Assembly (NCBI GenBank): GCA_951799445.1
Contig: OX637295.1
Span: forward strand, 6,262,001 to 6,326,000
DNA length: 64,000 nucleotides
From: Pseudisothecium myosuroides
Lineage: Eukaryota; Streptophyta; Bryopsida; Hypnales; Lembophyllaceae
Direction of reading: 5' to 3'
In this document: in pieces, positions 1 to 64,000 of the stretch
Position numbering within the stretch: position 1 is the stretch's first letter
Layout: each line of letters starts with the position of its first letter
The notes under the pieces: model-generated
Databases searched by the model: none
The model's input: only the letters and a program-made list of their open reading frames with translations
What the model was told of the DNA's origin: nothing
Translations under genes and position numbers: made by a program

Positions 1-130
1 TTTGGTGTGATTCCAACTCAATTTACAATTCAAAATTCTGTTCATTTTTTAGTGTACACGGGCCTCTTAAAATTCTCCTAATCTCAGTAGGATCCAACAA
101 TTTGTAAATGGATTAAACCTTGATTGTATA
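1..130. other. Unassigned AT-rich left edge
   Basis: No gene or clear repeat boundary is seen. There is weak similarity to the stretch just upstream of the second S copy near 38530-38640, so the duplicated segment may begin here, but the match is too diverged to call. Confidence 0.3.
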
Positions 131-668
131 GTACCCTTGCAAGCTGATTGCTTACCTTCTCACCCTTTTACAAAGTGCAGGTAAGGTAGCGTTCTTTTTT
201 GGTCTGGGAGGGCACTGTTCAGCCTGCTCCTGGATGCACAACAACATGCACAGCCTGCACATTGAGAGTTCTGTAACTTACTTCGGCATGCTTCCCTCAT
301 ACTGTCCATCTTGTTCTTATTAGAATTTTGGGCAAAATTCTGCCCAGAGAACAAGGGCTTGCTGAAGGGTTGGAGGCTAGGGACTTCATCATCAGATGCA
401 TCTTCAGCACTGGAGGAGAAAGACGATGCTTGCTTTGTGGCCATGGTGCTGTCAGTACCTCAATCGGCCCTTTTGAAAGCCACTCCACCATTTGTGACCC
501 CTGGTCTCCTCCAGGAAGAAAGTGAGAGCAGGGAGTTTATGAAAGTTTCGAAGCAGTGGGATACGCAGGGATCGCACACAAATCGTCTGTGTGTTGAAAT
601 CTCATTCTAGATTGGACCTCACGGGGAATCTGACAAAGCCTTGAATGTATGCTCTCCTGGCTGCTGAC
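131..668. repeat. Duplicated segment S, copy 1, left part
   Basis: This stretch is a diverged copy of 38644-38775 plus 39506-39930. Shared blocks include the phrase around 205-225 (GGTCTGGGAGGGCACTG), the block at 286-306 (GGCATGCTTCC..TACTGTCC) and the block around 400-440. It is cut at 669-672 (TTAA) by a transposon and resumes at 6006. A 94-codon minus-strand frame (160-444) starts with a Ser-rich stretch (ATKQAS..SSS.EDA) that is partly kept in copy 2. That hints at an old gene fragment, but the frame is not conserved along its length and I do not call a gene. Confidence 0.6.
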
Positions 669-672
669 TTAA

Positions 673-1643
673 CCCCTCACCGCCCAAGGCCGTTTTGGGT
701 TCAAAAACATCATTGCTTTTGAAGTGATATAGATCTAAATGTCACTAAGCTATAGAGATCTTAACCGTACAATCTTGTAGTGTACATGTTGTAAATGATG
801 TGTATCAAATTTGAAGTCATTTGACTGGATAGATTGCGAGATTATAATGTTTTAGTGTTGAAAAAGGATGCTGAAATTTTCCTAAAAACACATTTAGAGG
901 CAAAATTTGATTTCTAAACCTAATCAAATGAAAAAACTTTAAACTCTAAAGTGATTCAAAACCAGCATACAAACACATTGATGAAAAAAAATATCATTCA
1001 ATTGACTCAATGTGCTTGCAAAATAGCTTGCAAATGTCAAAAAATAGGCAAGAAAAATTGCAGAAAACACAGACAAGGCTAAACCTCCTTCTACTAAAAT
1101 GCTTCTCAGTCATTCATAACTTCTTGGATTGATATAAATTTTAGCCACACAAACTAGACTAGTATGCGCAACTTTCTCAAATTTTTTTATTGGAAACAGA
1201 CACTGTATGAAGAAGATACAAGCCGCCGAAGTTCACTGTAGTCCAAGAATGCCGGTATTTTGAATTTCGAATTGCTCCCAAACATTCAAAACAACTTGGA
1301 TTGACGTGAAAATTTGACCACAATAACTAGACTTCAAGGGGAATATAACCCAACAAATTTTTATTGAAATCGAACAATTGATGAAGGAGATACAAGCCCC
1401 CGAAGTTGCAGCCATAAATTGCACTTTGGTGAATCAAATTGAATCTGTGAACTTCGATTGGCTTCCAAAAAGTCATTACCTCTTGGATTGATCTAAAAAT
1501 TTTACCACACAAACTAGAAGAGAAGGCACAAATTTCTCAACAAGTTTTATTGAATTTGAACATCGGATGCAAAAGTTACAAATACTTTGAATTGGACTTG
1601 AAATTGTGTGAGGACACTTTTGGGCCCCTTGGGCAGTGAGGGG
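673..1643. mobile_element. TTAA-flanked non-autonomous element A
   Basis: The left end starts CCCCTCACCGCCCAAGG right after TTAA (669-672). The right end is GGGCCCCTTGGGCAGTGAGGGG, an imperfect inverted copy of the left end. It is a full-length homologue of element B (43645-44605). Its last 8 bp (GTGAGGGG, 1636-1643) are repeated at 5994-6001 and followed there by TTAA (6002-6005). A hAT element therefore inserted exactly 8 bp before its right terminus. Inside are about three degenerate direct repeats of roughly 180 bp, seen as CTTGGATTGA near 1122, 1299 and 1484. It has no coding capacity. The CCC..GGG termini and TTAA target match piggyBac-type elements. Confidence 0.8.
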
Positions 1644-2323
1644 CAGCCTTTTTTTTGCTGGCTAAAAATAGCCAAATTGCAAAACTGTCTTTCTCCTTAA
1701 AGAAAAGATAAGGAGATTTCTTTATATTTTCGCCACGTTGCCATGACGTTGGCCGGTCCTGTCGCCGCAGTGCGACGCAGAAAGGCGGCTCCCTCCTGTC
1801 CTATCGCCGGACATGGTGATGGAGCTCGGGCGGGTGTTACCATACCGCGCCATGATTTCTGTGCTTTGAGCCAGATCACACCACTCTCTTTGAATTTGGC
1901 GCCAAGAGTGCGCATTCAAATTTTCAGCTGGTCGCCTGCTTGCGCGCGGGGTGTTTAGGGTGTATAGCCACGTTTAGGTACGTACTTTGTCCTTTGTCGC
2001 CAGATCTTCAGAGTCGTTAGAATAGTTTTGGATTCATGATTTTTGACGTTCACCACTCGCTGAAATCTGTTTGTTGCGCGGAGTGGGCCGTGGATTAGGG
2101 TTGTGGGAAGGTTCAGGTCATGATGGCAACGGTTTTGAAGCAGCATGGCGGTCGCTCTCGTGGGCAATGCAGTGCGTCGACAACCAGGGTTTGTCGCGGG
2201 AGTCTCACCAAATTTAAATTGCTCCGTTTCTTGTTGCTTTTCATTTGTTGTGTGTTGAACAGTTGAAGCTTCTAATTTGCTCTCATTGTTTCTCTGAGTG
2301 ATTCCTGAGAGGGGTCCGAAAAG

Positions 2324-5286
2324 ATGTCAAAGCCGGTGGTGCTTCAGAGGCTGCGACGGACAACGGTGCTGGAATCATATTTTCTTAGTAGCCGGAACTC
2401 CGACGATCTCACCAAGATTGTGTTACCTGAACGTCCGTTGAAGCGCGTGAGATCGGAGTCAACTTTGTCGCCGTTAGGAGAGACCTCTGCTTCAAGATCA
2501 GCACGCACCCCTGGACGCTCCAATCTTGCTGTGCGCCTCATCTGTCCTGCAGGGCTTCCCGATTTGCCTGAGGTGGTCGGCCGAGAGGAGGATGATGACG
2601 TCGTGGAGGTTGTCAACATTGACAGCTCTGGGATCGATGATCGGAAAGCAAAACAGAAGAGCTACGAGGTCAGTAGGAAGTGCCAAGATACTTGGGCAAT
2701 TCAACACCCTTGGGCGGAAATGGTGCGTGGAGATCGAGACACCACCGTGCACAGAGTTCAGTGCAAGATTTGCACCCAAGTTTACGGCAGGGCAGTCACC
2801 ATGGGCCCAAAGACAGACACCCTCGAGAAGCATGCGGGCAAGCGCGTCGCCAATAAGGACCTATCGCAATTGGGGGTGAAGAAAGGGGAAGTGTACATCA
2901 ACAAGACTTGTTGTCACTTCAAGGCGGTGGGTGTTTACAACACGCAGATGATCAATCGTCCAACCATAGCGCAGCAAGTGAACATTGAGATGAAGGGTGA
3001 GAAGGCGCGGAAGATTCAACAGTTTGCCACTATTTTTCACGTCCTTCATAGTGGTCGCCCTATGGTGGAGTATGAAAGCTTGCAGGAGTTGTTTACGTAT
3101 TTGCAGATGCCACACATGAGCCGGAAACATTGGAGCGATTCTGCCGGCTGGACAATGGCAGAGTACATCCATAAGGAGATCACAAGAAAGACTAAGCAAA
3201 ACATGGCGGTTTGCGGATTTTTTTCCATAACGTGCGATGAAGTCACTACAATAGACAATGTGCAATGGATATCGATCCATGCATACGTTGTGCAGGACTT
3301 TGCCAGAGTCCCCATGCTGCTAGCTTTGGAGAAGGTGATGGAGGGGGGAACTGCATCAAGGCTGGCGATTTGCATAATTGACGCCATTGAAGGTAAAGCT
3401 GGCATTACACGACAGGACATGCGTTCCAAGTGGGTTTCTTTCGGAGCAGATGGTGCGGCCGTCTTCTAGGTGCTTCTTCTATCTGTCTAGTTCATGATTT
3501 CTGCTTGCTGATTTATGCATGTTGTTGATGATTTTTGCTTCATGATTATGCATGTTGTTGCACAGGGATCAAGAGCAGGTGTTACCAAACTCTTACAAGA
3601 ACGAGTTGCTCCCCATATGGAGGGAGTGCACTGCTTCAGCCACCGGACGAACCTGGCGGTGAAGACCCTGTCTCACTTACCGGTAATTGCAAAAATAGAG
3701 ACTCTGCTTCAGACTTTGCATGGGTACTTTGCAGCGAGTCCAAAAAGTCATCTCGAATTCACAAAATTAGCTGAACTCATGCATACGAAAGGATTGAAGA
3801 TCATTCTCCAGGTCAGCATTTCTTTGTGCCATTTGTGTTTGCAGGTGTTGTATAGAGTTGGTTTACCGTAGCTTATATGAAGTTGGCCTTGCCTTGTATG
3901 CTCCCATTGACCTGCGTGTGATTCTTGCAGGTTAAGACACGATGGCTGAGCATGTTGTCTCCATTGATGAGGGTGATGGGGGAATATAAAACACTTATGG
4001 CAAAGATGGCGGAAGATCGGTTTGACAAAGACTCCAAGGCTTCTGTAAGAGAAGCCGCCAGGAAGAATTTCACCCTTCTCACTGACATATCTATTCCTTG
4101 TGCATTATCGTGTTTTCTACCTCTCTTAGAAACAGTGCATGACCTCATTAAGTTCTCTGAACAAAGGGATGTTTTTGTCTGTGATTATGTTGCTGCAGTT
4201 AAGGTTTGTCAGGCACAACTATATGAACTTTACAATAACCCAAGCACATGCTTCGTTTCTGATGCCTTCCGTGAGTTTAAGGAATTTTCATGTGGACGTC
4301 ATCCAAGCATGTCTTGGAACTGGACACCGTCGACCTTGGACTTGAACTCCAACGAAGTGGAGCAGATTCATTGGACATGCGGTCCTGTGAAGTTCGACGC
4401 TGTCACCGGTAACGAGTTCGGTGTAGCAGAGCCTATGACGAAAGACAACTTTGCGGAGGTGATCACATGCGTGAAGTCACTATGTACAGGTAAATGTGAT
4501 TCCAACTTGTAGTCTTAATGTGATTCCAACTTGATGTAAGCTTCCAATCTGATGTAAGCTTCAAATCCGTAGTGTCTGGTCATGTAGGGTATCTGAACCA
4601 CCGAACCACCTCTGCTAACAATGGAAATCAGTTCCCTGTGTGCTCAACTAACCAAAAACACAACCGAAATGCTTCCACTAATCCTAAACTTCGTTTGTAC
4701 AGAGGCAGCGGAGAAGCTGATAAGTGAGTTGAGTAGCAGATTCCCTGCTTCCAACGTCATGGATTCGTTGGGCGTTATGTACCCTCAGTACTGGCTGCAA
4801 TTGAACGCAGACACGCTCTTCGAGCGTCACTTCACGGTTCTAAAGGAGCAATTTTGTCGCGAGAGAAGTGCAGGTGAAACAGTAAGCCCGGGACTGCTAA
4901 GTGAAGATAAGCTCAACCACCAGTGCAGCACCTGGAAGGCCACCATGAAGGCGAATGCAGCTGACGCCATGGAGAAACCGGTCCTCCTCAATCCCTTGAC
5001 ACGGTTGTGGCGGAATATTGGAACCTCTGCGTGGTTGCGAGCTGCCATCTTCGAATGGATCAAGTTGGCAGAGATCGCAACTGTGCAGGTTCTTGAATCT
5101 GTCGAAGACGAGCGTGTTTTCTCCTCTGTAGCCTTCTCCAAAGGCAAACTCCGGAATCGCCTTGACGACCACCTTGAATGTGCCGTTGGTGTGTATTCTC
5201 AGTGGTACTACACAGTAAGGGATTTTCCCTTTGAGAACGCCTACGACGCCTGGAGGAAGGATAAAAAGCGCAAGCATGAGGCTTGA
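2324..5286 (+). pseudogene. hAT transposase, four exons, nonsense in exon 1
   Basis: This gene encodes the DNA-cutting enzyme of the surrounding hAT element. Exons read 2324-3469, 3566-3811, 3931-4489 and 4703-5286, each with GT/AG borders and consistent phases (0, 0, 1). Exon 1 has a zinc-finger-like stretch (VQCKICTQVYGR, about residue 145) and a GADGAAVF block typical of the catalytic core. Exon 2 carries HCFSHRTNLAVKTLS. Exon 4 ends with the hAT dimerisation motif (ESVEDERVFSS, KLRNRL). The last codon of exon 1 (3467-3469) is TAG directly before the splice donor, where CAG would fit the normal ..CAG/GT junction. A single C-to-T change would account for it. The start ATG follows GAAAAG and sits about 680 bp inside the element. 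A splice variant that avoids the stop cannot be excluded. Confidence 0.82.
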
Positions 5287-5990
5287 GTATGGGAGCTTGC
5301 AATTCTCGATGATGAACTTCATTGGCCGAGTTCACGGATTCGCAAGTTTGGAGTCTAGGTGTTAGTTTGTGTTTGTTGTATTGTTTGTTGATTGCCTAGT
5401 TTGTCATGATTGATGTTGCATTTCAATTTAGAACTTTTGCCTTGTGTTTGTTGCCTGCCTGGTTAGTGAGGACTCATGTTGCATTTCAATTTGGAACTTA
5501 TATCTTGTGTTAGCTGCGTGCCTGGTTCGTCATAACTTCTGCTGCATTTCAATTTAAAACTTATGGCTTGCGTTTGTTGGTCTGATTGTCTTAGAAAGTT
5601 GTGTTGGAGTTTTTTGAATAGGAGTCGCGAAAATCCGTGAACAAGGACAGCCAACTGAGAGAATTTTGATCAATTGCAATCTGTGACCAAGGAATTCTTC
5701 CAAATCCCTAATTTGGACTGTTAGGTGCCATTTTCAGAAGATTTTATAAGTGTAGGTGCCATATTTAGAAAAAAAGTGATGCATTCTTAGCCAAGACTTT
5801 AGAAAGTTGCCCATCCTATTTGCCACCAGCAGCGACCACTCTCATTTGGCCAAGTGCCAGATAGCTACAAAGCTGGGTGCTAATTTCGTCATTTATAAAA
5901 TTGTAAGCACCAGACTTTTCGCCACATGACCTACCGCTGAGATTCAATCATAGCCACACTCTCGACACTTCAAAAATCATAGAAAAATGG
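5287..5990. other. hAT 3' subterminal region
   Basis: This is non-coding sequence between the transposase stop and the right end of the hAT element. It contains three degenerate copies, about 60-70 bp apart, of a GCATTTCAATTTRGAACTTATG-like phrase (5410-5570). They may be subterminal transposase-binding repeats or part of the 3' UTR. Confidence 0.4.
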
Positions 5991-6005
5991 CTGGTGAGGG
6001 GTTAA

Positions 6006-6250
6006 CAGTCTGGCTCATTGAAACAAAGGAGCAACTGAGCAGGTCTCTGATTTTTGAGGCAAAACAATCCCAGAAAATCACCAGGGTGGGATCATTGCAA
6101 AGACAACGTAACACAAGCAAACTCTCAAGTACCCATTCCATGCAGTGACCACCATTACTCTCATGCATTCCTCGTGCTCATTTTCTGGCAGAAAAATGGT
6201 TTTAAGAAGAAAAAAAGAAAGCTTTGCAGTTTGCACTCGGACTATTGCCC
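6006..6250. repeat. Duplicated segment S, copy 1, right part
   Basis: This continues the S segment after the A/hAT insertion. It aligns with 39940-40145: CTGGCTCATTGAAACAAAGGAG here against CTGGTTTAGCAAAACAATGAAG there, then CACCAGGGTGGG against CGCCAGGGTGGG, then CATTTTCTGGCAGAAAAA in both. Copy 2 lacks the 5.3-kb insertion, so it records the unoccupied site. The stretch 6300-6410 additionally resembles 42800-42930 (GTGYGGCCTAATAAACACC). Confidence 0.65.
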
Positions 6251-8506
6251 CACTTGAACTGTACCTGGGATTGTGCTTTACTGGCCCATCCGAGCAACAC
6301 CAGCCAAATAAACATCATGACATGGTCAAGTGTGGCCTAATAAACACCAAGGTAGAGTGGCCCAATTTTGATACTTTCTAGCAACCAGACTGAGCCACTT
6401 GTACTTACAATCGCCACAGCAATATGGTTAAATTATAGAGATATATACTTCAGAAAGTTTGGTCATATGACACCTCACATTGAACTCTTCAAACATCATA
6501 TTTTTTTACTTTATGGGATGCTTTTTTAACATTAAAGATGTGCATATGGATGTTTCCTACATATTTGTGCAATCAAATTAACCTTTAAAAGATCAAACAT
6601 AGCAATTTTAGGCAACCCACAAAGAATGAAAATATTCACTATATTTTTTGAGTTTTTTTGGATGATGGGACAAAGAGTAGCTTGCTACTCTACCAAATTC
6701 TTTTATCATTGGAATAGCCCATGAGGAGTATGGGGGAAAATGTCGTTTTTGATGGATGGGGGGGTAGGATGGGCAAGGCTATTTACACTGGAGCAAAATT
6801 TTCATCACAATGCTCAGAAGAGCAAAGGCAAGGCTTGAAATAGGTTTTTGGTCCATGTTAAAAACCTATTGCTTTTTATCTTTTGGGGGGAATTGTGAGT
6901 TTTTATCCCCATTCTTAGGATAAGTGTGCACAATTGGGTTCTTGTTATTGTTGTCGTTGAATTCTTAAATGGGTGTCTAATGCGCCATCCAATTGTACCT
7001 TCCGAGCAATGGACAAATATATTTTTCTACCTGTTAGATGTCCTAAGTGTAAATCCTTAAACAATGCAATCAAAGATTAGTAATATTGGCCACTTTTGGC
7101 TAAGGTAATCCAAACCTAAAGACCGGCAAGAGTTGGTCAAGTCTAAACTCCAACTATCCTAAGTTATAGAGCTTTTTATGGCCTTTTTAGAATAATTTTT
7201 TTTGTTCTAATTGGACTTTCTCTCTAGGAGTTATCCGCGGATGAAGTTTGACTTCTAATCTAAACTATAAAACTTCATTTGTCTATTTCTATCAATCTAA
7301 AGATGAAAACTAACTTTAAACTTTTGAGTTGAGTTTAGAGTTAATTCTACCTCCTAAGTTCTGAGTTTTATTTGATTTGCTTTCATCCAAATCTATTCTA
7401 AACTAAGTCAAACTTCATCCTAATCTATTTTCTTTAATAATGATTTGTTTTTTTAAGTGCAAATTAGTTCTAGAATCTTTGAAATGTCCTCTAAATTAAA
7501 CGATTCTACTTCTAACTTGTTTCTTAGTTGTCTTCAAAAGATTCAAATTTTATTTTTTACTTGTTACTTACTATTGTGGACCTTTATTTTTTACTTATTA
7601 TTTATATATTTTTAGTATTTTTAGTTTACAGATCCTAAAATTGAATTTCTAAAAAGATAAAACACTTAAGATTTTGGCTTTTCTAAAGAAAGTTATGGAC
7701 TGATGAAGTTTGACCACTAATCAATGCTTGAAACTTCATCTACTAATTTCTATTGATTCAAATTTTCAAACTAACTTTTACTTTCGATTTTGACTTTTGA
7801 TTCAATTCTAGATTATAAGATTTTTTTTTAGATTCCTTTGAATGATTTTCCTAATTTCTCATGACATAGCGTTTAATTTGACATGGAAGTGATCATTATA
7901 GATGTCTCCTAAAATTCATTATAATCGATAGGCAAAAAACGCGTTGTGTTATCTAAAAAATGTGCCAAATTTCAACTTGTTTTTGCAAAACATCATAGAA
8001 AACATGGTCTTCCAAGCTCTATACAATGCGACATGTGGATGCCACAGTGGCGCCACATAGGCAAAGAGATCCATGTGGATTTTTTTTCATCTGGCCCGTC
8101 CATGACATGGCATCTAATGTGGCGGCAAAAAAAGTGACGTGGTAACCAATGAAGATGATGTGGCATGCCTAGTCAACACATTTTTATGCCATTTAAAAAT
8201 TTTAATATTGCTTTTTGAAACATCAACTCAGACGTCTAGACGGTTTTTGAGACATCAATTGGTGCACACAATACCACAAGGCGGGATCAATAGAAAATTA
8301 AAAAAAAAGAATTTAAAATAAAAATAAAAATAAAATAAAAAAGAATTCTTGTTGAATTCAACAAGAATTATAAAAAAAACTTACCATCTACCATCAAGAG
8401 ATTTTTTGATGGCCAAATGAAGGAATTACTTCATTGAAGGTTAGTGATAATGAAGGATAGAGAGGTCCTATTTATATCCATTGTTTGTCCATGGTGAGAC
8501 AAAAGA
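6251..8506. other. No gene recognised; AT-rich intergenic
   Basis: Only short chance frames occur. Two diverged direct repeats, near 7220-7390 and 7684-7830 (GATGAAGTTTGAC..AAACTTCAT), suggest an old duplication. A small palindrome sits at about 8342-8368 (AATTCTTGTTGAATTCAACAAGAATT core). Nothing else is supportable. Confidence 0.4.
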
Positions 8507-8508
8507 TA

Positions 8509-9081
8509 CTCCCTCTATCCCACTAAAAACCTCCAAATCAAGCACAATTCTTGTCCCACTAAAAAGCTCTGTTTTATGATTTTGACCGTTGAGTAAGCGT
8601 TGGCCGTGTTGAACGACCTTGCAAGGGCAAGTCAAGAGATCAAGTAGCACTTTTCTCCTTGAAAACGTGGCCTTACCCATATGAAGCACCTTGTACTTGT
8701 TGTGCTTCCTTAAACAATAGTGTTGATGATGGGTTAGGTGACCACTTCAGCACTATGAAAATTTGTTCATGAAGTGGGCTAGGTTTCCTTTTTGCGGATA
8801 TTTATGTTGGGACAAATGTTTTTAGAATCCCATCGTTGCCACCAACCTTTAAATCATCAAGAATGACAAAGCTGGCAGCATTTACAAATTGTGTTCAAAT
8901 TTGATACTTTCTGCATGGATTTTAGGTGCCTAAACGACAGCGCCTAAGCTAGAGATTTTGCATAGATCTAAAGGATGGGTTGTTGGTTTTTGAATGCATG
9001 TATCATTGGCAGAAAGACTAAAAATATAATTAATCCCTTGTGGGGAAGCTTTTTGGAGTTTTTTTAGTGGAACAAAGGGAG
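8509..9081. mobile_element. Stowaway/Tc1-mariner-like MITE
   Basis: This 573-bp element lies between TA dinucleotides (8507-8508 and 9082-9083). Its ends are inverted repeats: left CTCCCTCTATCCCACTAAAA, right read inward CTCCCTTTGTTCCACTAAAA. The CTCCCTCYRT start with TA target is the Stowaway signature. No transposase frame is present. Confidence 0.75.
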
Positions 9082-9179
9082 TATGTGATAACTAGAATAT
9101 GGGAACTTGACCATTGCAAGTCTTGAAGTTGTTTCAGACATCTGGATCATGTTGTTTCAGACATTTTATATGGAACACA

Positions 9180-9262
9180 ATTCTTACTTTACATATCCCA
9201 TATGGATTGTCAATCTTCCTACCACCCCACTTATATAAAGAGTTTATCTTTCCACCCATGGT
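9180..9262. repeat. Remnant of the foldback family
   Basis: This short stretch (ATCCCATATGGATTG..CTACCACCCCA..ATATAAAGAGTT) matches one arm of the large foldback element at 17994-18606. The partner arm is not seen nearby, so this is a fragment. Confidence 0.5.
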
Positions 9263-9818
9263 GCACATCCATCCATTGCCCTTTTTTTGCAAAGCATGCC
9301 ACGTGGTTGCCCTTCTCCTAAAATTTTTACATTTGGTCACCATTTTATCATAGGCCGTAGTAATTTTCATTGATTTATCCATAGTCAAAATGAGTTTGCT
9401 CCATGACATGGTAGTCTATGTTTTTTTGAACGTTTTAAAAAACATCAATATGTCTTCAGTGATGTTAAATTAAACGTCAATGTCAATGATAACATCAACT
9501 TGTTTTTCTAATAAAGTGCTGGCATTCCTCGCAATGTCCACAAATATCTACCTTTTTGGGCCATCTATCCTTTGACATGTTTGTATTTTTTCACGTGTTA
9601 GTGATAAAACATACATCCACTACCAAATAAAAAACATAGAAATAAACACAAGTAATAAATTCTTCCAGCAACCTAGTTGCTTGATTGCGATTGGGACAAA
9701 GCCATTTTCCACTCCTTGCTTACGCACCAGTGTCGTAATAAGAAGAAAATTCTAAAAATAGCCCGACTAAATGTATTCACACCACTTGACTTCTATAGTC
9801 TATTTCCAATTAGCTTAA

Positions 9819-9942
9819 GGTAGACTCACCCATTCCTATCCGTTTAAGCCATTCTGTCATGGCGCACATTCTCCTCCTAAAATGTATTCCATTGGTATAT
9901 GATGACGAATAGGATACATGGATGGGAATGGGTGCGTCTACC
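9819..9942. mobile_element. Small TTAA-type MITE, copy M1
   Basis: This 124-bp element has 18-bp inverted ends GGTAGACTCACCCATTCC / GGTAGACGCACCCATTCC. It is flanked by TTAA (9815-9818) and TTAT (9943-9946). The second copy is M2 at 46935-47070. Confidence 0.75.
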
Positions 9943-10170
9943 TTATGTGAGCATCAGACAAGGTTAAAGAAAGCACCAAGGCCACCTCGCATTCTTTTGC
10001 TTGTATCTAGCATCAACAACTGGTTGCAAGCCCAACTACAATATTTGATCAAAGCACCATCTAGGTTGTTTCAAAAGCTCTCAGATGTTAGGCACCATGC
10101 ACTGCGAGGTGTGTCTCATGCCGTTCCTTGGGGTGCTTTGTTCCACTAATTGGTTCTATATTTTCACTTA

Positions 10171-11274
10171 CTCCCTCCATTCCAAAATGATCTTCCTGTT
10201 TGATAAAATGTTCCGGATTAAGGTCAAAAATCAATATTTTTTAATTTCGTTTTGAAGTATAAATAAAGTACAATGCTCTCCTATGGTCCTCCAAATTTGA
10301 GCATTGAATTCATTTTCAAAATGTAAGTTTTGGAGGCCTTTTTGGAAGAGCACCGCTAGCCAATCCATCCTATACTTCCCGTGCTCTTTGCTACAACCTT
10401 CTGACTTCCTGTAGTAGCTTCGGCGGATTTTTAATGAAATGATTTTAAGCCAATTATCAACTTACCTAAAGTATCGGATTTTTCAGGTGCTAATTGTGGA
10501 GACCTGAAGTCAGATCATGGAGTGGGTCCAGATAACAACCCATTAATTGAATAAAAAATGAGAAGATTTCATTTGAGTCCAAAAAGCAAAGGATTGTGGC
10601 AAGCCAAATGGGACCCATGGCTTTATTGAGCCATGATGGCGACATTGAAAGTCTATAGGGTTGTCCCCCTATTGACTATTCTTGTCTAACATTAAAGCTC
10701 ACCATTACAAGGAGAATTTTCCTTAGAGCATTTTCCCTAGTGCCCATTCAATCTGACGCTCTAGAGTAGATTGAGTGGGCCTTGGCGTGGTGAAGGCCAA
10801 AAGGTGGAGCAGGTTTATCCACCGTCCTTCACTATGCTTCCTTTTCCAAAACTGTGACTCCACCATTCCGTTACCTTGTGTGGCTTCTGCACCCGCTTTT
10901 TGCTTGTGGTCTTCACCACCTGTTTCCAAAAATACCGTGAACTGCCATACTTGGACAACTCTGACAACAAGATTCTCCACAATTTGCAGTCTTGAGTTGC
11001 TCAACAGGCTTGCTATTGTTGAGTGGCCGGGTGCATTTTGGAAGTGGCCGCTCTAGAAGTTGTGTGTACAAAAGTCACAATGGGGGTCATAATCAAGCAA
11101 GGGCTTGTGGGAAGACGTTGCGGCCGTGCCCAATGCGCTTTGGTGGAAATGTTCTTAGCCATTGTCCACATGCAAAGTTTCCTTTTCTGGGCTCTTATTC
11201 CACGTCACAAGAGGAAGATTATTTTGGGACAAAATTTTAAGGCCAATAAGATGATCATTTTGGGATGGAGGGAG
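10171..11274. mobile_element. Stowaway/mariner-like TIR element
   Basis: This 1104-bp element sits between TA dinucleotides (10169-10170 and 11275-11276). Its inverted ends are CTCCCTCCATTCCAAAATGA and, from the right, CTCCCTCCATCCCAAAATGA. The frames inside (for example 10775-11056) show no recognisable transposase. A related end fragment lies near 32522 (CAGTCCCAAAATGATCTTCC). Confidence 0.75.
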
Positions 11275-11276
11275 TA

Positions 11277-11726
11277 CTTTGTACTGACTCACCCAGGTCG
11301 CTTGCGGCTGGGTCTTTGTATTTTATCTCTTGCAGTAAAGGGTTCCATTTATTTGTGTCAAAAAAAAGCTCTCAGACGTAAAGGTAATCAACTGAGCCAG
11401 TAAATGCTTGGTTAGTTTATCAAAAATTTACACTTGTAAATCCTTGTGAAGATCCATCACTTATTCTCATTACTTTTGTCACTTGAGCTATTAAACTGGA
11501 ATACATATCATTATTTTGATTAGTTATGTATTGGCACAATCATTTAATAATGAGCTGTAGAGGCGTTATTAGCAGGGGTTCATACAGGGGATACAATAAA
11601 ACCTCTCTAAATCGGTAGGTCCTAGACCAACCTGACAAGATCTATTATAAAAGTTTATTTGCTTATGGAGGGTCATTTTTAGTCATAACCTTTGTTATGT
11701 GTATAAGTCCGAGACCAGTCTAACAA
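11277..11726. other. No gene; replaced flank of the gypsy element
   Basis: No gene is seen. Two degenerate copies of GTCC.AGACCA.YC..ACAAG lie at about 11608-11630 and 11707-11728, the second ending exactly where the LTR remnant starts. The missing 5' LTR sequence would be expected here but is absent. Confidence 0.4.
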
Positions 11727-11830
11727 GATTCTCATTGTCATTATTGTAACTTGGTGGTGATTTAGTGTTGGTTTGCTTTGAATGCAATCTAAGTAGAGCA
11801 TCGACTTCTTGGTCAAGCTGATCCGTAACA
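11727..11830 (+). repeat. 5' LTR remnant (3' terminal 104 bp)
   Basis: This matches 17091-17194 with two mismatches. It ends GATCCGTAACA, giving the usual CA terminus. Everything upstream of GATTCTCATTG is unrelated to the 3' LTR, so the LTR is truncated on its 5' side. No standard tRNA primer-binding site is obvious just downstream. Confidence 0.85.
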
Positions 11831-12001
11831 TAATGTCAAGTCATGCAAAGTCCATGCTCTAATTCGGATTCCCACGTTGAAGGTGCATTGATGGCTTTGG
11901 ACAACGGCCGTTACCATGAGAGATTTTGTAGGATTATTTAATTCGGAACCCTAATCTCCTTTGATGGATCAAGTACCACCGGTGGCCAACCGGGGGAAGA
12001 A

Positions 12002-13046
12002 TTGATGCCGGATGGGTTGGGGTCGGAGTGGGCGGCCTTCATCCAACAACAAATCCAAAGTGTGTTCCAAGCCACACTTCCTCAATTGATACAAGAGATT
12101 TCAAGTCGAGCAGCGCAAGGACCACGACCGGTGGTCTCTCCCGTCTCCAATAGCGGAGGGGTGTTAGGAAGGAGGTGTGCGGAATCCAATGTGGAACTCA
12201 AAGAATCGAAGGTAGCGGAACCGGAAAAATTTTCCGGAAAGAAGGGAAATGAAGTTTACCGGTGGTTTGCACAACTCCGTCTTGTATTTCGAGGTAAACC
12301 GCGCACTTATAGCTTTGATGCAGATAAGGTAGCTTATGCGCTTTCGTATATGATTGGAGCGGCACAAAATTGGGCTATGCCTCTTCTCCAAGCTTTGGAC
12401 GAGGAGCGTGATCACGAGTTATTGGGCGATTACCAAGCTTTTCGGGAGTCCGTGATTTCCGTATATGGGGATATTGACCGTCGGAGCAATGCGGAGGATC
12501 GCATTGGGAAGCTTCGACAAACTGGGTCAGTCGCGAATTATATTTCTATGTTTAATGAATGCGCGGCGCTACTCGATTGGAATGAATCCAGTTTGGTAGC
12601 TCTCTTTCGTGGAGGACTCAAGGATGAAATTTTGGATTCGGTGGCGACGGCGGAGACTCAACCACGCCGGCTACAAGATTGGATGGCAATGTCATCTCGA
12701 ATCGATGAGAGATTATGGGGTCGGCGTCAAAACCGCCGTTCACCTTTTGAGACTTCAAGTTTCCGCTCCCCAACAACTTTGCCACAAGATGCACTGGGGA
12801 AGGTACAACTCGAATACCTCCGGGCCGGTGCCGATGGAGCTTGGAGCGGTGCTTACTCCTTCTACAGCCTTGGCAAAAACGGCGGTGGAACGGCAAGAAT
12901 ATCAACACCAAGGACGTTGTTGGGGTTGCGGTGGAGTAGGTCATATTCGATCGCATTGCCCTACGAATCCCTCAAAGCCCTTGTCGATCTCTGCCACCAT
13001 TGAAGCGGAAGGCACCTCTTCGGGAAAAGAGAAAGCTCGGGACTGA
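12002..13046 (+). pseudogene. gypsy gag with zinc knuckle, frameshifted
   Basis: This is the structural capsid/nucleocapsid protein of the retrotransposon. The first frame (12002 onward) contains a retrotransposon gag domain (EPEKFSGKKGNEVYRWFAQL, about residues 73-92). Coding then moves to another frame near 12790-12805. In that frame PMELGAV and a CCHC knuckle (CWGCGGVGHIRSHC) follow, ending with a stop at 13046. The knuckle marks the nucleic-acid-binding end. The frame change looks like a one-base indel rather than programmed shifting, because it lies inside gag. Confidence 0.8.
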
Positions 13047-13072
13047 AGGAAAATTTTCAGTACCCGGGCACT

Positions 13073-16000
13073 GTGCAAACTGCCGCTGCCATCATCCACA
13101 AGACACCCACGCTGGACGCAACAAGGAAGGTGGGCAATATGGTGGAGCGGCCTCTTGAGTCGGCCACTTGGGAGAATTTACAATGGAGTAACATATGGTC
13201 GAATACGGATGTCGAGGTTTCGAAGGAGGTAAATTGCGGATTAGATCCGTTGTGCTTACGTGCCACTATTGACCCTAGTGCACATGTGACGTTGGATGCA
13301 CAGCTCAATTCCGTCCCAGGTCTCACGTTAGTGGATTCGGGAGCCACAGGAATATTCATGCATCCCAAGTTTGCGGAACAATGTAATGCGGAGCTGCAAC
13401 TAAAGCCGGTGCCGCGTGAAGTTAGGGTGATTGATGGCCGAATGATCAGCTCCGGGCTTATAACCCACGAGGCTATTGTGGAGGTTATCATTGGAGATCA
13501 TCATGAAAGATTGGTAGCAAATGTCACGAATACAGGCAAGTATCCATGCATTTTAGGCATTCCATGGTTAATCCGTCATGACCCGACTATTCGGTGGTCT
13601 CAATGAAGTGTGGTATTTGATTCCCCATATTGTCAGGCTTGGTGCATGGGGTATGGGGTGCAAGGAGAAAAAGGAAATTGCAAAGCTATGGAGTGCCACG
13701 GAAGTTCCCAATTCACAAATTCGGAGGAGAATCCATTTGGAGGAAATTCCTCCAAGGCCGGGCCGGCATTCCAGCCTACCGGACCGGGGGATTCCAATCA
13801 AGGACGGAATTTTTTGGTGCGAGCTCAAGGACAACATGAGTTGAATTTCAAGGCAGAAAAACAACTTTCAAAATTAATTGCTCCAAAGCATGCATTGGTT
13901 TCTGAGGCAGCTTTTCGTCTTTCGGCAAAGGAGGCAAAAATTTATGCACTCAAGATTTCCGAGGTGGATACTCCACTATCTTCTTCTATTCCAGAAGAAT
14001 ATCATGATTTAAAAGCAGCTTTCAGTGAGGTGGCATCCAATGAGTTGCCGGCCCATAGGACTTGCGATATGAAGATTGAATTTAAAGAAGGACAAGAGCC
14101 CCGTAACACTGGGTTGCGGCCAATGTCTCCGATGGAGCTGGAGGAGCTACGGAGGTATTTAGACGAGAATTTAGGCAAGGGCTGGATTCGAAGATCCAAG
14201 TCTCCTGTTTCAGCACCTATTGTGTTCGCTCGAAAAAAGGACGGTTCAATTCGAATTTGTATAGATTACCGGAATCTCAACAAGGTTACCGTGCGGAACC
14301 GCTATTCCCTACCCCTTATCCCAGAGTTCACTGACCGGTTGGTATGGGCTACGATTTTCTCCAAATTGGACATTCGAAAAGCCTATCATCGACTTCGTAT
14401 GGCTGCGGGCCACAAATTCAAAACGGCTTTTAAAACGCGGTACGGATTATTTGAATATTTAGTTATGCCGTTTGGGTTGACTAATGCCCCTGCACAATTT
14501 CAATTGTTAATGCAAGATATTTTTAAGGACCTTTTGGACATATCTGTTGTTATATACTTGGATGACATCTTAATTTTTTCAAAGAATCTTGAAGAGCATC
14601 GGCAAGTGGTAAGGGACGTATTACAAAGATTACAGGAACATGGACTATATGCTAAAGAATCCAAATGTCAATTCCATCAGCATTCCGTTGAATTTTTGGG
14701 AATGATTGTCTCGGCTAAAGGACTTGAAATGTGTCCAGACAAGGTGCAAACTATTAAAGATTGGCCCGTTCCAACCTCGGTTAAGGAAATTCAAGCCTTC
14801 CTTGGATTTGCAAATTTTTACCGCCGGTTTATATGTGATTATTCCAAGATTACCGTTCCTCTCACTATTCTAATTCAAAAGAACAAATAATTTGAATGGG
14901 ACCTACAAGCAAGTCAAGCATTCATCGACCTACGATCAAGATTTCTTCAAGCACCGGTACTACTCCATCCTGACTTTGCACGGCCTTTTATAGTTGAAAC
15001 GGATGCGTCAGACATGGCAACAGGTGCAATTCTTTCGCAACACGGGGATGACGGTCACTTACATCCGTGTGCATACAGGAGTTCTAAAATGTCTCCCGCT
15101 GAACAGAACTACGACATTTATGACAAAGAACTCCTAAGTATTATTTTAGCTTTCCAGGATTGGCGGGTGTATTTAGAGGGGTCACCTCATCAAGTCTGTG
15201 TAATTTCAGATCATAAAAATTTGGAGTATTTTATGACTACGAAGCAATTAAATAGAAGACAAGCTCGATGGTCAGAATTCTTATCCGCGTTTGACTTTGA
15301 TATCCAACATCGGCCGGGTTCATTAAATGGGCGTGCAGATGCCCTCTCAAGAAGGGTTGATCTCATGGAAGGCCGACATGAAGAGAATCGCCCCCTTCTA
15401 CGTTTGGCATCATTGGAGGACTGTGACCCCGTTTGGAGCGATGCTCAAATTCTAGAACAAATAAAACTATGCATTGACGAAGACCCCGCATTGCAACCAC
15501 TATTGGCAATTCTAAAAGGGGGATTAAAAAAGAGCCCGCATGACATCCGTCGACGGTTTCAAGAATATAACCTCACAGATGGAATTCTTCGGTTCAAAGA
15601 CATGATATATGTGCCAAACGATGACGAACTTCGGCGACAAATATTGCGATCGAGGCATGACGCTCCCGCCGCGGGACATCAAGGCCGGGCTAAAACTTTA
15701 AAATTGGTAACTAGAATTTTTTATTGGCCTACTGTTCGTCGTTATGTGCATCAATATGTTGATGGGTGCAATTTGTGCCAGAGGTCAAAATCAACACGTC
15801 ATCCTCGATATGGCCTACTACAACCGATTCCAGCCGCTCATGCTCCATGGAAGCGGGTTTCTACGGACTTCATCGTTAAACTACCCCAAAGCAAAGGGTA
15901 TGACTCTATCCTAGTGGTTGTTGATAAGAATACTAAACTAGCTCATTTTGTACCTACAAAGGAGACCATTGACTCCAATGACACTGTATCGTTATATTTA

Positions 16001-16975
16001 AATAATGTATGGAAATATCATGGCATGCCGGAGGAGGTCATATCAGACAGGGGCTCCGTTTTTGTGTCAAAATTTATGCGTAGACTATGTGAACTCCTTA
16101 AGATCCAACCATCACCAACGACGGCTTTTCATCCCCAAGGGGATGGCCAAACAGAGAAGGTGAATCAAGTAATTGAACAATTTCTTTAAATGTTCACGAC
16201 AAAGCGTCAAGATAATTGGGCGGATCTATTGCCATTAGCCGAATTTGCCTATAATAACGCCTGCCATTCGGCAACAAGGTTCTCTCCGTTCTATGCCACG
16301 TACGGTTACCACCCGGCATTATCGTTTTCTATACCTACAACATCCACTGTTCCAGCGGCCGAGGACCGGGTTCGATATCTACAACAAGTTCATGAGGAAC
16401 TCAAAATTATGATTTTGATTGCGGGGGAACAAGCTAAGCGAAATTACGACCGAGGGGTACAACTACAACCGACCTTTCAACCAGGTGACAAAGTCCTCTT
16501 GCGCCATGAAAATATTGCAACTACAGAGCCCTCTCATAAATTAGCTTCTAAGTTTCTTGGACCGTTTTCAATAATAGCTAAACTCTCCGATCTCGTTTAC
16601 CGGTTAAAACTACCTAAGACATTGCATATTCACAATGTTTTCCATGTTTCTCTACTTGAAAAATACCGTGAGGATACCATTTCCGGACGTCGCCGCATAC
16701 CACCTCCGCCGATTATTACCCCAATTGGAGATGTGGAGTGGGAGGTGCACAAGGTTATTGATTCATGTTTATTCGGTCGTTGGAAAAAACTCCACTACTT
16801 GGTGTCATGGGAGGGCTATGGCCCGGAGGAGAATTCGTGGGAGCCGGCGGACAATCTTGAAAACGCACCGGAGGCGATTGCTGATTTTCATAAACTCCAT
16901 CCAACGGCACCGGGGCCCCAACCTAGAAGGGGGGATAATGTTACGAACCCGTTCGTAACAAGGGAACGGTTGTAA
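13073..16975 (+). pseudogene. gypsy pol (PR-RT-RH-IN-chromodomain), three stops
   Basis: One reading frame runs through the region, broken by TGA at 13604-13606, TAA at 14888-14890 and TAA at 16187-16189. The domain order is as follows. An aspartic protease has its active site DSGAT near 13334. The reverse transcriptase has YLDD near 14554-14565. RNase H begins ETDASDMATGAILSQ. The integrase has an H..H..CNLC zinc-binding region near 15655-15780, acidic residues in TDFIVKLP and SDRGSVF, and GQTEKVNQ. A C-terminal chromodomain (VSWEGYGPEENSWEP) ends the frame. The frame runs 37 nt into the 3' LTR. No functional polyprotein can be made from this copy. The chromodomain in this lineage is known to bind histone marks and steer integration. 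Confidence 0.9.
16925..16938 (+). other. Polypurine tract
   Basis: A purine run (AGAAGGGGGGATAA) sits immediately before the TG that opens the 3' LTR. This is the expected plus-strand primer site for reverse transcription. Confidence 0.75.
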
Positions 16976-17194
16976 CGGTTGGGTTAGTTGGCCTCTCCCT
17001 TCCCTTTAATAGTCAAGTGAGGAGGCTTGTTCCTCACTTGACATTTTGTGTAATGAAGATAATATGATTTTGGATACAATGTGTAAGTGTGATTCTCATT
17101 GTCATTATTGTAACTTGGTGGTGATTTAGTGTTGGTTTGCTTTGAATGCAATCTAAGTAGAGCATCGACTTCTTGGTCAAGCCGATCCGTAATA
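16939..17194 (+). repeat. 3' LTR of the gypsy element
   Basis: The LTR is about 256 bp, starting TGTTACGAACC and ending GTAATA, where the 5' copy has GTAACA. Its last 104 bp match the 5' remnant. An internal hairpin surrounds 17013-17040 (TCAAGTGAGGAGGC / TCCTCACTTGA). Confidence 0.85.
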
Positions 17195-17993
17195 TTAGCA
17201 CTAAATCAAATAATGGAGAAAGAAAAAATTTGCTTGTAAAAGCTCAAAATCCTATTTTAGGTTATTAATAATTCCTTTATTTTGTGAAGAAAAATAAAAC
17301 AAAAAAATATCGTGTAAGAAAAACTAGGGATATTAATCCGTGACTTAGTTTAAAGTTTTTTTTTCCTAAATTAGGAAAATACTTGGTTTTAATCCCGCCT
17401 AAGCTTGAAAGTTGGGGATGAAAAGTTTAAAAAAGAAAAAAGAAGACGGACTGATTGTTTTCTTTGTCCTTTGTCTTTTAATTCAAACCTTCTTTCCCCA
17501 AAAAAGAAAAAAAAAAGAAAAAAAAAGAAAAAAAAAAAGAACATTGGTCGTGCAAAGCAGGATAATAAATAGATACAAAGTACTTCTAAGAATCCCTGAC
17601 AATGGGGACCTCTAAAACAATAATAAATTCATTGTCCAACCTTTTTTTTTTTTTTTAACAAATGGAATGAACCATTGCATAACATTCAGTAGCAGTCACT
17701 GGCTCTACCCTCCCCTGAACGAAATGGTGTGGAATATACCGCACCAAATTAGTAACTATTGATTTGGTGCGGATAGTTGTCAATAATTGTCAAACATCAC
17801 TTGGTGCCTGCCTCCGTCACGACTATACACTGCTAGTGGCAAATTAAAAATTTCTAAGTAAAACTAAAAACTAAACAATAGGATCTTTAAACAAAATGCT
17901 GATGGATTCATTGAAATTATTGATTTCAATGTTATTGTAGAATTACCTCACTTTGAATTGGAATCCATTTGTGCAATGTGCTATAGAAGTGAG
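17195..17993. other. No gene; A/T-rich with poly-A runs
   Basis: A purine-rich AAAAAG tract (17500-17540) and a T run near 17643 are the only notable features. Nothing coding is supported. Confidence 0.4.
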
Positions 17994-18606
17994 AAGACAA
18001 CTCTTTATATGCACATGGAATGGTAGGATGTAGAACAATCCATGTGGGATATGTAAATTAGAATTTGTAGTTTCTCAACTGCCACTCATAGTTAAGTCAA
18101 AAGTAGAAATTGTGTTAAAAGTAAAATTTCAGACCTCATTTAGGCATAGTAGAATAACTTTTTTCAAAAAAAATTGAAATAAAAAAAGTTGGTAAATGAC
18201 AATAAGTTTCCCCTCCAAAAATCCGTTTGGGATTTTGAATCTCCAATCAAAAGTTATAGACAAATTTTGAAGAGGATTTTTAATGGACATTTTCTTTTAA
18301 CGCTTTTAAAAATCTATTCCAACCCCTCTCTGAAATTTGTTCATAACTTTTGATTGGAGATTCAAAATCCCAAACGGATTTTTGGAGGTGAAACTTGTTG
18401 TCATTTACCAACTTTTTCTAGTTCAAAGTTTTTTGAGAAAACTTATTTTACTATGCCTAAATGAGGTCTGAAATTCTACTTTTAATACAATTCTTTGTTT
18501 TTGACTTAACTATGAGTGCATGAAAACCTTACAAATTTTAATTTATTTATCCCACATGGGTTGCTCTACCTCCTACCACCCCATGTGTATTATATAGAGT
18601 TGTCTT
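17994..18606. mobile_element. Large foldback (hairpin) element
   Basis: Two arms of about 275 bp are inverted copies of each other: 17994-18275 and 18330-18606, with a loop of about 55 bp. Examples are AAGACAACTCT at 17994 against its complement at 18596-18606, and ATTTAGGCATAGTA near 18138 against TACTATGCCTAAAT near 18450. The inner arms share CAAACGGATTTTTGGAG. Arm identity is high but imperfect. There is no coding capacity, and the exact target duplication is unclear. A fragment of the same family lies at 9180-9262. Confidence 0.8.
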
Positions 18607-18747
18607 TCCTCTTTGGAAACCAAAATAAGTTATTGATTGCAAAGAATAATAATACATTAGTGTATCACTCACTGGATTTTAGGCCAATATCTTTCACTAC
18701 AAATATTTGTTGATTTGTATGTCTAGTCCTAAAATTAAGAAAAGAAA

Positions 18748-18912
18748 ATGGAACTTATCATAATGGACAGCCACTATCCCGGTACCGAAGCTTACATTAA
18801 ATATGTGGGGATGAAAATCGTGGATGAGGACTCCAGAGAGGAAAAGGCAGCGTCTCTGAAGGCTACTGAATGTTATGTGTTGTCCAGCTGGCCTTTTTGG
18901 CTTGGCCGCTAA
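18748..18912 (+). CDS. Possible small ORF, 54 codons, unknown
   Basis: ATG at 18748 opens a 54-residue frame to TAA at 18910-18912. It is locally less AT-rich than its surroundings and encodes an acidic stretch (KIVDEDSREEKAAS). I do not recognise it. It could be a small gene, an orphan exon or chance. There is no similar copy elsewhere in the window. Confidence 0.2.
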   Translation: MELIIMDSHYPGTEAYIKYVGMKIVDEDSREEKAASLKATECYVLSSWPFWLGR

Positions 18913-19260
18913 TCCCGTTATGTATCTTGGTTTCTCTATTTTTAATGCAATGGTTCTTTCTACTTGTTAAAAAACAAAAACAAAAACAAAAATAATAAAT
19001 AATTATATCAAGCAGCCCCAAGAGATTTCGGCTTGTCTGAAGACCCAACTTGCCTGCGCCACAGTCTGGACTGGAGCTCACTCAACTTCAACCAGGTGCC
19101 GGCCATGGCTTCCACTACCGAGACTCTAATTTTGGTACGTGCAACGCTCTTCTAACTTCCTTCAGCTTGTCAATGTATAACTCAATCTGTTTGATCAATT
19201 GCCAAAACGAGCTCGAAATTCATAAGCATCCTCAGTCGGTGAATGTATGCAAGTTTGTTG

Positions 19261-19380
19261 GGAAAATGTTGTTGTAATGAAGATACACTTGCGCGGTTCT
19301 TTGGAAAATGATGTTGTAATGAAGGTAAACTTGCACGTTTCTTTGGAAAATGGTGCTGTAATTATCGTACACTTGGCGTT
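19261..19380. repeat. Three-copy 42-bp tandem repeat
   Basis: The phrase TTGGAAAATG..GTTGTAATGAAG..ACTTG recurs at about 19259, 19301 and 19343, a period of 42 bp. The period is a multiple of three, so one frame stays open across it; I regard that frame as incidental. Confidence 0.7.
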
Positions 19381-21155
19381 GCTGACGAGGGGGTTCCTAT
19401 TTGCATGCTCTCATTTGTGTCTGCGCCCAATTCCGTTTGAAACGCCTGGAGACTCGATCTCCTAGTAGCCTGTGCACAGAACATTTTGTAGCAGTTGTGA
19501 GAACTCACCCTTCCCACTGTACACGAACGTTTGGTTGTATTTTGAAACGCCTGCTGTTCATAAAACATTTTTTGTAGCAGTTGTGAGCATTCACGCTTAA
19601 GCTTCTCAATTGTCGATACCAACCCACAAGAACTCAAGAGTTTGACTTCTGGTGTGGAGAGAATGCAAAGTGCTGTGCAATTCTTGTCCAGATTCTTGCA
19701 GCATTTGGTACTCCAGATTGTGCACGAAAAGAATCTCGTGATTCCTTGCCCGTGTTGCCCTTCAAGAATGTTGGAATTATGTACAGTACTGTAGTGGTGT
19801 CTAGTTTGTAATTTCAGAATTACACTCCCAACCTTTGTCCCGGGATGTGGACTTTGAGGAACATTGTCCTTAACCCTTAAATAACATTTTATGTCCTTGC
19901 TTGGTCAAACTTCATGGGATTTCTACATCAAAACACAGATTTTAAAAACTTAATATTTTTCACATGTAGTAATATATGTCTAAAATATAATATCATTTTT
20001 TCATAATTAAAATTATCAAATTTTATTTTATTTTATTTTTAAAGATATTTCTTTGTAAAAATCATAATAATTACAAAAATGCTTATAATAGTATGAAATT
20101 TTTAAAAAAAATGGAAATAATAGTGAAAAACATCATGGTACAATTGATGTACTCCTTAAGTTCATACCAAGAGATATTTGATAGAAAAAGGTCAAAAGTT
20201 GTGTATTTTGAGATTTCAAGATGCTATCTTCAAAGTGTCACAAAAATTACAATTTTAATAATTTTGAATAAAAATTCAAATGAAATAAAAACTAGAGTGT
20301 TGGAGCTACGTTTTCTTAGTTAAGCTTACAAACATTCAAAATCAAGAACTATGTGAAAATTCAAGTTTTGACTTTTAAAGTGCCCATGGGGCTTGCAATG
20401 TCCTTCAAGAATTAATGCAGAGGAAGACTATTATTCATTGCTCTCCTTAGGGGAACATCAGAAATACAGAGCATGTATATGTGCAGAGAGAATGCAGCGT
20501 AGAGTATGAGAGGTGTTCTGCAATCTCTTCATTCTTGTAGCATTCGGGATTCATGAACTCAAGATTGATCACAAAGAAGAATTCTAGATTTCTTTGCCAA
20601 GGGTGTTGAGGACATCTCTTAAACATAACAACATGGGGGGTGTCGAAGCTGGTTTGTCAGTTCAGAATTGCATTCCAAAACGTTGTCAAGAGCTAGTACT
20701 TTTGGGACAGACCTGTAAAATAGAATCATACGATCTGATGCACAGGAAGATCATCTGCAGTTTCCCGCAAGGGAATACTCAAGATTTCCCAGACTATTTT
20801 GCACTGGGAGCAGAGGAATCCAGGAATCAGAGATACATAATCTCCCTCAATTTCAATAAACTAGCTGAATTCACAACAGACTTTGCCACTTTGCAGCCTG
20901 AAACTTAAAAACCTGTACCAGTCCTACTTTCTGAAGCTGTAAGCTGTGAGTGCATGACAATTCCTGGTTCCAAGAATCACGCCAATTTAACGTCGATTTT
21001 GTTAAACTGGCGCATGCAATATATTGGCGTATTCCACGACTTCGGCACTTTCAGGCCGCGCGACTTGAACGAAACGCAAACCTACATCTGACCGAGCTCG
21101 TTTGTAGAGCTTTGTGTAGCTTTGTGTCACAATTTCTGGCACAGGACGACGCCAG
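19381..21155. other. No gene recognised; upstream of the P450
   Basis: Some moderately GC-rich patches (19020-19480 and 20900-21155) alternate with AT-rich sequence. The patch directly before 21156 probably holds the P450 promoter and 5' UTR. I cannot place a start site. The 104-codon frame at 20594-20908 has no recognisable motif. Confidence 0.3.
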
Positions 21156-21528
21156 ATGAACCACATTGACAATTTTAACGAAATTGACGGTCCTGTGAAT
21201 GACTATTTGCAGGGTGTGGCTGTGGCGTTGCTGGTGATCCATGCAAGCAGGCTGCTATGGAGACGCCAATGCAAGTTGTATGGAAACTTGCCGCCGGGGC
21301 CACGAGCGCTGCCCATCGTGGGGTCGTTGCATTTGTTGGGCACGCATCCGCACCGCAGCTTGGCGGAGTTGGCTTCGCAGTATGGTCCGCTCATGTCCGT
21401 GTGGCTGGGGCAGCGACTCTGCATCGTGGCGAGCACGGCGGAGGCGGCCAAAGAGTTTCTCAAGCTCCAGGATGCCAACTTCGCCTTCCGCCCCCCGACC
21501 CGAGTTGCCGAAATCATTGTACCGGCAG

Positions 21529-23343
21529 GTGTGCATCCCCTTCCCCCACACCCCATTTTGGACTAGGTAATTGCAAAGTAGGCCAAGTTATCAGAAATAA
21601 CTCCGCGGACCTACCGATCCGCGGGTGGCGAGGTTGGTACTAACAGGGGATTATTTTTTATGACTTGGACTACTTTGCAATTACAGGACATAATGTCAAT
21701 GTAGGAGAGTTGAGCCGTTTGACTTCTTTGATTGCCTAACCAATCAAAACATGTCACAAAGGCAAAAGTCTCCTACATTTAGATTATGTTAGGGGAATCT
21801 GCACTCACGAAGTTAATACGGGTTGGTAGTAGCAGAGATTTCTCAAAGATTTCTCTCACTCCCAAACCAATGAAATTTCTACTTCATACCGACCTTGTTG
21901 AAAATTTGCACAAAGGCCACACTGAGCGTTATCAGTCTTAATCTGCCTCTTTTTAACCAATCAAAACAAGCCACGATGGCGAAACTCTCTTGCATTGATA
22001 TTATGTACAGGGAAATCAGAAATTCGAAGTAGACAATCCTCAAGGTAAGGTAGAAACATCCAAAAGTGTCCCTGTTCCCATTCTTGAACCCTAGACTATT
22101 ACTCAATGTATCCCTAGACTTTTGTTAATGTGTCCTCTAAATGCTTAATTCTGATTTGCTGATGGATTTGAAGGATACATACTTAACTCTACTTAGCTGA
22201 CTATTGATTTTTGTAGATTTTAGTTTAGGGTCCACCTATGTGACAATTTTAGTGGTCTAGGGAGCCGACACTTTGAAAAATCATATTTTATTTTTAATAT
22301 TCATGATTTTCACTTGCTAATACTATGAAAATATGATTTATAGGAATAATTGCCTCCAACTATGCTGAATTGCTTATATTTGACGTTTTTGGGTGTTTCC
22401 ACTGTATATTGCAAGAGTGGAATTATGGTTGAATGCTCCATAATTCCTGGTTAGAATAGAAGAGAACCTGAAAATCTGGAATTCAAGCTCGAAATCCTAG
22501 TTTATGGTTTCAATGGACAAACCTAGGATCGAAACTTGAAATACTAATTTGTCAGCGTCCCAAAAATGCATTAGGCTGGCGGGGTGCTTCATTTAAGATT
22601 GGAAGTCCCTTGAATCAGAAATTTAGGGCAAACCAGCATATATTTTGGTTTTTGTATAATTTCGCGGTTATGGGTTGGTACGTTTCTTTCATTTTTATTT
22701 GAATTAGTAATTTTATTGAATTGTAGATTGATAATTTGCCTAGGGTTCTTATTATGATTTGGCTATTTTGGAAACTGAATTATCTCATTTGTAAGTAGTT
22801 GTTTGTTCTATACATGTACCTTGTCTTCAAGTTTGCCACGAAGTTTTGAATTTGTTACTTAGTTTGGTTGGTATACGTCCTCATTAGTGTCAATTTCATG
22901 AACTTGGTGGATTTCCACAGCTTTGGTAATTTTAAAGCAAAAATTTAGATATACTAATAATGACAATTAGGGTTATCTTAAATTTAGTACTACTTACCGT
23001 ATTGTTTAATTCGCTCTAATTTTCATTTAGTTGACAAATTTTGTTTTGGTTGACGTTTAGTGTTGGTAATATTAGTCAAGTGTTCTTGACTTCTCGTACA
23101 CTATATGTCAACATGAAAAACACTAAAAAATTACAATAATTAACAATTAATGTTCATGTTGACATTCATGTTTGCGTTTGTAAGAAATTAGTTTTGCAAA
23201 TACTAAATATCTTTGTTACGGTATAATACTTCTTTTTGAAGCTTTTGGCTGGATGAATGTCACAATTTTTTTGGTGTCCAAAATCTTACCAATGTAACAA
23301 AATTGACATTTGTTACTAATTCAAATCACTCCTGACAATTCAG
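21529..23343 (+). other. P450 intron 1 (1.8 kb)
   Basis: The donor GCAG/GTGTGC at 21529 and acceptor AATTCAG at 23341-23343 keep phase 1. The intron is AT-rich with no recognised element or gene inside. Confidence 0.7.
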
Positions 23344-24273
23344 ATATGGTGCTTTATGACATCACACCTACAACTCGACACTTGCGAAAAATACTTGTAA
23401 CAGAGCTTATGTCCACAAAACAGTTAGAATCCTCTGAAAACATACGAATGGAAGAAATGGCATCCATACTCCGCAAAATAGCCAATGAGAACGGCCCTAG
23501 TTGTGTAAAAACACATGTGAACTTCATGACCACAAATGTCTTGTCACGCATGGTCTTCAATAAATAGTTTCTAGGTGTGGAGGAACAAGACCACGGCACT
23601 AAAATGGTCCAGGTAGTGACGTTTGTTGTGTTTTTCAAAAATTTGGCTAAGTTTTTAAGTATAGCAACATTGTTGTCAATTTCACTCCTCTCTCTAATTC
23701 TTCCTCAAAGTCAATATTAGTTCAATGGCAATCTACAGAAACATGAGAAGTGCGCTTACTATAAATTTTAATTTTTGATAGCCATTGTTGGTAGAACATT
23801 TGAGATTTGTTCAATAGTTTGGATGGAAATATACCTTTCCGCTTTTGGATCATTTTGATATTTTTGGATAGAAATCTACTCTATTAGCTAAGTGCTTCCC
23901 AAAGTTTCATAATTGAAATTAATTAAAAAAAATCTATGATTGTCATTCAACTCTAAATCATGCAATTTGTTTTGGTTGGATTCAGGAATTTGTAGTAATT
24001 GTAAAAGAACAGACTATTTGTCTCGATGCCATTCACATCGGAGACTTCTTCAATGTCCCAAAGTGGTTTGACCCTCAAGGATTGAACAAGCGGTTTCGCA
24101 AGCTTCAAGCTTGCATGGATAGGTTCTATAAGAAGATGATTGATGAATATAAAGAAGATCAAAGGAGGAAGCCCTTCAAAGAAGGAAAGAGAACACTCCT
24201 TGACATATTCTTGGAGCAATTGGATTTCCCGGAGAACGAAGTTACCGAAGAACACATCAAAGGAGTCATTTAT

Positions 24274-25219
24274 GTGAGTAATTTTGAAAATATAAACTTG
24301 GAACTTTTAAATCTTGAGCTCCAATTCTAGACCTATTATTAATGTTTTCAAAGTTATGACTATTATTTTGAGCTTAAGGCCAAGTTTTGACACATATATA
24401 GGTCAAACTTTGAAAATTCATAACTTTATCATCTGATATCTTATTTTAAATTGATTCATACATAAAGAATAGATGTTAAATTGTATTGAAATCATCTTTC
24501 AATTGTTAAGAAGAGCTTCAACAATTAAGTTATTCTAAATATTATAACTACTAGTATACTCAATTTGTTAAACAATTGCTTTTAACATGTTGTTCCTTTA
24601 GAATTGCGATGTGATGTACTCACATTCTTAAATGAATCCTTCAAAGTTGAAAATTGTCATTCACAAAGTGGATGATAATTTTGAACATTAAAGAATGATT
24701 TGTAATGACAATTATTTTTATGCTTCTATCAATGGAGGTTTATTTACCTCGCATTTGAAATTTGAAAGAAGATAGATTTTTGAAGATCCATATTCAATAG
24801 TTTCGTTCCATCCTTTAGATTCTTCAATTCCAATGTTGGTTATATATTGCCTTCTAAACTTACTCTTAAATCCATTATTGCTTGAAATCATGAACACTTA
24901 AACTTGCAATGATCGAGTTACTATGACAAATTCTAATCCCTAAAATCACAATTACTTGAAACCATACACATTTGCAAGATGTTGTAACATAAATTTTAAA
25001 CTTGCAATTTGCTTGAAATTATATGCTCTTGCAAAAGATGTGACATAAACTCTAAATCCTAAAATCTCTAGCCCTAGAACTGCTTGAAGTCGGGCACATG
25101 TGTGAGATGAATGAGTTGTTGAGATAGATCCCTTAGTTGCTAGATCTAGAATTTCTAGAAGTAATGTACAATAATGCATGGATTGATTGAATTCTAATGT
25201 TGAATCCTTTCATTGCCAG
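24274..25219 (+). other. P450 intron 3 (0.95 kb)
   Basis: The donor TAT/GTGAGT is at 24274 and the acceptor TTGCCAG at 25213-25219, phase 0. The intron is AT-rich, with no gene inside. Confidence 0.75.
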
Positions 25220-25393
25220 GATTTGTTATCAGCAGGGACAGAGACAACAACACACACAACCGAGTGGGCAATGGCGGAGGTTCTTCACAATCCAACATTA
25301 CTAACCAAAGCAACCTTAGAGCTTGACCGCGTGGTTGGCCTTAACCGCACCGTGCAAGAAGCTCACCTCCCTCACCTCAAGTACCTCCATGCC

Positions 25394-25958
25394 CTCGGGG
25401 GGGGGCACCTAGTATTTTACTACAAACCACGTGCGAACAAGTGGTTTCTAATGAACTATAATTTCAGCTTAAAATTTTGAGGGTTGCTTAATAATGACTA
25501 TAGGTTTCTATTGCCAAAATTTCAAACTAAAATAATAGTTGAAATGATTTGTACAAGAGGTTGAAAATGGCCTAAAACGGCATGTTTTTCAACTCAAATA
25601 TTTATAGAGATCACATTTAGATGACCATTGCATCAATACTCAACTCAAAATGAACTTTCAATAGAGAGCTATTTTTAGGAATTTTTTGTTCATTTTTTAG
25701 ACAATTTTTTAGGATATAATATAGGGGTGTGAAAGTTATTTTTCAGTTGTACAGTGTATCTAATTACTTCAAAAATTTGTAACTAATTATCATTAACAAA
25801 TAAAAATATCAATAATTCAAAACATAAACTTTTGAAGTAGGAAAATCTAGTCATATTTTTTTTATTTCATTTTATTTAAATTTTAGGATATAATATAGGG
25901 GGTCCAAAGTTTTGTTCGCACGTGTTTTCTAATGGACACTCTAAGTGACCCCCCCGAG
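25394..25958. mobile_element. 565-bp MITE inside P450 exon 4
   Basis: Perfect 8-bp direct repeats TCCATGCC flank it (25386-25393 and 25959-25966). The ends are inverted repeats of about 45 bp: CTCGGGGGGGGGCACCTAG and, from the right, CTCGGGGGGGTCACTTAG. Both inner sides share CACGTGCGAACAA. Removing the element and one repeat rejoins the P450 frame exactly (..CTC CAT GCC / ATC ATC AAA GAG..). The 8-bp duplication with long TIRs fits a hAT- or Mutator-like MITE. There is no coding capacity. Confidence 0.92.
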
Positions 25959-26419
25959 TCCATGCCATCATCAAAGAGACGCTTCGCTTGCATCCTCCCG
26001 TTCCGTTACTCATTCCGCACCAGAACAAGGCCGCAACCAAAGCTTTTGGCTACAACATCCCCATACATACGCGCTTGTTTGTGAACGTGTGGGCCATCGG
26101 TCACAACAAGGGTAGTTGGGAGAAGCCTTTGGAGTTTGTTCCGGAGAGGTTTCTTGAAGGAGGGAAAAATGTGGCAACAGAGTTTTTTGGGCAACATTTT
26201 GAATTGTTGCCGTTTGGATCGGGGAGGCGGCAATGTCCTGGGATGGGATTGGGATCTGTGGCGGTACATTTGCAAGTGGCAAGCTTGTTGCATGCATTTG
26301 AGTGGAAGGCACATGAGTTGGAGTTAGAGGAGGCAACGCCAAGATTGTCTTTGTCAATGAAACAACCATTGTTTGCAATGGCAAAAATAAGGTTGCCATT
26401 GCATTTGTACAAAGGATAG

Positions 26420-27682
26420 ATGTACAGATAATTATGGATGTTCTATGTGCTTTTAGCATCCTAGACCCTAAACCTACACAACGTCCTCGTACTAGTTGTA
26501 AGATATTCTTTTCGGAAGATACTATGTGTAAGTATATACAGAGTCATTAAAATAATAGAGGAAATAATAGAGAAGATGGTAAAAGTGTGATATTCTTGAC
26601 TAGTTGGGAAGTTATCATGTGCAGGCTTGTGTTGTAGTATTTAGATGATAGAGAAAATAATAGAAAAGGTGGTAAAATTATCAAATGTACCATTCAAGGT
26701 GGCGTGGATTTGTTTACTTATTTCCCATTTTTTCATTTGTGTGAAATAACAAATATTATATCCAAAATTCACAACATACTTCTAATAAACTTCCAAGACC
26801 AATATACAATACAATGTACAATGTTATACAACTGTGTTTGTTCAATTTAAAATAGTTTTGTTTTCAAAATGAGAGGCAAATATTTGGTTTCTAAAAACTC
26901 AAACTCCAAAGTCATTTGGATAGTTGGATCTAAGCAGACTAATAGGAACCAACTTGGGTGTAACCAATGCTTTTTTTTTTTTAAGAATCTTCATTCTTAC
27001 TCTTGAATATGAATTAAAATATGAAAAAAATATATAGTGCATTGTTTTTTAGATATGGCTATTTGACATAATACAAAACAAAAATAATCATGTCAAGTTT
27101 CTAAATATTAAAAAGACAAAAATGTAGTTGTAACTACTCCTTAAGCCATCCATAATGGATCCTTAATTCATCCAATTAAGGAGTATTTTAGATGAATAAG
27201 CAACAATTTTGGGTAGAATATTTCAACAAGGTTTTCTATAAGCACTTCAATCACGTTTCCTATTAGTGTGCTTTGACCCAACTGCATGGTTTGGTGTCTC
27301 AATATTGTCACAATTTGATTCGCTAATCAAACATCTCAAGAGAGGCTTGACCTAAAGAGAGCCTTTATAAGTGGATTCTTTTTGGAAAACATGCCCATTT
27401 AGAACTTCAAATATATTATGCCAAAGAAAGAAAAAATTTAAAATAAAAAAGTAAATCTATATAAAATGACTTCCAAAAAATGGACCTAATTTTCATGGTA
27501 TAAAAGTCCACAAAGACATGAACTACATAGATAACGGCACCAAAGAATTCATTAATAGATTAAAAATATTTTTGTTTATTATTACATTAGTTACTATAAA
27601 TCATTCTTATATGTTTTCTTTAAAAAAAAAGTCCACATGTATAAAAATTAACTGTTGCGATAATCCATACATTTATCTTTAA
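26420..27682. other. P450 3' flank, no gene
   Basis: AT-rich sequence with the P450 3' UTR at its start. A T/A-rich run lies near 26971. Nothing else is recognised. Confidence 0.35.
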
Positions 27683-28592
27683 CCTCTAAAGAACCGTTGT
27701 CCCTTTGGGGGACAAATGGGATTTCCGGCAGGTACCTACAGGCTGAATTTTTGTTGTGATTTTTTGAAATTTTTTTTCAAGATAGAAAAATTGATAAGCT
27801 TTGCAGGAATATAATTTTTTCACAATTGGTGCCCGGGAACAAAAGTTATGACCAAATAAGCTCAAAACATGGGACGAAGGGCAGCAAAAAAGAAATTGCA
27901 AAAATTTGAATTTTTTTTTTGAATTTTTTTTCTTGTAGATTATATTTTTTTCTATCTGGAAATCTTTGATTCATTCCATTTGGATTTGTTATGAGACAGT
28001 TATGGACATCTTATTTTTCGGGCAATTAGAGTGTCTTCTTGAAAAAACAAACTTGTAGGATTCATTTCTGAATGCAATTTTTGCAATTTTTGTAATTTTT
28101 TTTTGCATGGTTTAGTTTACTTGCTAGAACAATCTCACCATTGGGATTAGTGCATTTTAATTCCATCTAAAAGATTTTAATATTTTAGATTTTCCTTCTA
28201 TCTTGTACCTACTTCCATTTAACAATTTTTTTGAGAATGATAATTAAGTTTTTGAATTTTTTTTTCCTAGACTCTCAACTCAATTCTCAACTGTAAAGGT
28301 TTAAAGCTAAAAACTCTATAGTGCAAAAATTTAATATTAAAATTCTTCAAAGTCAAAAAAACTAGTCCCGCAATATGCTGAAAAACTTGTATTTTTCACT
28401 TTAAATGCAAATATCTTGCAATCTATGTGGTCAAAAATTCTGAAATTTTTTCATACATTCTTATACTAGTTAGGTGGAAGATCCTACGGTTAGATGTGCA
28501 AAAAAAAAGATTCAATTTTTTTTACTCTTTGCTATAGAAATGGTAGTTTTGAATGTTTTTTGGCAGAAAAAAAGGACTTGGGCCTTCAAGAG
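27683..28592. mobile_element. TTAA-flanked element G
   Basis: It starts CCTCTAAAGAACCGTTGTCCC after TTAA (27679-27682) and ends CTTCAAGAG before TTCA. The right end is an inverted, worn match to the left. The interior is homologous to F (47075-48006) along its whole length. It is non-coding. One flank has decayed from TTAA. Confidence 0.75.
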
Positions 28593-29682
28593 TTCATAAA
28601 AAATAGACATTGGTTGTCAAAATAAATACATAGATGTCTTTTTAATAAATTTTTTATGTTCTTAATCTAAAAATAGGAAAAAAATATAATACTTTGTGTG
28701 ATATTCACTTTGGAATACAAATCTTTCCCTAAAATCAACCTTATAATATGGTTATTGAGACACCACACCATGCATCTACACAAACTATTTTTCACTTGGT
28801 AGAAATAATCTCAAAAATCTATACAAATGTAGCCCATTCTTCTAGTGTACACACCAAACAAGATTTTAGAGATGTCAAAGTTCAAGTTTATGTTCTACAA
28901 CTCAATAGAAGGTGATTTTTAAACACAATTTGGTACCCCGTGTAAAAGATGTAGTATTTTTGAGACAAGATCCTAGAGTCAAAATCACACAATGTTCCAT
29001 CCAAAATGATATACCCAAGTAAGCACTTACAAAAAGTCAAGAAAACTATATGACCTTTTTACACTTGAATAGAGACATACTAGAGCAATGTGAACCCTAG
29101 TATTGTGAGGAGTTGTTACAACAAAAAAAATGCACTAGAGAGACATTAGCAATTGATAATTAGAGAGGCGCAGATGTGTGCAAATTCCCAAGTGCCCACA
29201 ACAAGATTGGAAAGTGTACTTGGAGTTTAGAATTGATTATAGTAACTTTCTATCATTCACAAGTGTAGTGGATGATGTCTTCACACTTTTTGTTCTTTTT
29301 TGTTATGTGCTTTGAAGGATCCTAATTGATTTCAATACCTGGAAATATGAAATATTTCAACTCCTAGAGATATAGAATTGGCTACTTCTTATCAGTAAAG
29401 CACTAGAAGGTTGGATAACACTCTAGGGACACCATCAGTTTGCAATAATGAAGTGCCTTGTTCTTTTTTGCTAATGGTTAAGCAATTGATTGAATACAAA
29501 GACAATACATTTGATGACCCTCACAAGGAGAAGATGGATATTAAAAAGGCCAAGGAGTTGTTGGGATGAGAGTCCAAGGACTGGTGGCTTTGCAATAGGT
29601 ATTATTCCAAAAGATAGAAGATTCCCAAAAGCGTATTTTTTGTGATCACAAGGACAAAGAGTCCAATCTGTAGAAGTTTTTG
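28593..29682. other. No gene recognised
   Basis: AT-rich. A stretch at 29100-29600 has slightly more coding-like composition (for example a plus frame with KDNTFDDPHKEKMDIKKAKELL near 29500) but is full of stops. It may be a worn-out transposon gene. No family could be named. Confidence 0.3.
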
Positions 29683-29686
29683 CCTA

Positions 29687-30418
29687 GGGTCATTGCAAGA
29701 AAGACCGGTACTGAAACATTGTCAGAAGATGAGTATGGAAGCTTCTTTTTGCTATAACTTTTGCAGCATGACTCGCATTAATTTGAAATTTTTATTGGAG
29801 ATGTCTCTCTTGAATTTAATCATATCTCATATTTTTCAGAAATTTCCAAAAATTATTTTATATTTAAAAATCATTTAAACTAATATGTCACGTTTTGAGT
29901 TTTAAGGGGTTTTAGTACTATGGAGTCCCCAAATTTAATGATTTGGAGCTGAAATTTCTATGGTCTATTTCCATAGTAGGAAGCCATGTTCCTACCAAGG
30001 GGCATTAAAAAATATTATATTTTATGTCCTCTACATCCATGCAAAAAAGGCTCCCTTGCGCGCGCAATTCTGAATGTTGAAGATGGTTTCAAGATAATTT
30101 TTTGGTGAAATCTCTTCAAACTAGAGTCTTTCAAAATGGACAAATTTTTGGTTTCTTCAAAAATTGTTTTTCCTATTTTGTACAAATTAAAACGTCAAAC
30201 TATGTATTTTCTTCAAAATTTCAGCTCACACGTTTTTGTGACTAATTTTTTACCTTGATTTTTTTTAGATCTGAAATTTTGGTGATATGCTATTCAAGTG
30301 TTGTACTAATTATCCTTATTTTATATTATTTTAAAAAATTCATATGCAAAAAACTCATAGTACTGGGAGTACTAGCCGAAAATAGCCAAAAAACAACAAG
30401 TCATTCTTGCAACGACCC
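29687..30418. mobile_element. TIR element P1 with 4-bp duplication
   Basis: The inverted ends are GGGTCATTGCAAGAAAGAC on the left and GGGTCGTTGCAAGAATGAC from the right. They are flanked by CCTA (29683-29686 and 30419-30422). The interior is homologous to P2 (32964-33685), read on the opposite strand. About 732 bp, non-coding. Superfamily is uncertain. Confidence 0.75.
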
Positions 30419-30422
30419 CCTA

Positions 30423-32959
30423 ATTGAGGTTAGGATACAACAATATAATTATTCTAGCTGGTGTTATGCCATCTACTTTTCTTTCTTCCAAATCAACTTT
30501 TGATGGAGTTTGATCCACTTCACATGACGATGAGCTTGCTTCAATTTTAATTAGGTAGAATCTTAGTTTGTAGGTTAAAGATTGTAAGTTTGGTTCTTGG
30601 ACTAAGCTTCCAATTTGTAGACAAAGTACTTTGCTCTCTAGCAGGATGATAAGAAGGACTTTTCAACATTGGCTTTCATTTTGAGCACTTGAGGTTCATC
30701 ATTTGAGCCATAATATTACCCCCGTTTTGTGTGAATAAAAAATCCTCTCTTTTCTCTTGGCAATTTGCTCTAATTTGGATGGAAAACTCTCTTTTTCTAC
30801 ACTATGCCCTTGGTAGATTGCAAAAAAAATCCTAATTGGTATCAACCAACTAGACACAATACAATATCTAATTCAGCAATTGAAAACCATTACTAGATTT
30901 TTCTTCTAAGTTGTTTTTATAACACACCTTTATAATTTTGGAAATATGGACTATTCCATACTTAACCCTTGTGTGTATTGATTCATTGGGTGAGAAGAAA
31001 GAGAGCATAAATTTGCTAAACTAAAATTTACTATTAATTGAGAATTTCTTGATGAGAGTGTATAAAGTCACGGTTAGATTTGTTGTAGTAGCAAATTAGT
31101 GTTCAATAATAATTTCAAATGATGAAAATCTCATTTAGATGCAAAGATTATAAAGTTTGATTATAGTTTATGTGTGGTTGACTTTGATGATCGGTTGCAT
31201 AAGAGCTCAATTGTGGAATCTTTTGATATAATTGAGTATATCTAAAAATTATCCAAAAATCTGTGCTCACAGAAACAGTTGTTGCCCTTCTATTGATTTA
31301 TCAATATAACATTATAGCTCAATTGCATTGAGAATCACTACCCTACAAAACGGAAAAACTTGGGGTTGGGCAACTCAATCTAGCCCATTTTTCCAACCAC
31401 TCCTTGAAAAGAATGACAAAACTATTAGAATATACCAAGCTTTTTGTTCAATATAAGTTTTTGCCCAAAAAGTATATGCTTACTTAGGTGATGTCCCTTC
31501 TAAAGACATGACATCTTCTATTTTTTGTTTCTAATAGTATACAAAATTAATAAATAAATAAAAGGATATTATGAGGCATTTTCTGCTGGTGAACTCGTAA
31601 ACCCTTGCCATTTCTTGTAGATTACATGTTTGGGACTTTTTGTTTAATGAATCTTATCTTTTTCTAATTCATTTAAAATAGAACAAATAACATTATTCGT
31701 CACTGGAACGGAAAATTCCACTGTGCTCTACTCTACTTGAATTTAGCCACAAAAATGGTATTTGTCATTGCAAATGCTCTTGGGCACCCCCTAAATTTGC
31801 AAAAATTTTGATAAGTCTCCACTAATCACATCATTGAAAAATATAGACCTCATTTTTTAAGCCTCAAATCTTCTGCAATGTGTGAAAAAGTTGTCCATGA
31901 TCCTACAAAAAATTGGATGAATGAAAATTAATTTTTTATAAATGCAACGGCATTTTTCTTCTATTCATCATTCCAAATGTAGATTTTTTGAGTTTAGGGG
32001 GGTAAGATTTAACATAAAATTTGAAGAGTTTAAGAACTACATTTTGATTAGATATCTGGGGTGGCTCAATATATTTCTTCTCTACAGTATTCAAATTCGT
32101 ACACCCAAATTAGAAAGATTCAAAATTGGAATGATTCCAATTCTTAATAATAATTTTCTATGACCATCAAGAGCTCTTTGTTTACATCACAAGATTCATT
32201 CCTTATTGCAAAAAATTAAAACCAATAGCTATTGATGGAGCTAATTGTCACCTAATCTTTTTGAATTTCTTCCAACGTCATTGATGCTACAAGCCACAAT
32301 TCCCAGTTTCTTTCTTTGTAATTATTGGATAAAGAGTTTTAGTTTTAATCCCATGATAAAATGGAGTTCAATTTAACAAACATGTTGGCAAGATTTGACC
32401 TAACAAGATGTTATCATTTTTGCAAGTTCTTGTGCCAAAACTTTACATCATTCAACTATAAAGAAGTGTCAGTTTATCCTTTTACAATGCTCTATATTGA
32501 TTGATTTTGCAAATAATACTTTTTCGCTCAGTCCCAAAATGATCTTCCAATTGGAAAAAATGCCTTCTGGATAGAAGCATGCTTGGGGTACTCCATAAAC
32601 GTTGTTACACAATAAAATTCAATGAAATTCATCTTTTTAATATAGATTAAGTTACAAATCTTCCTATAAAAACTTAATTTTATTACAAATTTGCTTGCTT
32701 CAAGTAGAATACAATATCGAATCATCTAAAAAAAATTCCATTAATTGATCATATTTTTTAATTTGATTCCTGTAGCCCCATTCAAGACTCTATCACAATG
32801 TCCATTTTTCATTCATGAATCAAAAAAGAATACAAAAATTTAGTAGAAAGTGTTTTCAAATCACTTTGTTGGTTTATGATGTTTTAATAACCATTTGATA
32901 TGGGATATTTAACTATTTTTTTTATTATTTTTCAAATCATCTTAAATATCACAAAGAGG
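30423..32959. other. No gene recognised; AT-rich intergenic
   Basis: Frames are short and show no domains. A Stowaway-like end fragment lies near 32514-32555 (CAGTCCCAAAATGATCTTCC), without a visible partner end. Confidence 0.4.
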
Positions 32960-32963
32960 GGCT

Positions 32964-33685
32964 GGGTGATTGCACAAAACACTTGTTAGTTTTGTTGCGT
33001 TTTGAACTTTACTCATGATTTTTTTCCAGGAGTACTTTAAAAATAGAAAAATAATTTCTAAAAAATTTAAAAAATATGACTAATGTATACACCTTTAAGA
33101 TGAAGGTAACCACTAAAGGAAATGCATAGAAAATTTCTCTAAGTTGGAGAACTAGAAAAGTGCCAAATCTCAAGAAAATACATATTTTGATGTTTTAATT
33201 AGTTAAAAATAGTAAATTAAATTAAATAAATTAAATAAAAATTGGCCATTTGTAACAACTCTATGGAGATGGTCATTCACTAAAAAAATCACCAAAATAA
33301 TGTTCTATGTGTTTTAAAATGCAAGCAAAAAGAAGCTCACTTTGTAGACTTCCACACAATACAAAATTAGTTATTTTTAGAATTCCTTTGAACAATAGCT
33401 ACAGGTCTTCTAGAAGACCATTTCAGCTCCAAATTCGTTTTTATGGGAACTAAATAGTACTAAGACCCTCCAAATTGGCAAGTGTGACATATTATCGGGG
33501 GCTATTTTTACATAGTATTGTTTTTTTTAAATTCCAAAAAATTATGCAAGGTGTATAATAGTCATCAATACCTTGTTTATAAATTTCAAATCATTTTGGA
33601 GCCAGATTGCAAAAGTTATAGCCAAAAAATTAATCAGCTTGCATCGTGTGACAGAAAATAGTACAAGTGTTTCGTGCAATGACCC
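32964..33685. mobile_element. TIR element P2 with 4-bp duplication
   Basis: The inverted ends are GGGTGATTGCACAAAACACTTGT on the left and GGGTCATTGCACGAAACACTTGT from the right, flanked by GGCT (32960-32963 and 33686-33689). This is the second copy of the P family, about 722 bp and non-coding. Confidence 0.78.
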
Positions 33686-33800
33686 GGCTACATTTAAAAG
33701 GAATTCAAAATTGAAGATTCTTTTGGGTTTCATAATTGAAAATATGAAAATTGAGTTGTAAGTAGTGAATAGGCAAAAAATCATGGTAAAATTCTTGAAT

Positions 33801-33809
33801 ATACATATA

Positions 33810-33840
<31 letters not shown>
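33801..33840. repeat. AT microsatellite plus T run
   Basis: An alternating AT tract of about 24 nt is followed by about 14 T. Confidence 0.9.
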
Positions 33841-33841
33841 A

Positions 33842-34618
33842 ATTTTTTCTATTGATATGATATCAATTGCTAAATCCTAATAAATATGAAAATTAAAATT
33901 TATAAATTTAACAAGTTTTGATTCATAAAAAAGATTTGTCTGTTTGTGTTCTAACAATAACCAATGTTTTTAAAAATTGACTCTCATTTTTATTTGTAAA
34001 ATAGGCTAATTGAAAATTATTTCATTCTTGATTCCTTCGTTCCTGACTAGTGCACCCTAAGCATGCTTGTACCCTCCCATATGATTCTGCAACAAGGGTG
34101 GAATGCAATTTAACCCTAAATTTGCCAATTTGAATAGTTTCTGCATCAAACTCGCTCCAAGTTTGATTCCAGCAAGTCAACAACTCAACTATTATATATA
34201 GAATAAGGGGGGATTTGCAACGTTTGGTAGCAACATCGGTAGTACTGCCAGGAATAAAGCAACGTTTGAGCAACGTCTGGCAAGATTTGCAAGAGGCAAT
34301 GTTTTAAGCAACACCTAAGCAACGTTTAATGAGAGAACTCCAAAGTACTTTGTTCCCAATGGAGTTCACCATCTAGGACTTTATCCCATAAGCATTGTCC
34401 TTAGTGAGATTCCCATGAAGTATAATAGACTTGTCTCTCACATGTAATTTCACAACATATACTTCATTTACACAAGAAGTGTCTATAGTATTGCATGATG
34501 TGTATTGTACAATATTTTATACTATATATTTTGTATAGTATAAACATTATATATTATAATATATTTTGTACAATATAAATATTGAACATAAATATTGGTG
34601 TTTCATTGGTTTAGAATA
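33842..34618. other. No gene; start of the AACGTT-rich region
   Basis: The left half is AT-rich. From about 34218 the phrase GCAACGTTT/GCAACGTC starts to recur (34220, 34260, 34272, 34320). No coding frame is convincing. Confidence 0.35.
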
Positions 34619-34622
34619 TTAA

Positions 34623-35191
34623 CCCCTAAACGTCTGGATTCATCTCCAAAATTGACGATTTGAGAAAAACCATTATAAACTCCAATTTGGAAGAATATTT
34701 TGGAATTGGTATATAAATGAAAGCTGTAGATTTTGATTTTTAAATTCTATCCGTACGGTTAGATCTACTAATGCTATCACCAATCTTTTTCTATAAATTT
34801 TGAAAAGAAAATTTCAGAATTCCTTCTAAATTCAATTACAAGTAAAATATTATCAATTTTTGAGTAAAACTTGTTGGAATGGATTTGAAATAAGGTTCTC
34901 TTCATATGGTGATTTTTTGAAATTTTTGTGACCTTTACATCTTTGACCTCATTTTTGCACATCTAGTTTTGAACTAAAGTCAATGCAAATTGACCACTTG
35001 ACATACTTCCACATTTGTAATTTTAGAAATGTATATATTCTAGTAACACCAAATCCAACCGATGGATAGGACAACAACTTGATAAAGTATCACCAAAAAT
35101 TAGGATGACTTTCATCCAAGCAAGAATGAGACAGAAACAAGGATTTGAATCTGTTCATCGTCCAGAAAATGGACGTCGGAGCGCTCCAAGG
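34623..35191. mobile_element. TTAA-flanked element J
   Basis: TTAA lies on both sides (34619-34622 and 35192-35195). It starts CCCCTAAACGTCTGG and ends GCGCTCCAAGG. Its interior is homologous to I (46335-46914), for example ACACCAAATCCAACCGATGG. It is 569 bp and non-coding. Confidence 0.8.
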
Positions 35192-35195
35192 TTAA

Positions 35196-36559
35196 ATACC
35201 TACCTTCCCTACATTAAATGAATTATTGAGAACAAATGTTCTTTATGAAGAGAACAAATAAAACTACATAGGAACTCAAGTTCAGCCGTTCCCAAACACA
35301 CAGTAAATGCTGCTAAATGCATGTACCAAAACGTTGCTTCACCTGAACAACATTTCTAGTCAGGTTTAAAACAACGTTTGAAGGTCCCCAGAAGTTTGCT
35401 TCTCTAGAGTATTGAGCAACGTCCTGGATGATGCAAAGGGTACCTAATTCTAGTAGTGGTTGCACCGCAAGCCAAGAGAGCACATACTTTACAACGTTTA
35501 ATGAAATCGAGAAGAGCTGTGAACCGGTCTTAATATAATTGAATTTTGTCCAGCGATGGAGTATGGACTGGAAGCGCTAGTAACATATTGAATTATCGAT
35601 CATACTACTGAAAATTGAGCAACGTCCATGTAGTCTCAACGTTTTTGAAACAGTCTAAAGCCCTTATATGAACATGTGAATAAGAGCTCTCTAGATACTT
35701 GCTCGTACTTCCGACACTGATGTGACACTGGAAAATTAATTCACTAGCTGGCTGAAGGTACGGTCCATACCAAAATTGTTCCTTTCTCAAATGCATCCTC
35801 CATGTGCACTCCTCGAAGATTTCTCCAACTGCATAGTAATTCATCGTTCTAATTAACCTGGTAGCTAATCTAGCTTTGCAACAACTCTCAGGAGCTTTGG
35901 AGGTGTAGGCAAACAGGCTATCTGAAAGCCACGTAACTTAACTTCGTTCTGCACTCATCAATAACCTCAGATTGATCATGATCTCAAACAGACTTAATCA
36001 AGGCTATTGACACAATCAGAGTGATAATGAATGTCTGTGAGCCAAGCCACGTTCACATTCTGATGATGTGCTGATTGTGTTCCAGTACATTTGCATACTA
36101 CAACCTTCGGAATTGAAGCTCTGGACCCTGAACGTCCCTGAAAATCTAACCCACTTGACGTTTGAGTGGCAATGCTTGAAATGGTAAAGAAACTTGTACA
36201 ACAATTTCGATGAACAACAGGAAAGGAGCTGCAATGCATGGCAAGTAAAGAGTCCCAGCCCGAAGCTCATGAATGTTATGTCGAGGACGGTTTTGCACTT
36301 CTCGAGATCGGTAACTGGTTATGAACCATTCCATGTCTGAGTGCAGATGGGGAGAAAAGACGAACCACTACAACAAATTTTAGCGCATGATCGAACAATG
36401 GAGAATCAGAGAAATAAAGTGAATAAAGTGAAACTTAGAATAATAAATTCTAACTTCAATCAGATTTCGATCCACTATAATTCCAGAAGAGGCACTACAG
36501 ACGTTGAACATGAATTACAGCTTCATCTGAAGGTTCCAACACTGCCGGCAAGTTTGACA
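35196..36559. other. Moderately GC-rich region without a clear gene
   Basis: The composition is richer in G+C than the surroundings. More copies of the CAACGTTT/CAACGTCC phrase occur at about 35330, 35374, 35415, 35491, 35617 and 35640. It could be transcribed non-coding sequence downstream of the putative leader at 36560-36930 on the minus strand. No frame carries a known domain. Confidence 0.3.
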
Positions 36560-36930
36560 GTTTCACTGTCTCGCTCAGTTTCGTCTTCCGACTAGCTCAA
36601 CACCCAAGACGTCATGAGCTCCAGGATCCTGATCATCGGTTCGATGCTCGTTCACTCTTCTCCCAGACAGCCTAGGATTCGGGCTTGGATTTCAATCCGA
36701 TGCATGAACTCGTTCAACGACTGAATTGTAACGACAAAAGCAACCGCAAACAGGAGAACGATGAAACAGCGAGCGAGCGAGAACAAGCTAGAGAGCAGCC
36801 GCCGCCTCGCGAATCACTCGCTTTGAAATCGAAACCGTGGACCTCAAGTCGCACAAGCCTCCAAGCAGTAACTTACTAAACGTTGCTCGCGTACCCTCCA
36901 AGCCTCACAGCCAGATACAGGCCTCCTTTT
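36560..36930 (-). promoter_or_regulatory. Putative CpG-rich leader/promoter, minus strand
   Basis: This is a local CpG-rich island. Read on the minus strand it has GAGCGAGCGAGCG-like repeats and GCGGCGGCTG, followed by short upstream-type frames near 36640-36710. It resembles a plant 5' leader. Just upstream on the minus strand is GTTTAAAAAAAGG (about 36924-36936), a possible TATA-like site. No downstream gene could be identified, so this is inference only. Confidence 0.25.
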
Positions 36931-37395
36931 TTTAAACCCATAAACGATGCTGCAGCGATTTTTCGGCCAATGAATGACAGAATTTTTTTATGTAAGACAA
37001 AAGTGCAACTATTTATCTTCCAAATTTTGTATGAAAAGGGGAGGTCTTCTACAGTAGTTTAATTTCCAATGAGTACTTTTAGATGTTTTTAAACCATTGA
37101 TTCACACAATACCAAAATGGATGATTTCCATGGTCACCAATCCATCCTTCAAGGGTTAATTGTAGCCAACAACAACATGCCAAATAGAAGCAAATCAAGT
37201 CGTACTTTCATAGTGAAGAATTATCAAAAAAGAAACTCAAAGCATAATCCAAATACCAACTAGTAGTGAAAATTTCAACAATACTTTAGATTTCAAAGAC
37301 AATGTTCTATCCCTTCTAGGTATTAAAGGTAATGAAAGCATACATTGGTAAATGAAATTGTTCAACAAATTAACAACATGACTTGACAAAAAAAA
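36931..37395. other. 3' flank of the terpene synthase
   Basis: AT-rich, presumably holding the terpene synthase 3' UTR on its right side. No other feature is seen. Confidence 0.4.
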
Positions 37396-38523
37396 CTAAA
37401 GCCCTAGGCTTTTAGCATGAGAAAGGAAATCTTTCCAACTATGAGTCATGTCTCTCAATTCTGGAAAAATTGAATCAGGATGTCGATAGCGATGGTCTAT
37501 AGAACTAAAGTAAACATTTCCAGCCATGAGTGCTTTGATACCTTGCATGTGATTTTGCAAAGTAGGATTCCAAGCTTGAGACTCCAAATCCAAGATTGCA
37601 CGACCATATGTGTTCACTAAGGCTATTGCCATATGCACCGTTTGGACAAAAGGCTTCCCTTCACATTCCAATAGTACAGAGAGCAAATTGCGAGGGTTTT
37701 GTTCTAGTGCGCTCTCCTTGTGGTATGAGAAGATATCGTTTACAAATCCAAGATGGATGGAAGTTGCCTTGGTTAAATTTTCCATGTATGGACTTGTCCT
37801 CAGTATACCTGGAATGTAGCTATCATGGGCAAGCTCTACCATCATTTGAACAAATCTCCCTCCAACATTTCCAGCACGCATAACAGCATAGGACTCTACA
37901 TCCTGAAAGCTTAAGTTATGGCCTTGAACAATATCTTCATAGCTAGCAGCACCTGCATGGTGGTGTTCTACGATACATTCATAATAATGATTGAACCATT
38001 CAGGGTTGGTCAATTCCAACGTGTATTGTCCTGCCTCCCACATAATGGTCTCAATCAAAGGAGCAGGATTACTTGGTTGCACTTGTTGATTAAAAATTGC
38101 ATCCAAGTGGTCAATATATTCTTGAATTTTTTGGCAGCTTCCATGTGTATCATGGCTAATGCCATATTTGTGCTCATGATGTTGCCATCCATTTGGGTTG
38201 TCAAAAAAGATATCATCCACCAAGAACTGCAATGCATAACTAATGGCAATTGCTACAATACGATCAACGCTAACTGCTCCAGGGTGCCCGTAGACCGCTG
38301 CAGAAAGGCCCTCACGACAAAGGGTGTCCAAGAAAATTGCATTCGGATAGCGCTTGACATATTGGTGCATGCGATTTTCGGCCTCGTCTACGTACTTGGA
38401 GATCTGGAATGGCGGGAGGCCGTCAATGGCCATAGAGAGCAAGGATGGAAACTGATCATCAACAAGTTTGTCTAGAGAAATTGGATCCATGAGCTTTGTA
38501 GTCTTAGTCCCTGAGCAAGACAA
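37396..38523 (-). CDS. Microbial-type terpene synthase (MTPSL), intact
   Basis: This is a single-exon gene of 375 codons for a class I terpene cyclase. Such enzymes ionise a prenyl diphosphate (farnesyl or geranyl) with Mg2+ and cyclise it in the cytosol. The aspartate-rich motif is DDIFFD (D103, D104, D108), a DDxxxD form. The second metal site is NDIFSYHKE (N262, S266, E270), the NSE/DTE triad. An Arg at 216 precedes it, and the C-terminal RY pair is R345-Y346. There is no plastid transit peptide and no plant N-terminal beta domain, so it belongs to the microbial-like family of non-seed plants. The start at 38523 is the first ATG; M12 is a plausible alternative. The frame has no lesion. Product chemistry cannot be predicted. 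Confidence 0.9.
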   Translation of the reverse strand: MSCSGTKTTKLMDPISLDKLVDDQFPSLLSMAIDGLPPFQISKYVDEAENRMHQYVKRYPNAIFLDTLCREGLSAAVYGHPGAVSVDRIVAIAISYALQFLVDDIFFDNPNGWQHHEHKYGISHDTHGSCQKIQEYIDHLDAIFNQQVQPSNPAPLIETIMWEAGQYTLELTNPEWFNHYYECIVEHHHAGAASYEDIVQGHNLSFQDVESYAVMRAGNVGGRFVQMMVELAHDSYIPGILRTSPYMENLTKATSIHLGFVNDIFSYHKESALEQNPRNLLSVLLECEGKPFVQTVHMAIALVNTYGRAILDLESQAWNPTLQNHMQGIKALMAGNVYFSSIDHRYRHPDSIFPELRDMTHSWKDFLSHAKSLGL

Positions 38524-38643
38524 AATATTGGTGTCATCAAATTTTTCCTTAAATTTTACCTACTATTCATCATGTCAGTAGTTTCAAAAATCAACCAAAT
38601 TCTTTTTCCCATTTTCACTAGTTCACAATACACCAGCCCTCAC

Positions 38644-40150
38644 AAACTGATTGCTTATTATTTAGCCCCTCGCCCTTTTACAAAGAGGAGGTAACTTAGC
38701 GATTTAAGCTTATTTGGTCTGGGAGGGCACTGTTCAGCCTGCTGGGTGCACAACACGTGAGCTGGGCAGTGAGAGTTAACCCTGGAAGGACATGCCCATG
38801 ACCACGGATTTCAAGCATCACTCTCTTTGCTGTCATTTTGCAACTAAATATGAGAAAATTTTATAATTCATTTTTCAGAGATGAAATCATATGTATAACA
38901 CACGTCATAAAATTTTCAAATTTTGTGAGGAAAATTCAAAATTACTGTAAATTTTCTAAGAAACCAGTCAAGAAAATTCATACTAAATACAGAGTATACT
39001 AAAAAAATTCGGAAATTTCACCATAGATGTCTATTGTAGTGTGTAACATCATGGTATAAACCAAAGTTACTATGTCACTCCAAAATTAGAAAATCAACAA
39101 CCCATAGTTACAAGCTCAAAGTTCACATTGCAATAAAACATTTAAATTTACTAGTTTTTCAAAATTTCCAATTGGAGTAGAAACTACATGTGATAAGCTT
39201 GAATTCCTTCATTGGACTCAATTTTTTTTTTAAAACATCATTTTTATGGCTAAAATTCACATCAATAGTAGATAACACGAAATGGCCAAGATACACTACA
39301 AGGGTGATCCATGGATTCAACATCTTCTCCTTTAAAAAACTCAATAATTCCATAACGAGGGAATTTGCAATACCATTCACTGAAAATATACTCAAGCAAC
39401 TTCCAAAAAAACATTGGATGAATAAACATTCTTTTTCCATCCTACAGTCTTAGGTGAAGTTCATTCAAAGGACGTTTTGCATTCTCAGCACAGCTTCAGC
39501 GTTAAACTGTACAAGAGAATATACATTGGCAATTTGGCATGCTTCCATCATACTGTCCATCTAAATTCTTTGTAAAAAACTTTGGCAAAATTTTGAACAA
39601 AAAAACAAGGCAAGGGCAGAAGGCTTACCAGTAATATCGCGCACCCTGGTGTGCTGCTTCGCAGGGACTGCATCTTCAGTGCTGGAGGAGAGAGGCGACG
39701 CTTGCTTCGTGGCCGAGGTGCTGGATCCGCGGCCCTTTTGAAGGCCACTGCACTTGAGACCCGCTTGTCTCCCCCAGGGGGAAAGGGATACCGGGGACTG
39801 TATGCAAGCTCCGGGCTGTGGGATCCGCGGGGAACACACACACAGCATAGTCTGTGTGGAAATCATCGTTCTGGACTGGCCCTCACAGAAGAGTCACAGG
39901 GAATATAAGTTCTACTGTATGAGAAAGGGTGAAAACTTATGGGACTGGTTTAGCAAAACAATGAAGTGGGTCTGTGTTATATAGGGCACACTGTCCTAGA
40001 AACCCGCCAGGGTGGGCCCTTGCTAAATGTAACCCAAACAATTTCTGAAATATTTCATTGCCACGATGTGCCTAGTGGCCTCATTTTCTGGCAGAAAAAA
40101 ATGGTTTAACAAAAAAAAGATGCGCAGTTTGCACTCAGACTAGTGCCTAC
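38644..40150. repeat. Duplicated segment S, copy 2
   Basis: This is homologous to 131-668 plus 6006-6250. It carries element K1 at a TTAA (38776-38779) but lacks the 5.3-kb A/hAT insertion of copy 1. The corresponding unoccupied site is TTAT near 39938. Homology fades after about 40145. A short minus frame around 39600-39720 retains the ATKQAS..SSSTEDA phrase, followed by a possible splice donor (ACTG/GTAAGC). A gene origin for S is possible but unproven. Confidence 0.6.
38780..39501. mobile_element. TTAA-flanked element K1
   Basis: TTAA lies on both sides (38776-38779 and 39502-39505). It starts CCCTGGAAGGACATGCCC; the other end read inward starts CGCTGAAGCTGTGC. Copy 1 of segment S lacks it, with GAGAGTTCT at the same place. 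K2 (45301-45998) is the same family in the opposite orientation. Non-coding. Confidence 0.72.
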
Positions 40151-40343
40151 CGTGAAGGAGTCTGAGTTGGCACCTGAGTGCCGAAATTGAATTTCAAATT
40201 CATATAATGGGGGTCCACGTCACCTCAGACCATTCACAAGATGACATGTGGCACTATTTCACAAAAATGACATAATTTATGCCAAATCTAACCTTCACGT
40301 AGGGTATCACTAAGGTAGACAAACTAAGAAGGGCAAATGACCT

Positions 40344-40705
40344 ATGATGGGCAAACCACGTAAGTATGACACGCAAACCTCACGTGATATGCAAACCACG
40401 TAAGTATGACATGCCCCTCCCCATGATATACAAACCCCCGATGACACGCAAATGTCCAATAACACGCAAAACCCCGATTACACGCAAACCTTTTATGACA
40501 CGTGAATCCTTGATGTCATGCAAACGTCCGATAATATGCAAACCCTCCATGACATGCAAAACCTTGATGTCACGCAAACGTCCAATAATACGCAAACCCT
40601 CCATGACATACAAAACCTCAATGTCACGCAAACGATTGATTATATGCAAATCCCTGATGATACGCAAACCTTCCATGACACGCAAAACCCCCATGATAAA
40701 CACCT
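40344..40705. repeat. 18-bp minisatellite with 54-bp higher order
   Basis: The unit is about ATGACACGCAAACCNNNN, roughly 20 copies. Sets of three units (54 bp) resemble each other more closely, for example the blocks starting near 40512, 40566 and 40620. The period is a multiple of three, so open frames run through on both strands. I treat those as by-products. Confidence 0.85.
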
Positions 40706-41100
40706 AGGGAATGATCCATTTCAATCTTGTATTGACCTATATCAAACTTTTTTCAATAAATGAAATTTGGACTGCACTAGGTTGAGTTAGTAGCTACAAT
40801 AAATGTCTTGGGTGATAGTGATGGAGTGATCAATGATTGTAATAGGAACTTCCGCCTTTTTAGTGTACATTCATCAAAGCAAGTGACTTTTTTAGGCCTT
40901 CATGTCATAGTCATGGTAGGAAATATTGTGACTACTTTAGGTGAATAAAATGACCACTATCTCCTAAAATCCTATGGCCTTATTATCATAAAAACAAAAA
41001 AAACAAAAAAAACTGCCATTTCTATTGCAAAGTGCAAAAAACTTTAAAATTTGTTTTTTTGGCATATCTGACTGTAGGATCTTCACTAGAATAGTATATA

Positions 41101-41102
<2 letters not shown>

Positions 41103-41140
<38 letters not shown>
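41103..41140. repeat. TG microsatellite (19 units)
   Basis: A perfect TG run inside the left half of element E. Confidence 0.97.
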
Positions 41141-41145
<5 letters not shown>

Positions 41146-41192
41146 AATTTTAGAAACTATGACCGCGTAGATTGAAAGATATTTGCATTTAA

Positions 41193-41762
41193 CCCCTAAA
41201 GTCCCATTGGCCCTACGGGGGCCAAAATGCAAGTTCGGGTAGGCTCGCACAGTCTTAATATTCATCATTATTTTCTAAAACTTCTTGTAAAGCTAGGAAA
41301 ACACATAAGCTTCTTGGGAATACAATTTTTATTTCAATCGGTGCCCAGAAGCAAAAGTTATTGCACAAAAAGCCAAATATGGAGGTCGGCGGGCAGACCA
41401 AAAAAAATCACAAAAAGTCAAAATAATTTTTTTAAAATTTTTTTCCTAAAATATTATATGTTTGTCTACATGTAAAACTTTTCTTCATTCTGTTTGGACT
41501 AGTGACGAAAAAGTTATGGACAATCTTGTTTTTCAGGCAATCTTGAAAAAAAACTTTTTGCCCAATTTTGAATGCTAATATCTTCCAATCCGTATGGTCA
41601 AATTTGATGAAATTTTTACCACATGATCTCAGACAAGTGAAGTGTAAGATCCTATGGTTAGATTCTTAAAAAAAGTATTTTTTCTACTTTTATGGATGAA
41701 TGCAGCAGAAATGGCAGTTTTGAGTGTCTTTTGACAAAAAAATGGCCTTGGGACTTTAGGGG
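41193..41762. mobile_element. TTAA-flanked element D, nested in E
   Basis: TTAA lies on both sides (41189-41192 and 41763-41766). The left end is CCCCTAAAGTCCCATTGG and the right end read inward is CCCCTAAAGTCCCAAGG. It split the phrase GCATTTAAAGTG of its host, which is intact in sister copies (complement near 28392, and 58893), into GCATTTAA..TTAAAGTG. That demonstrates TTAA duplication. 570 bp, non-coding. Confidence 0.9.
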
Positions 41763-42497
41763 TTAAAGTGAAGAATAAAGTTTTTTTTGCACCTTTCTTG
41801 ACTAGATTTTTAGGCTTGGAATCATCTTAACTTAAAATGTTTGCACTAGTAGTTTTGAAATTCTAATTTTTTATGTTGAAGAATTGAATTGACAATCTAA
41901 TTTTTTTTTTAAAACAACAAATTAGTTTTTACTCATTAAAAAATTATTAAGTAGAAGTAGGTTCAAGATTGAAGGAAAGACTAAATTGTTTGTAGCTCTA
42001 AGAGGGAATTAAAACACGCTAATCTCAATAGTGAGATTGTTCTAGTAAGATATCATAACCTTGTGAATTTTTTTTATTTTTAAAATTGTAGAAATTAAGT
42101 TCAAAAATGAATCCTACAAGTTATTTTTTCAAGAATGCCAATGCTCTAATTGTCCCAAAAATAAGATTTTCCATAACTTTCACATTACAAATTCAAATGG
42201 AATAAATTAAAGCTTCCAATGTAGATAAAATTACAATCTGATGAGAAAGAAAATAATAATAATTTAAAAAAAGAAAAAATTGTTGGGGCAGAGGGATTGT
42301 CTGCCAAACCTAAAAAAAGGGCTTTTTGTGCCATAACTTTACTCGTGGGCACCAATTGAAATAAAAATTATATTCCCATAAAGCTAATTTTTTTTCTACC
42401 TTCACAAAAAGTTTTAGAAAATCTTGACAAATATTGAGAATGTAGGAGCTTGGCCAAAATTCATTTTGCGTTCGAAGGGGACAATGGGACTTTAGAG

Positions 42498-42755
42498 GAT
42501 ATGGATACACTTTTTGTTGATTTTGGGGTAGTGTTAAAGAGTCTTGTAGGCCAATTGGGTAGCACACTTCAAAAATTCACTACAAATTCATACTTTGTGA
42601 AAGTTAAAAGATTTGAATTGTTCTCCCCGTATCTCACATTTGTCTTTACATGAAGAAAAGAAATTAAAAAATTTCAACAATGCCAACAGGGCAAACCAAA
42701 CCAGTCATTTTGCCTGTTGTCATAGGCTGGTTTACCGGTGCCCAGCTTGTATAGC
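42498..42755. other. No gene
   Basis: Short AT-rich spacer between element E and the hairpin at 42756. Confidence 0.4.
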
Positions 42756-42830
42756 CCCATGTTAAGTTATTTGGCGGCCCATGCAAAGCAGCAGCCGTCT
42801 AATAACAGCCGCCAAATAACTAAACATGGG
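42756..42830. repeat. Hairpin with 23-bp arms
   Basis: Left arm 42756-42778 (CCCATGTTAAGTTATTTGGC..) and right arm 42808-42830 match at 22 of 23 positions, with a 29-nt loop. Possibly a miniature foldback element. Confidence 0.8.
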
Positions 42831-43150
42831 AGAGTGCGGCCTAATAAACACCAGGGTAGAGTTAGTCACTTCTCTACCAACCACATCGAGACACGTGGAC
42901 TTGCAGTCACTTGTACAGTTTTGCTGAGCACTCCGACATGCCGTGCTCATGTCATTGGCTGCACAAGATACCGAATTACCGACGCCACCTCTCTGACGGC
43001 AAACAAGGCAGAGTGCGGTGGCCTGATAAACACCACGCTATGGTAGAGTGACTGACACGGTATCATCAGTTTTTTGGTAACTAGCCGAGACACCGCTGGA
43101 CTTACCAAAACTCAGATATTTTGGCTGAGTACACAGACGACGGGGGGTGA
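42831..43150. repeat. Two diverged tandem units of about 180 bp
   Basis: GAGTGCGG..CCTRATAAACACCA..GGTAGAGT occurs near 42831 and again near 43011. The following CACTGGACTT..GCTGAG phrases also repeat. One related unit sits at 6330-6410 beside S copy 1, so this belongs to the S neighbourhood. Confidence 0.5.
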
Positions 43151-43186
43151 TGTCATCTACAGATATTTATTAACCCTGTCATGCAG

Positions 43187-43399
43187 GTCCCTTGGTTGTG
43201 TGGGATACAGGAGCGGTCGTCCTTGGCGGCCGTGTTGGTGGATACAGGGGTGGTGATCCTTAGCCGTGTGAGATACAGGGGCAGTGGTCCTTGGCCGTGT
43301 GGGATACAGGGGCGGTGGTCCTTGGCGGCCGAGTGGGATACAGGAGCGGTGGTCCTTGGCCATGTGCGATACAGAAGCGGTGGTCCATGGCTGTGGGCG
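43187..43399. repeat. GC-rich minisatellite, 36-39 bp unit
   Basis: About six units of GGGATACAGGGGCGGTGGTCC-type sequence, with TTGGCCGTGT or TTGGCGGCCGTGT spacers. It is strongly G+C rich compared with its surroundings. Open frames through it are by-products. Confidence 0.85.
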
Positions 43400-43644
43400 C
43401 TTAAGGTGGGTACACCCAAAACCGCCACTTTTTGCTACTGAGCCTAGTTTTTATTATTAGATTGTTCAGATTTTCATATGTTCTTGTTGGCAAGTGAAAG
43501 GAGGTTCCAACGCACCAAAGAACGTGGTATTTGGATGTTGTATGCAAAAGTTATTATGGAACAAAGATTGGTTCTAAAATGGTTTCTTTCACATAGGTAC
43601 AGAATTGATTTTGAAGATGTACACAAAGTAAAGATGGCGGTTTA

Positions 43645-44605
43645 CCCCTCAAGGCCCAAGGCCTTTTTGGGTTTAAAAACATCATTGCTTCTGAAGTGGT
43701 ATAGTTCAAAATGTTAGTAAGGTATAAAAATCTCAACTGTACAATCTTGTAGTGTACGTGTTGTAGATGGCGTGAATCAAATTTGGAGTCATTTGACCGT
43801 GTAGATTGCAAGATTATAATGTTTTAGTGTAGAAAAAAGATGCTGAAATTTTCCTAGAAACACATTTGGAGGTGAAATTCGATTTCTAAACCTACTCAAA
43901 TAGAAAAATTATACACTATGAAGTGATTCAAAACCACCATACAAACACATTGGTAAAAAAAACCCATGATTGAATTGCCTCAATATGTCTACAAAATGGC
44001 TTTGAAATGTCAAAAAAATAGCAAAAAAAGTACATCTAGGGCTGAACCTGCTTCTACTAAAATGCTTCTCAGTAACTCATAACTTCTTGGATTGTTATGA
44101 AATTTTAGACACACAAACTAGACTAGTATGCACAACTTTCCCAAAAAGAATTATCGAAATTGGACACTGTATGAAGAAGAAACAAGCCGATGAAGTTCAC
44201 TATAATCCAAAAATGTCTGGACTTTGAACTTTGAATTGCTCCCAAACATTGAAAACATCTTAAATTGACATGAAAATTTTACTACAATAACTATACTTCA
44301 AGGGGAACATAACCCAACAAATTTTATTGAAAACAAACATTAGACAAAGGAGATATAAGCCCCCAAAGTTGCAGCCTTCAAATGCAATTTGTGAACTCAA
44401 ATTGAACCTGTAAACTTTGATTGGCTTCCAAGACATCAATACATCTTGGATTGATCTGAAATTTTTACCACATAAACTAGAAGAGAGAGCGCAAATTTTC
44501 CGACAAGTTTCATTGAATTTGGACATTGGATGCAAAAGTTACAACACTTTGAATTGGATTTGAAACTCTGTGAGGCCTTTTTTGGGCCCCTTGGGCGTTG
44601 AGGGG
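43645..44605. mobile_element. TTAA-flanked element B
   Basis: It starts CCCCTCAAGGCCCAAGG after TTTA (43641-43644) and ends GGGCGTTGAGGGG before TTAA (44606-44609). A full-length homologue of element A, including the three internal repeats. 961 bp, non-coding. Confidence 0.82.
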
Positions 44606-44609
44606 TTAA

Positions 44610-45255
44610 CCCCTAAATGCCCAAGGCCTTTTCTGAACTTTTAGGAATTTGCTCTAAGTTGAACAAAAAGCCAATATTTTGATAAGTTGTACCAATTTTT
44701 TATGAATTGTAACCATACAAATTCAAACTAGACATGTTAGAGGTCACATAGGAAAAGAAAACACAACAATATCACTTATGAATTGAAAGATTATAATGTT
44801 TGAACATGACGGTGTTAAAATTGCAAAAATGACTTGAAGTCTTTCAACCCTCTTTTCACATGCTAAATCTAAAAAGTTGGTCACCAAAAAAATATGAGGT
44901 TAAAGAACTTAACATGCATAACCCCAATCAATTTACGGCTTCTCAAAATCTACTCCACAATATTTTAAAATGAATTTCTAAGGTGATTTTTTCTCCAAGA
45001 TCTAGTGTATTTGAGGCTCATTTCCAAGAGCCCCCAATATTATGAAAAGTCAAGATTGCAATGGGTACCCTTGCACAAAATCTTGAACAGAAAAATCATA
45101 ATCAATAATTTTCACAATCAGATTTCTGACGCTAAAACTAGACTTCAAAAAAAAAATTCAAAAATATAAATTACTAAAAATAGCAACTTGATTAAGTTTT
45201 ATTTAACTTCAAAGTTTTGTCAACATTAAAATTTGGTGCCTCGGGCATTTAGAGA
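44610..45255. mobile_element. TTAA-flanked element C
   Basis: It shares one TTAA (44606-44609) with B on its left and has TTAA (45256-45259) on its right. The ends are CCCCTAAATGCCCAAGGC and, from the right, TCTCTAAATGCCCGAGGC. 646 bp, non-coding. Confidence 0.82.
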
Positions 45256-45300
45256 TTAAGGTCAGTAGCACATTTGGGTGTAGCTACCTTAACTCTGTAA

Positions 45301-45998
45301 CGCTGCTGCGGACACTAAGTGTGTCTATTTGGATGACTTCACTTAAGCCTATAGGATGGAAATAAACATTTTTTCATGCATTTTGTTTTTAAAGGTTGCT
45401 TGAGTATATTTTCAAAAGATAGTATTGTAGATTCCCTCATTAGGGTATTATTGACTTTTTTAAATAAGAGAAAGGATCACAACCTTGTAGTGTACTTTAG
45501 CCATTTCTTGCTATTTACTCTTGATGCAAATTTTTTCCATAAAAATGATGTATTTTGAATTTGAGTCCAACTAAGGAAATGAAGCTTATCCAGTGTAGTT
45601 TCTACTCCAATTGGAAAATTTGAAAAATTCATAAATTTCATTATTTTATAGCATTATGAAATTTGGGCCTATAATCATGCTTTTCTAATTTTAGAGTGAC
45701 ATGGTAATTTTGATTTATATCATAATGTTATACACTATAATATACATATACGGTGAAAATTTTGGGTTTTTTGAATATATTTTGTATTTGACATGAGTTC
45801 ACTTCATTTTTTAAAAATCCCAATAAATTCAATTTTTTTGCAAAAAAATTGAAAATTTTAGGACTTACAATAGACATATGATTTCATCTCTAAAAATAAA
45901 TAAATATTTTTGATTTATATCTATTTGCAATATGGCAACAGGCAAAGTGATAGACAATGAGGCTTGAAAACAATGGTCATGGGCCCATCCTTCCAAGG
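45301..45998. mobile_element. TTAA-flanked element K2
   Basis: An inverse-orientation copy of K1. The right end read inward is CCTTGGAAGGATGGGCCC with TTAA at 45999-46002. The left end CGCTGCTGCGG is preceded by GTAA. 698 bp, non-coding. Confidence 0.7.
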
Positions 45999-46077
45999 TT
46001 AAATTATAAATCATGCCGGGCTCATAGAACCTCCAAATGAAATGAAATTTGTAGCAAATGGTAGTTGAGGGTGTTAA

Positions 46078-46321
46078 GGTGAGTACACTTAAACTCACAT
46101 CCTTTCTAAAACCGCCATCATCAATCTATATATGTCTCCAAAATCAATATGTAGGTATGTTGAAGAAACAATTTTAAAAAAAACTACCAAAATAACCTTT
46201 GATCCTTTATAACTTTTGTGTACAATATCCAAATGCCAACAAGAAAATATAAAAAATTTGACCAATCTAATAATAATAACTAGACACAATAACAAAAAAT
46301 TGGCGGTTTTGGGGTACTACC
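46078..46321. mobile_element. TTAA-type MITE L2
   Basis: The ends are GGTGAGTACACT and, from the right, GGTAGTACCCCAAAACCGCC. Flanks are TTAA (46074-46077) and TTAG (46322-46325). 244 bp; the reverse complement of the outer parts of L1. Confidence 0.75.
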
Positions 46322-46334
46322 TTAGCTTAATTAA

Positions 46335-46914
46335 CCCCTAAAGGACTAGAGTATTCTCTAGAATTGACAAATTGAGAAACATCATTAAAAAATGCTATTT
46401 GGAAGAATATTTTTGACGTGGTATACAAATGAAAGTTGTACACTTTAAGTTTTAGATTCCATCCGTATGGTTAGATTCACCTTTGTTATCACCAATATTT
46501 TCTTATAAATTTTGAAAAAAAAATTTCAAAATTCCTTCAAAATTCAATTACAAGCATAATATTATCATTCTTTGAGTAGTATTTGTTAGAATGAATTTGA
46601 AATGACTTTTTCTTTACATGGTGATTTTTTGAAATTTTTGTGTTCTTTAAATTGATGATCTCATTTTGGCAAATCTAGTTTTGAACTAGATTTAATGCAA
46701 TTTTGGCTTGGTCAACAACTTCAGATACTGATACATTTGTAATTTTAGAAAAAATTATATACTCTAGTAACACCAAATCCAACCATTAGATAGGACAACA
46801 ACTTGATTAAGTATCTCCACAAATTAGGATGACTCTCATCCAAGCAATATTGAGAAAGAAATGTTAGTTTTGATCTATTTGTTGTCCAAAAACTTGACGA
46901 TAGAGCACTTAGGG
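46335..46914. mobile_element. TTAA-flanked element I
   Basis: It starts CCCCTAAAGGACTAGAG after TTAA (46331-46334) and ends GAGCACTTAGGG before TAAA. The interior is homologous to J (ACACCAAATCCAACC, CATCCAAGCAA). 580 bp, non-coding. Confidence 0.78.
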
Positions 46915-46934
46915 TAAAGCATAGCCCTGTGTAA

Positions 46935-47070
46935 GGTAGACACACCCATTCCCGTTCCATTATTCCATTCTATTGTCATGTACCAATGGTGCATATTTTT
47001 TGTCTAGAATTTATTCCATTGGTACATGATGACAAAATGGGATACATGGACAGGAATGGGTGCGTCTACC
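46935..47070. mobile_element. Small TTAA-type MITE, copy M2
   Basis: Inverted ends GGTAGACACACCCATTCC / GGTAGACGCACCCATTCC. Left flank GTAA; the right flank TTAA (47071-47074) is shared with element F. 136 bp; sister of M1. Confidence 0.8.
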
Positions 47071-47074
47071 TTAA

Positions 47075-48006
47075 CCCCTAAAGGACCGTTGTCCCTTTGG
47101 GGGACAAATGCGTTTTCGGGCAGGTACCTACGGGCTGAAATTTTCTTGTGATTTTTTGAAATTTTTTTTGGAGATAGAAAAACTGATAAGCTTTGTGGGA
47201 ATATAATTTTTTTCACAATCGGTGCCCAGGAAAAAAAGTTATGACCAAATAAGCTCAAAACAGGGGACGGCGGGCAGCCTGGGCAGCAAAAAAAAAATGG
47301 ACGAAAATTTGAAATTTTTTTTTTAATATTTTTTTTCTCATAGATTATATTTTTGTCTATCTGGAAAGCTTTGATTCATTTCATTTGGATATGTTATGAG
47401 AAAGTTATGGACATTCTTGTTTTTCAGGCAGTTAGAGCATTTTTTTGAAAAAAATAACTTGTAGGATTCAATTCTGAATGCAATTTTTCAAATTTTTCAA
47501 ATGTTTTTTTTTTGCATGATTTAGTTTACTTGCTAGAACAATCTCACCATTGGGATTAGTGCATTTTAATTCCATCTAAGAGATATGAATATTTTAGATT
47601 TTCCTTCTATCTTGTACCTACTTCTACTTAACAATTTTTTTAAGAATGATAATTAAGTTTTTTTTATTTTTTATTTTTATCCTAGACTCTCAACTCAATT
47701 CTCCACTATAAAGATTTAAAGCTCAAAACTCTGTAGTGCAAAAATTTTAAGTTAAAAATGTTTAAAGTCAAAAAATCTAGTCCCGCAATGTGCTGAAAAA
47801 CTTGTTTTTTTCACTTTAAACGCAGATATCTTGCAATCTGTGCGGTCAAAAATTCTGAAATTTTTTCCACAAATTCTCATACTAGTTAAGTGTAAGATCC
47901 TACGGTTAGATGTGAAAAAAAAAATTTCAATTTTTTTTACGTTTTGCTATAGAAATGGCAATTTTTAGTGTTTTTTGGCAAAAAAAAGGTCTCGGTCCTT
48001 TAGGGG
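47075..48006. mobile_element. TTAA-flanked element F
   Basis: TTAA on both sides (47071-47074 and 48007-48010). It starts CCCCTAAAGGACCGTTGTCC and, from the right, CCCCTAAAGGACCGAGACC. 932 bp, homologous to G and H. The best-preserved large copy in the window. Confidence 0.9.
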
Positions 48007-48010
48007 TTAA

Positions 48011-48890
48011 AAAGTGCAAAGCTAGATTTCCTCACAGAATAGAAGTAGTGGTGTACACCTCCATTTTTTCAGATTAGGAAGCCACATGAATTAAATTCAT
48101 GTCCATTGTAATTCGGAGGATGATACCGAATTTTGGTTTAAAGTAAATTCAATTTTTAAACTAAGAAAATGATTCTTGACAAGTTTTGTTTCTAATCCAT
48201 TTCAAAATTTCAAAATGTCAAAAATCGAAAGAGTTATTGCAATTGAAAGCTCCATGTGTTAAAATTCAAGTAACAGAATATGGTGGGTTTTTCATTCATA
48301 TTTAAATAAAATAAAATAATTCTAGATTTAAATTATAAAATTATATTTCTCTTTCTATCCTTCATTTATGGTTAAAATTACAGATTATTCTAATATATAT
48401 ATTAAAATTGATATAATTTGATTTCCTTTAAAAAATCACAATAATTTAATTTTTCCATTAAAAATTATTGAAAAAAAACTAAATAGAAAATTCATTTTTC
48501 CACTAGTAAAAAATATCAAAATATTAAATATCTATTAAATAAAAGGATTAATTTGGTTTGATAGTCAAATTTGACTTGAAGGTGTTTGTTGCTGTTGTTT
48601 TGGGTGTAAAAAACAAAATTACCAATTAAATTTTTTTGCACTAATCTTCATTGCTAGTTGTATCTCTTGAAAAAAATTCAAATCATTTGGATTGTTTTTG
48701 CTATTTTTACTTATTTATGTTCAATTTCTGCAACAAAAATGATTATAATTACAATTTTTTACAAAAAAAATTGAAATTTCTCACAGTGATATATAATTCA
48801 TAGTTTAAAGTAATAAAAATATAAGATTTTTGTTTGAATGCAATTTAAAAGGCTAAATTTAGCTCAAAGAGAAAGTTTGATCGGATTAAG
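48011..48890. other. No gene; AT-rich
   Basis: No coding frame or boundary is recognised. The sequence may be the body of a TTAA element ending at 48901, but no matching left end was found. Confidence 0.35.
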
Positions 48891-48916
48891 TCATTTAGGG
48901 GTTAACCCCTTCAAGA
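48891..48916. repeat. Back-to-back TTAA element termini
   Basis: TTTAGGGG, TTAA, CCCCTTCAAG reads as the right end of one element abutting the left end of another, as at the B/C junction (44601-44617). Partner ends were not found. Confidence 0.5.
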
Positions 48917-49371
48917 TGATGCAGCCAAAATTGACTTTTATTTTTTGTATTTGTGGATTAATGACCTCTAGATGAACATATCTAAGGATTAGGGTTCTAC
49001 GATATTTTGAGGATGAACTCCAAGAATATAATAAAATTATGGGGAAATTGTTTTGAATCTTACTCAAGGTTTGTGCTTGCTCAAGCAACGATGCTAGTTT
49101 GTAAGCCTAAAAGCGCGAGCTTGAAAGCGGTGAGCGTAGCTTTTGCGAGCCTTTGAATCTTTTAAGAAAAACTTGGATATTTCAGCATATTTGGTTAAAA
49201 AACCTAGATCATTAGAGGATTTTTGAGGCCTCCAAGAGATCGCGAGGTATCCGGCCCTGGGAACGCGCTAGGAACAGTAATCTGACGTGGTTACGCGAGT
49301 GCCACGTCAGAAAATAATAAAAAAATTAATTTTTAAATATTTTTTTTCAATATTTTTTAAAAATAATATTT

Positions 49372-49411
<40 letters not shown>

Positions 49412-50694
49412 TTTAAATTATTTTTATATTTTGGTTGTTCCCAGTTGCGGGAACAGCCCTGAAACAGCCCTCTGCAGCCCTCAAATTTCTTCTAATGTAC
49501 ACTTTGGGTTAAAAAAAGTTGTAATGTATTTTCAAGCATATTTAATATAGACCTAAGACCGTGGACATGTTATTGTATAGGAATTAATGTCGACCTATAG
49601 CCATGGACCTATGACCGTGGACTTGATATTGTGGAGCTATTAGCTTCAACCTATTATCGCGGTTTAGATACCGCGGACCCAGGACCGTGGAGCAGAAAAT
49701 GAAGTAGGGCATCCGCATTTTGAATTTCAAAACCTACACATTTCAATTGAAAATGATAAACATTGAAATTGACATCCTCCCCTCCTCTTGATCGGAAATT
49801 GACATACCCAAATATTTCCCAAAAGAAATTGGGAGATCGGCACCCCAAATAGGAGCTCTCTGCAGCGAGAGAGCAACCATCGGATCCACCAATTGGAATG
49901 AAAAAAATTGGGGAGGGTTTAAAATATCCCTTCATCCGATCCAAAACCAATGCACTTGCATCTTTTTAAAAATAAAGTGCAACTTCGGCACCCCAAGTAG
50001 GCTCTCTTGGCAGCAAGAGAGCGTCTTAGACCGGAACCAAAAAGTATAGGAGGGAAGCTGGCCACCTCTCTTACAAACCAAACCTATCGAACTCAAAATT
50101 TTTAAAAGCGCAAAACTATGGAACCCAACACAGAATGTCAGAGATAAGTTATTTAAAATATGTTGCCCAAATTGGCTTTGGCCAATGTCGAATAACTCAC
50201 CTACCCAACTAATTGATTTTAGTCTCAACAAATTTGATTTTTCAACCCATCCAAGGGTTTAAGATACACTCATTTGTCAAAATGTCGCATTGGTCATAAT
50301 GCTTAGAATACATCGACTTTGCTTGTAGGAAAGTGATTATCTAGGAATTTGAATACATGTATAGTACTTCAAAGAAGTCGACTTTGAATTCGTGGTCCCC
50401 TATATTGAAAGTCTAAGCTTCCACTTTACCACATACAAGTACAATACTGGATTAACTCACTTACAATATATTCAATGTTCATACTGCCATTTCAAGTAGT
50501 ACTCTTCATCATCCTTGCCATCCTTCAATTTCCGGGTATGGCAAAATGTTCACTCCAAGAAAATCCCCTATAACATTTCGAGTGCTCTCCCATTGGTTCT
50601 GGTGACCATCAGTTGGCGCATTTTCATTTCTGCAAATGTTTTTTCCATTGCAAATGAATGGAGGCTTGTCAACGTGAGGGGGTCTTGCGTAAGT
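48917..50694. other. No gene; short hairpins and a TTA microsatellite
   Basis: A 9-bp inverted repeat CTGACGTGG/CCACGTCAG lies at 49282-49310. A TTA tract spans 49373-49411. GACCGTGGAC recurs three times at 49558-49695. Two units with CGGCACCCCAA..TAGG..CTCTC..GCAGC..GAGAGC lie near 49840-49880 and 49985-50030. No gene is recognised. Confidence 0.45.
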
Positions 50695-51833
50695 TCATTC
50701 TACAACATCAAAAAGTTTTGAGGACATGAAGAGGCGTCGTGGAGACAAGGATGGTCGCTCTTGCAAGTGGAATCCAGACTCTTCAAAGAGAATAATCTCG
50801 TCAGAAGAGAGGGTTGTATCAATCATCACTAGCCAGACATCAGGATCCTTGGTCGACTGAGAACATAATACCTTCTCGGGCCCATCACGCAGTGTTTGAT
50901 ATTGCTTGGACAAAACCAAAACTCATCTGTTTCCATTCTTGAACCTTTATACTTGCGTTTCTGACCCTTGTATATTGGAGCAGCGGTGGCTTTTGAGCTC
51001 TTAGCTATGATCATCTTGCACTTCACCTCTATCTGAGACTGAGTGGAATGGCACTTCTTCTTTGATTTCACGGAGATGCGGGCTATGTACCAATCAGAAG
51101 GGTCACAATCCGTCTCCAAAACATGCTTAGCATGAGGAAACACTGGGATAAATCCCTCCACATTGGCAATTGCAACTTCGATAGATCTCAATTGGACTCT
51201 AGGATGAGAAAAACTCACCTTGTCCGGGCGATGAGAATCACCTTCGGACCCAATGGGTACGTCCACTTTCGTTTTGTTGACCCAAATACTTCTTCTCCTT
51301 CTAAATGTGGTATGCATATGTATACTTCCTCAGCACCGGGCATACCTGCACAAGGCGTCAATAATTCCGTCCATAGATGCTATTGCCCTCTTCAGTTTCA
51401 AATCATGTCACAATGGTTTGAATCCAGATGGGCCGCCATTGAGGTACACCCAATGATTCGTCATTTGCATAAACGCTTGTATCCAATCATCACATGTCGC
51501 AACATATAAGTCCGTTCCGCGTTTCCTTGATGCCTGCAACCACTTGTTGTGAATTATTTTAGAGAGATTGCAGGACAGAATATTTGCCAATTCTTCTGTT
51601 GATAGATCTTGGACAAACGACAGAAGACGTTTCAAGCTCAATCCAAAAATCATAGTAAAACTCCAAGTATCATTGCATAGAAAGTAAAGAAGGAGGAATG
51701 AAGGTCTTACAGTTTCTATAAAGCCACCCCATTGACGGTATCTGAAGTGCTTGAACACTAACCACAGCTCAAGCTCCTTCAAAGATTTTACCGTTGCTGC
51801 ACTCGAGGAGTACCACCATGCCTTAAACTCCAC
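50695..51833 (-). pseudogene. Unnamed plant protein family, C-terminal-type fragments
   Basis: Two minus-strand blocks look truly coding. Block 51833-51408 opens MEFKAWWYSSS and contains NLSKIIHNKWLQASRKRGTD and DDWIQAFMQMTNHWVYLNGG. Block 51317-50695 contains FIPVFPHAKHVLETDCDPSD and WYIARI, then changes frame near 50845 (after GPRRYYVLSRPR) and continues as VWLVMIDTTLSSDEIILFEE. The shift and a stop near 51408 indicate decay, or an unresolved intron between the blocks. I have the impression of a multi-copy family in early-diverging plants but cannot name it or give a function. Confidence 0.45.
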
Positions 51834-52265
51834 AAGTAAATATGCCTATTGCTAATCCTAGACATAAGAACCGACTAAAGCAATGACAAGGACTCTGACA
51901 AAATCTCTTCCTTAGCATAGATAGAGGACTTCTTGAAACCATAACAAACGTGAAGCAGGTCCCTTGAGACTTTGGTTAATCCATTAACATTTAAGCAAAG
52001 AATAAAAGACACCTTATAGCTGTTAGCTCTAATAGAAGCTACGTACGACGCAGGTCAGATATGAAAGAGAATTGTCTTGGGAGAACAATGTATTTAAATA
52101 GCGTAGGTGATGTATATAATATCAGATTAGGATTATGGAAGTACTACATTTCAATCTTCATTGTTAAAATCTTGTCAGATCAGAAATGACAGTCTCCAAA
52201 TAGTTCACCTAATCATGCTTACGATATAGAACTTAATTACAAAATACCTATAGAAATCAAGTACA
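51834..52265. other. No gene recognised
   Basis: Intergenic sequence between divergent fragments of the unnamed family. A promoter for either side could lie here, but no motif is convincing. Confidence 0.3.
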
Positions 52266-52499
52266 TTGAATACACCAAGAGAAAATTTTGAGATAAACCA
52301 TCTCGGAATCATTTTAGATAGCACAACCTTAAATACTGAATCTACAGAGATTGACATTGACAAGCCCAAAATATACATCTCCACCAGTCTTGCAAGGAGA
52401 GAGGAGGCTCGCATACTTCCAACAAATCCAATATCGCAGGCGTTTGGAGGTGAAAATCTCATTCGCTTCTTCTGGTATATGCTTCTTAATTGTGGAGAT

Positions 52500-54420
52500 C
52501 TCGCGGAGGGGCGACCAAATCCCCTCCCCATTTTTTTAGTTCCAATCGAGCTCACCCACAAAAGTCCCCTCTCCACAGAGGGTACTTTTTCACTACCCAA
52601 GTGTTGCGACAATTTCAGTTTTTGGTACCTGATTTCAGTTGTGGAACAGGGGAGGCGAGACCAAATCCCCTCTTAATTCTTTTTTTGTTCCAACCGAGCT
52701 CACCCACAAAAGTCCCCTCTCCACCGAGGGCACTTTTTCACTACCCAAGTGTTGTGACAATTTTAGTTTTGGTACCCGATTTCAATTGTGGAACGGGGGA
52801 GGGGAGAAGCAATCCCCTCTTTATTTATTTTTTGTTCCAACCGAGCTCACCCACAAAAGTCCTCTCTCCACTGAGGGCACTTTTTTACTACCCAAGTGTT
52901 GCGACAATTTTAGTTTTTGGTACCCGATTTCAGTTGTGGAACGGGGGAGGGGAGACCAAATCCCCTCTTAATTTATTTTTTGTTCCAACCGAGCTCACTT
53001 GTAAAAGTCCCCTCTCCACCGAGGGCACTTTTTCACTACCTGAGTGTTGCAACAATTTTATTTTTTGGTACCTGATTTTACTTGTGGAACAAGGGAGAGG
53101 AGACCAAATCCCCTCTTAATTTTTTTTTGTTCCAACCGAGCTCACCTGTAAAAGTCCCCTCTCCACCGAGGGCACTTTTTCACTACTCGAGTGTTGCAAC
53201 AATTTTGTTTTTTGGTACCTGATTTCAGTTATGGAACGAGGGTGGGGAGACCAAATCCCCTCTTAATTTTTTTTTGTTCCAACCGAGCTCATCCATAAAA
53301 GTCCCCTCTCCACCGAGGGCATTTTTTCACTACTCGAGTGTTGGGACAATTTTATTTTTGGTATCTAATTCTAGATGTAGATATCGAGGGAGGGGAGACC
53401 CAATCCTCTCTTAATTTTTTTTTGGTTCCAACCGAGCTCACTCGTAAAAGTCCCCTCTCCACCTAGGGCACTTTTTCACTACCCGAGTGTTGCAACAATT
53501 TTATTTTTTGGTACCCAAGTGTTGCGACAATTTTATTTTTTGGTACCCGATTTCAATTGTGGAACGGGGTAGGGGAGACCAAATCCCCTCTTAATTCTTT
53601 TTTTGTTCCAACCGAGCTCACCCACAAAAGTCCCCTCTCCACCGAGGGCACTTTTTCACTACCCAAGTGTTGCGACAATTTTAGTTTTTGGTACCCAATT
53701 TCAGTTGTGGAACGGGGGAGGGGAGAAGCAATCCCCTCTTAATTTATTTTTTGTTCCAACCGAGCTCACCCACAAAAGTCCCCTCTCCACCGAGGGCACT
53801 TTTTCACTACCCAAGTGTTGCGACAATTTTAGTTTTTGGTACCCGATTTCAATTGTGGAACGGGGGAGGGGAGAAGCAATCCCCTCTTTATTTTTTTTTG
53901 TTCCAACCGAGCTCACTTACAAAAGTCCCCTCTCCACCGAGGGCACTTTTTCACTACCCAAGTGTTGCAACAATTTTATTTTTTGGTACTTGATTTCAGT
54001 TGTGGAACGGGGGAGGGGAGAAGCAATCCCCTCTTAATTTTTTTTTGTTCCAACCGAGCTCACTTGTAAAAGTCCCCTCTCCACCTAGGGCACTTTTCCA
54101 CTACCCGAGTATTGCGACAATTTTATTTTTTGGTATCCAATTTCAGTTGTGAAACAAGGGAGGGGAGACCAAATTCCTTCTTAATTTTTTTTTGTTCCAA
54201 CCGAGCTCACCTGTAAAAGTCCCCTCTCCACCGAGGGCACTTTTTCACTACCCGAGTGTTGCGACAGTTTTATTTTTTGGTATCCAATTTCAGTCGTGGA
54301 GATCGGGGGAGGGGAGACCAAATCCCCTTTTAATTTTTTTTGTTCCAATTGAGCTCACCCGTCCTCTCCACCGAGGTCTCTTTTCCACTACCTGAGTATT
54401 GTGTCAATTTTGTTTTTTGA
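52500..54420. repeat. 147-bp satellite array, about 13 units
   Basis: The anchor CTCCAC recurs at 52571, 52719, 52866, 53014, 53161, 53308, 53457, 53637, 53785, 53932, 54079, 54226 and 54366. Spacing is 147-149 bp except one 180-bp step, caused by an internal duplication of about 32 bp near 53510-53545, and a shorter last unit. Each unit contains TTCCAACCGAGCTCAC, a T-rich run and TTTTTGGTACC. Units differ by a few percent. Because 147 is divisible by three, long frames stay open. They are not genes. Confidence 0.95.
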
Positions 54421-55096
54421 TATCCGATACTCAATTTATAGTTTAGGCTCAAGTCATTCATGTGATTTGCATGTAGTGCTTTTTATATTACTTGATTAAT
54501 CTAATCTCTTTTTATTTTGAACTCTGTGGTTTTGTAGGTTCCTCCACTAGGGATGAATGTGCTACCTCTTGTCGACAATGCGTTGGAAACGGTGAGTCTG
54601 CTACATCTTGAGAGGCGTTTGGTAAATCTTGATGCTCTATTAAGGGCCCTTATAGGAGAATGGGACCTCCCATCTCCAATGTCCTGTTGTATGTCATTGG
54701 GCTTAGATGATGAAGTTTACATCCTTCCTGATTCTCTAATGACTTTTGGACAAGAATTCTATAGTTCTCTTGAGTATCAGGTATCATCCAGCTCCTGAAT
54801 AGGGGATAAGACTCTGTGTCTTTACTACGGGCTTTGGAAGTCCATTCATGAGTTGTACAGCTGTAGACAATACTAGGATTCTTAAATATATTTGGATGAA
54901 AGCAGAATTGATTGGACTTCTGACTTTCGATATTAAAAATGTTGGCCTTCTATTTTTATTTCTGTCCTTTGCATGTGTATCTCTTGGAGTATGCTGTAAT
55001 TGAAAGGTCCACCTTTGATCTCACAAATGTGTTTGTTTGTACTTAGAATATGGCAGCTGATACATTGACCAACCTTGCTTCTATGACTTTGGTGCT

Positions 55097-55890
55097 GGGT
55101 GAAAGCACACTACACTAGGTACAATTTTGGCAAAAATCAGAAGTACTTTTGAGTGTACATTTACTGCTCAAAGTACTTGAAGTACTTTAGTAGAAAAACC
55201 ATTATGACATGAGGAAACTTTAAGTCGATGATTGTAGAATCTTACCTATACAAATTAACATACTTGGAGACCAAGATTAATGGAATTTGAAAACAATGAA
55301 TGGAGATAATGTTGAAAGTTTAAAACTAAATGTACCATAAGTACTTTTTCACAAATAGAGGCAAAAAAGAAAGTCATAAAAATATTCAAAATTTTGGAGA
55401 TTTAAGCACTAGCCATCCTACAATATGCATATGTGGTGCTTTATTCATCAAAATATCAACCAAAATAATGTTTTTTTAGTCTTTTTTCCTCCGCAAAAGA
55501 TAGTACCTATCTGACTTCCAAATTCCAGTAGATATTGCAATTATGGTCTTACTATCACCAAGAATCCCTTGCATAGTAAATATTCTACCATTGTGCAAAG
55601 TATTGTGCCTTTTCGATAGTTTATTTGGCCTCTACAAAGTACTTTGTACTTTTTTTGCAAATCTGACGTACTTTTTTGTCGGTAAAGTATTAGGTAGAGG
55701 ATGGCTGAAACACTGGATTGGGTTAGAATGTGGTAGAATACCTTCTCTACAAGATTACTTACAACTAGTATCAAATAAAAAGCCAAAACAAAGTTTTTTT
55801 TTTATTTTTAAAAAATACTTTTATATAAGTACATCCTCCAAAAGTACTTTTTTGACGTACTTTTTAGGGGGGCGTAGTGTGCTTTCACCC
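55097..55890. mobile_element. TIR element Q with 4-bp duplication
   Basis: Perfect 17-bp inverted ends GGGTGAAAGCACACTAC, flanked by TGCT (55093-55096 and 55891-55894). 794 bp. The interior is rich in the phrase AAGTACTTT on both strands. It interrupts the unnamed gene fragment. No transposase is seen. Confidence 0.85.
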
Positions 55891-56517
55891 TGCTAGACAT
55901 GACTTTTGAACTAGTCCAGCACGCAATTTCAGTTGATGTGATTCCGGATGAAGCCATGCATGATGTCCAACAGCCGTGCGGCGGTGACGAGTTTTTTGGA
56001 AGAAGACGACATCTGCAAGGCATAGAAACTTGACTATGTTTCAACGATTCCGAGTATGCATTCAACCACAGCATCTCTCAAGGTTGGTCATCCCATTATG
56101 TTGTCTGGTTTCTATGCCCATGGTAAGGCCCACACTAGAGTGTGATCTGGTCCAATTGGAGACGGATTATGTCCATGGCTATGAAGAAGAAGCTTGAGTA
56201 TTTTATGTCTCTGTTTCGGACAAAGGAGGGCAGACAGGTGTGTTTTCTTAGGCAAAGAAGTTTGAGTGGGGTCTATTTGGAACATCGTCAACGATCAATT
56301 TGACGCTTACCTCAACAGTCAACTTGAGCTGAATCACTTGGTGGACACAAAGTTTTTAATCTGTGACGGCAACCATCGCCGTATAGCATGGATGCGACAT
56401 ATTAAACAACTTTGTAGCACACATCCAAAGTGGCACGTTTGTGTTGATTCGATAGTATTGGATACTAAAAGAAGACTTGGTGCAGCCATGCAGATCATGC
56501 ATGATATAAATCAGTGA

Positions 56518-58700
56518 ATTCCTTGTCCATGTATGCTGAAGACTCATGATATAAATCAGTAAATTCCCTAAGCCCAAGGATACCTTCTAATTCTATCTAT
56601 TATGTTTCAGTATACTTATCTATATAGTTCTGATGTCTTCTCTTGTCCATACATGGTACAAGGTGGGTTTGGGTCATGAATCTTCAGCATACATGGGTAG
56701 CTGATAAACTTTAGGAAGACTGCGGAAGAAGCCGGATCTCCAAAGAACGGTTGATTTGATGACATTTTCATTTTTGCACCTTGCCTACAAGAGTCCAAAA
56801 AACAAATATGAGAAGAAGTTATAATAAAAAAAATTATATTTGTGGTTAAGAAGTATAAGGGCAAACTTACTTATTAAAGCGGGATGTCTTTGTCACAAAC
56901 TGGACCGGCACCACCTCGTTGTCCAAATCAACCAAAGAAGCTTTATATTTCAGTATACTTATCTATATAGTTCTAATGTCTTCTCTTTGCATGGTATGTT
57001 GTCTTTTTTTTTTATCAATGGCTATGTTTATCCAAGCAGGTCACTCAGAAAGCCTCTAATACCTTTAATTTGTATGTTGCAAAATTGTAAAATCGCAATA
57101 TTTGTAATCCACGGTCATAGGTCCACACCCAAAAATTCAAAAAAAAAAAATCCTAAATTCGAAGCTCACAGGCTCACAGGCTCTTGGGCTCATGCTCCAA
57201 AGCTCACAAAATAGCACCCCCGCTTGCTCAAGTGGCGCATTATACACATTACAGCATGTACAAGCTTGCTTGTTTATTTTAGGATCTTGCACAATGCGTT
57301 AGACAATGTATCCCGTGTGAAAAAGGTGATTGCCTCAAGTAGTGATCAACATTTAGGCTACATCTTCAAAACAATAGGAGTTCATTGGATTTGCAACATT
57401 GTAGTTTTCGAGCAACGGACAATTCCTCAATTTTTTTAGGCATTTTTCATATCTAATTTGTATCTGCTTGCAGAAAAGCGACCAAGGACCATGGCTCCTT
57501 TAATTTGGTTCTTGACCTTATTTTTGTAGTCTATAGAGCCACGTTTTGCTTGGCTATTGATGCTTCCGGCCAACACTTGAATGACAAGCAGTGGAGATGC
57601 ATCACATCAGACTTGTGATGCATATTTTCTTCCTTTTTCTCCAGATTGCAATCAATTGTTATAGTACAAACTTTAAAATCTTTGGGGCCCATCACCCATC
57701 TTCACTCACAAATTTCTTGCAAGAGGACAAATCCCTTTAATCCACTTTAGATTATAGAACTATGTAACACACTTGCAAATGCTCTTTGTGTAAAAATCCC
57801 ACCTCAAAAAGACGTGTTCTAGAATTACCAATTGATGTTTGTACATCAATGTCCTTCCATATAGACTGGAATGATTCTTGAATTTCATTTTGAGAACATC
57901 CTAAAGGGTTTAACTATCCAATTGTCCTACCTTCAAGGCCACATATAGAAACTGAGTGGGCAGATGTGTCCAACCTACCCCTTTTGTAAATAGTCTAGCT
58001 AAGGAAGGCATGTTTGAAATGGATTTTTTAATGAAGGGACTCGATTGCCTTAAAATTTGTGGCAACGAAATCAGTTAGTGCAGCTACAATAAGTCCTATT
58101 CTTGTCTTCATCGTTTTAATGACATATGATAAGCTCCACTGCAAATTTGACTTGAGACATGACCGTGATTGTAATAGAAAGGCTGCATTTTAGGTCCCCA
58201 TTGCATTGCTACTATGGCTTTTTTAATTTTAGAGGGCAACGCTACAATGTTCTATCCATGCTATTGTTGAGGTCTTTAGAGACCATTCTAGAGCTCATGC
58301 ACCAACTCAAAACCTTTGACTATAGAAGAACCATTTTCTTTCATGACGTCTTTGATGATGTAAAATAAGCAAGATTAGTGAAGGTGTTGTCGAGGGGTGA
58401 AGCGTGAATTGCAGTGCAATTGTTCTCTAAGAAGTGGAGACGCTACTGCAACTAGTTTGCGACGTCACTCTGTGAAAACCATTCCACGTTCCTTTTTAGG
58501 TTGATGTAGTGGAGCTGCTCTAATGGCTCACCAAATCAAGTGAATACTCTCCACAATCCTGTCATGTTGCCCTATGCATGCAAGATAGTTACAGTCTTGA
58601 CGCAAAAGCCAAAATGGATGAAAATTTGATGTTTCCAACTCACTAGAGCATTTACATTCTTTGAAAGGACATTTTTTGGTCCCCATTGGCATTGAAAGGT
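56518..58700. other. No gene recognised
   Basis: The phrase TTTCAGTATACTTATCTATATAGTTCT occurs in near-identical form at about 56607 and 56949, marking a direct duplication of roughly 40 bp. Otherwise only short frames without domains. Confidence 0.4.
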
Positions 58701-59885
58701 TAATTAACCGTGATAGGATTAGGACCTTTTTTTCATCAAAAGACATTCAAAAATATCATTTCTGTTGCAGAGAGAAAGATTTATTATTTATTTATTTGTT
58801 GCAAATCTAATTGTAGGATCTTGCACTAGATTAGTATAAGAATGTATAGAAGATAATTTAGAAACTTTGGCCTCAAGGATTGCAAGATATTTGCATTTAA
58901 AGAGAAGAAAACAAGTTCTTTTGCACTTGTTGTGATTAGGTTATAAGACTTTGAATCTTTTTTACTTTAAATTTTTGTACTACTGAGTTTAAATTTAAAA
59001 AAAATTATCATAAAGAATTGAGTTGAGATTCTAGGAAAAATTTCAAAAAAGAAGGTGATTTTTATTCTTTAAAAAAATTATTAAGTAGAAGTAGGTACAA
59101 GGTAGAGGGAAAAATTAAATCTTTAATAACTCGAAGATGGGAATTGAAACACACTGATCCAAATGGTGAGATTGTTCTAACATTCAAATTTAATCCTATA
59201 GAATTTTTTTTGAAAAATGTGAAAATCGAGTTAAAAAAACGAATCATGCTTTGATTTCTCACAAAAAAGATGCTCTATAACTTTTACATCACTCATGTAG
59301 ATGAAACAAAACATATTAGGTTTTTTTTGGGGGGGGGAGGGACAAAATAGTACCTAATTGCACCCTAAAAAAATTAATTTGGCTAAAAAATGGTGTAAAC
59401 CATGAAGGTTTCTACCAGAAGACTTCAAATTTTAAAAAAATCCTGGATGAAATTGCTAGAATAGATATGTCATGTGCTAATGTGATATTTTCTATCCAAT
59501 GTATTAATAAATTTTGAACTTTGAAGCACCACTATAATATTTTTTATCACCACTTTGGCACCCTATAAAAAATGAAATAAAAACTTGAAACAAACCTTTC
59601 TATATAGACAAAATATTGTCTATTAAAAATACTTTTAATTTTTTTTATTTCAAGCTTTTGTGGTTTTGCTTTCTTGCCCAACAAACTTAAGAAAGAGCTT
59701 ATTGTGGCATAACTTTGGTCACATGGAACCAATTGAAATATAAATTATATATCCATAAAGCTAATGTTTTTTTCTATCCTTTAAATAAATCTCAAAAAAT
59801 GATGTGGAAAATTGGACTCATAGGAGTTTATTCAAACTTCCATTTGTCTCTTGAGGTAACAAATGGTCCTTCAAGGATTAGGTAC
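58701..59885. mobile_element. Worn TTAA-family element H
   Basis: An inverse-orientation relative of F and G. The left side near 58701 has TTAATTAACC, then AGGACCTTTTTTTC. The right end reads inward CCTAATCCTTGAAGGACC. It keeps the family landmarks GATATTTGCATTTAAAG (58883) and CATAACTTTGGTCACATGG (59709). The ends are too worn to fix the flanks. Confidence 0.6.
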
Positions 59886-60688
59886 TTTATGAGTTTTAAG
59901 TGGAACTTTCCACCAATTATAGGCTCTATGCAAAGATTGATAAAGATTCAAATCTCATACCTTCCTTGTTTAGATATTGCTCCTAAGTGACTCAAATTTG
60001 GAATTTATTTACAAGAAGTAGAACATGTTGTGTTGCTCAAGCAGAAAAGTGTGTAATTTTTTCACAACCAGACTCTATGTATGAATCAACTTGTATATAG
60101 TACCTAAATATCAAGGTCAGCAAAAATTAACTGAAAAAAGAGGAAGATGGTAAACAAATAAATAAATGTTGTAGATGCCAAATTAGTAGAAAATGGACCA
60201 CATTTATGTTGAAACTTCTAAAAAAAAACTAATGAAAGTTTAGTAATGTGCTATCAATGCATTGTTTACAATACAAAAAGGGACACGAGGTTGACAGAAC
60301 CAATAAAAAAAAAAGAGCCTACAAACACACAAATGAACAAATGGGAGAAACAATGTTGATTGGGGTCCCTTGTATCCAAACTGCCATATGCAAATCCTAT
60401 CATTATAAGATGGCCACCTTCTCAATGTTTCTATAAATAAGATGTGTAATTCTTGGTATTAATAATTTAAAAAATTACTAATTCTAAAAGCAATTGCCAA
60501 ACCACTTTTCAAAACTTTAATTAATTATTCAACATGAAATGCCAACCTTGATAGCCAAATAATGTAATTACAATGAACTTCAATGACAAGAGAGAAATAA
60601 CTCTAGGAATAGGTTAATCTAATCATTTAAGGTTCCATAGCAATATCCATTGCGCAATGTATGAGACTCAAAAAGTACATTCATGGGT
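59886..60688. other. No gene; AT-rich
   Basis: Nothing recognised. Confidence 0.4.
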
Positions 60689-60829
60689 AATTTCATTAAA
60701 ATGGCAATTTTTTTTTTAAATGGCATGAAAACAATTCAAAACGGCCATTCTAAATCTATACCTGCCTTAGACGGTGAAAATGGCACACCGTCAAAATGGC
60801 ACTTGGAATACTGCCATTTTAATGAAATT
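60689..60829. mobile_element. Small MITE with perfect 18-bp ends
   Basis: Inverted ends AATTTCATTAAAATGGCA at 60689-60706 and 60812-60829 are perfect. The 141-bp unit also holds two internal AATGGCAC/ACGGCCATT-like motifs. The target duplication is unclear. Confidence 0.7.
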
Positions 60830-62272
60830 GTCCATATTCCCTTATTGGAGGGTAGACTCTGTACTATCTCACATAATACTTTTAAGTGGTATATTGAGAT
60901 TTTAGATGCCTATGGTGTGTATGGTATTGGATTAGCATGTGTATGCTAAAATTGTGATATTGTGTTTTCATTAGCAATGAGGAAGTTAGAATCTACAAGC
61001 ATACATAAATGATCCGTTTTAAAATGTAAATTGGAAAGAGGCGTCTAATTGTGGATTATAACAGAGGAAATTTTTCAAAGTTTGATCACATTGAAGTGCC
61101 ATAGCCGGCTACTTCTAAACACAATATTATGTACTCCGTATGTAATACCATTGTTTTTGAGTTGAGTATAGGTGAAAACTATTTTGTAGAGTGGATGATT
61201 GAATTGTCATTGTTCAATGGCTTTGTTGAAATGGAGATCAATCTGATGGTCATGGGCAGTTTCGGCATTCCAGTAAATCCACTTGGATCCACTGTGAACA
61301 TGGAACTCCTCCATTCGAAATCAGGTTATGTTCAGTGACGAGGAGAAGTGGAGGACAGTCGACGCTCAGAACTCGAAATGAATGTTGCATCACTCAACAA
61401 ATCAAGAGGATTGTTTCCTGCCACGCTGATGTGCAAAGAACACGATTGAGCCAATCGCAGCTGCCATATATGGGAGAGTGTCAAAATACCCTGAAAGAAA
61501 ATAAGATAGCATGTGTCAGCAGGGAACGAAATCACAGGTTAATATACTCTACAGTAGTATCTGGCAAAAGGCAATCGCATACTTATCATTAAATTAAACA
61601 CTATTCCCGATTCCCGATTGAAACACCAAAAAAGGCTTACTTCATGACTACTTCATTAGATTCACCCTACTTTTTCACTGAAACAAGGTCAGCAGCTCAG
61701 CACCGTCCCTTTGAATGAGTGTTTTAAGGATAACTCTAATAGCCAAAAAGATTGTGGTGTTTGCCATAAAAATTGACATGTAAACAATGAGACCCTTCTA
61801 AACGGTACAATCTACGTGATACGATATGCAGCAGACTTATAGCACTCATCCATGGAGTTGTGCGGCTGGTGTAGTACCTTGGAGTAGCTAGGGACTTCCA
61901 TCGCCCTGCTCATATCACGGCATCTGAAAAAACAAGATATGATTTGGATTCAATCGATTCAGCTGAATATGGTGAGCAACAATATTTTACTATTGCTTGT
62001 TTGCAAGCGAATATAGGAAATACAGCCAGAGAGCTATGGAGGTGCTTTATGATCCAAAATTCTTGAAACCAAGACGTAAGACCATGTGTCGAAAGAAGAT
62101 TCGAGAGGGTCGGAACATCTTGGACACTCTGCCTCTTCCGTGAATTAGCAGTGTTAGGAACTCCTTTAAAAAAGGTAATGCATGTTGTCGGATCATGAGA
62201 CTCTAACTATGTGACACAAATGATGCAAATTTAAGAAGAAATGTGTCTAAAGCAGGAACAGAAGGCTCATAC
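60830..62272. other. Unresolved region downstream of the CysRS exons
   Basis: The next CysRS exons should lie here on the minus strand. A candidate at about 61878-61919 has a strong acceptor (TTGTTTTTTCAG) and encodes MEVPSYSK before GTACTA. Another lies near 62060-62140 (KRQSVQ). Neither is certain. A small frame at 61129-61338 on the plus strand is not recognised. Confidence 0.3.
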
Positions 62273-63998
62273 CTTGCGAGTATGCAGGTGATTATTCATG
62301 AACTTCAAGGGATCTGAAAAAGCTGCCACGACAAAAGGGGTGTGCAAATCAGCGCCCAGTGATGACTTGAAAGTGACCTTGAAGCTCTCGGCGAGTTCGG
62401 TAGCTTCCTTGGAATGTGTTGCTATATTTTGAGCTGAGCACTTAAGGGGTAAAGATTTCCAAGGAGAGGATTGGGAAGGTGAGGGTTCGCCAACGCCAGG
62501 AAAGCACTTGGTTTCAAAGCCCGGCATTGCCTAAGAAAAAGTTGCTGGAAACTCCACCTGAAAGAGGTAAAATATACGGTCCGATGCCACCTCCAACTGC
62601 CGCTTGAAATAATTCACAGGGGATCGATAGTGGGTGCCCAGCAAAAACCAACGCAATGCCAGAGGGTGATAGAGCTCCAGCACCTTCATCCAAGATTACC
62701 ACTTGCACTATTAGAATTAGGTTTTGACTACGCTGAATTCATCAAGAAATGTATATAGCTTTTGAAAAGAGCACATCAAGCAGAAACTCTTGTTAAGCAG
62801 GGTTTGCACAAGGATGTACATCAAAGATATTGAAAGAGAAGGTGGACCGCCATCTACCGTCTAGCTTTAAATTCCATGTTAAAGCGCAGTGGATGGAATA
62901 CTGAAGGTTATATACGGGGAATGAATGCCAAAGCAGACACACGATTCGAACACTTTTAACTTAATCTCAAGGTCAGATGGAACAGAAATTGTGAAGAGCC
63001 CCAAAGTTGTAAAAGCAAGAAATTTGGAAATGAAAATATGCAGAGTCTTTTGGAATAAAGTAGCGCTAACACCACCTTGAGTCGGAACAGAGAAAGCTCG
63101 AAAGCTTGGATATGCTCTCTAAATATCATGGATCACTTTCAAAACTGGTCGTAATACATACCTCCCGAATGGTGAAGAAGTTTCCCAGTGACTTCGACAT
63201 CTTCTCCGATTCCACAGTCACGAAACCGTTGTGCAACCAATCGCGGATTCAACTTTCCGCACATGCAGCACAACTCTGGGCTATTTCGTTCTCGTGATGA
63301 GGAAAAATCAAATCCATTCCACCACCAAGAATATCAAATTTGTAACCAAAATGTTCCGCACTCATTGCACTGCATTCTATGTGCCAGCCCGAGCGTCCAG
63401 AGCCCCAAGGACTGTCCCAAGCTGGCTCTCCTGGTTTTGTACTCTGCAGAGCAATAATTCAAGCAATCTTCAGGAACCAAATCCGGACACAAAGAGATTG
63501 AACCCCAAAGAGTCATGAACCCCTAATTGTCCAAGATCAAAATAGAAAATCCACTTTGGAAAACAACAGTCGATTATAGTAACTTTCAAAAAGTGTTCTA
63601 TTGTTTAAAATTGTAAGGCATGATAACTTCTTTTAGTTGAGACATTTCTTTAACTTGAAGTTTTCTGAATGATTAATTACGACTCCAAAAGATATGGAAG
63701 CATCCATCTTTGGCCATTTGGGCACTTAGGTTACATGGACAAAGACCAAAGTTTCTTTTTGACCTCCTAGCCCAATCACATAGGCGGTTCCTGAATGAAA
63801 ATGAAAACTTGAGAATGAATACCCATTAGAAAAGTGACAAAATGGACTGTTTTTCTCACCACTTGCCAGGACGCTGATTTTCCAAAGAGTGAAGTCTGCA
63901 GGGTTTTGCTTTCGATTGTCGACAGTCACACGCTCGCCTGCCCGATTCTCCTCTCGCTTCGGTCCTGACAAGGATCCATACGTTGGAAGGGTGTCTAC
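62273..63998 (-). pseudogene. Cysteinyl-tRNA synthetase, organellar type, damaged, partial
   Basis: This enzyme charges tRNA-Cys. Four blocks in order on the minus strand are visible. 63998-63879 has [20 protein letters not shown]. 63443-63162 has [33 protein letters not shown], and KMSKS at 63203-63189 in the [11 protein letters not shown] context of bacterial/organellar enzymes. 62683-62558 has VLELYHPLALRWFLLGTHYR. 62530-62273 has a diverged linker and SDPLKF, LHTRK. Most borders are GT/AG and phase 0. Three problems appear: TGA at 63251-63249 in the middle of the second block; only 27 nt, containing TAG, between the third and fourth blocks, too short for an intron; and no splice pair that keeps frame between the first and second blocks. 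The HIGH motif lies beyond the window. Alternative: a real gene with sequencing errors. Confidence 0.8.
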
Positions 63999-64000
63999 TG

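What the first reader, a model, noticed from the sequence alone, without database searches (positions are those of the whole stretch)
40961..48010. Dense family of TTAA-target, CCC..GGG-ended elements (piggyBac-like MITEs) in a plant
At least a dozen insertions across the window sit between TTAA tetranucleotides: A, B, C, D, F, G, I, J, K1, K2, L1, L2, M1, M2. One class has CCCCTAAA/CCCCTCA ends, the other GGTRG..ACCC ends. Five or more have TTAA intact on both sides (C, D, F, J, L1, K1). CCC-starting ends with TTAA duplication are the mark of piggyBac elements, which are well known in animals and some protists and fungi but are not among the common plant classes. No transposase is present here, so the source element must be elsewhere or extinct. 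Kolobok-type elements also use TTAA and are the main alternative.
Basis: partly seen in the sequence, partly recalled or inferred. Interest (0 to 1): 0.85.

Follow-up and report, generated by a model that had tools for sequence, protein, structure and literature searches.

The report
PiggyBac jumping genes in a moss
A moss-like genome is packed with thousands of short jumping-gene relics that insert at TTAA, and the same genome carries full-length piggyBac transposons with matching ends, a kind of element well known from animals but not among the usual ones of land plants.

Summary
The window's own 388-Mb, moss-like genome could be searched. The CCCC...GGGG elements are piggyBac-type MITEs: of 4,939 exact ends CCCCTAAAGGACCG in the genome, 4,520 (92%) are preceded by TTAA, and nested copies show one TTAA becoming two. 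TTAACCCCTNAANGNCC occurs 24,144 times, its reversed control once.

The missing source exists. The piggyBac transposase family PF13843 gives 116 scored matches among 899 candidates. Full-length elements of 5.2-6.2 kb carry it between TTAA-CCCC ends; two copies of family A are 99.9% identical and two of family B 100%, at different sites. One such element, L046, is homologous to the window MITE E6 at both termini.

Half of the picture is wrong: the GGTRG-ended class is not a TTAA family. Of 20 sampled ends, 18 have NTAA with a free first base and only 5 have TTAA, so its target is TA (Tc1/mariner-like).

I found no description of mobile piggyBac elements in a moss in the papers searched. Whether the transposases move these MITEs today is inferred.

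The parts
669..1643 (+). Class-1 (piggyBac-type) MITE, family II copy a, ends CCCCTCACC / CCCCTCACTGCCC; TTAA on the left only
   Evidence: 83.5% identical to 43641-44605; ends
27679..28596 (+). Class-1 MITE E6b, paralogue of E6, ends degraded
   Evidence: 87% identical to E6; TTAACCTCTAAAG at 27679
34619..35195 (+). Family III copy a, TTAA on both sides, weak right TIR
   Evidence: 80% identical to 46331-46899
38776..39505 (+). Family IV copy a, TTAACCCTGGAAGG ... CTTCAGCGTTAA, weak TIR
   Evidence: 74% identical to 45328-46002 reversed
40957..42493 (-). Element H, relative of E6, ends degraded, interrupted by E1 and a (TG)n run
41189..41766 (+). Class-1 MITE E1, perfect 14-bp TIR CCCCTAAAGTCCCA, inserted into a TTAA of H
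   Evidence: empty-site comparison; right end 86% identical to autonomous L045 over 227 columns
43402..45291 (+). Class-2 (TA-target, GGTRG-ended) family VI copy a, interrupted by E2 and E3; not a piggyBac element
   Evidence: TA target shown for family V, inferred for VI
43641..44609 (+). Class-1 MITE E2, family II copy b, TTTA / TTAA
44606..45259 (+). Class-1 MITE E3, TTAA on both sides, shares a TTAA with E2
   Evidence: other copies in L025, L036 and L038
45289..46002 (-). Family IV copy b, TTAA on both sides, weak TIR
46075..46324 (+). Class-2 family VI copy b, right flank CCT-TA-G
46331..46918 (+). Family III copy b, TTAA / TAAA
46932..47073 (.). Class-2 family V MITE (palindromic, TA target), abutting E6; second copy at 9816-9945
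   Evidence: 454 candidates in the genome; flanks
47071..48010 (+). Class-1 MITE E6, 940 bp with both TTAA, perfect 14-bp TIR CCCCTAAAGGACCG; member of a family of thousands
   Evidence: 6,911 candidates, 40 scored at 94-100%; both termini homologous to autonomous L046
58704..59881 (-). Degraded relative of E6 (H2)

Best explanation
The CCCC...GGGG elements are non-autonomous piggyBac transposons (MITEs) of a moss, and autonomous piggyBac elements of 5.2-6.2 kb in the same genome encode the transposase. As in known piggyBac systems (established knowledge, not tested here), the enzyme would bind the CCCC ends and subterminal repeats, cut the element out through hairpin intermediates and join it into TTAA, which leaves a TTAA on each side. 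Shown here: TTAA duplication, matching ends, a transposase domain with the catalytic aspartates, and near-identical copies at different sites. Inferred: that these transposases move these very MITEs, and that they can still do so. Elements pile up side by side because each insertion makes a second TTAA that can be hit again.
For: TTAA before 4,520 of 4,939 ends and on both sides of 26 of 30 fetched E6 copies with unrelated outer flanks. Empty sites: E1 in H, E6 in E6. 24,144 end motifs, reversed control 1. PF13843: 116 scored of 899 candidates, best E 1.7e-83. Full-length elements with TTAA-CCCC ends: A 5,414 bp and B 5,632 bp counting both TTAA, L046, L047, L048, L044. All 5 A and all 6 B copies of the identical-score groups have TTAA on both sides and different neighbours. 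Sequence match to solved piggyBat and piggyBac (E 9.8e-32, 4.3e-21). D178, D257, D370 and D373 invariant in 6 of 6 aligned moss transposases, Cys-rich tail in the 5 that reach it. E1 and E6 ends homologous to L044, L045 and L046.
Against: No movement, excision or expression was observed. The E6 and E1 families are only 70-86% identical to the autonomous ends fetched (8 elements compared of 899 candidates), so their exact source was not found. Among the 12 window copies 6 have a degraded TTAA. Families III and IV have weak right TIRs. 419 of 4,939 ends lack an exact TTAA. Some transposase copies hold stops (for example L007 and L008). The 14 control genomes are unlisted in the answer and say little about eukaryotes.
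Confidence: 0.95

Rival explanations
1. The CCCC class belongs to another superfamily that uses TTAA (Kolobok, or Sola3), and the piggyBac transposases are unrelated neighbours in the genome.
For: Kolobok also duplicates TTAA (PMC9587614, passages). The exact autonomous partner of E6 was not found.
Against: Kolobok ends are 5'-RR..YY-3', these are CC..GG. Elements with a PF13843 transposase have the same ends, and L046 is homologous to E6 over about 100 and 188 columns at its two termini. Neither a Kolobok nor a Sola3 transposase was searched for in the genome.
Confidence: 0.03
2. The piggyBac transposases are contamination from an animal, protist or other organism in the assembly.
For: Of the four rows that name an organism, three are animals and one is labelled a bacterial MAG.
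Against: The 116 listed places lie on contigs C1-C11; those whose length was shown (C1-C5, C7-C10) are 26-55 Mb long and also hold the E6 copies. Flanks of L043, L047 and L039 hold copies of the window's families IV and VI. The named animal rows are only 26-28% identical to B.
Confidence: 0.01
3. The GGTRG class is also a TTAA class (Kolobok-like).
For: Five of the eight family V/VI ends in the window read TTAA. Ends are 5'-RR..YY-3' if read from GG.
Against: Of 20 family V ends sampled without regard to flank, 5 have TTAA and 18 have NTAA with A 6, T 5, C 4, G 3 at the first place; 11 fetched copies show the same. TA target with TIR AGGTAGAC fits.
Confidence: 0.04

Closest known systems
piggyBac (Trichoplusia, PDB 6x67) and piggyBat (Myotis, PDB 9c0f)
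   Same: TTAA target duplication, CCC ends, DDD transposase that aligns over about 390 residues including the catalytic aspartates
   Different: Moss ORFs of 1,032 and 1,068 aa against 594 and 578 aa; elements of 5.2-6.2 kb; an upstream conserved ORF in another frame; plant host
Coral CMITEs and their piggyBac partners (PMC2872659, passages)
   Same: Piggybac-derived MITEs with TTAA; ends such as CCCCTCAGTGTCCG and CCCTTTAACGCCC are very like CCCCTCACTGCCC here
   Different: About 100 bp long against 578-972 bp for E1, E3, E2, IIa and E6 here; animal host
PiggyBac entries in plant repeat tables, for example Ceratopteris (PMC6890710, passages)
   Same: Same superfamily label in a land plant (1,230 hits)
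   Different: 122 kb in all, about 100 bp a hit, no element, end or transposase described in the passages seen
Tc1/mariner MITEs (for the GGTRG class)
   Same: TA target duplication, short palindromic element
   Different: TIR AGGTAGACRCACCC, not the CTCCCTCC of plant Stowaway (recalled); no transposase looked for

Membership tests
piggyBac superfamily (CCCC class and its autonomous elements) | TTAA target-site duplication | tested here: met
   4,520 of 4,939 ends; 26 of 30 E6 copies; 5 of 5 A and 6 of 6 B copies; empty sites
piggyBac superfamily (CCCC class and its autonomous elements) | CC[CT]T ends with TIR of about 12-19 bp (PMC2872659) | tested here: met
   Perfect 14-bp TIRs in E1, E6 and L046; CCCCT at both ends of A and B. 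Not clearly met on the right of families III and IV
piggyBac superfamily (CCCC class and its autonomous elements) | Transposase of family PF13843 with DDD catalytic residues | tested here: met
   for the autonomous elements; the MITEs encode none
piggyBac superfamily (CCCC class and its autonomous elements) | Cys-rich C-terminal domain | tested here: met
   CxxC...CxxC tail in 5 of 6 aligned rows, the sixth being cut short; not matched by a Pfam model
piggyBac superfamily (CCCC class and its autonomous elements) | Precise excision without footprint, hairpin intermediates | not testable with these tools
   Needs an assay
MITE (non-autonomous derivative) | Short, high copy, no transposase, ends shared with an autonomous element | tested here: met
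   E6 940 bp, 6,911 candidates; ends shared with L044-L046
Kolobok (CCCC class) | Termini 5'-RR..YY-3' (PMC9587614) | tested here: not met
   Termini are CC..GG
Kolobok (GGTRG class) | TTAA target-site duplication | tested here: not met
   5 of 20 ends have TTAA
Sola3 | Sola3 transposase between the ends (that Sola3 uses TTAA is recalled) | not tested
   No search for it was made
Tc1/mariner (GGTRG class) | TA target-site duplication | tested here: met
   18 of 20 ends NTAA with a free first base; both sides in the 11 fetched copies broadly agree, two of them with a damaged left end
Tc1/mariner (GGTRG class) | Transposase of that superfamily between the same ends | not tested
   Searches for family VI and for longer copies did not complete

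The most novel reading that the evidence does not exclude
Mosses carry several long-established lineages of large piggyBac transposons, with a long N-terminal extension and a private upstream domain, that have jumped until very recently and have seeded more than ten thousand MITEs: a native, possibly still working piggyBac system of land plants.
Probability: 0.7. Interest if true: 0.82.

Novelty: new variant of a known kind. Interest (0 to 1): 0.72.

Why it matters
[quoted passage not shown] A moss with full-length, near-identical piggyBac copies and tens of thousands of piggyBac-type ends would widen the known host range of a superfamily used as a standard genetic tool, offer natural plant piggyBac enzymes to test, and make the origin of the group in land plants (descent or horizontal transfer) directly testable.

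Tried and rejected
Kolobok for the GGTRG class: rejected on the flanks. An internal motif of E6 searched in prokaryote and viral contigs gave 0 matches, as expected for a plant repeat. Distances among 30 E6 copies (median K2P 0.048, range 0.009-0.071) were computed, but no date is given because no rate was tested. The shared N-terminal stretch was sought in the 129 proteins held and not found. The five-sequence alignment misplaces parts of H because nesting is not modelled; local comparisons were used instead. In one search no matching ends were found in L001-L008 because those loci were too short. No structure prediction was run. One tree was built: the 9 moss transposases do not form one clade but at least two groups mixed with unnamed environmental proteins; the two animal rows are long and their place is unsure.

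Literature: ten searches, whose listings I saw; the last (mosses, PiggyBac, genome assembly, DNA transposons) listed none. Passages were seen of PMC6890710, PMC10045372, PMC10813416, PMC2872659, PMC5199201, PMC6004289, PMC9587614, PMC10619864, PMC9033089, PMC10794571, PMC5791352 and PMC5963040; no paper was read whole. Against novelty: PMC10813416 says in its summary that piggyBac has been isolated from insects, fungi and plants, without detail in the passages seen; a Ceratopteris table lists 1,230 PiggyBac hits; PMC10794571 names PiggyBac among plant superfamilies; a Dracaena genome paper that holds the word appeared in listings and was not opened. In the moss paper PMC10619864 the word is only 'piggybacking'. 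Repbase, other moss genomes and preprints could not be searched.
Full report
WHERE THE WINDOW COMES FROM. The window is G000:C9:6262001-6326000 of an assembly of 387,930,709 bases in 222 contigs. The terpene synthase ORF at 37399-38559 (-) has 11 relatives; the only one that names an organism is from the moss Pseudotaxiphyllum elegans (64% identity), a member of the Hypnales. A cytochrome P450 and a Ty3/gypsy retrotransposon lie nearby. I take the host to be a moss; this rests on one gene and is likely, not proven.

THE OBSERVATION. In the window TTAACCCCT occurs 12 times against 0.61 expected. Self-comparison shows that the TTAA-bounded blocks are repeat families, some interrupted by others. 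E1 (41189-41766) and E6 (47071-48010) have perfect 14-bp inverted repeats directly inside TTAA. I count 12 class-1 copies, about 15% of the window; 6 of the 12 have TTAA on both sides.

TTAA IS THE TARGET. The best test does not select on the flank. The 14-mer CCCCTAAAGGACCG occurs 4,939 times in the genome (reversed control 0), and 4,520 of these (92%) are preceded by TTAA. The wider motif TTAACCCCTNAANGNCC occurs 24,144 times (reversed control 1), which would be about 12,000 elements if each had two such ends. Of the 30 E6 copies fetched (of 40 scored, 6,911 candidates) 26 have TTAA on both sides, while their outer flanks are unrelated (mean identity 27%). Two empty-site comparisons show duplication. 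E1 sits in H at a TTAA that is single in E6 and E6b, with the sequence continuing on both sides. One E6 copy sits inside another (C2:4906824-4908699) at a TTAA that is single in uninterrupted E6. E2 and E3 lie side by side in one family-VI element and share a TTAA, and E6 abuts a family-V element at a TTAA, as expected if each insertion leaves another usable target.

THE SOURCE. The Pfam family of piggyBac transposases, PF13843, gives 116 scored places among 899 candidates, best E 1.7e-83, and rings in 0 of 14 control genomes. Longer stretches showed complete elements. A: 5,414 bp counting both TTAA, ends CCCCTCAGGGCCGG, two copies 99.9% identical. B: 5,632 bp, ends CCCCTAAACGACCC and CCCCTAAATGTCCT, two copies 100% identical. 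The end stretches of the other three A and four B copies all show TTAA on both sides and different neighbours; of these seven only the ends were fetched. L046 (6,173 bp, TIR 14 of 14), L047 (5,370 bp, 13 of 14) and L048 (5,166 bp, 11 of 14) also have TTAA-CCC ends, and L044 runs from one TTAACCCCTAAAGGACCA end to the other over 5,626 bp. The left end of L045 is not settled, and no end pair was found for L043. The ORF of B (1,068 aa) matches solved piggyBat and piggyBac by sequence (E 9.8e-32 and 4.3e-21). In six aligned moss transposases the aspartates D178, D257, D370 and D373 are invariant, and the five rows that reach the C terminus share a CxxC...CxxC tail.

LINK OF MITE AND SOURCE. The right end of E1 is 86% identical to that of L045 over 227 columns. 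E6 is 76% and 70% identical to the two ends of L046 over 100 and 188 columns, and L046 carries a transposase whose matched domain holds no stop. A subterminal palindrome GTCCC...GGGAC is shared by E6 and L046 and reads GGCCC...GGGCC in E1. The MITEs are therefore shortened relatives of the resident piggyBac elements. That the present transposases move them is inferred.

THE OTHER CLASS. Family V has 454 candidates in the genome. Of 20 ends fetched from the 96 exact matches of a pattern that ignores the flank, 18 have TA before AGGTAGAC, preceded by A 6, T 5, C 4, G 3. The target is TA, as in Tc1/mariner. Family VI shares the end motif and shows CCT-TA-G and CCT-TA-T at two ends, but reads TTAA at the three other window ends; its genome-wide table was not obtained, so for VI the TA target is inferred.

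NOVELTY. Protein searches with B (28 rows) and with a six-sequence alignment (100 rows) show no row that names a plant. The closest (up to 83% identity over 55% of the query) are unnamed jgi and lgn contigs; the four rows that name an organism are three animals at 26-28% and one bacterial MAG at 31%. The papers seen do not describe piggyBac elements in mosses, though one abstract names plants among the sources of piggyBac, a fern repeat table lists 1,230 short PiggyBac hits and one review names PiggyBac in passing. The mechanism is that of a known superfamily. New are the size of the transposase, an upstream stretch shared by A, B, L047 and L048, weaker in L043 (no Pfam match), the host and the scale of amplification. 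I therefore call it a new variant of a known kind.

Noticed in passing
L039:5399-6136 (-), L041:5413-6216 (-), L047:969-1247, L048:5565-5861: About 95 residues upstream of the main transposase ORF, in another frame in A and B, are conserved between families (28-37% identity) and match no Pfam model: probably a first exon with an undescribed N-terminal domain.
   Followed up: partly
L056 and window 46932-48010: In both places an E6-type element sits in the CCTTAA (or ACTTAA) end of a family-V element; TA-class ends may often serve as TTAA targets.
   Followed up: no
window 41189-41200 and other class-1 ends: The end CCCCTAAA contains CCCTAAA, the plant telomere repeat unit (recalled); probably coincidence.
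   Followed up: no
window 2309-5286 (+): Three ORFs in a row (386, 196 and 229 aa) without Pfam match that look to me like pieces of a hAT-type transposase gene (impression, not tested).
   Followed up: no
window 11727-17195 (+): Ty3/gypsy LTR retrotransposon with 105-bp end repeats 98% identical.
   Followed up: no
window 52505-54428: Tandem array with a period of about 147 bp.
   Followed up: no
window 17994-18606: Large imperfect palindrome of about 610 bp, probably another inverted-repeat element.
   Followed up: no
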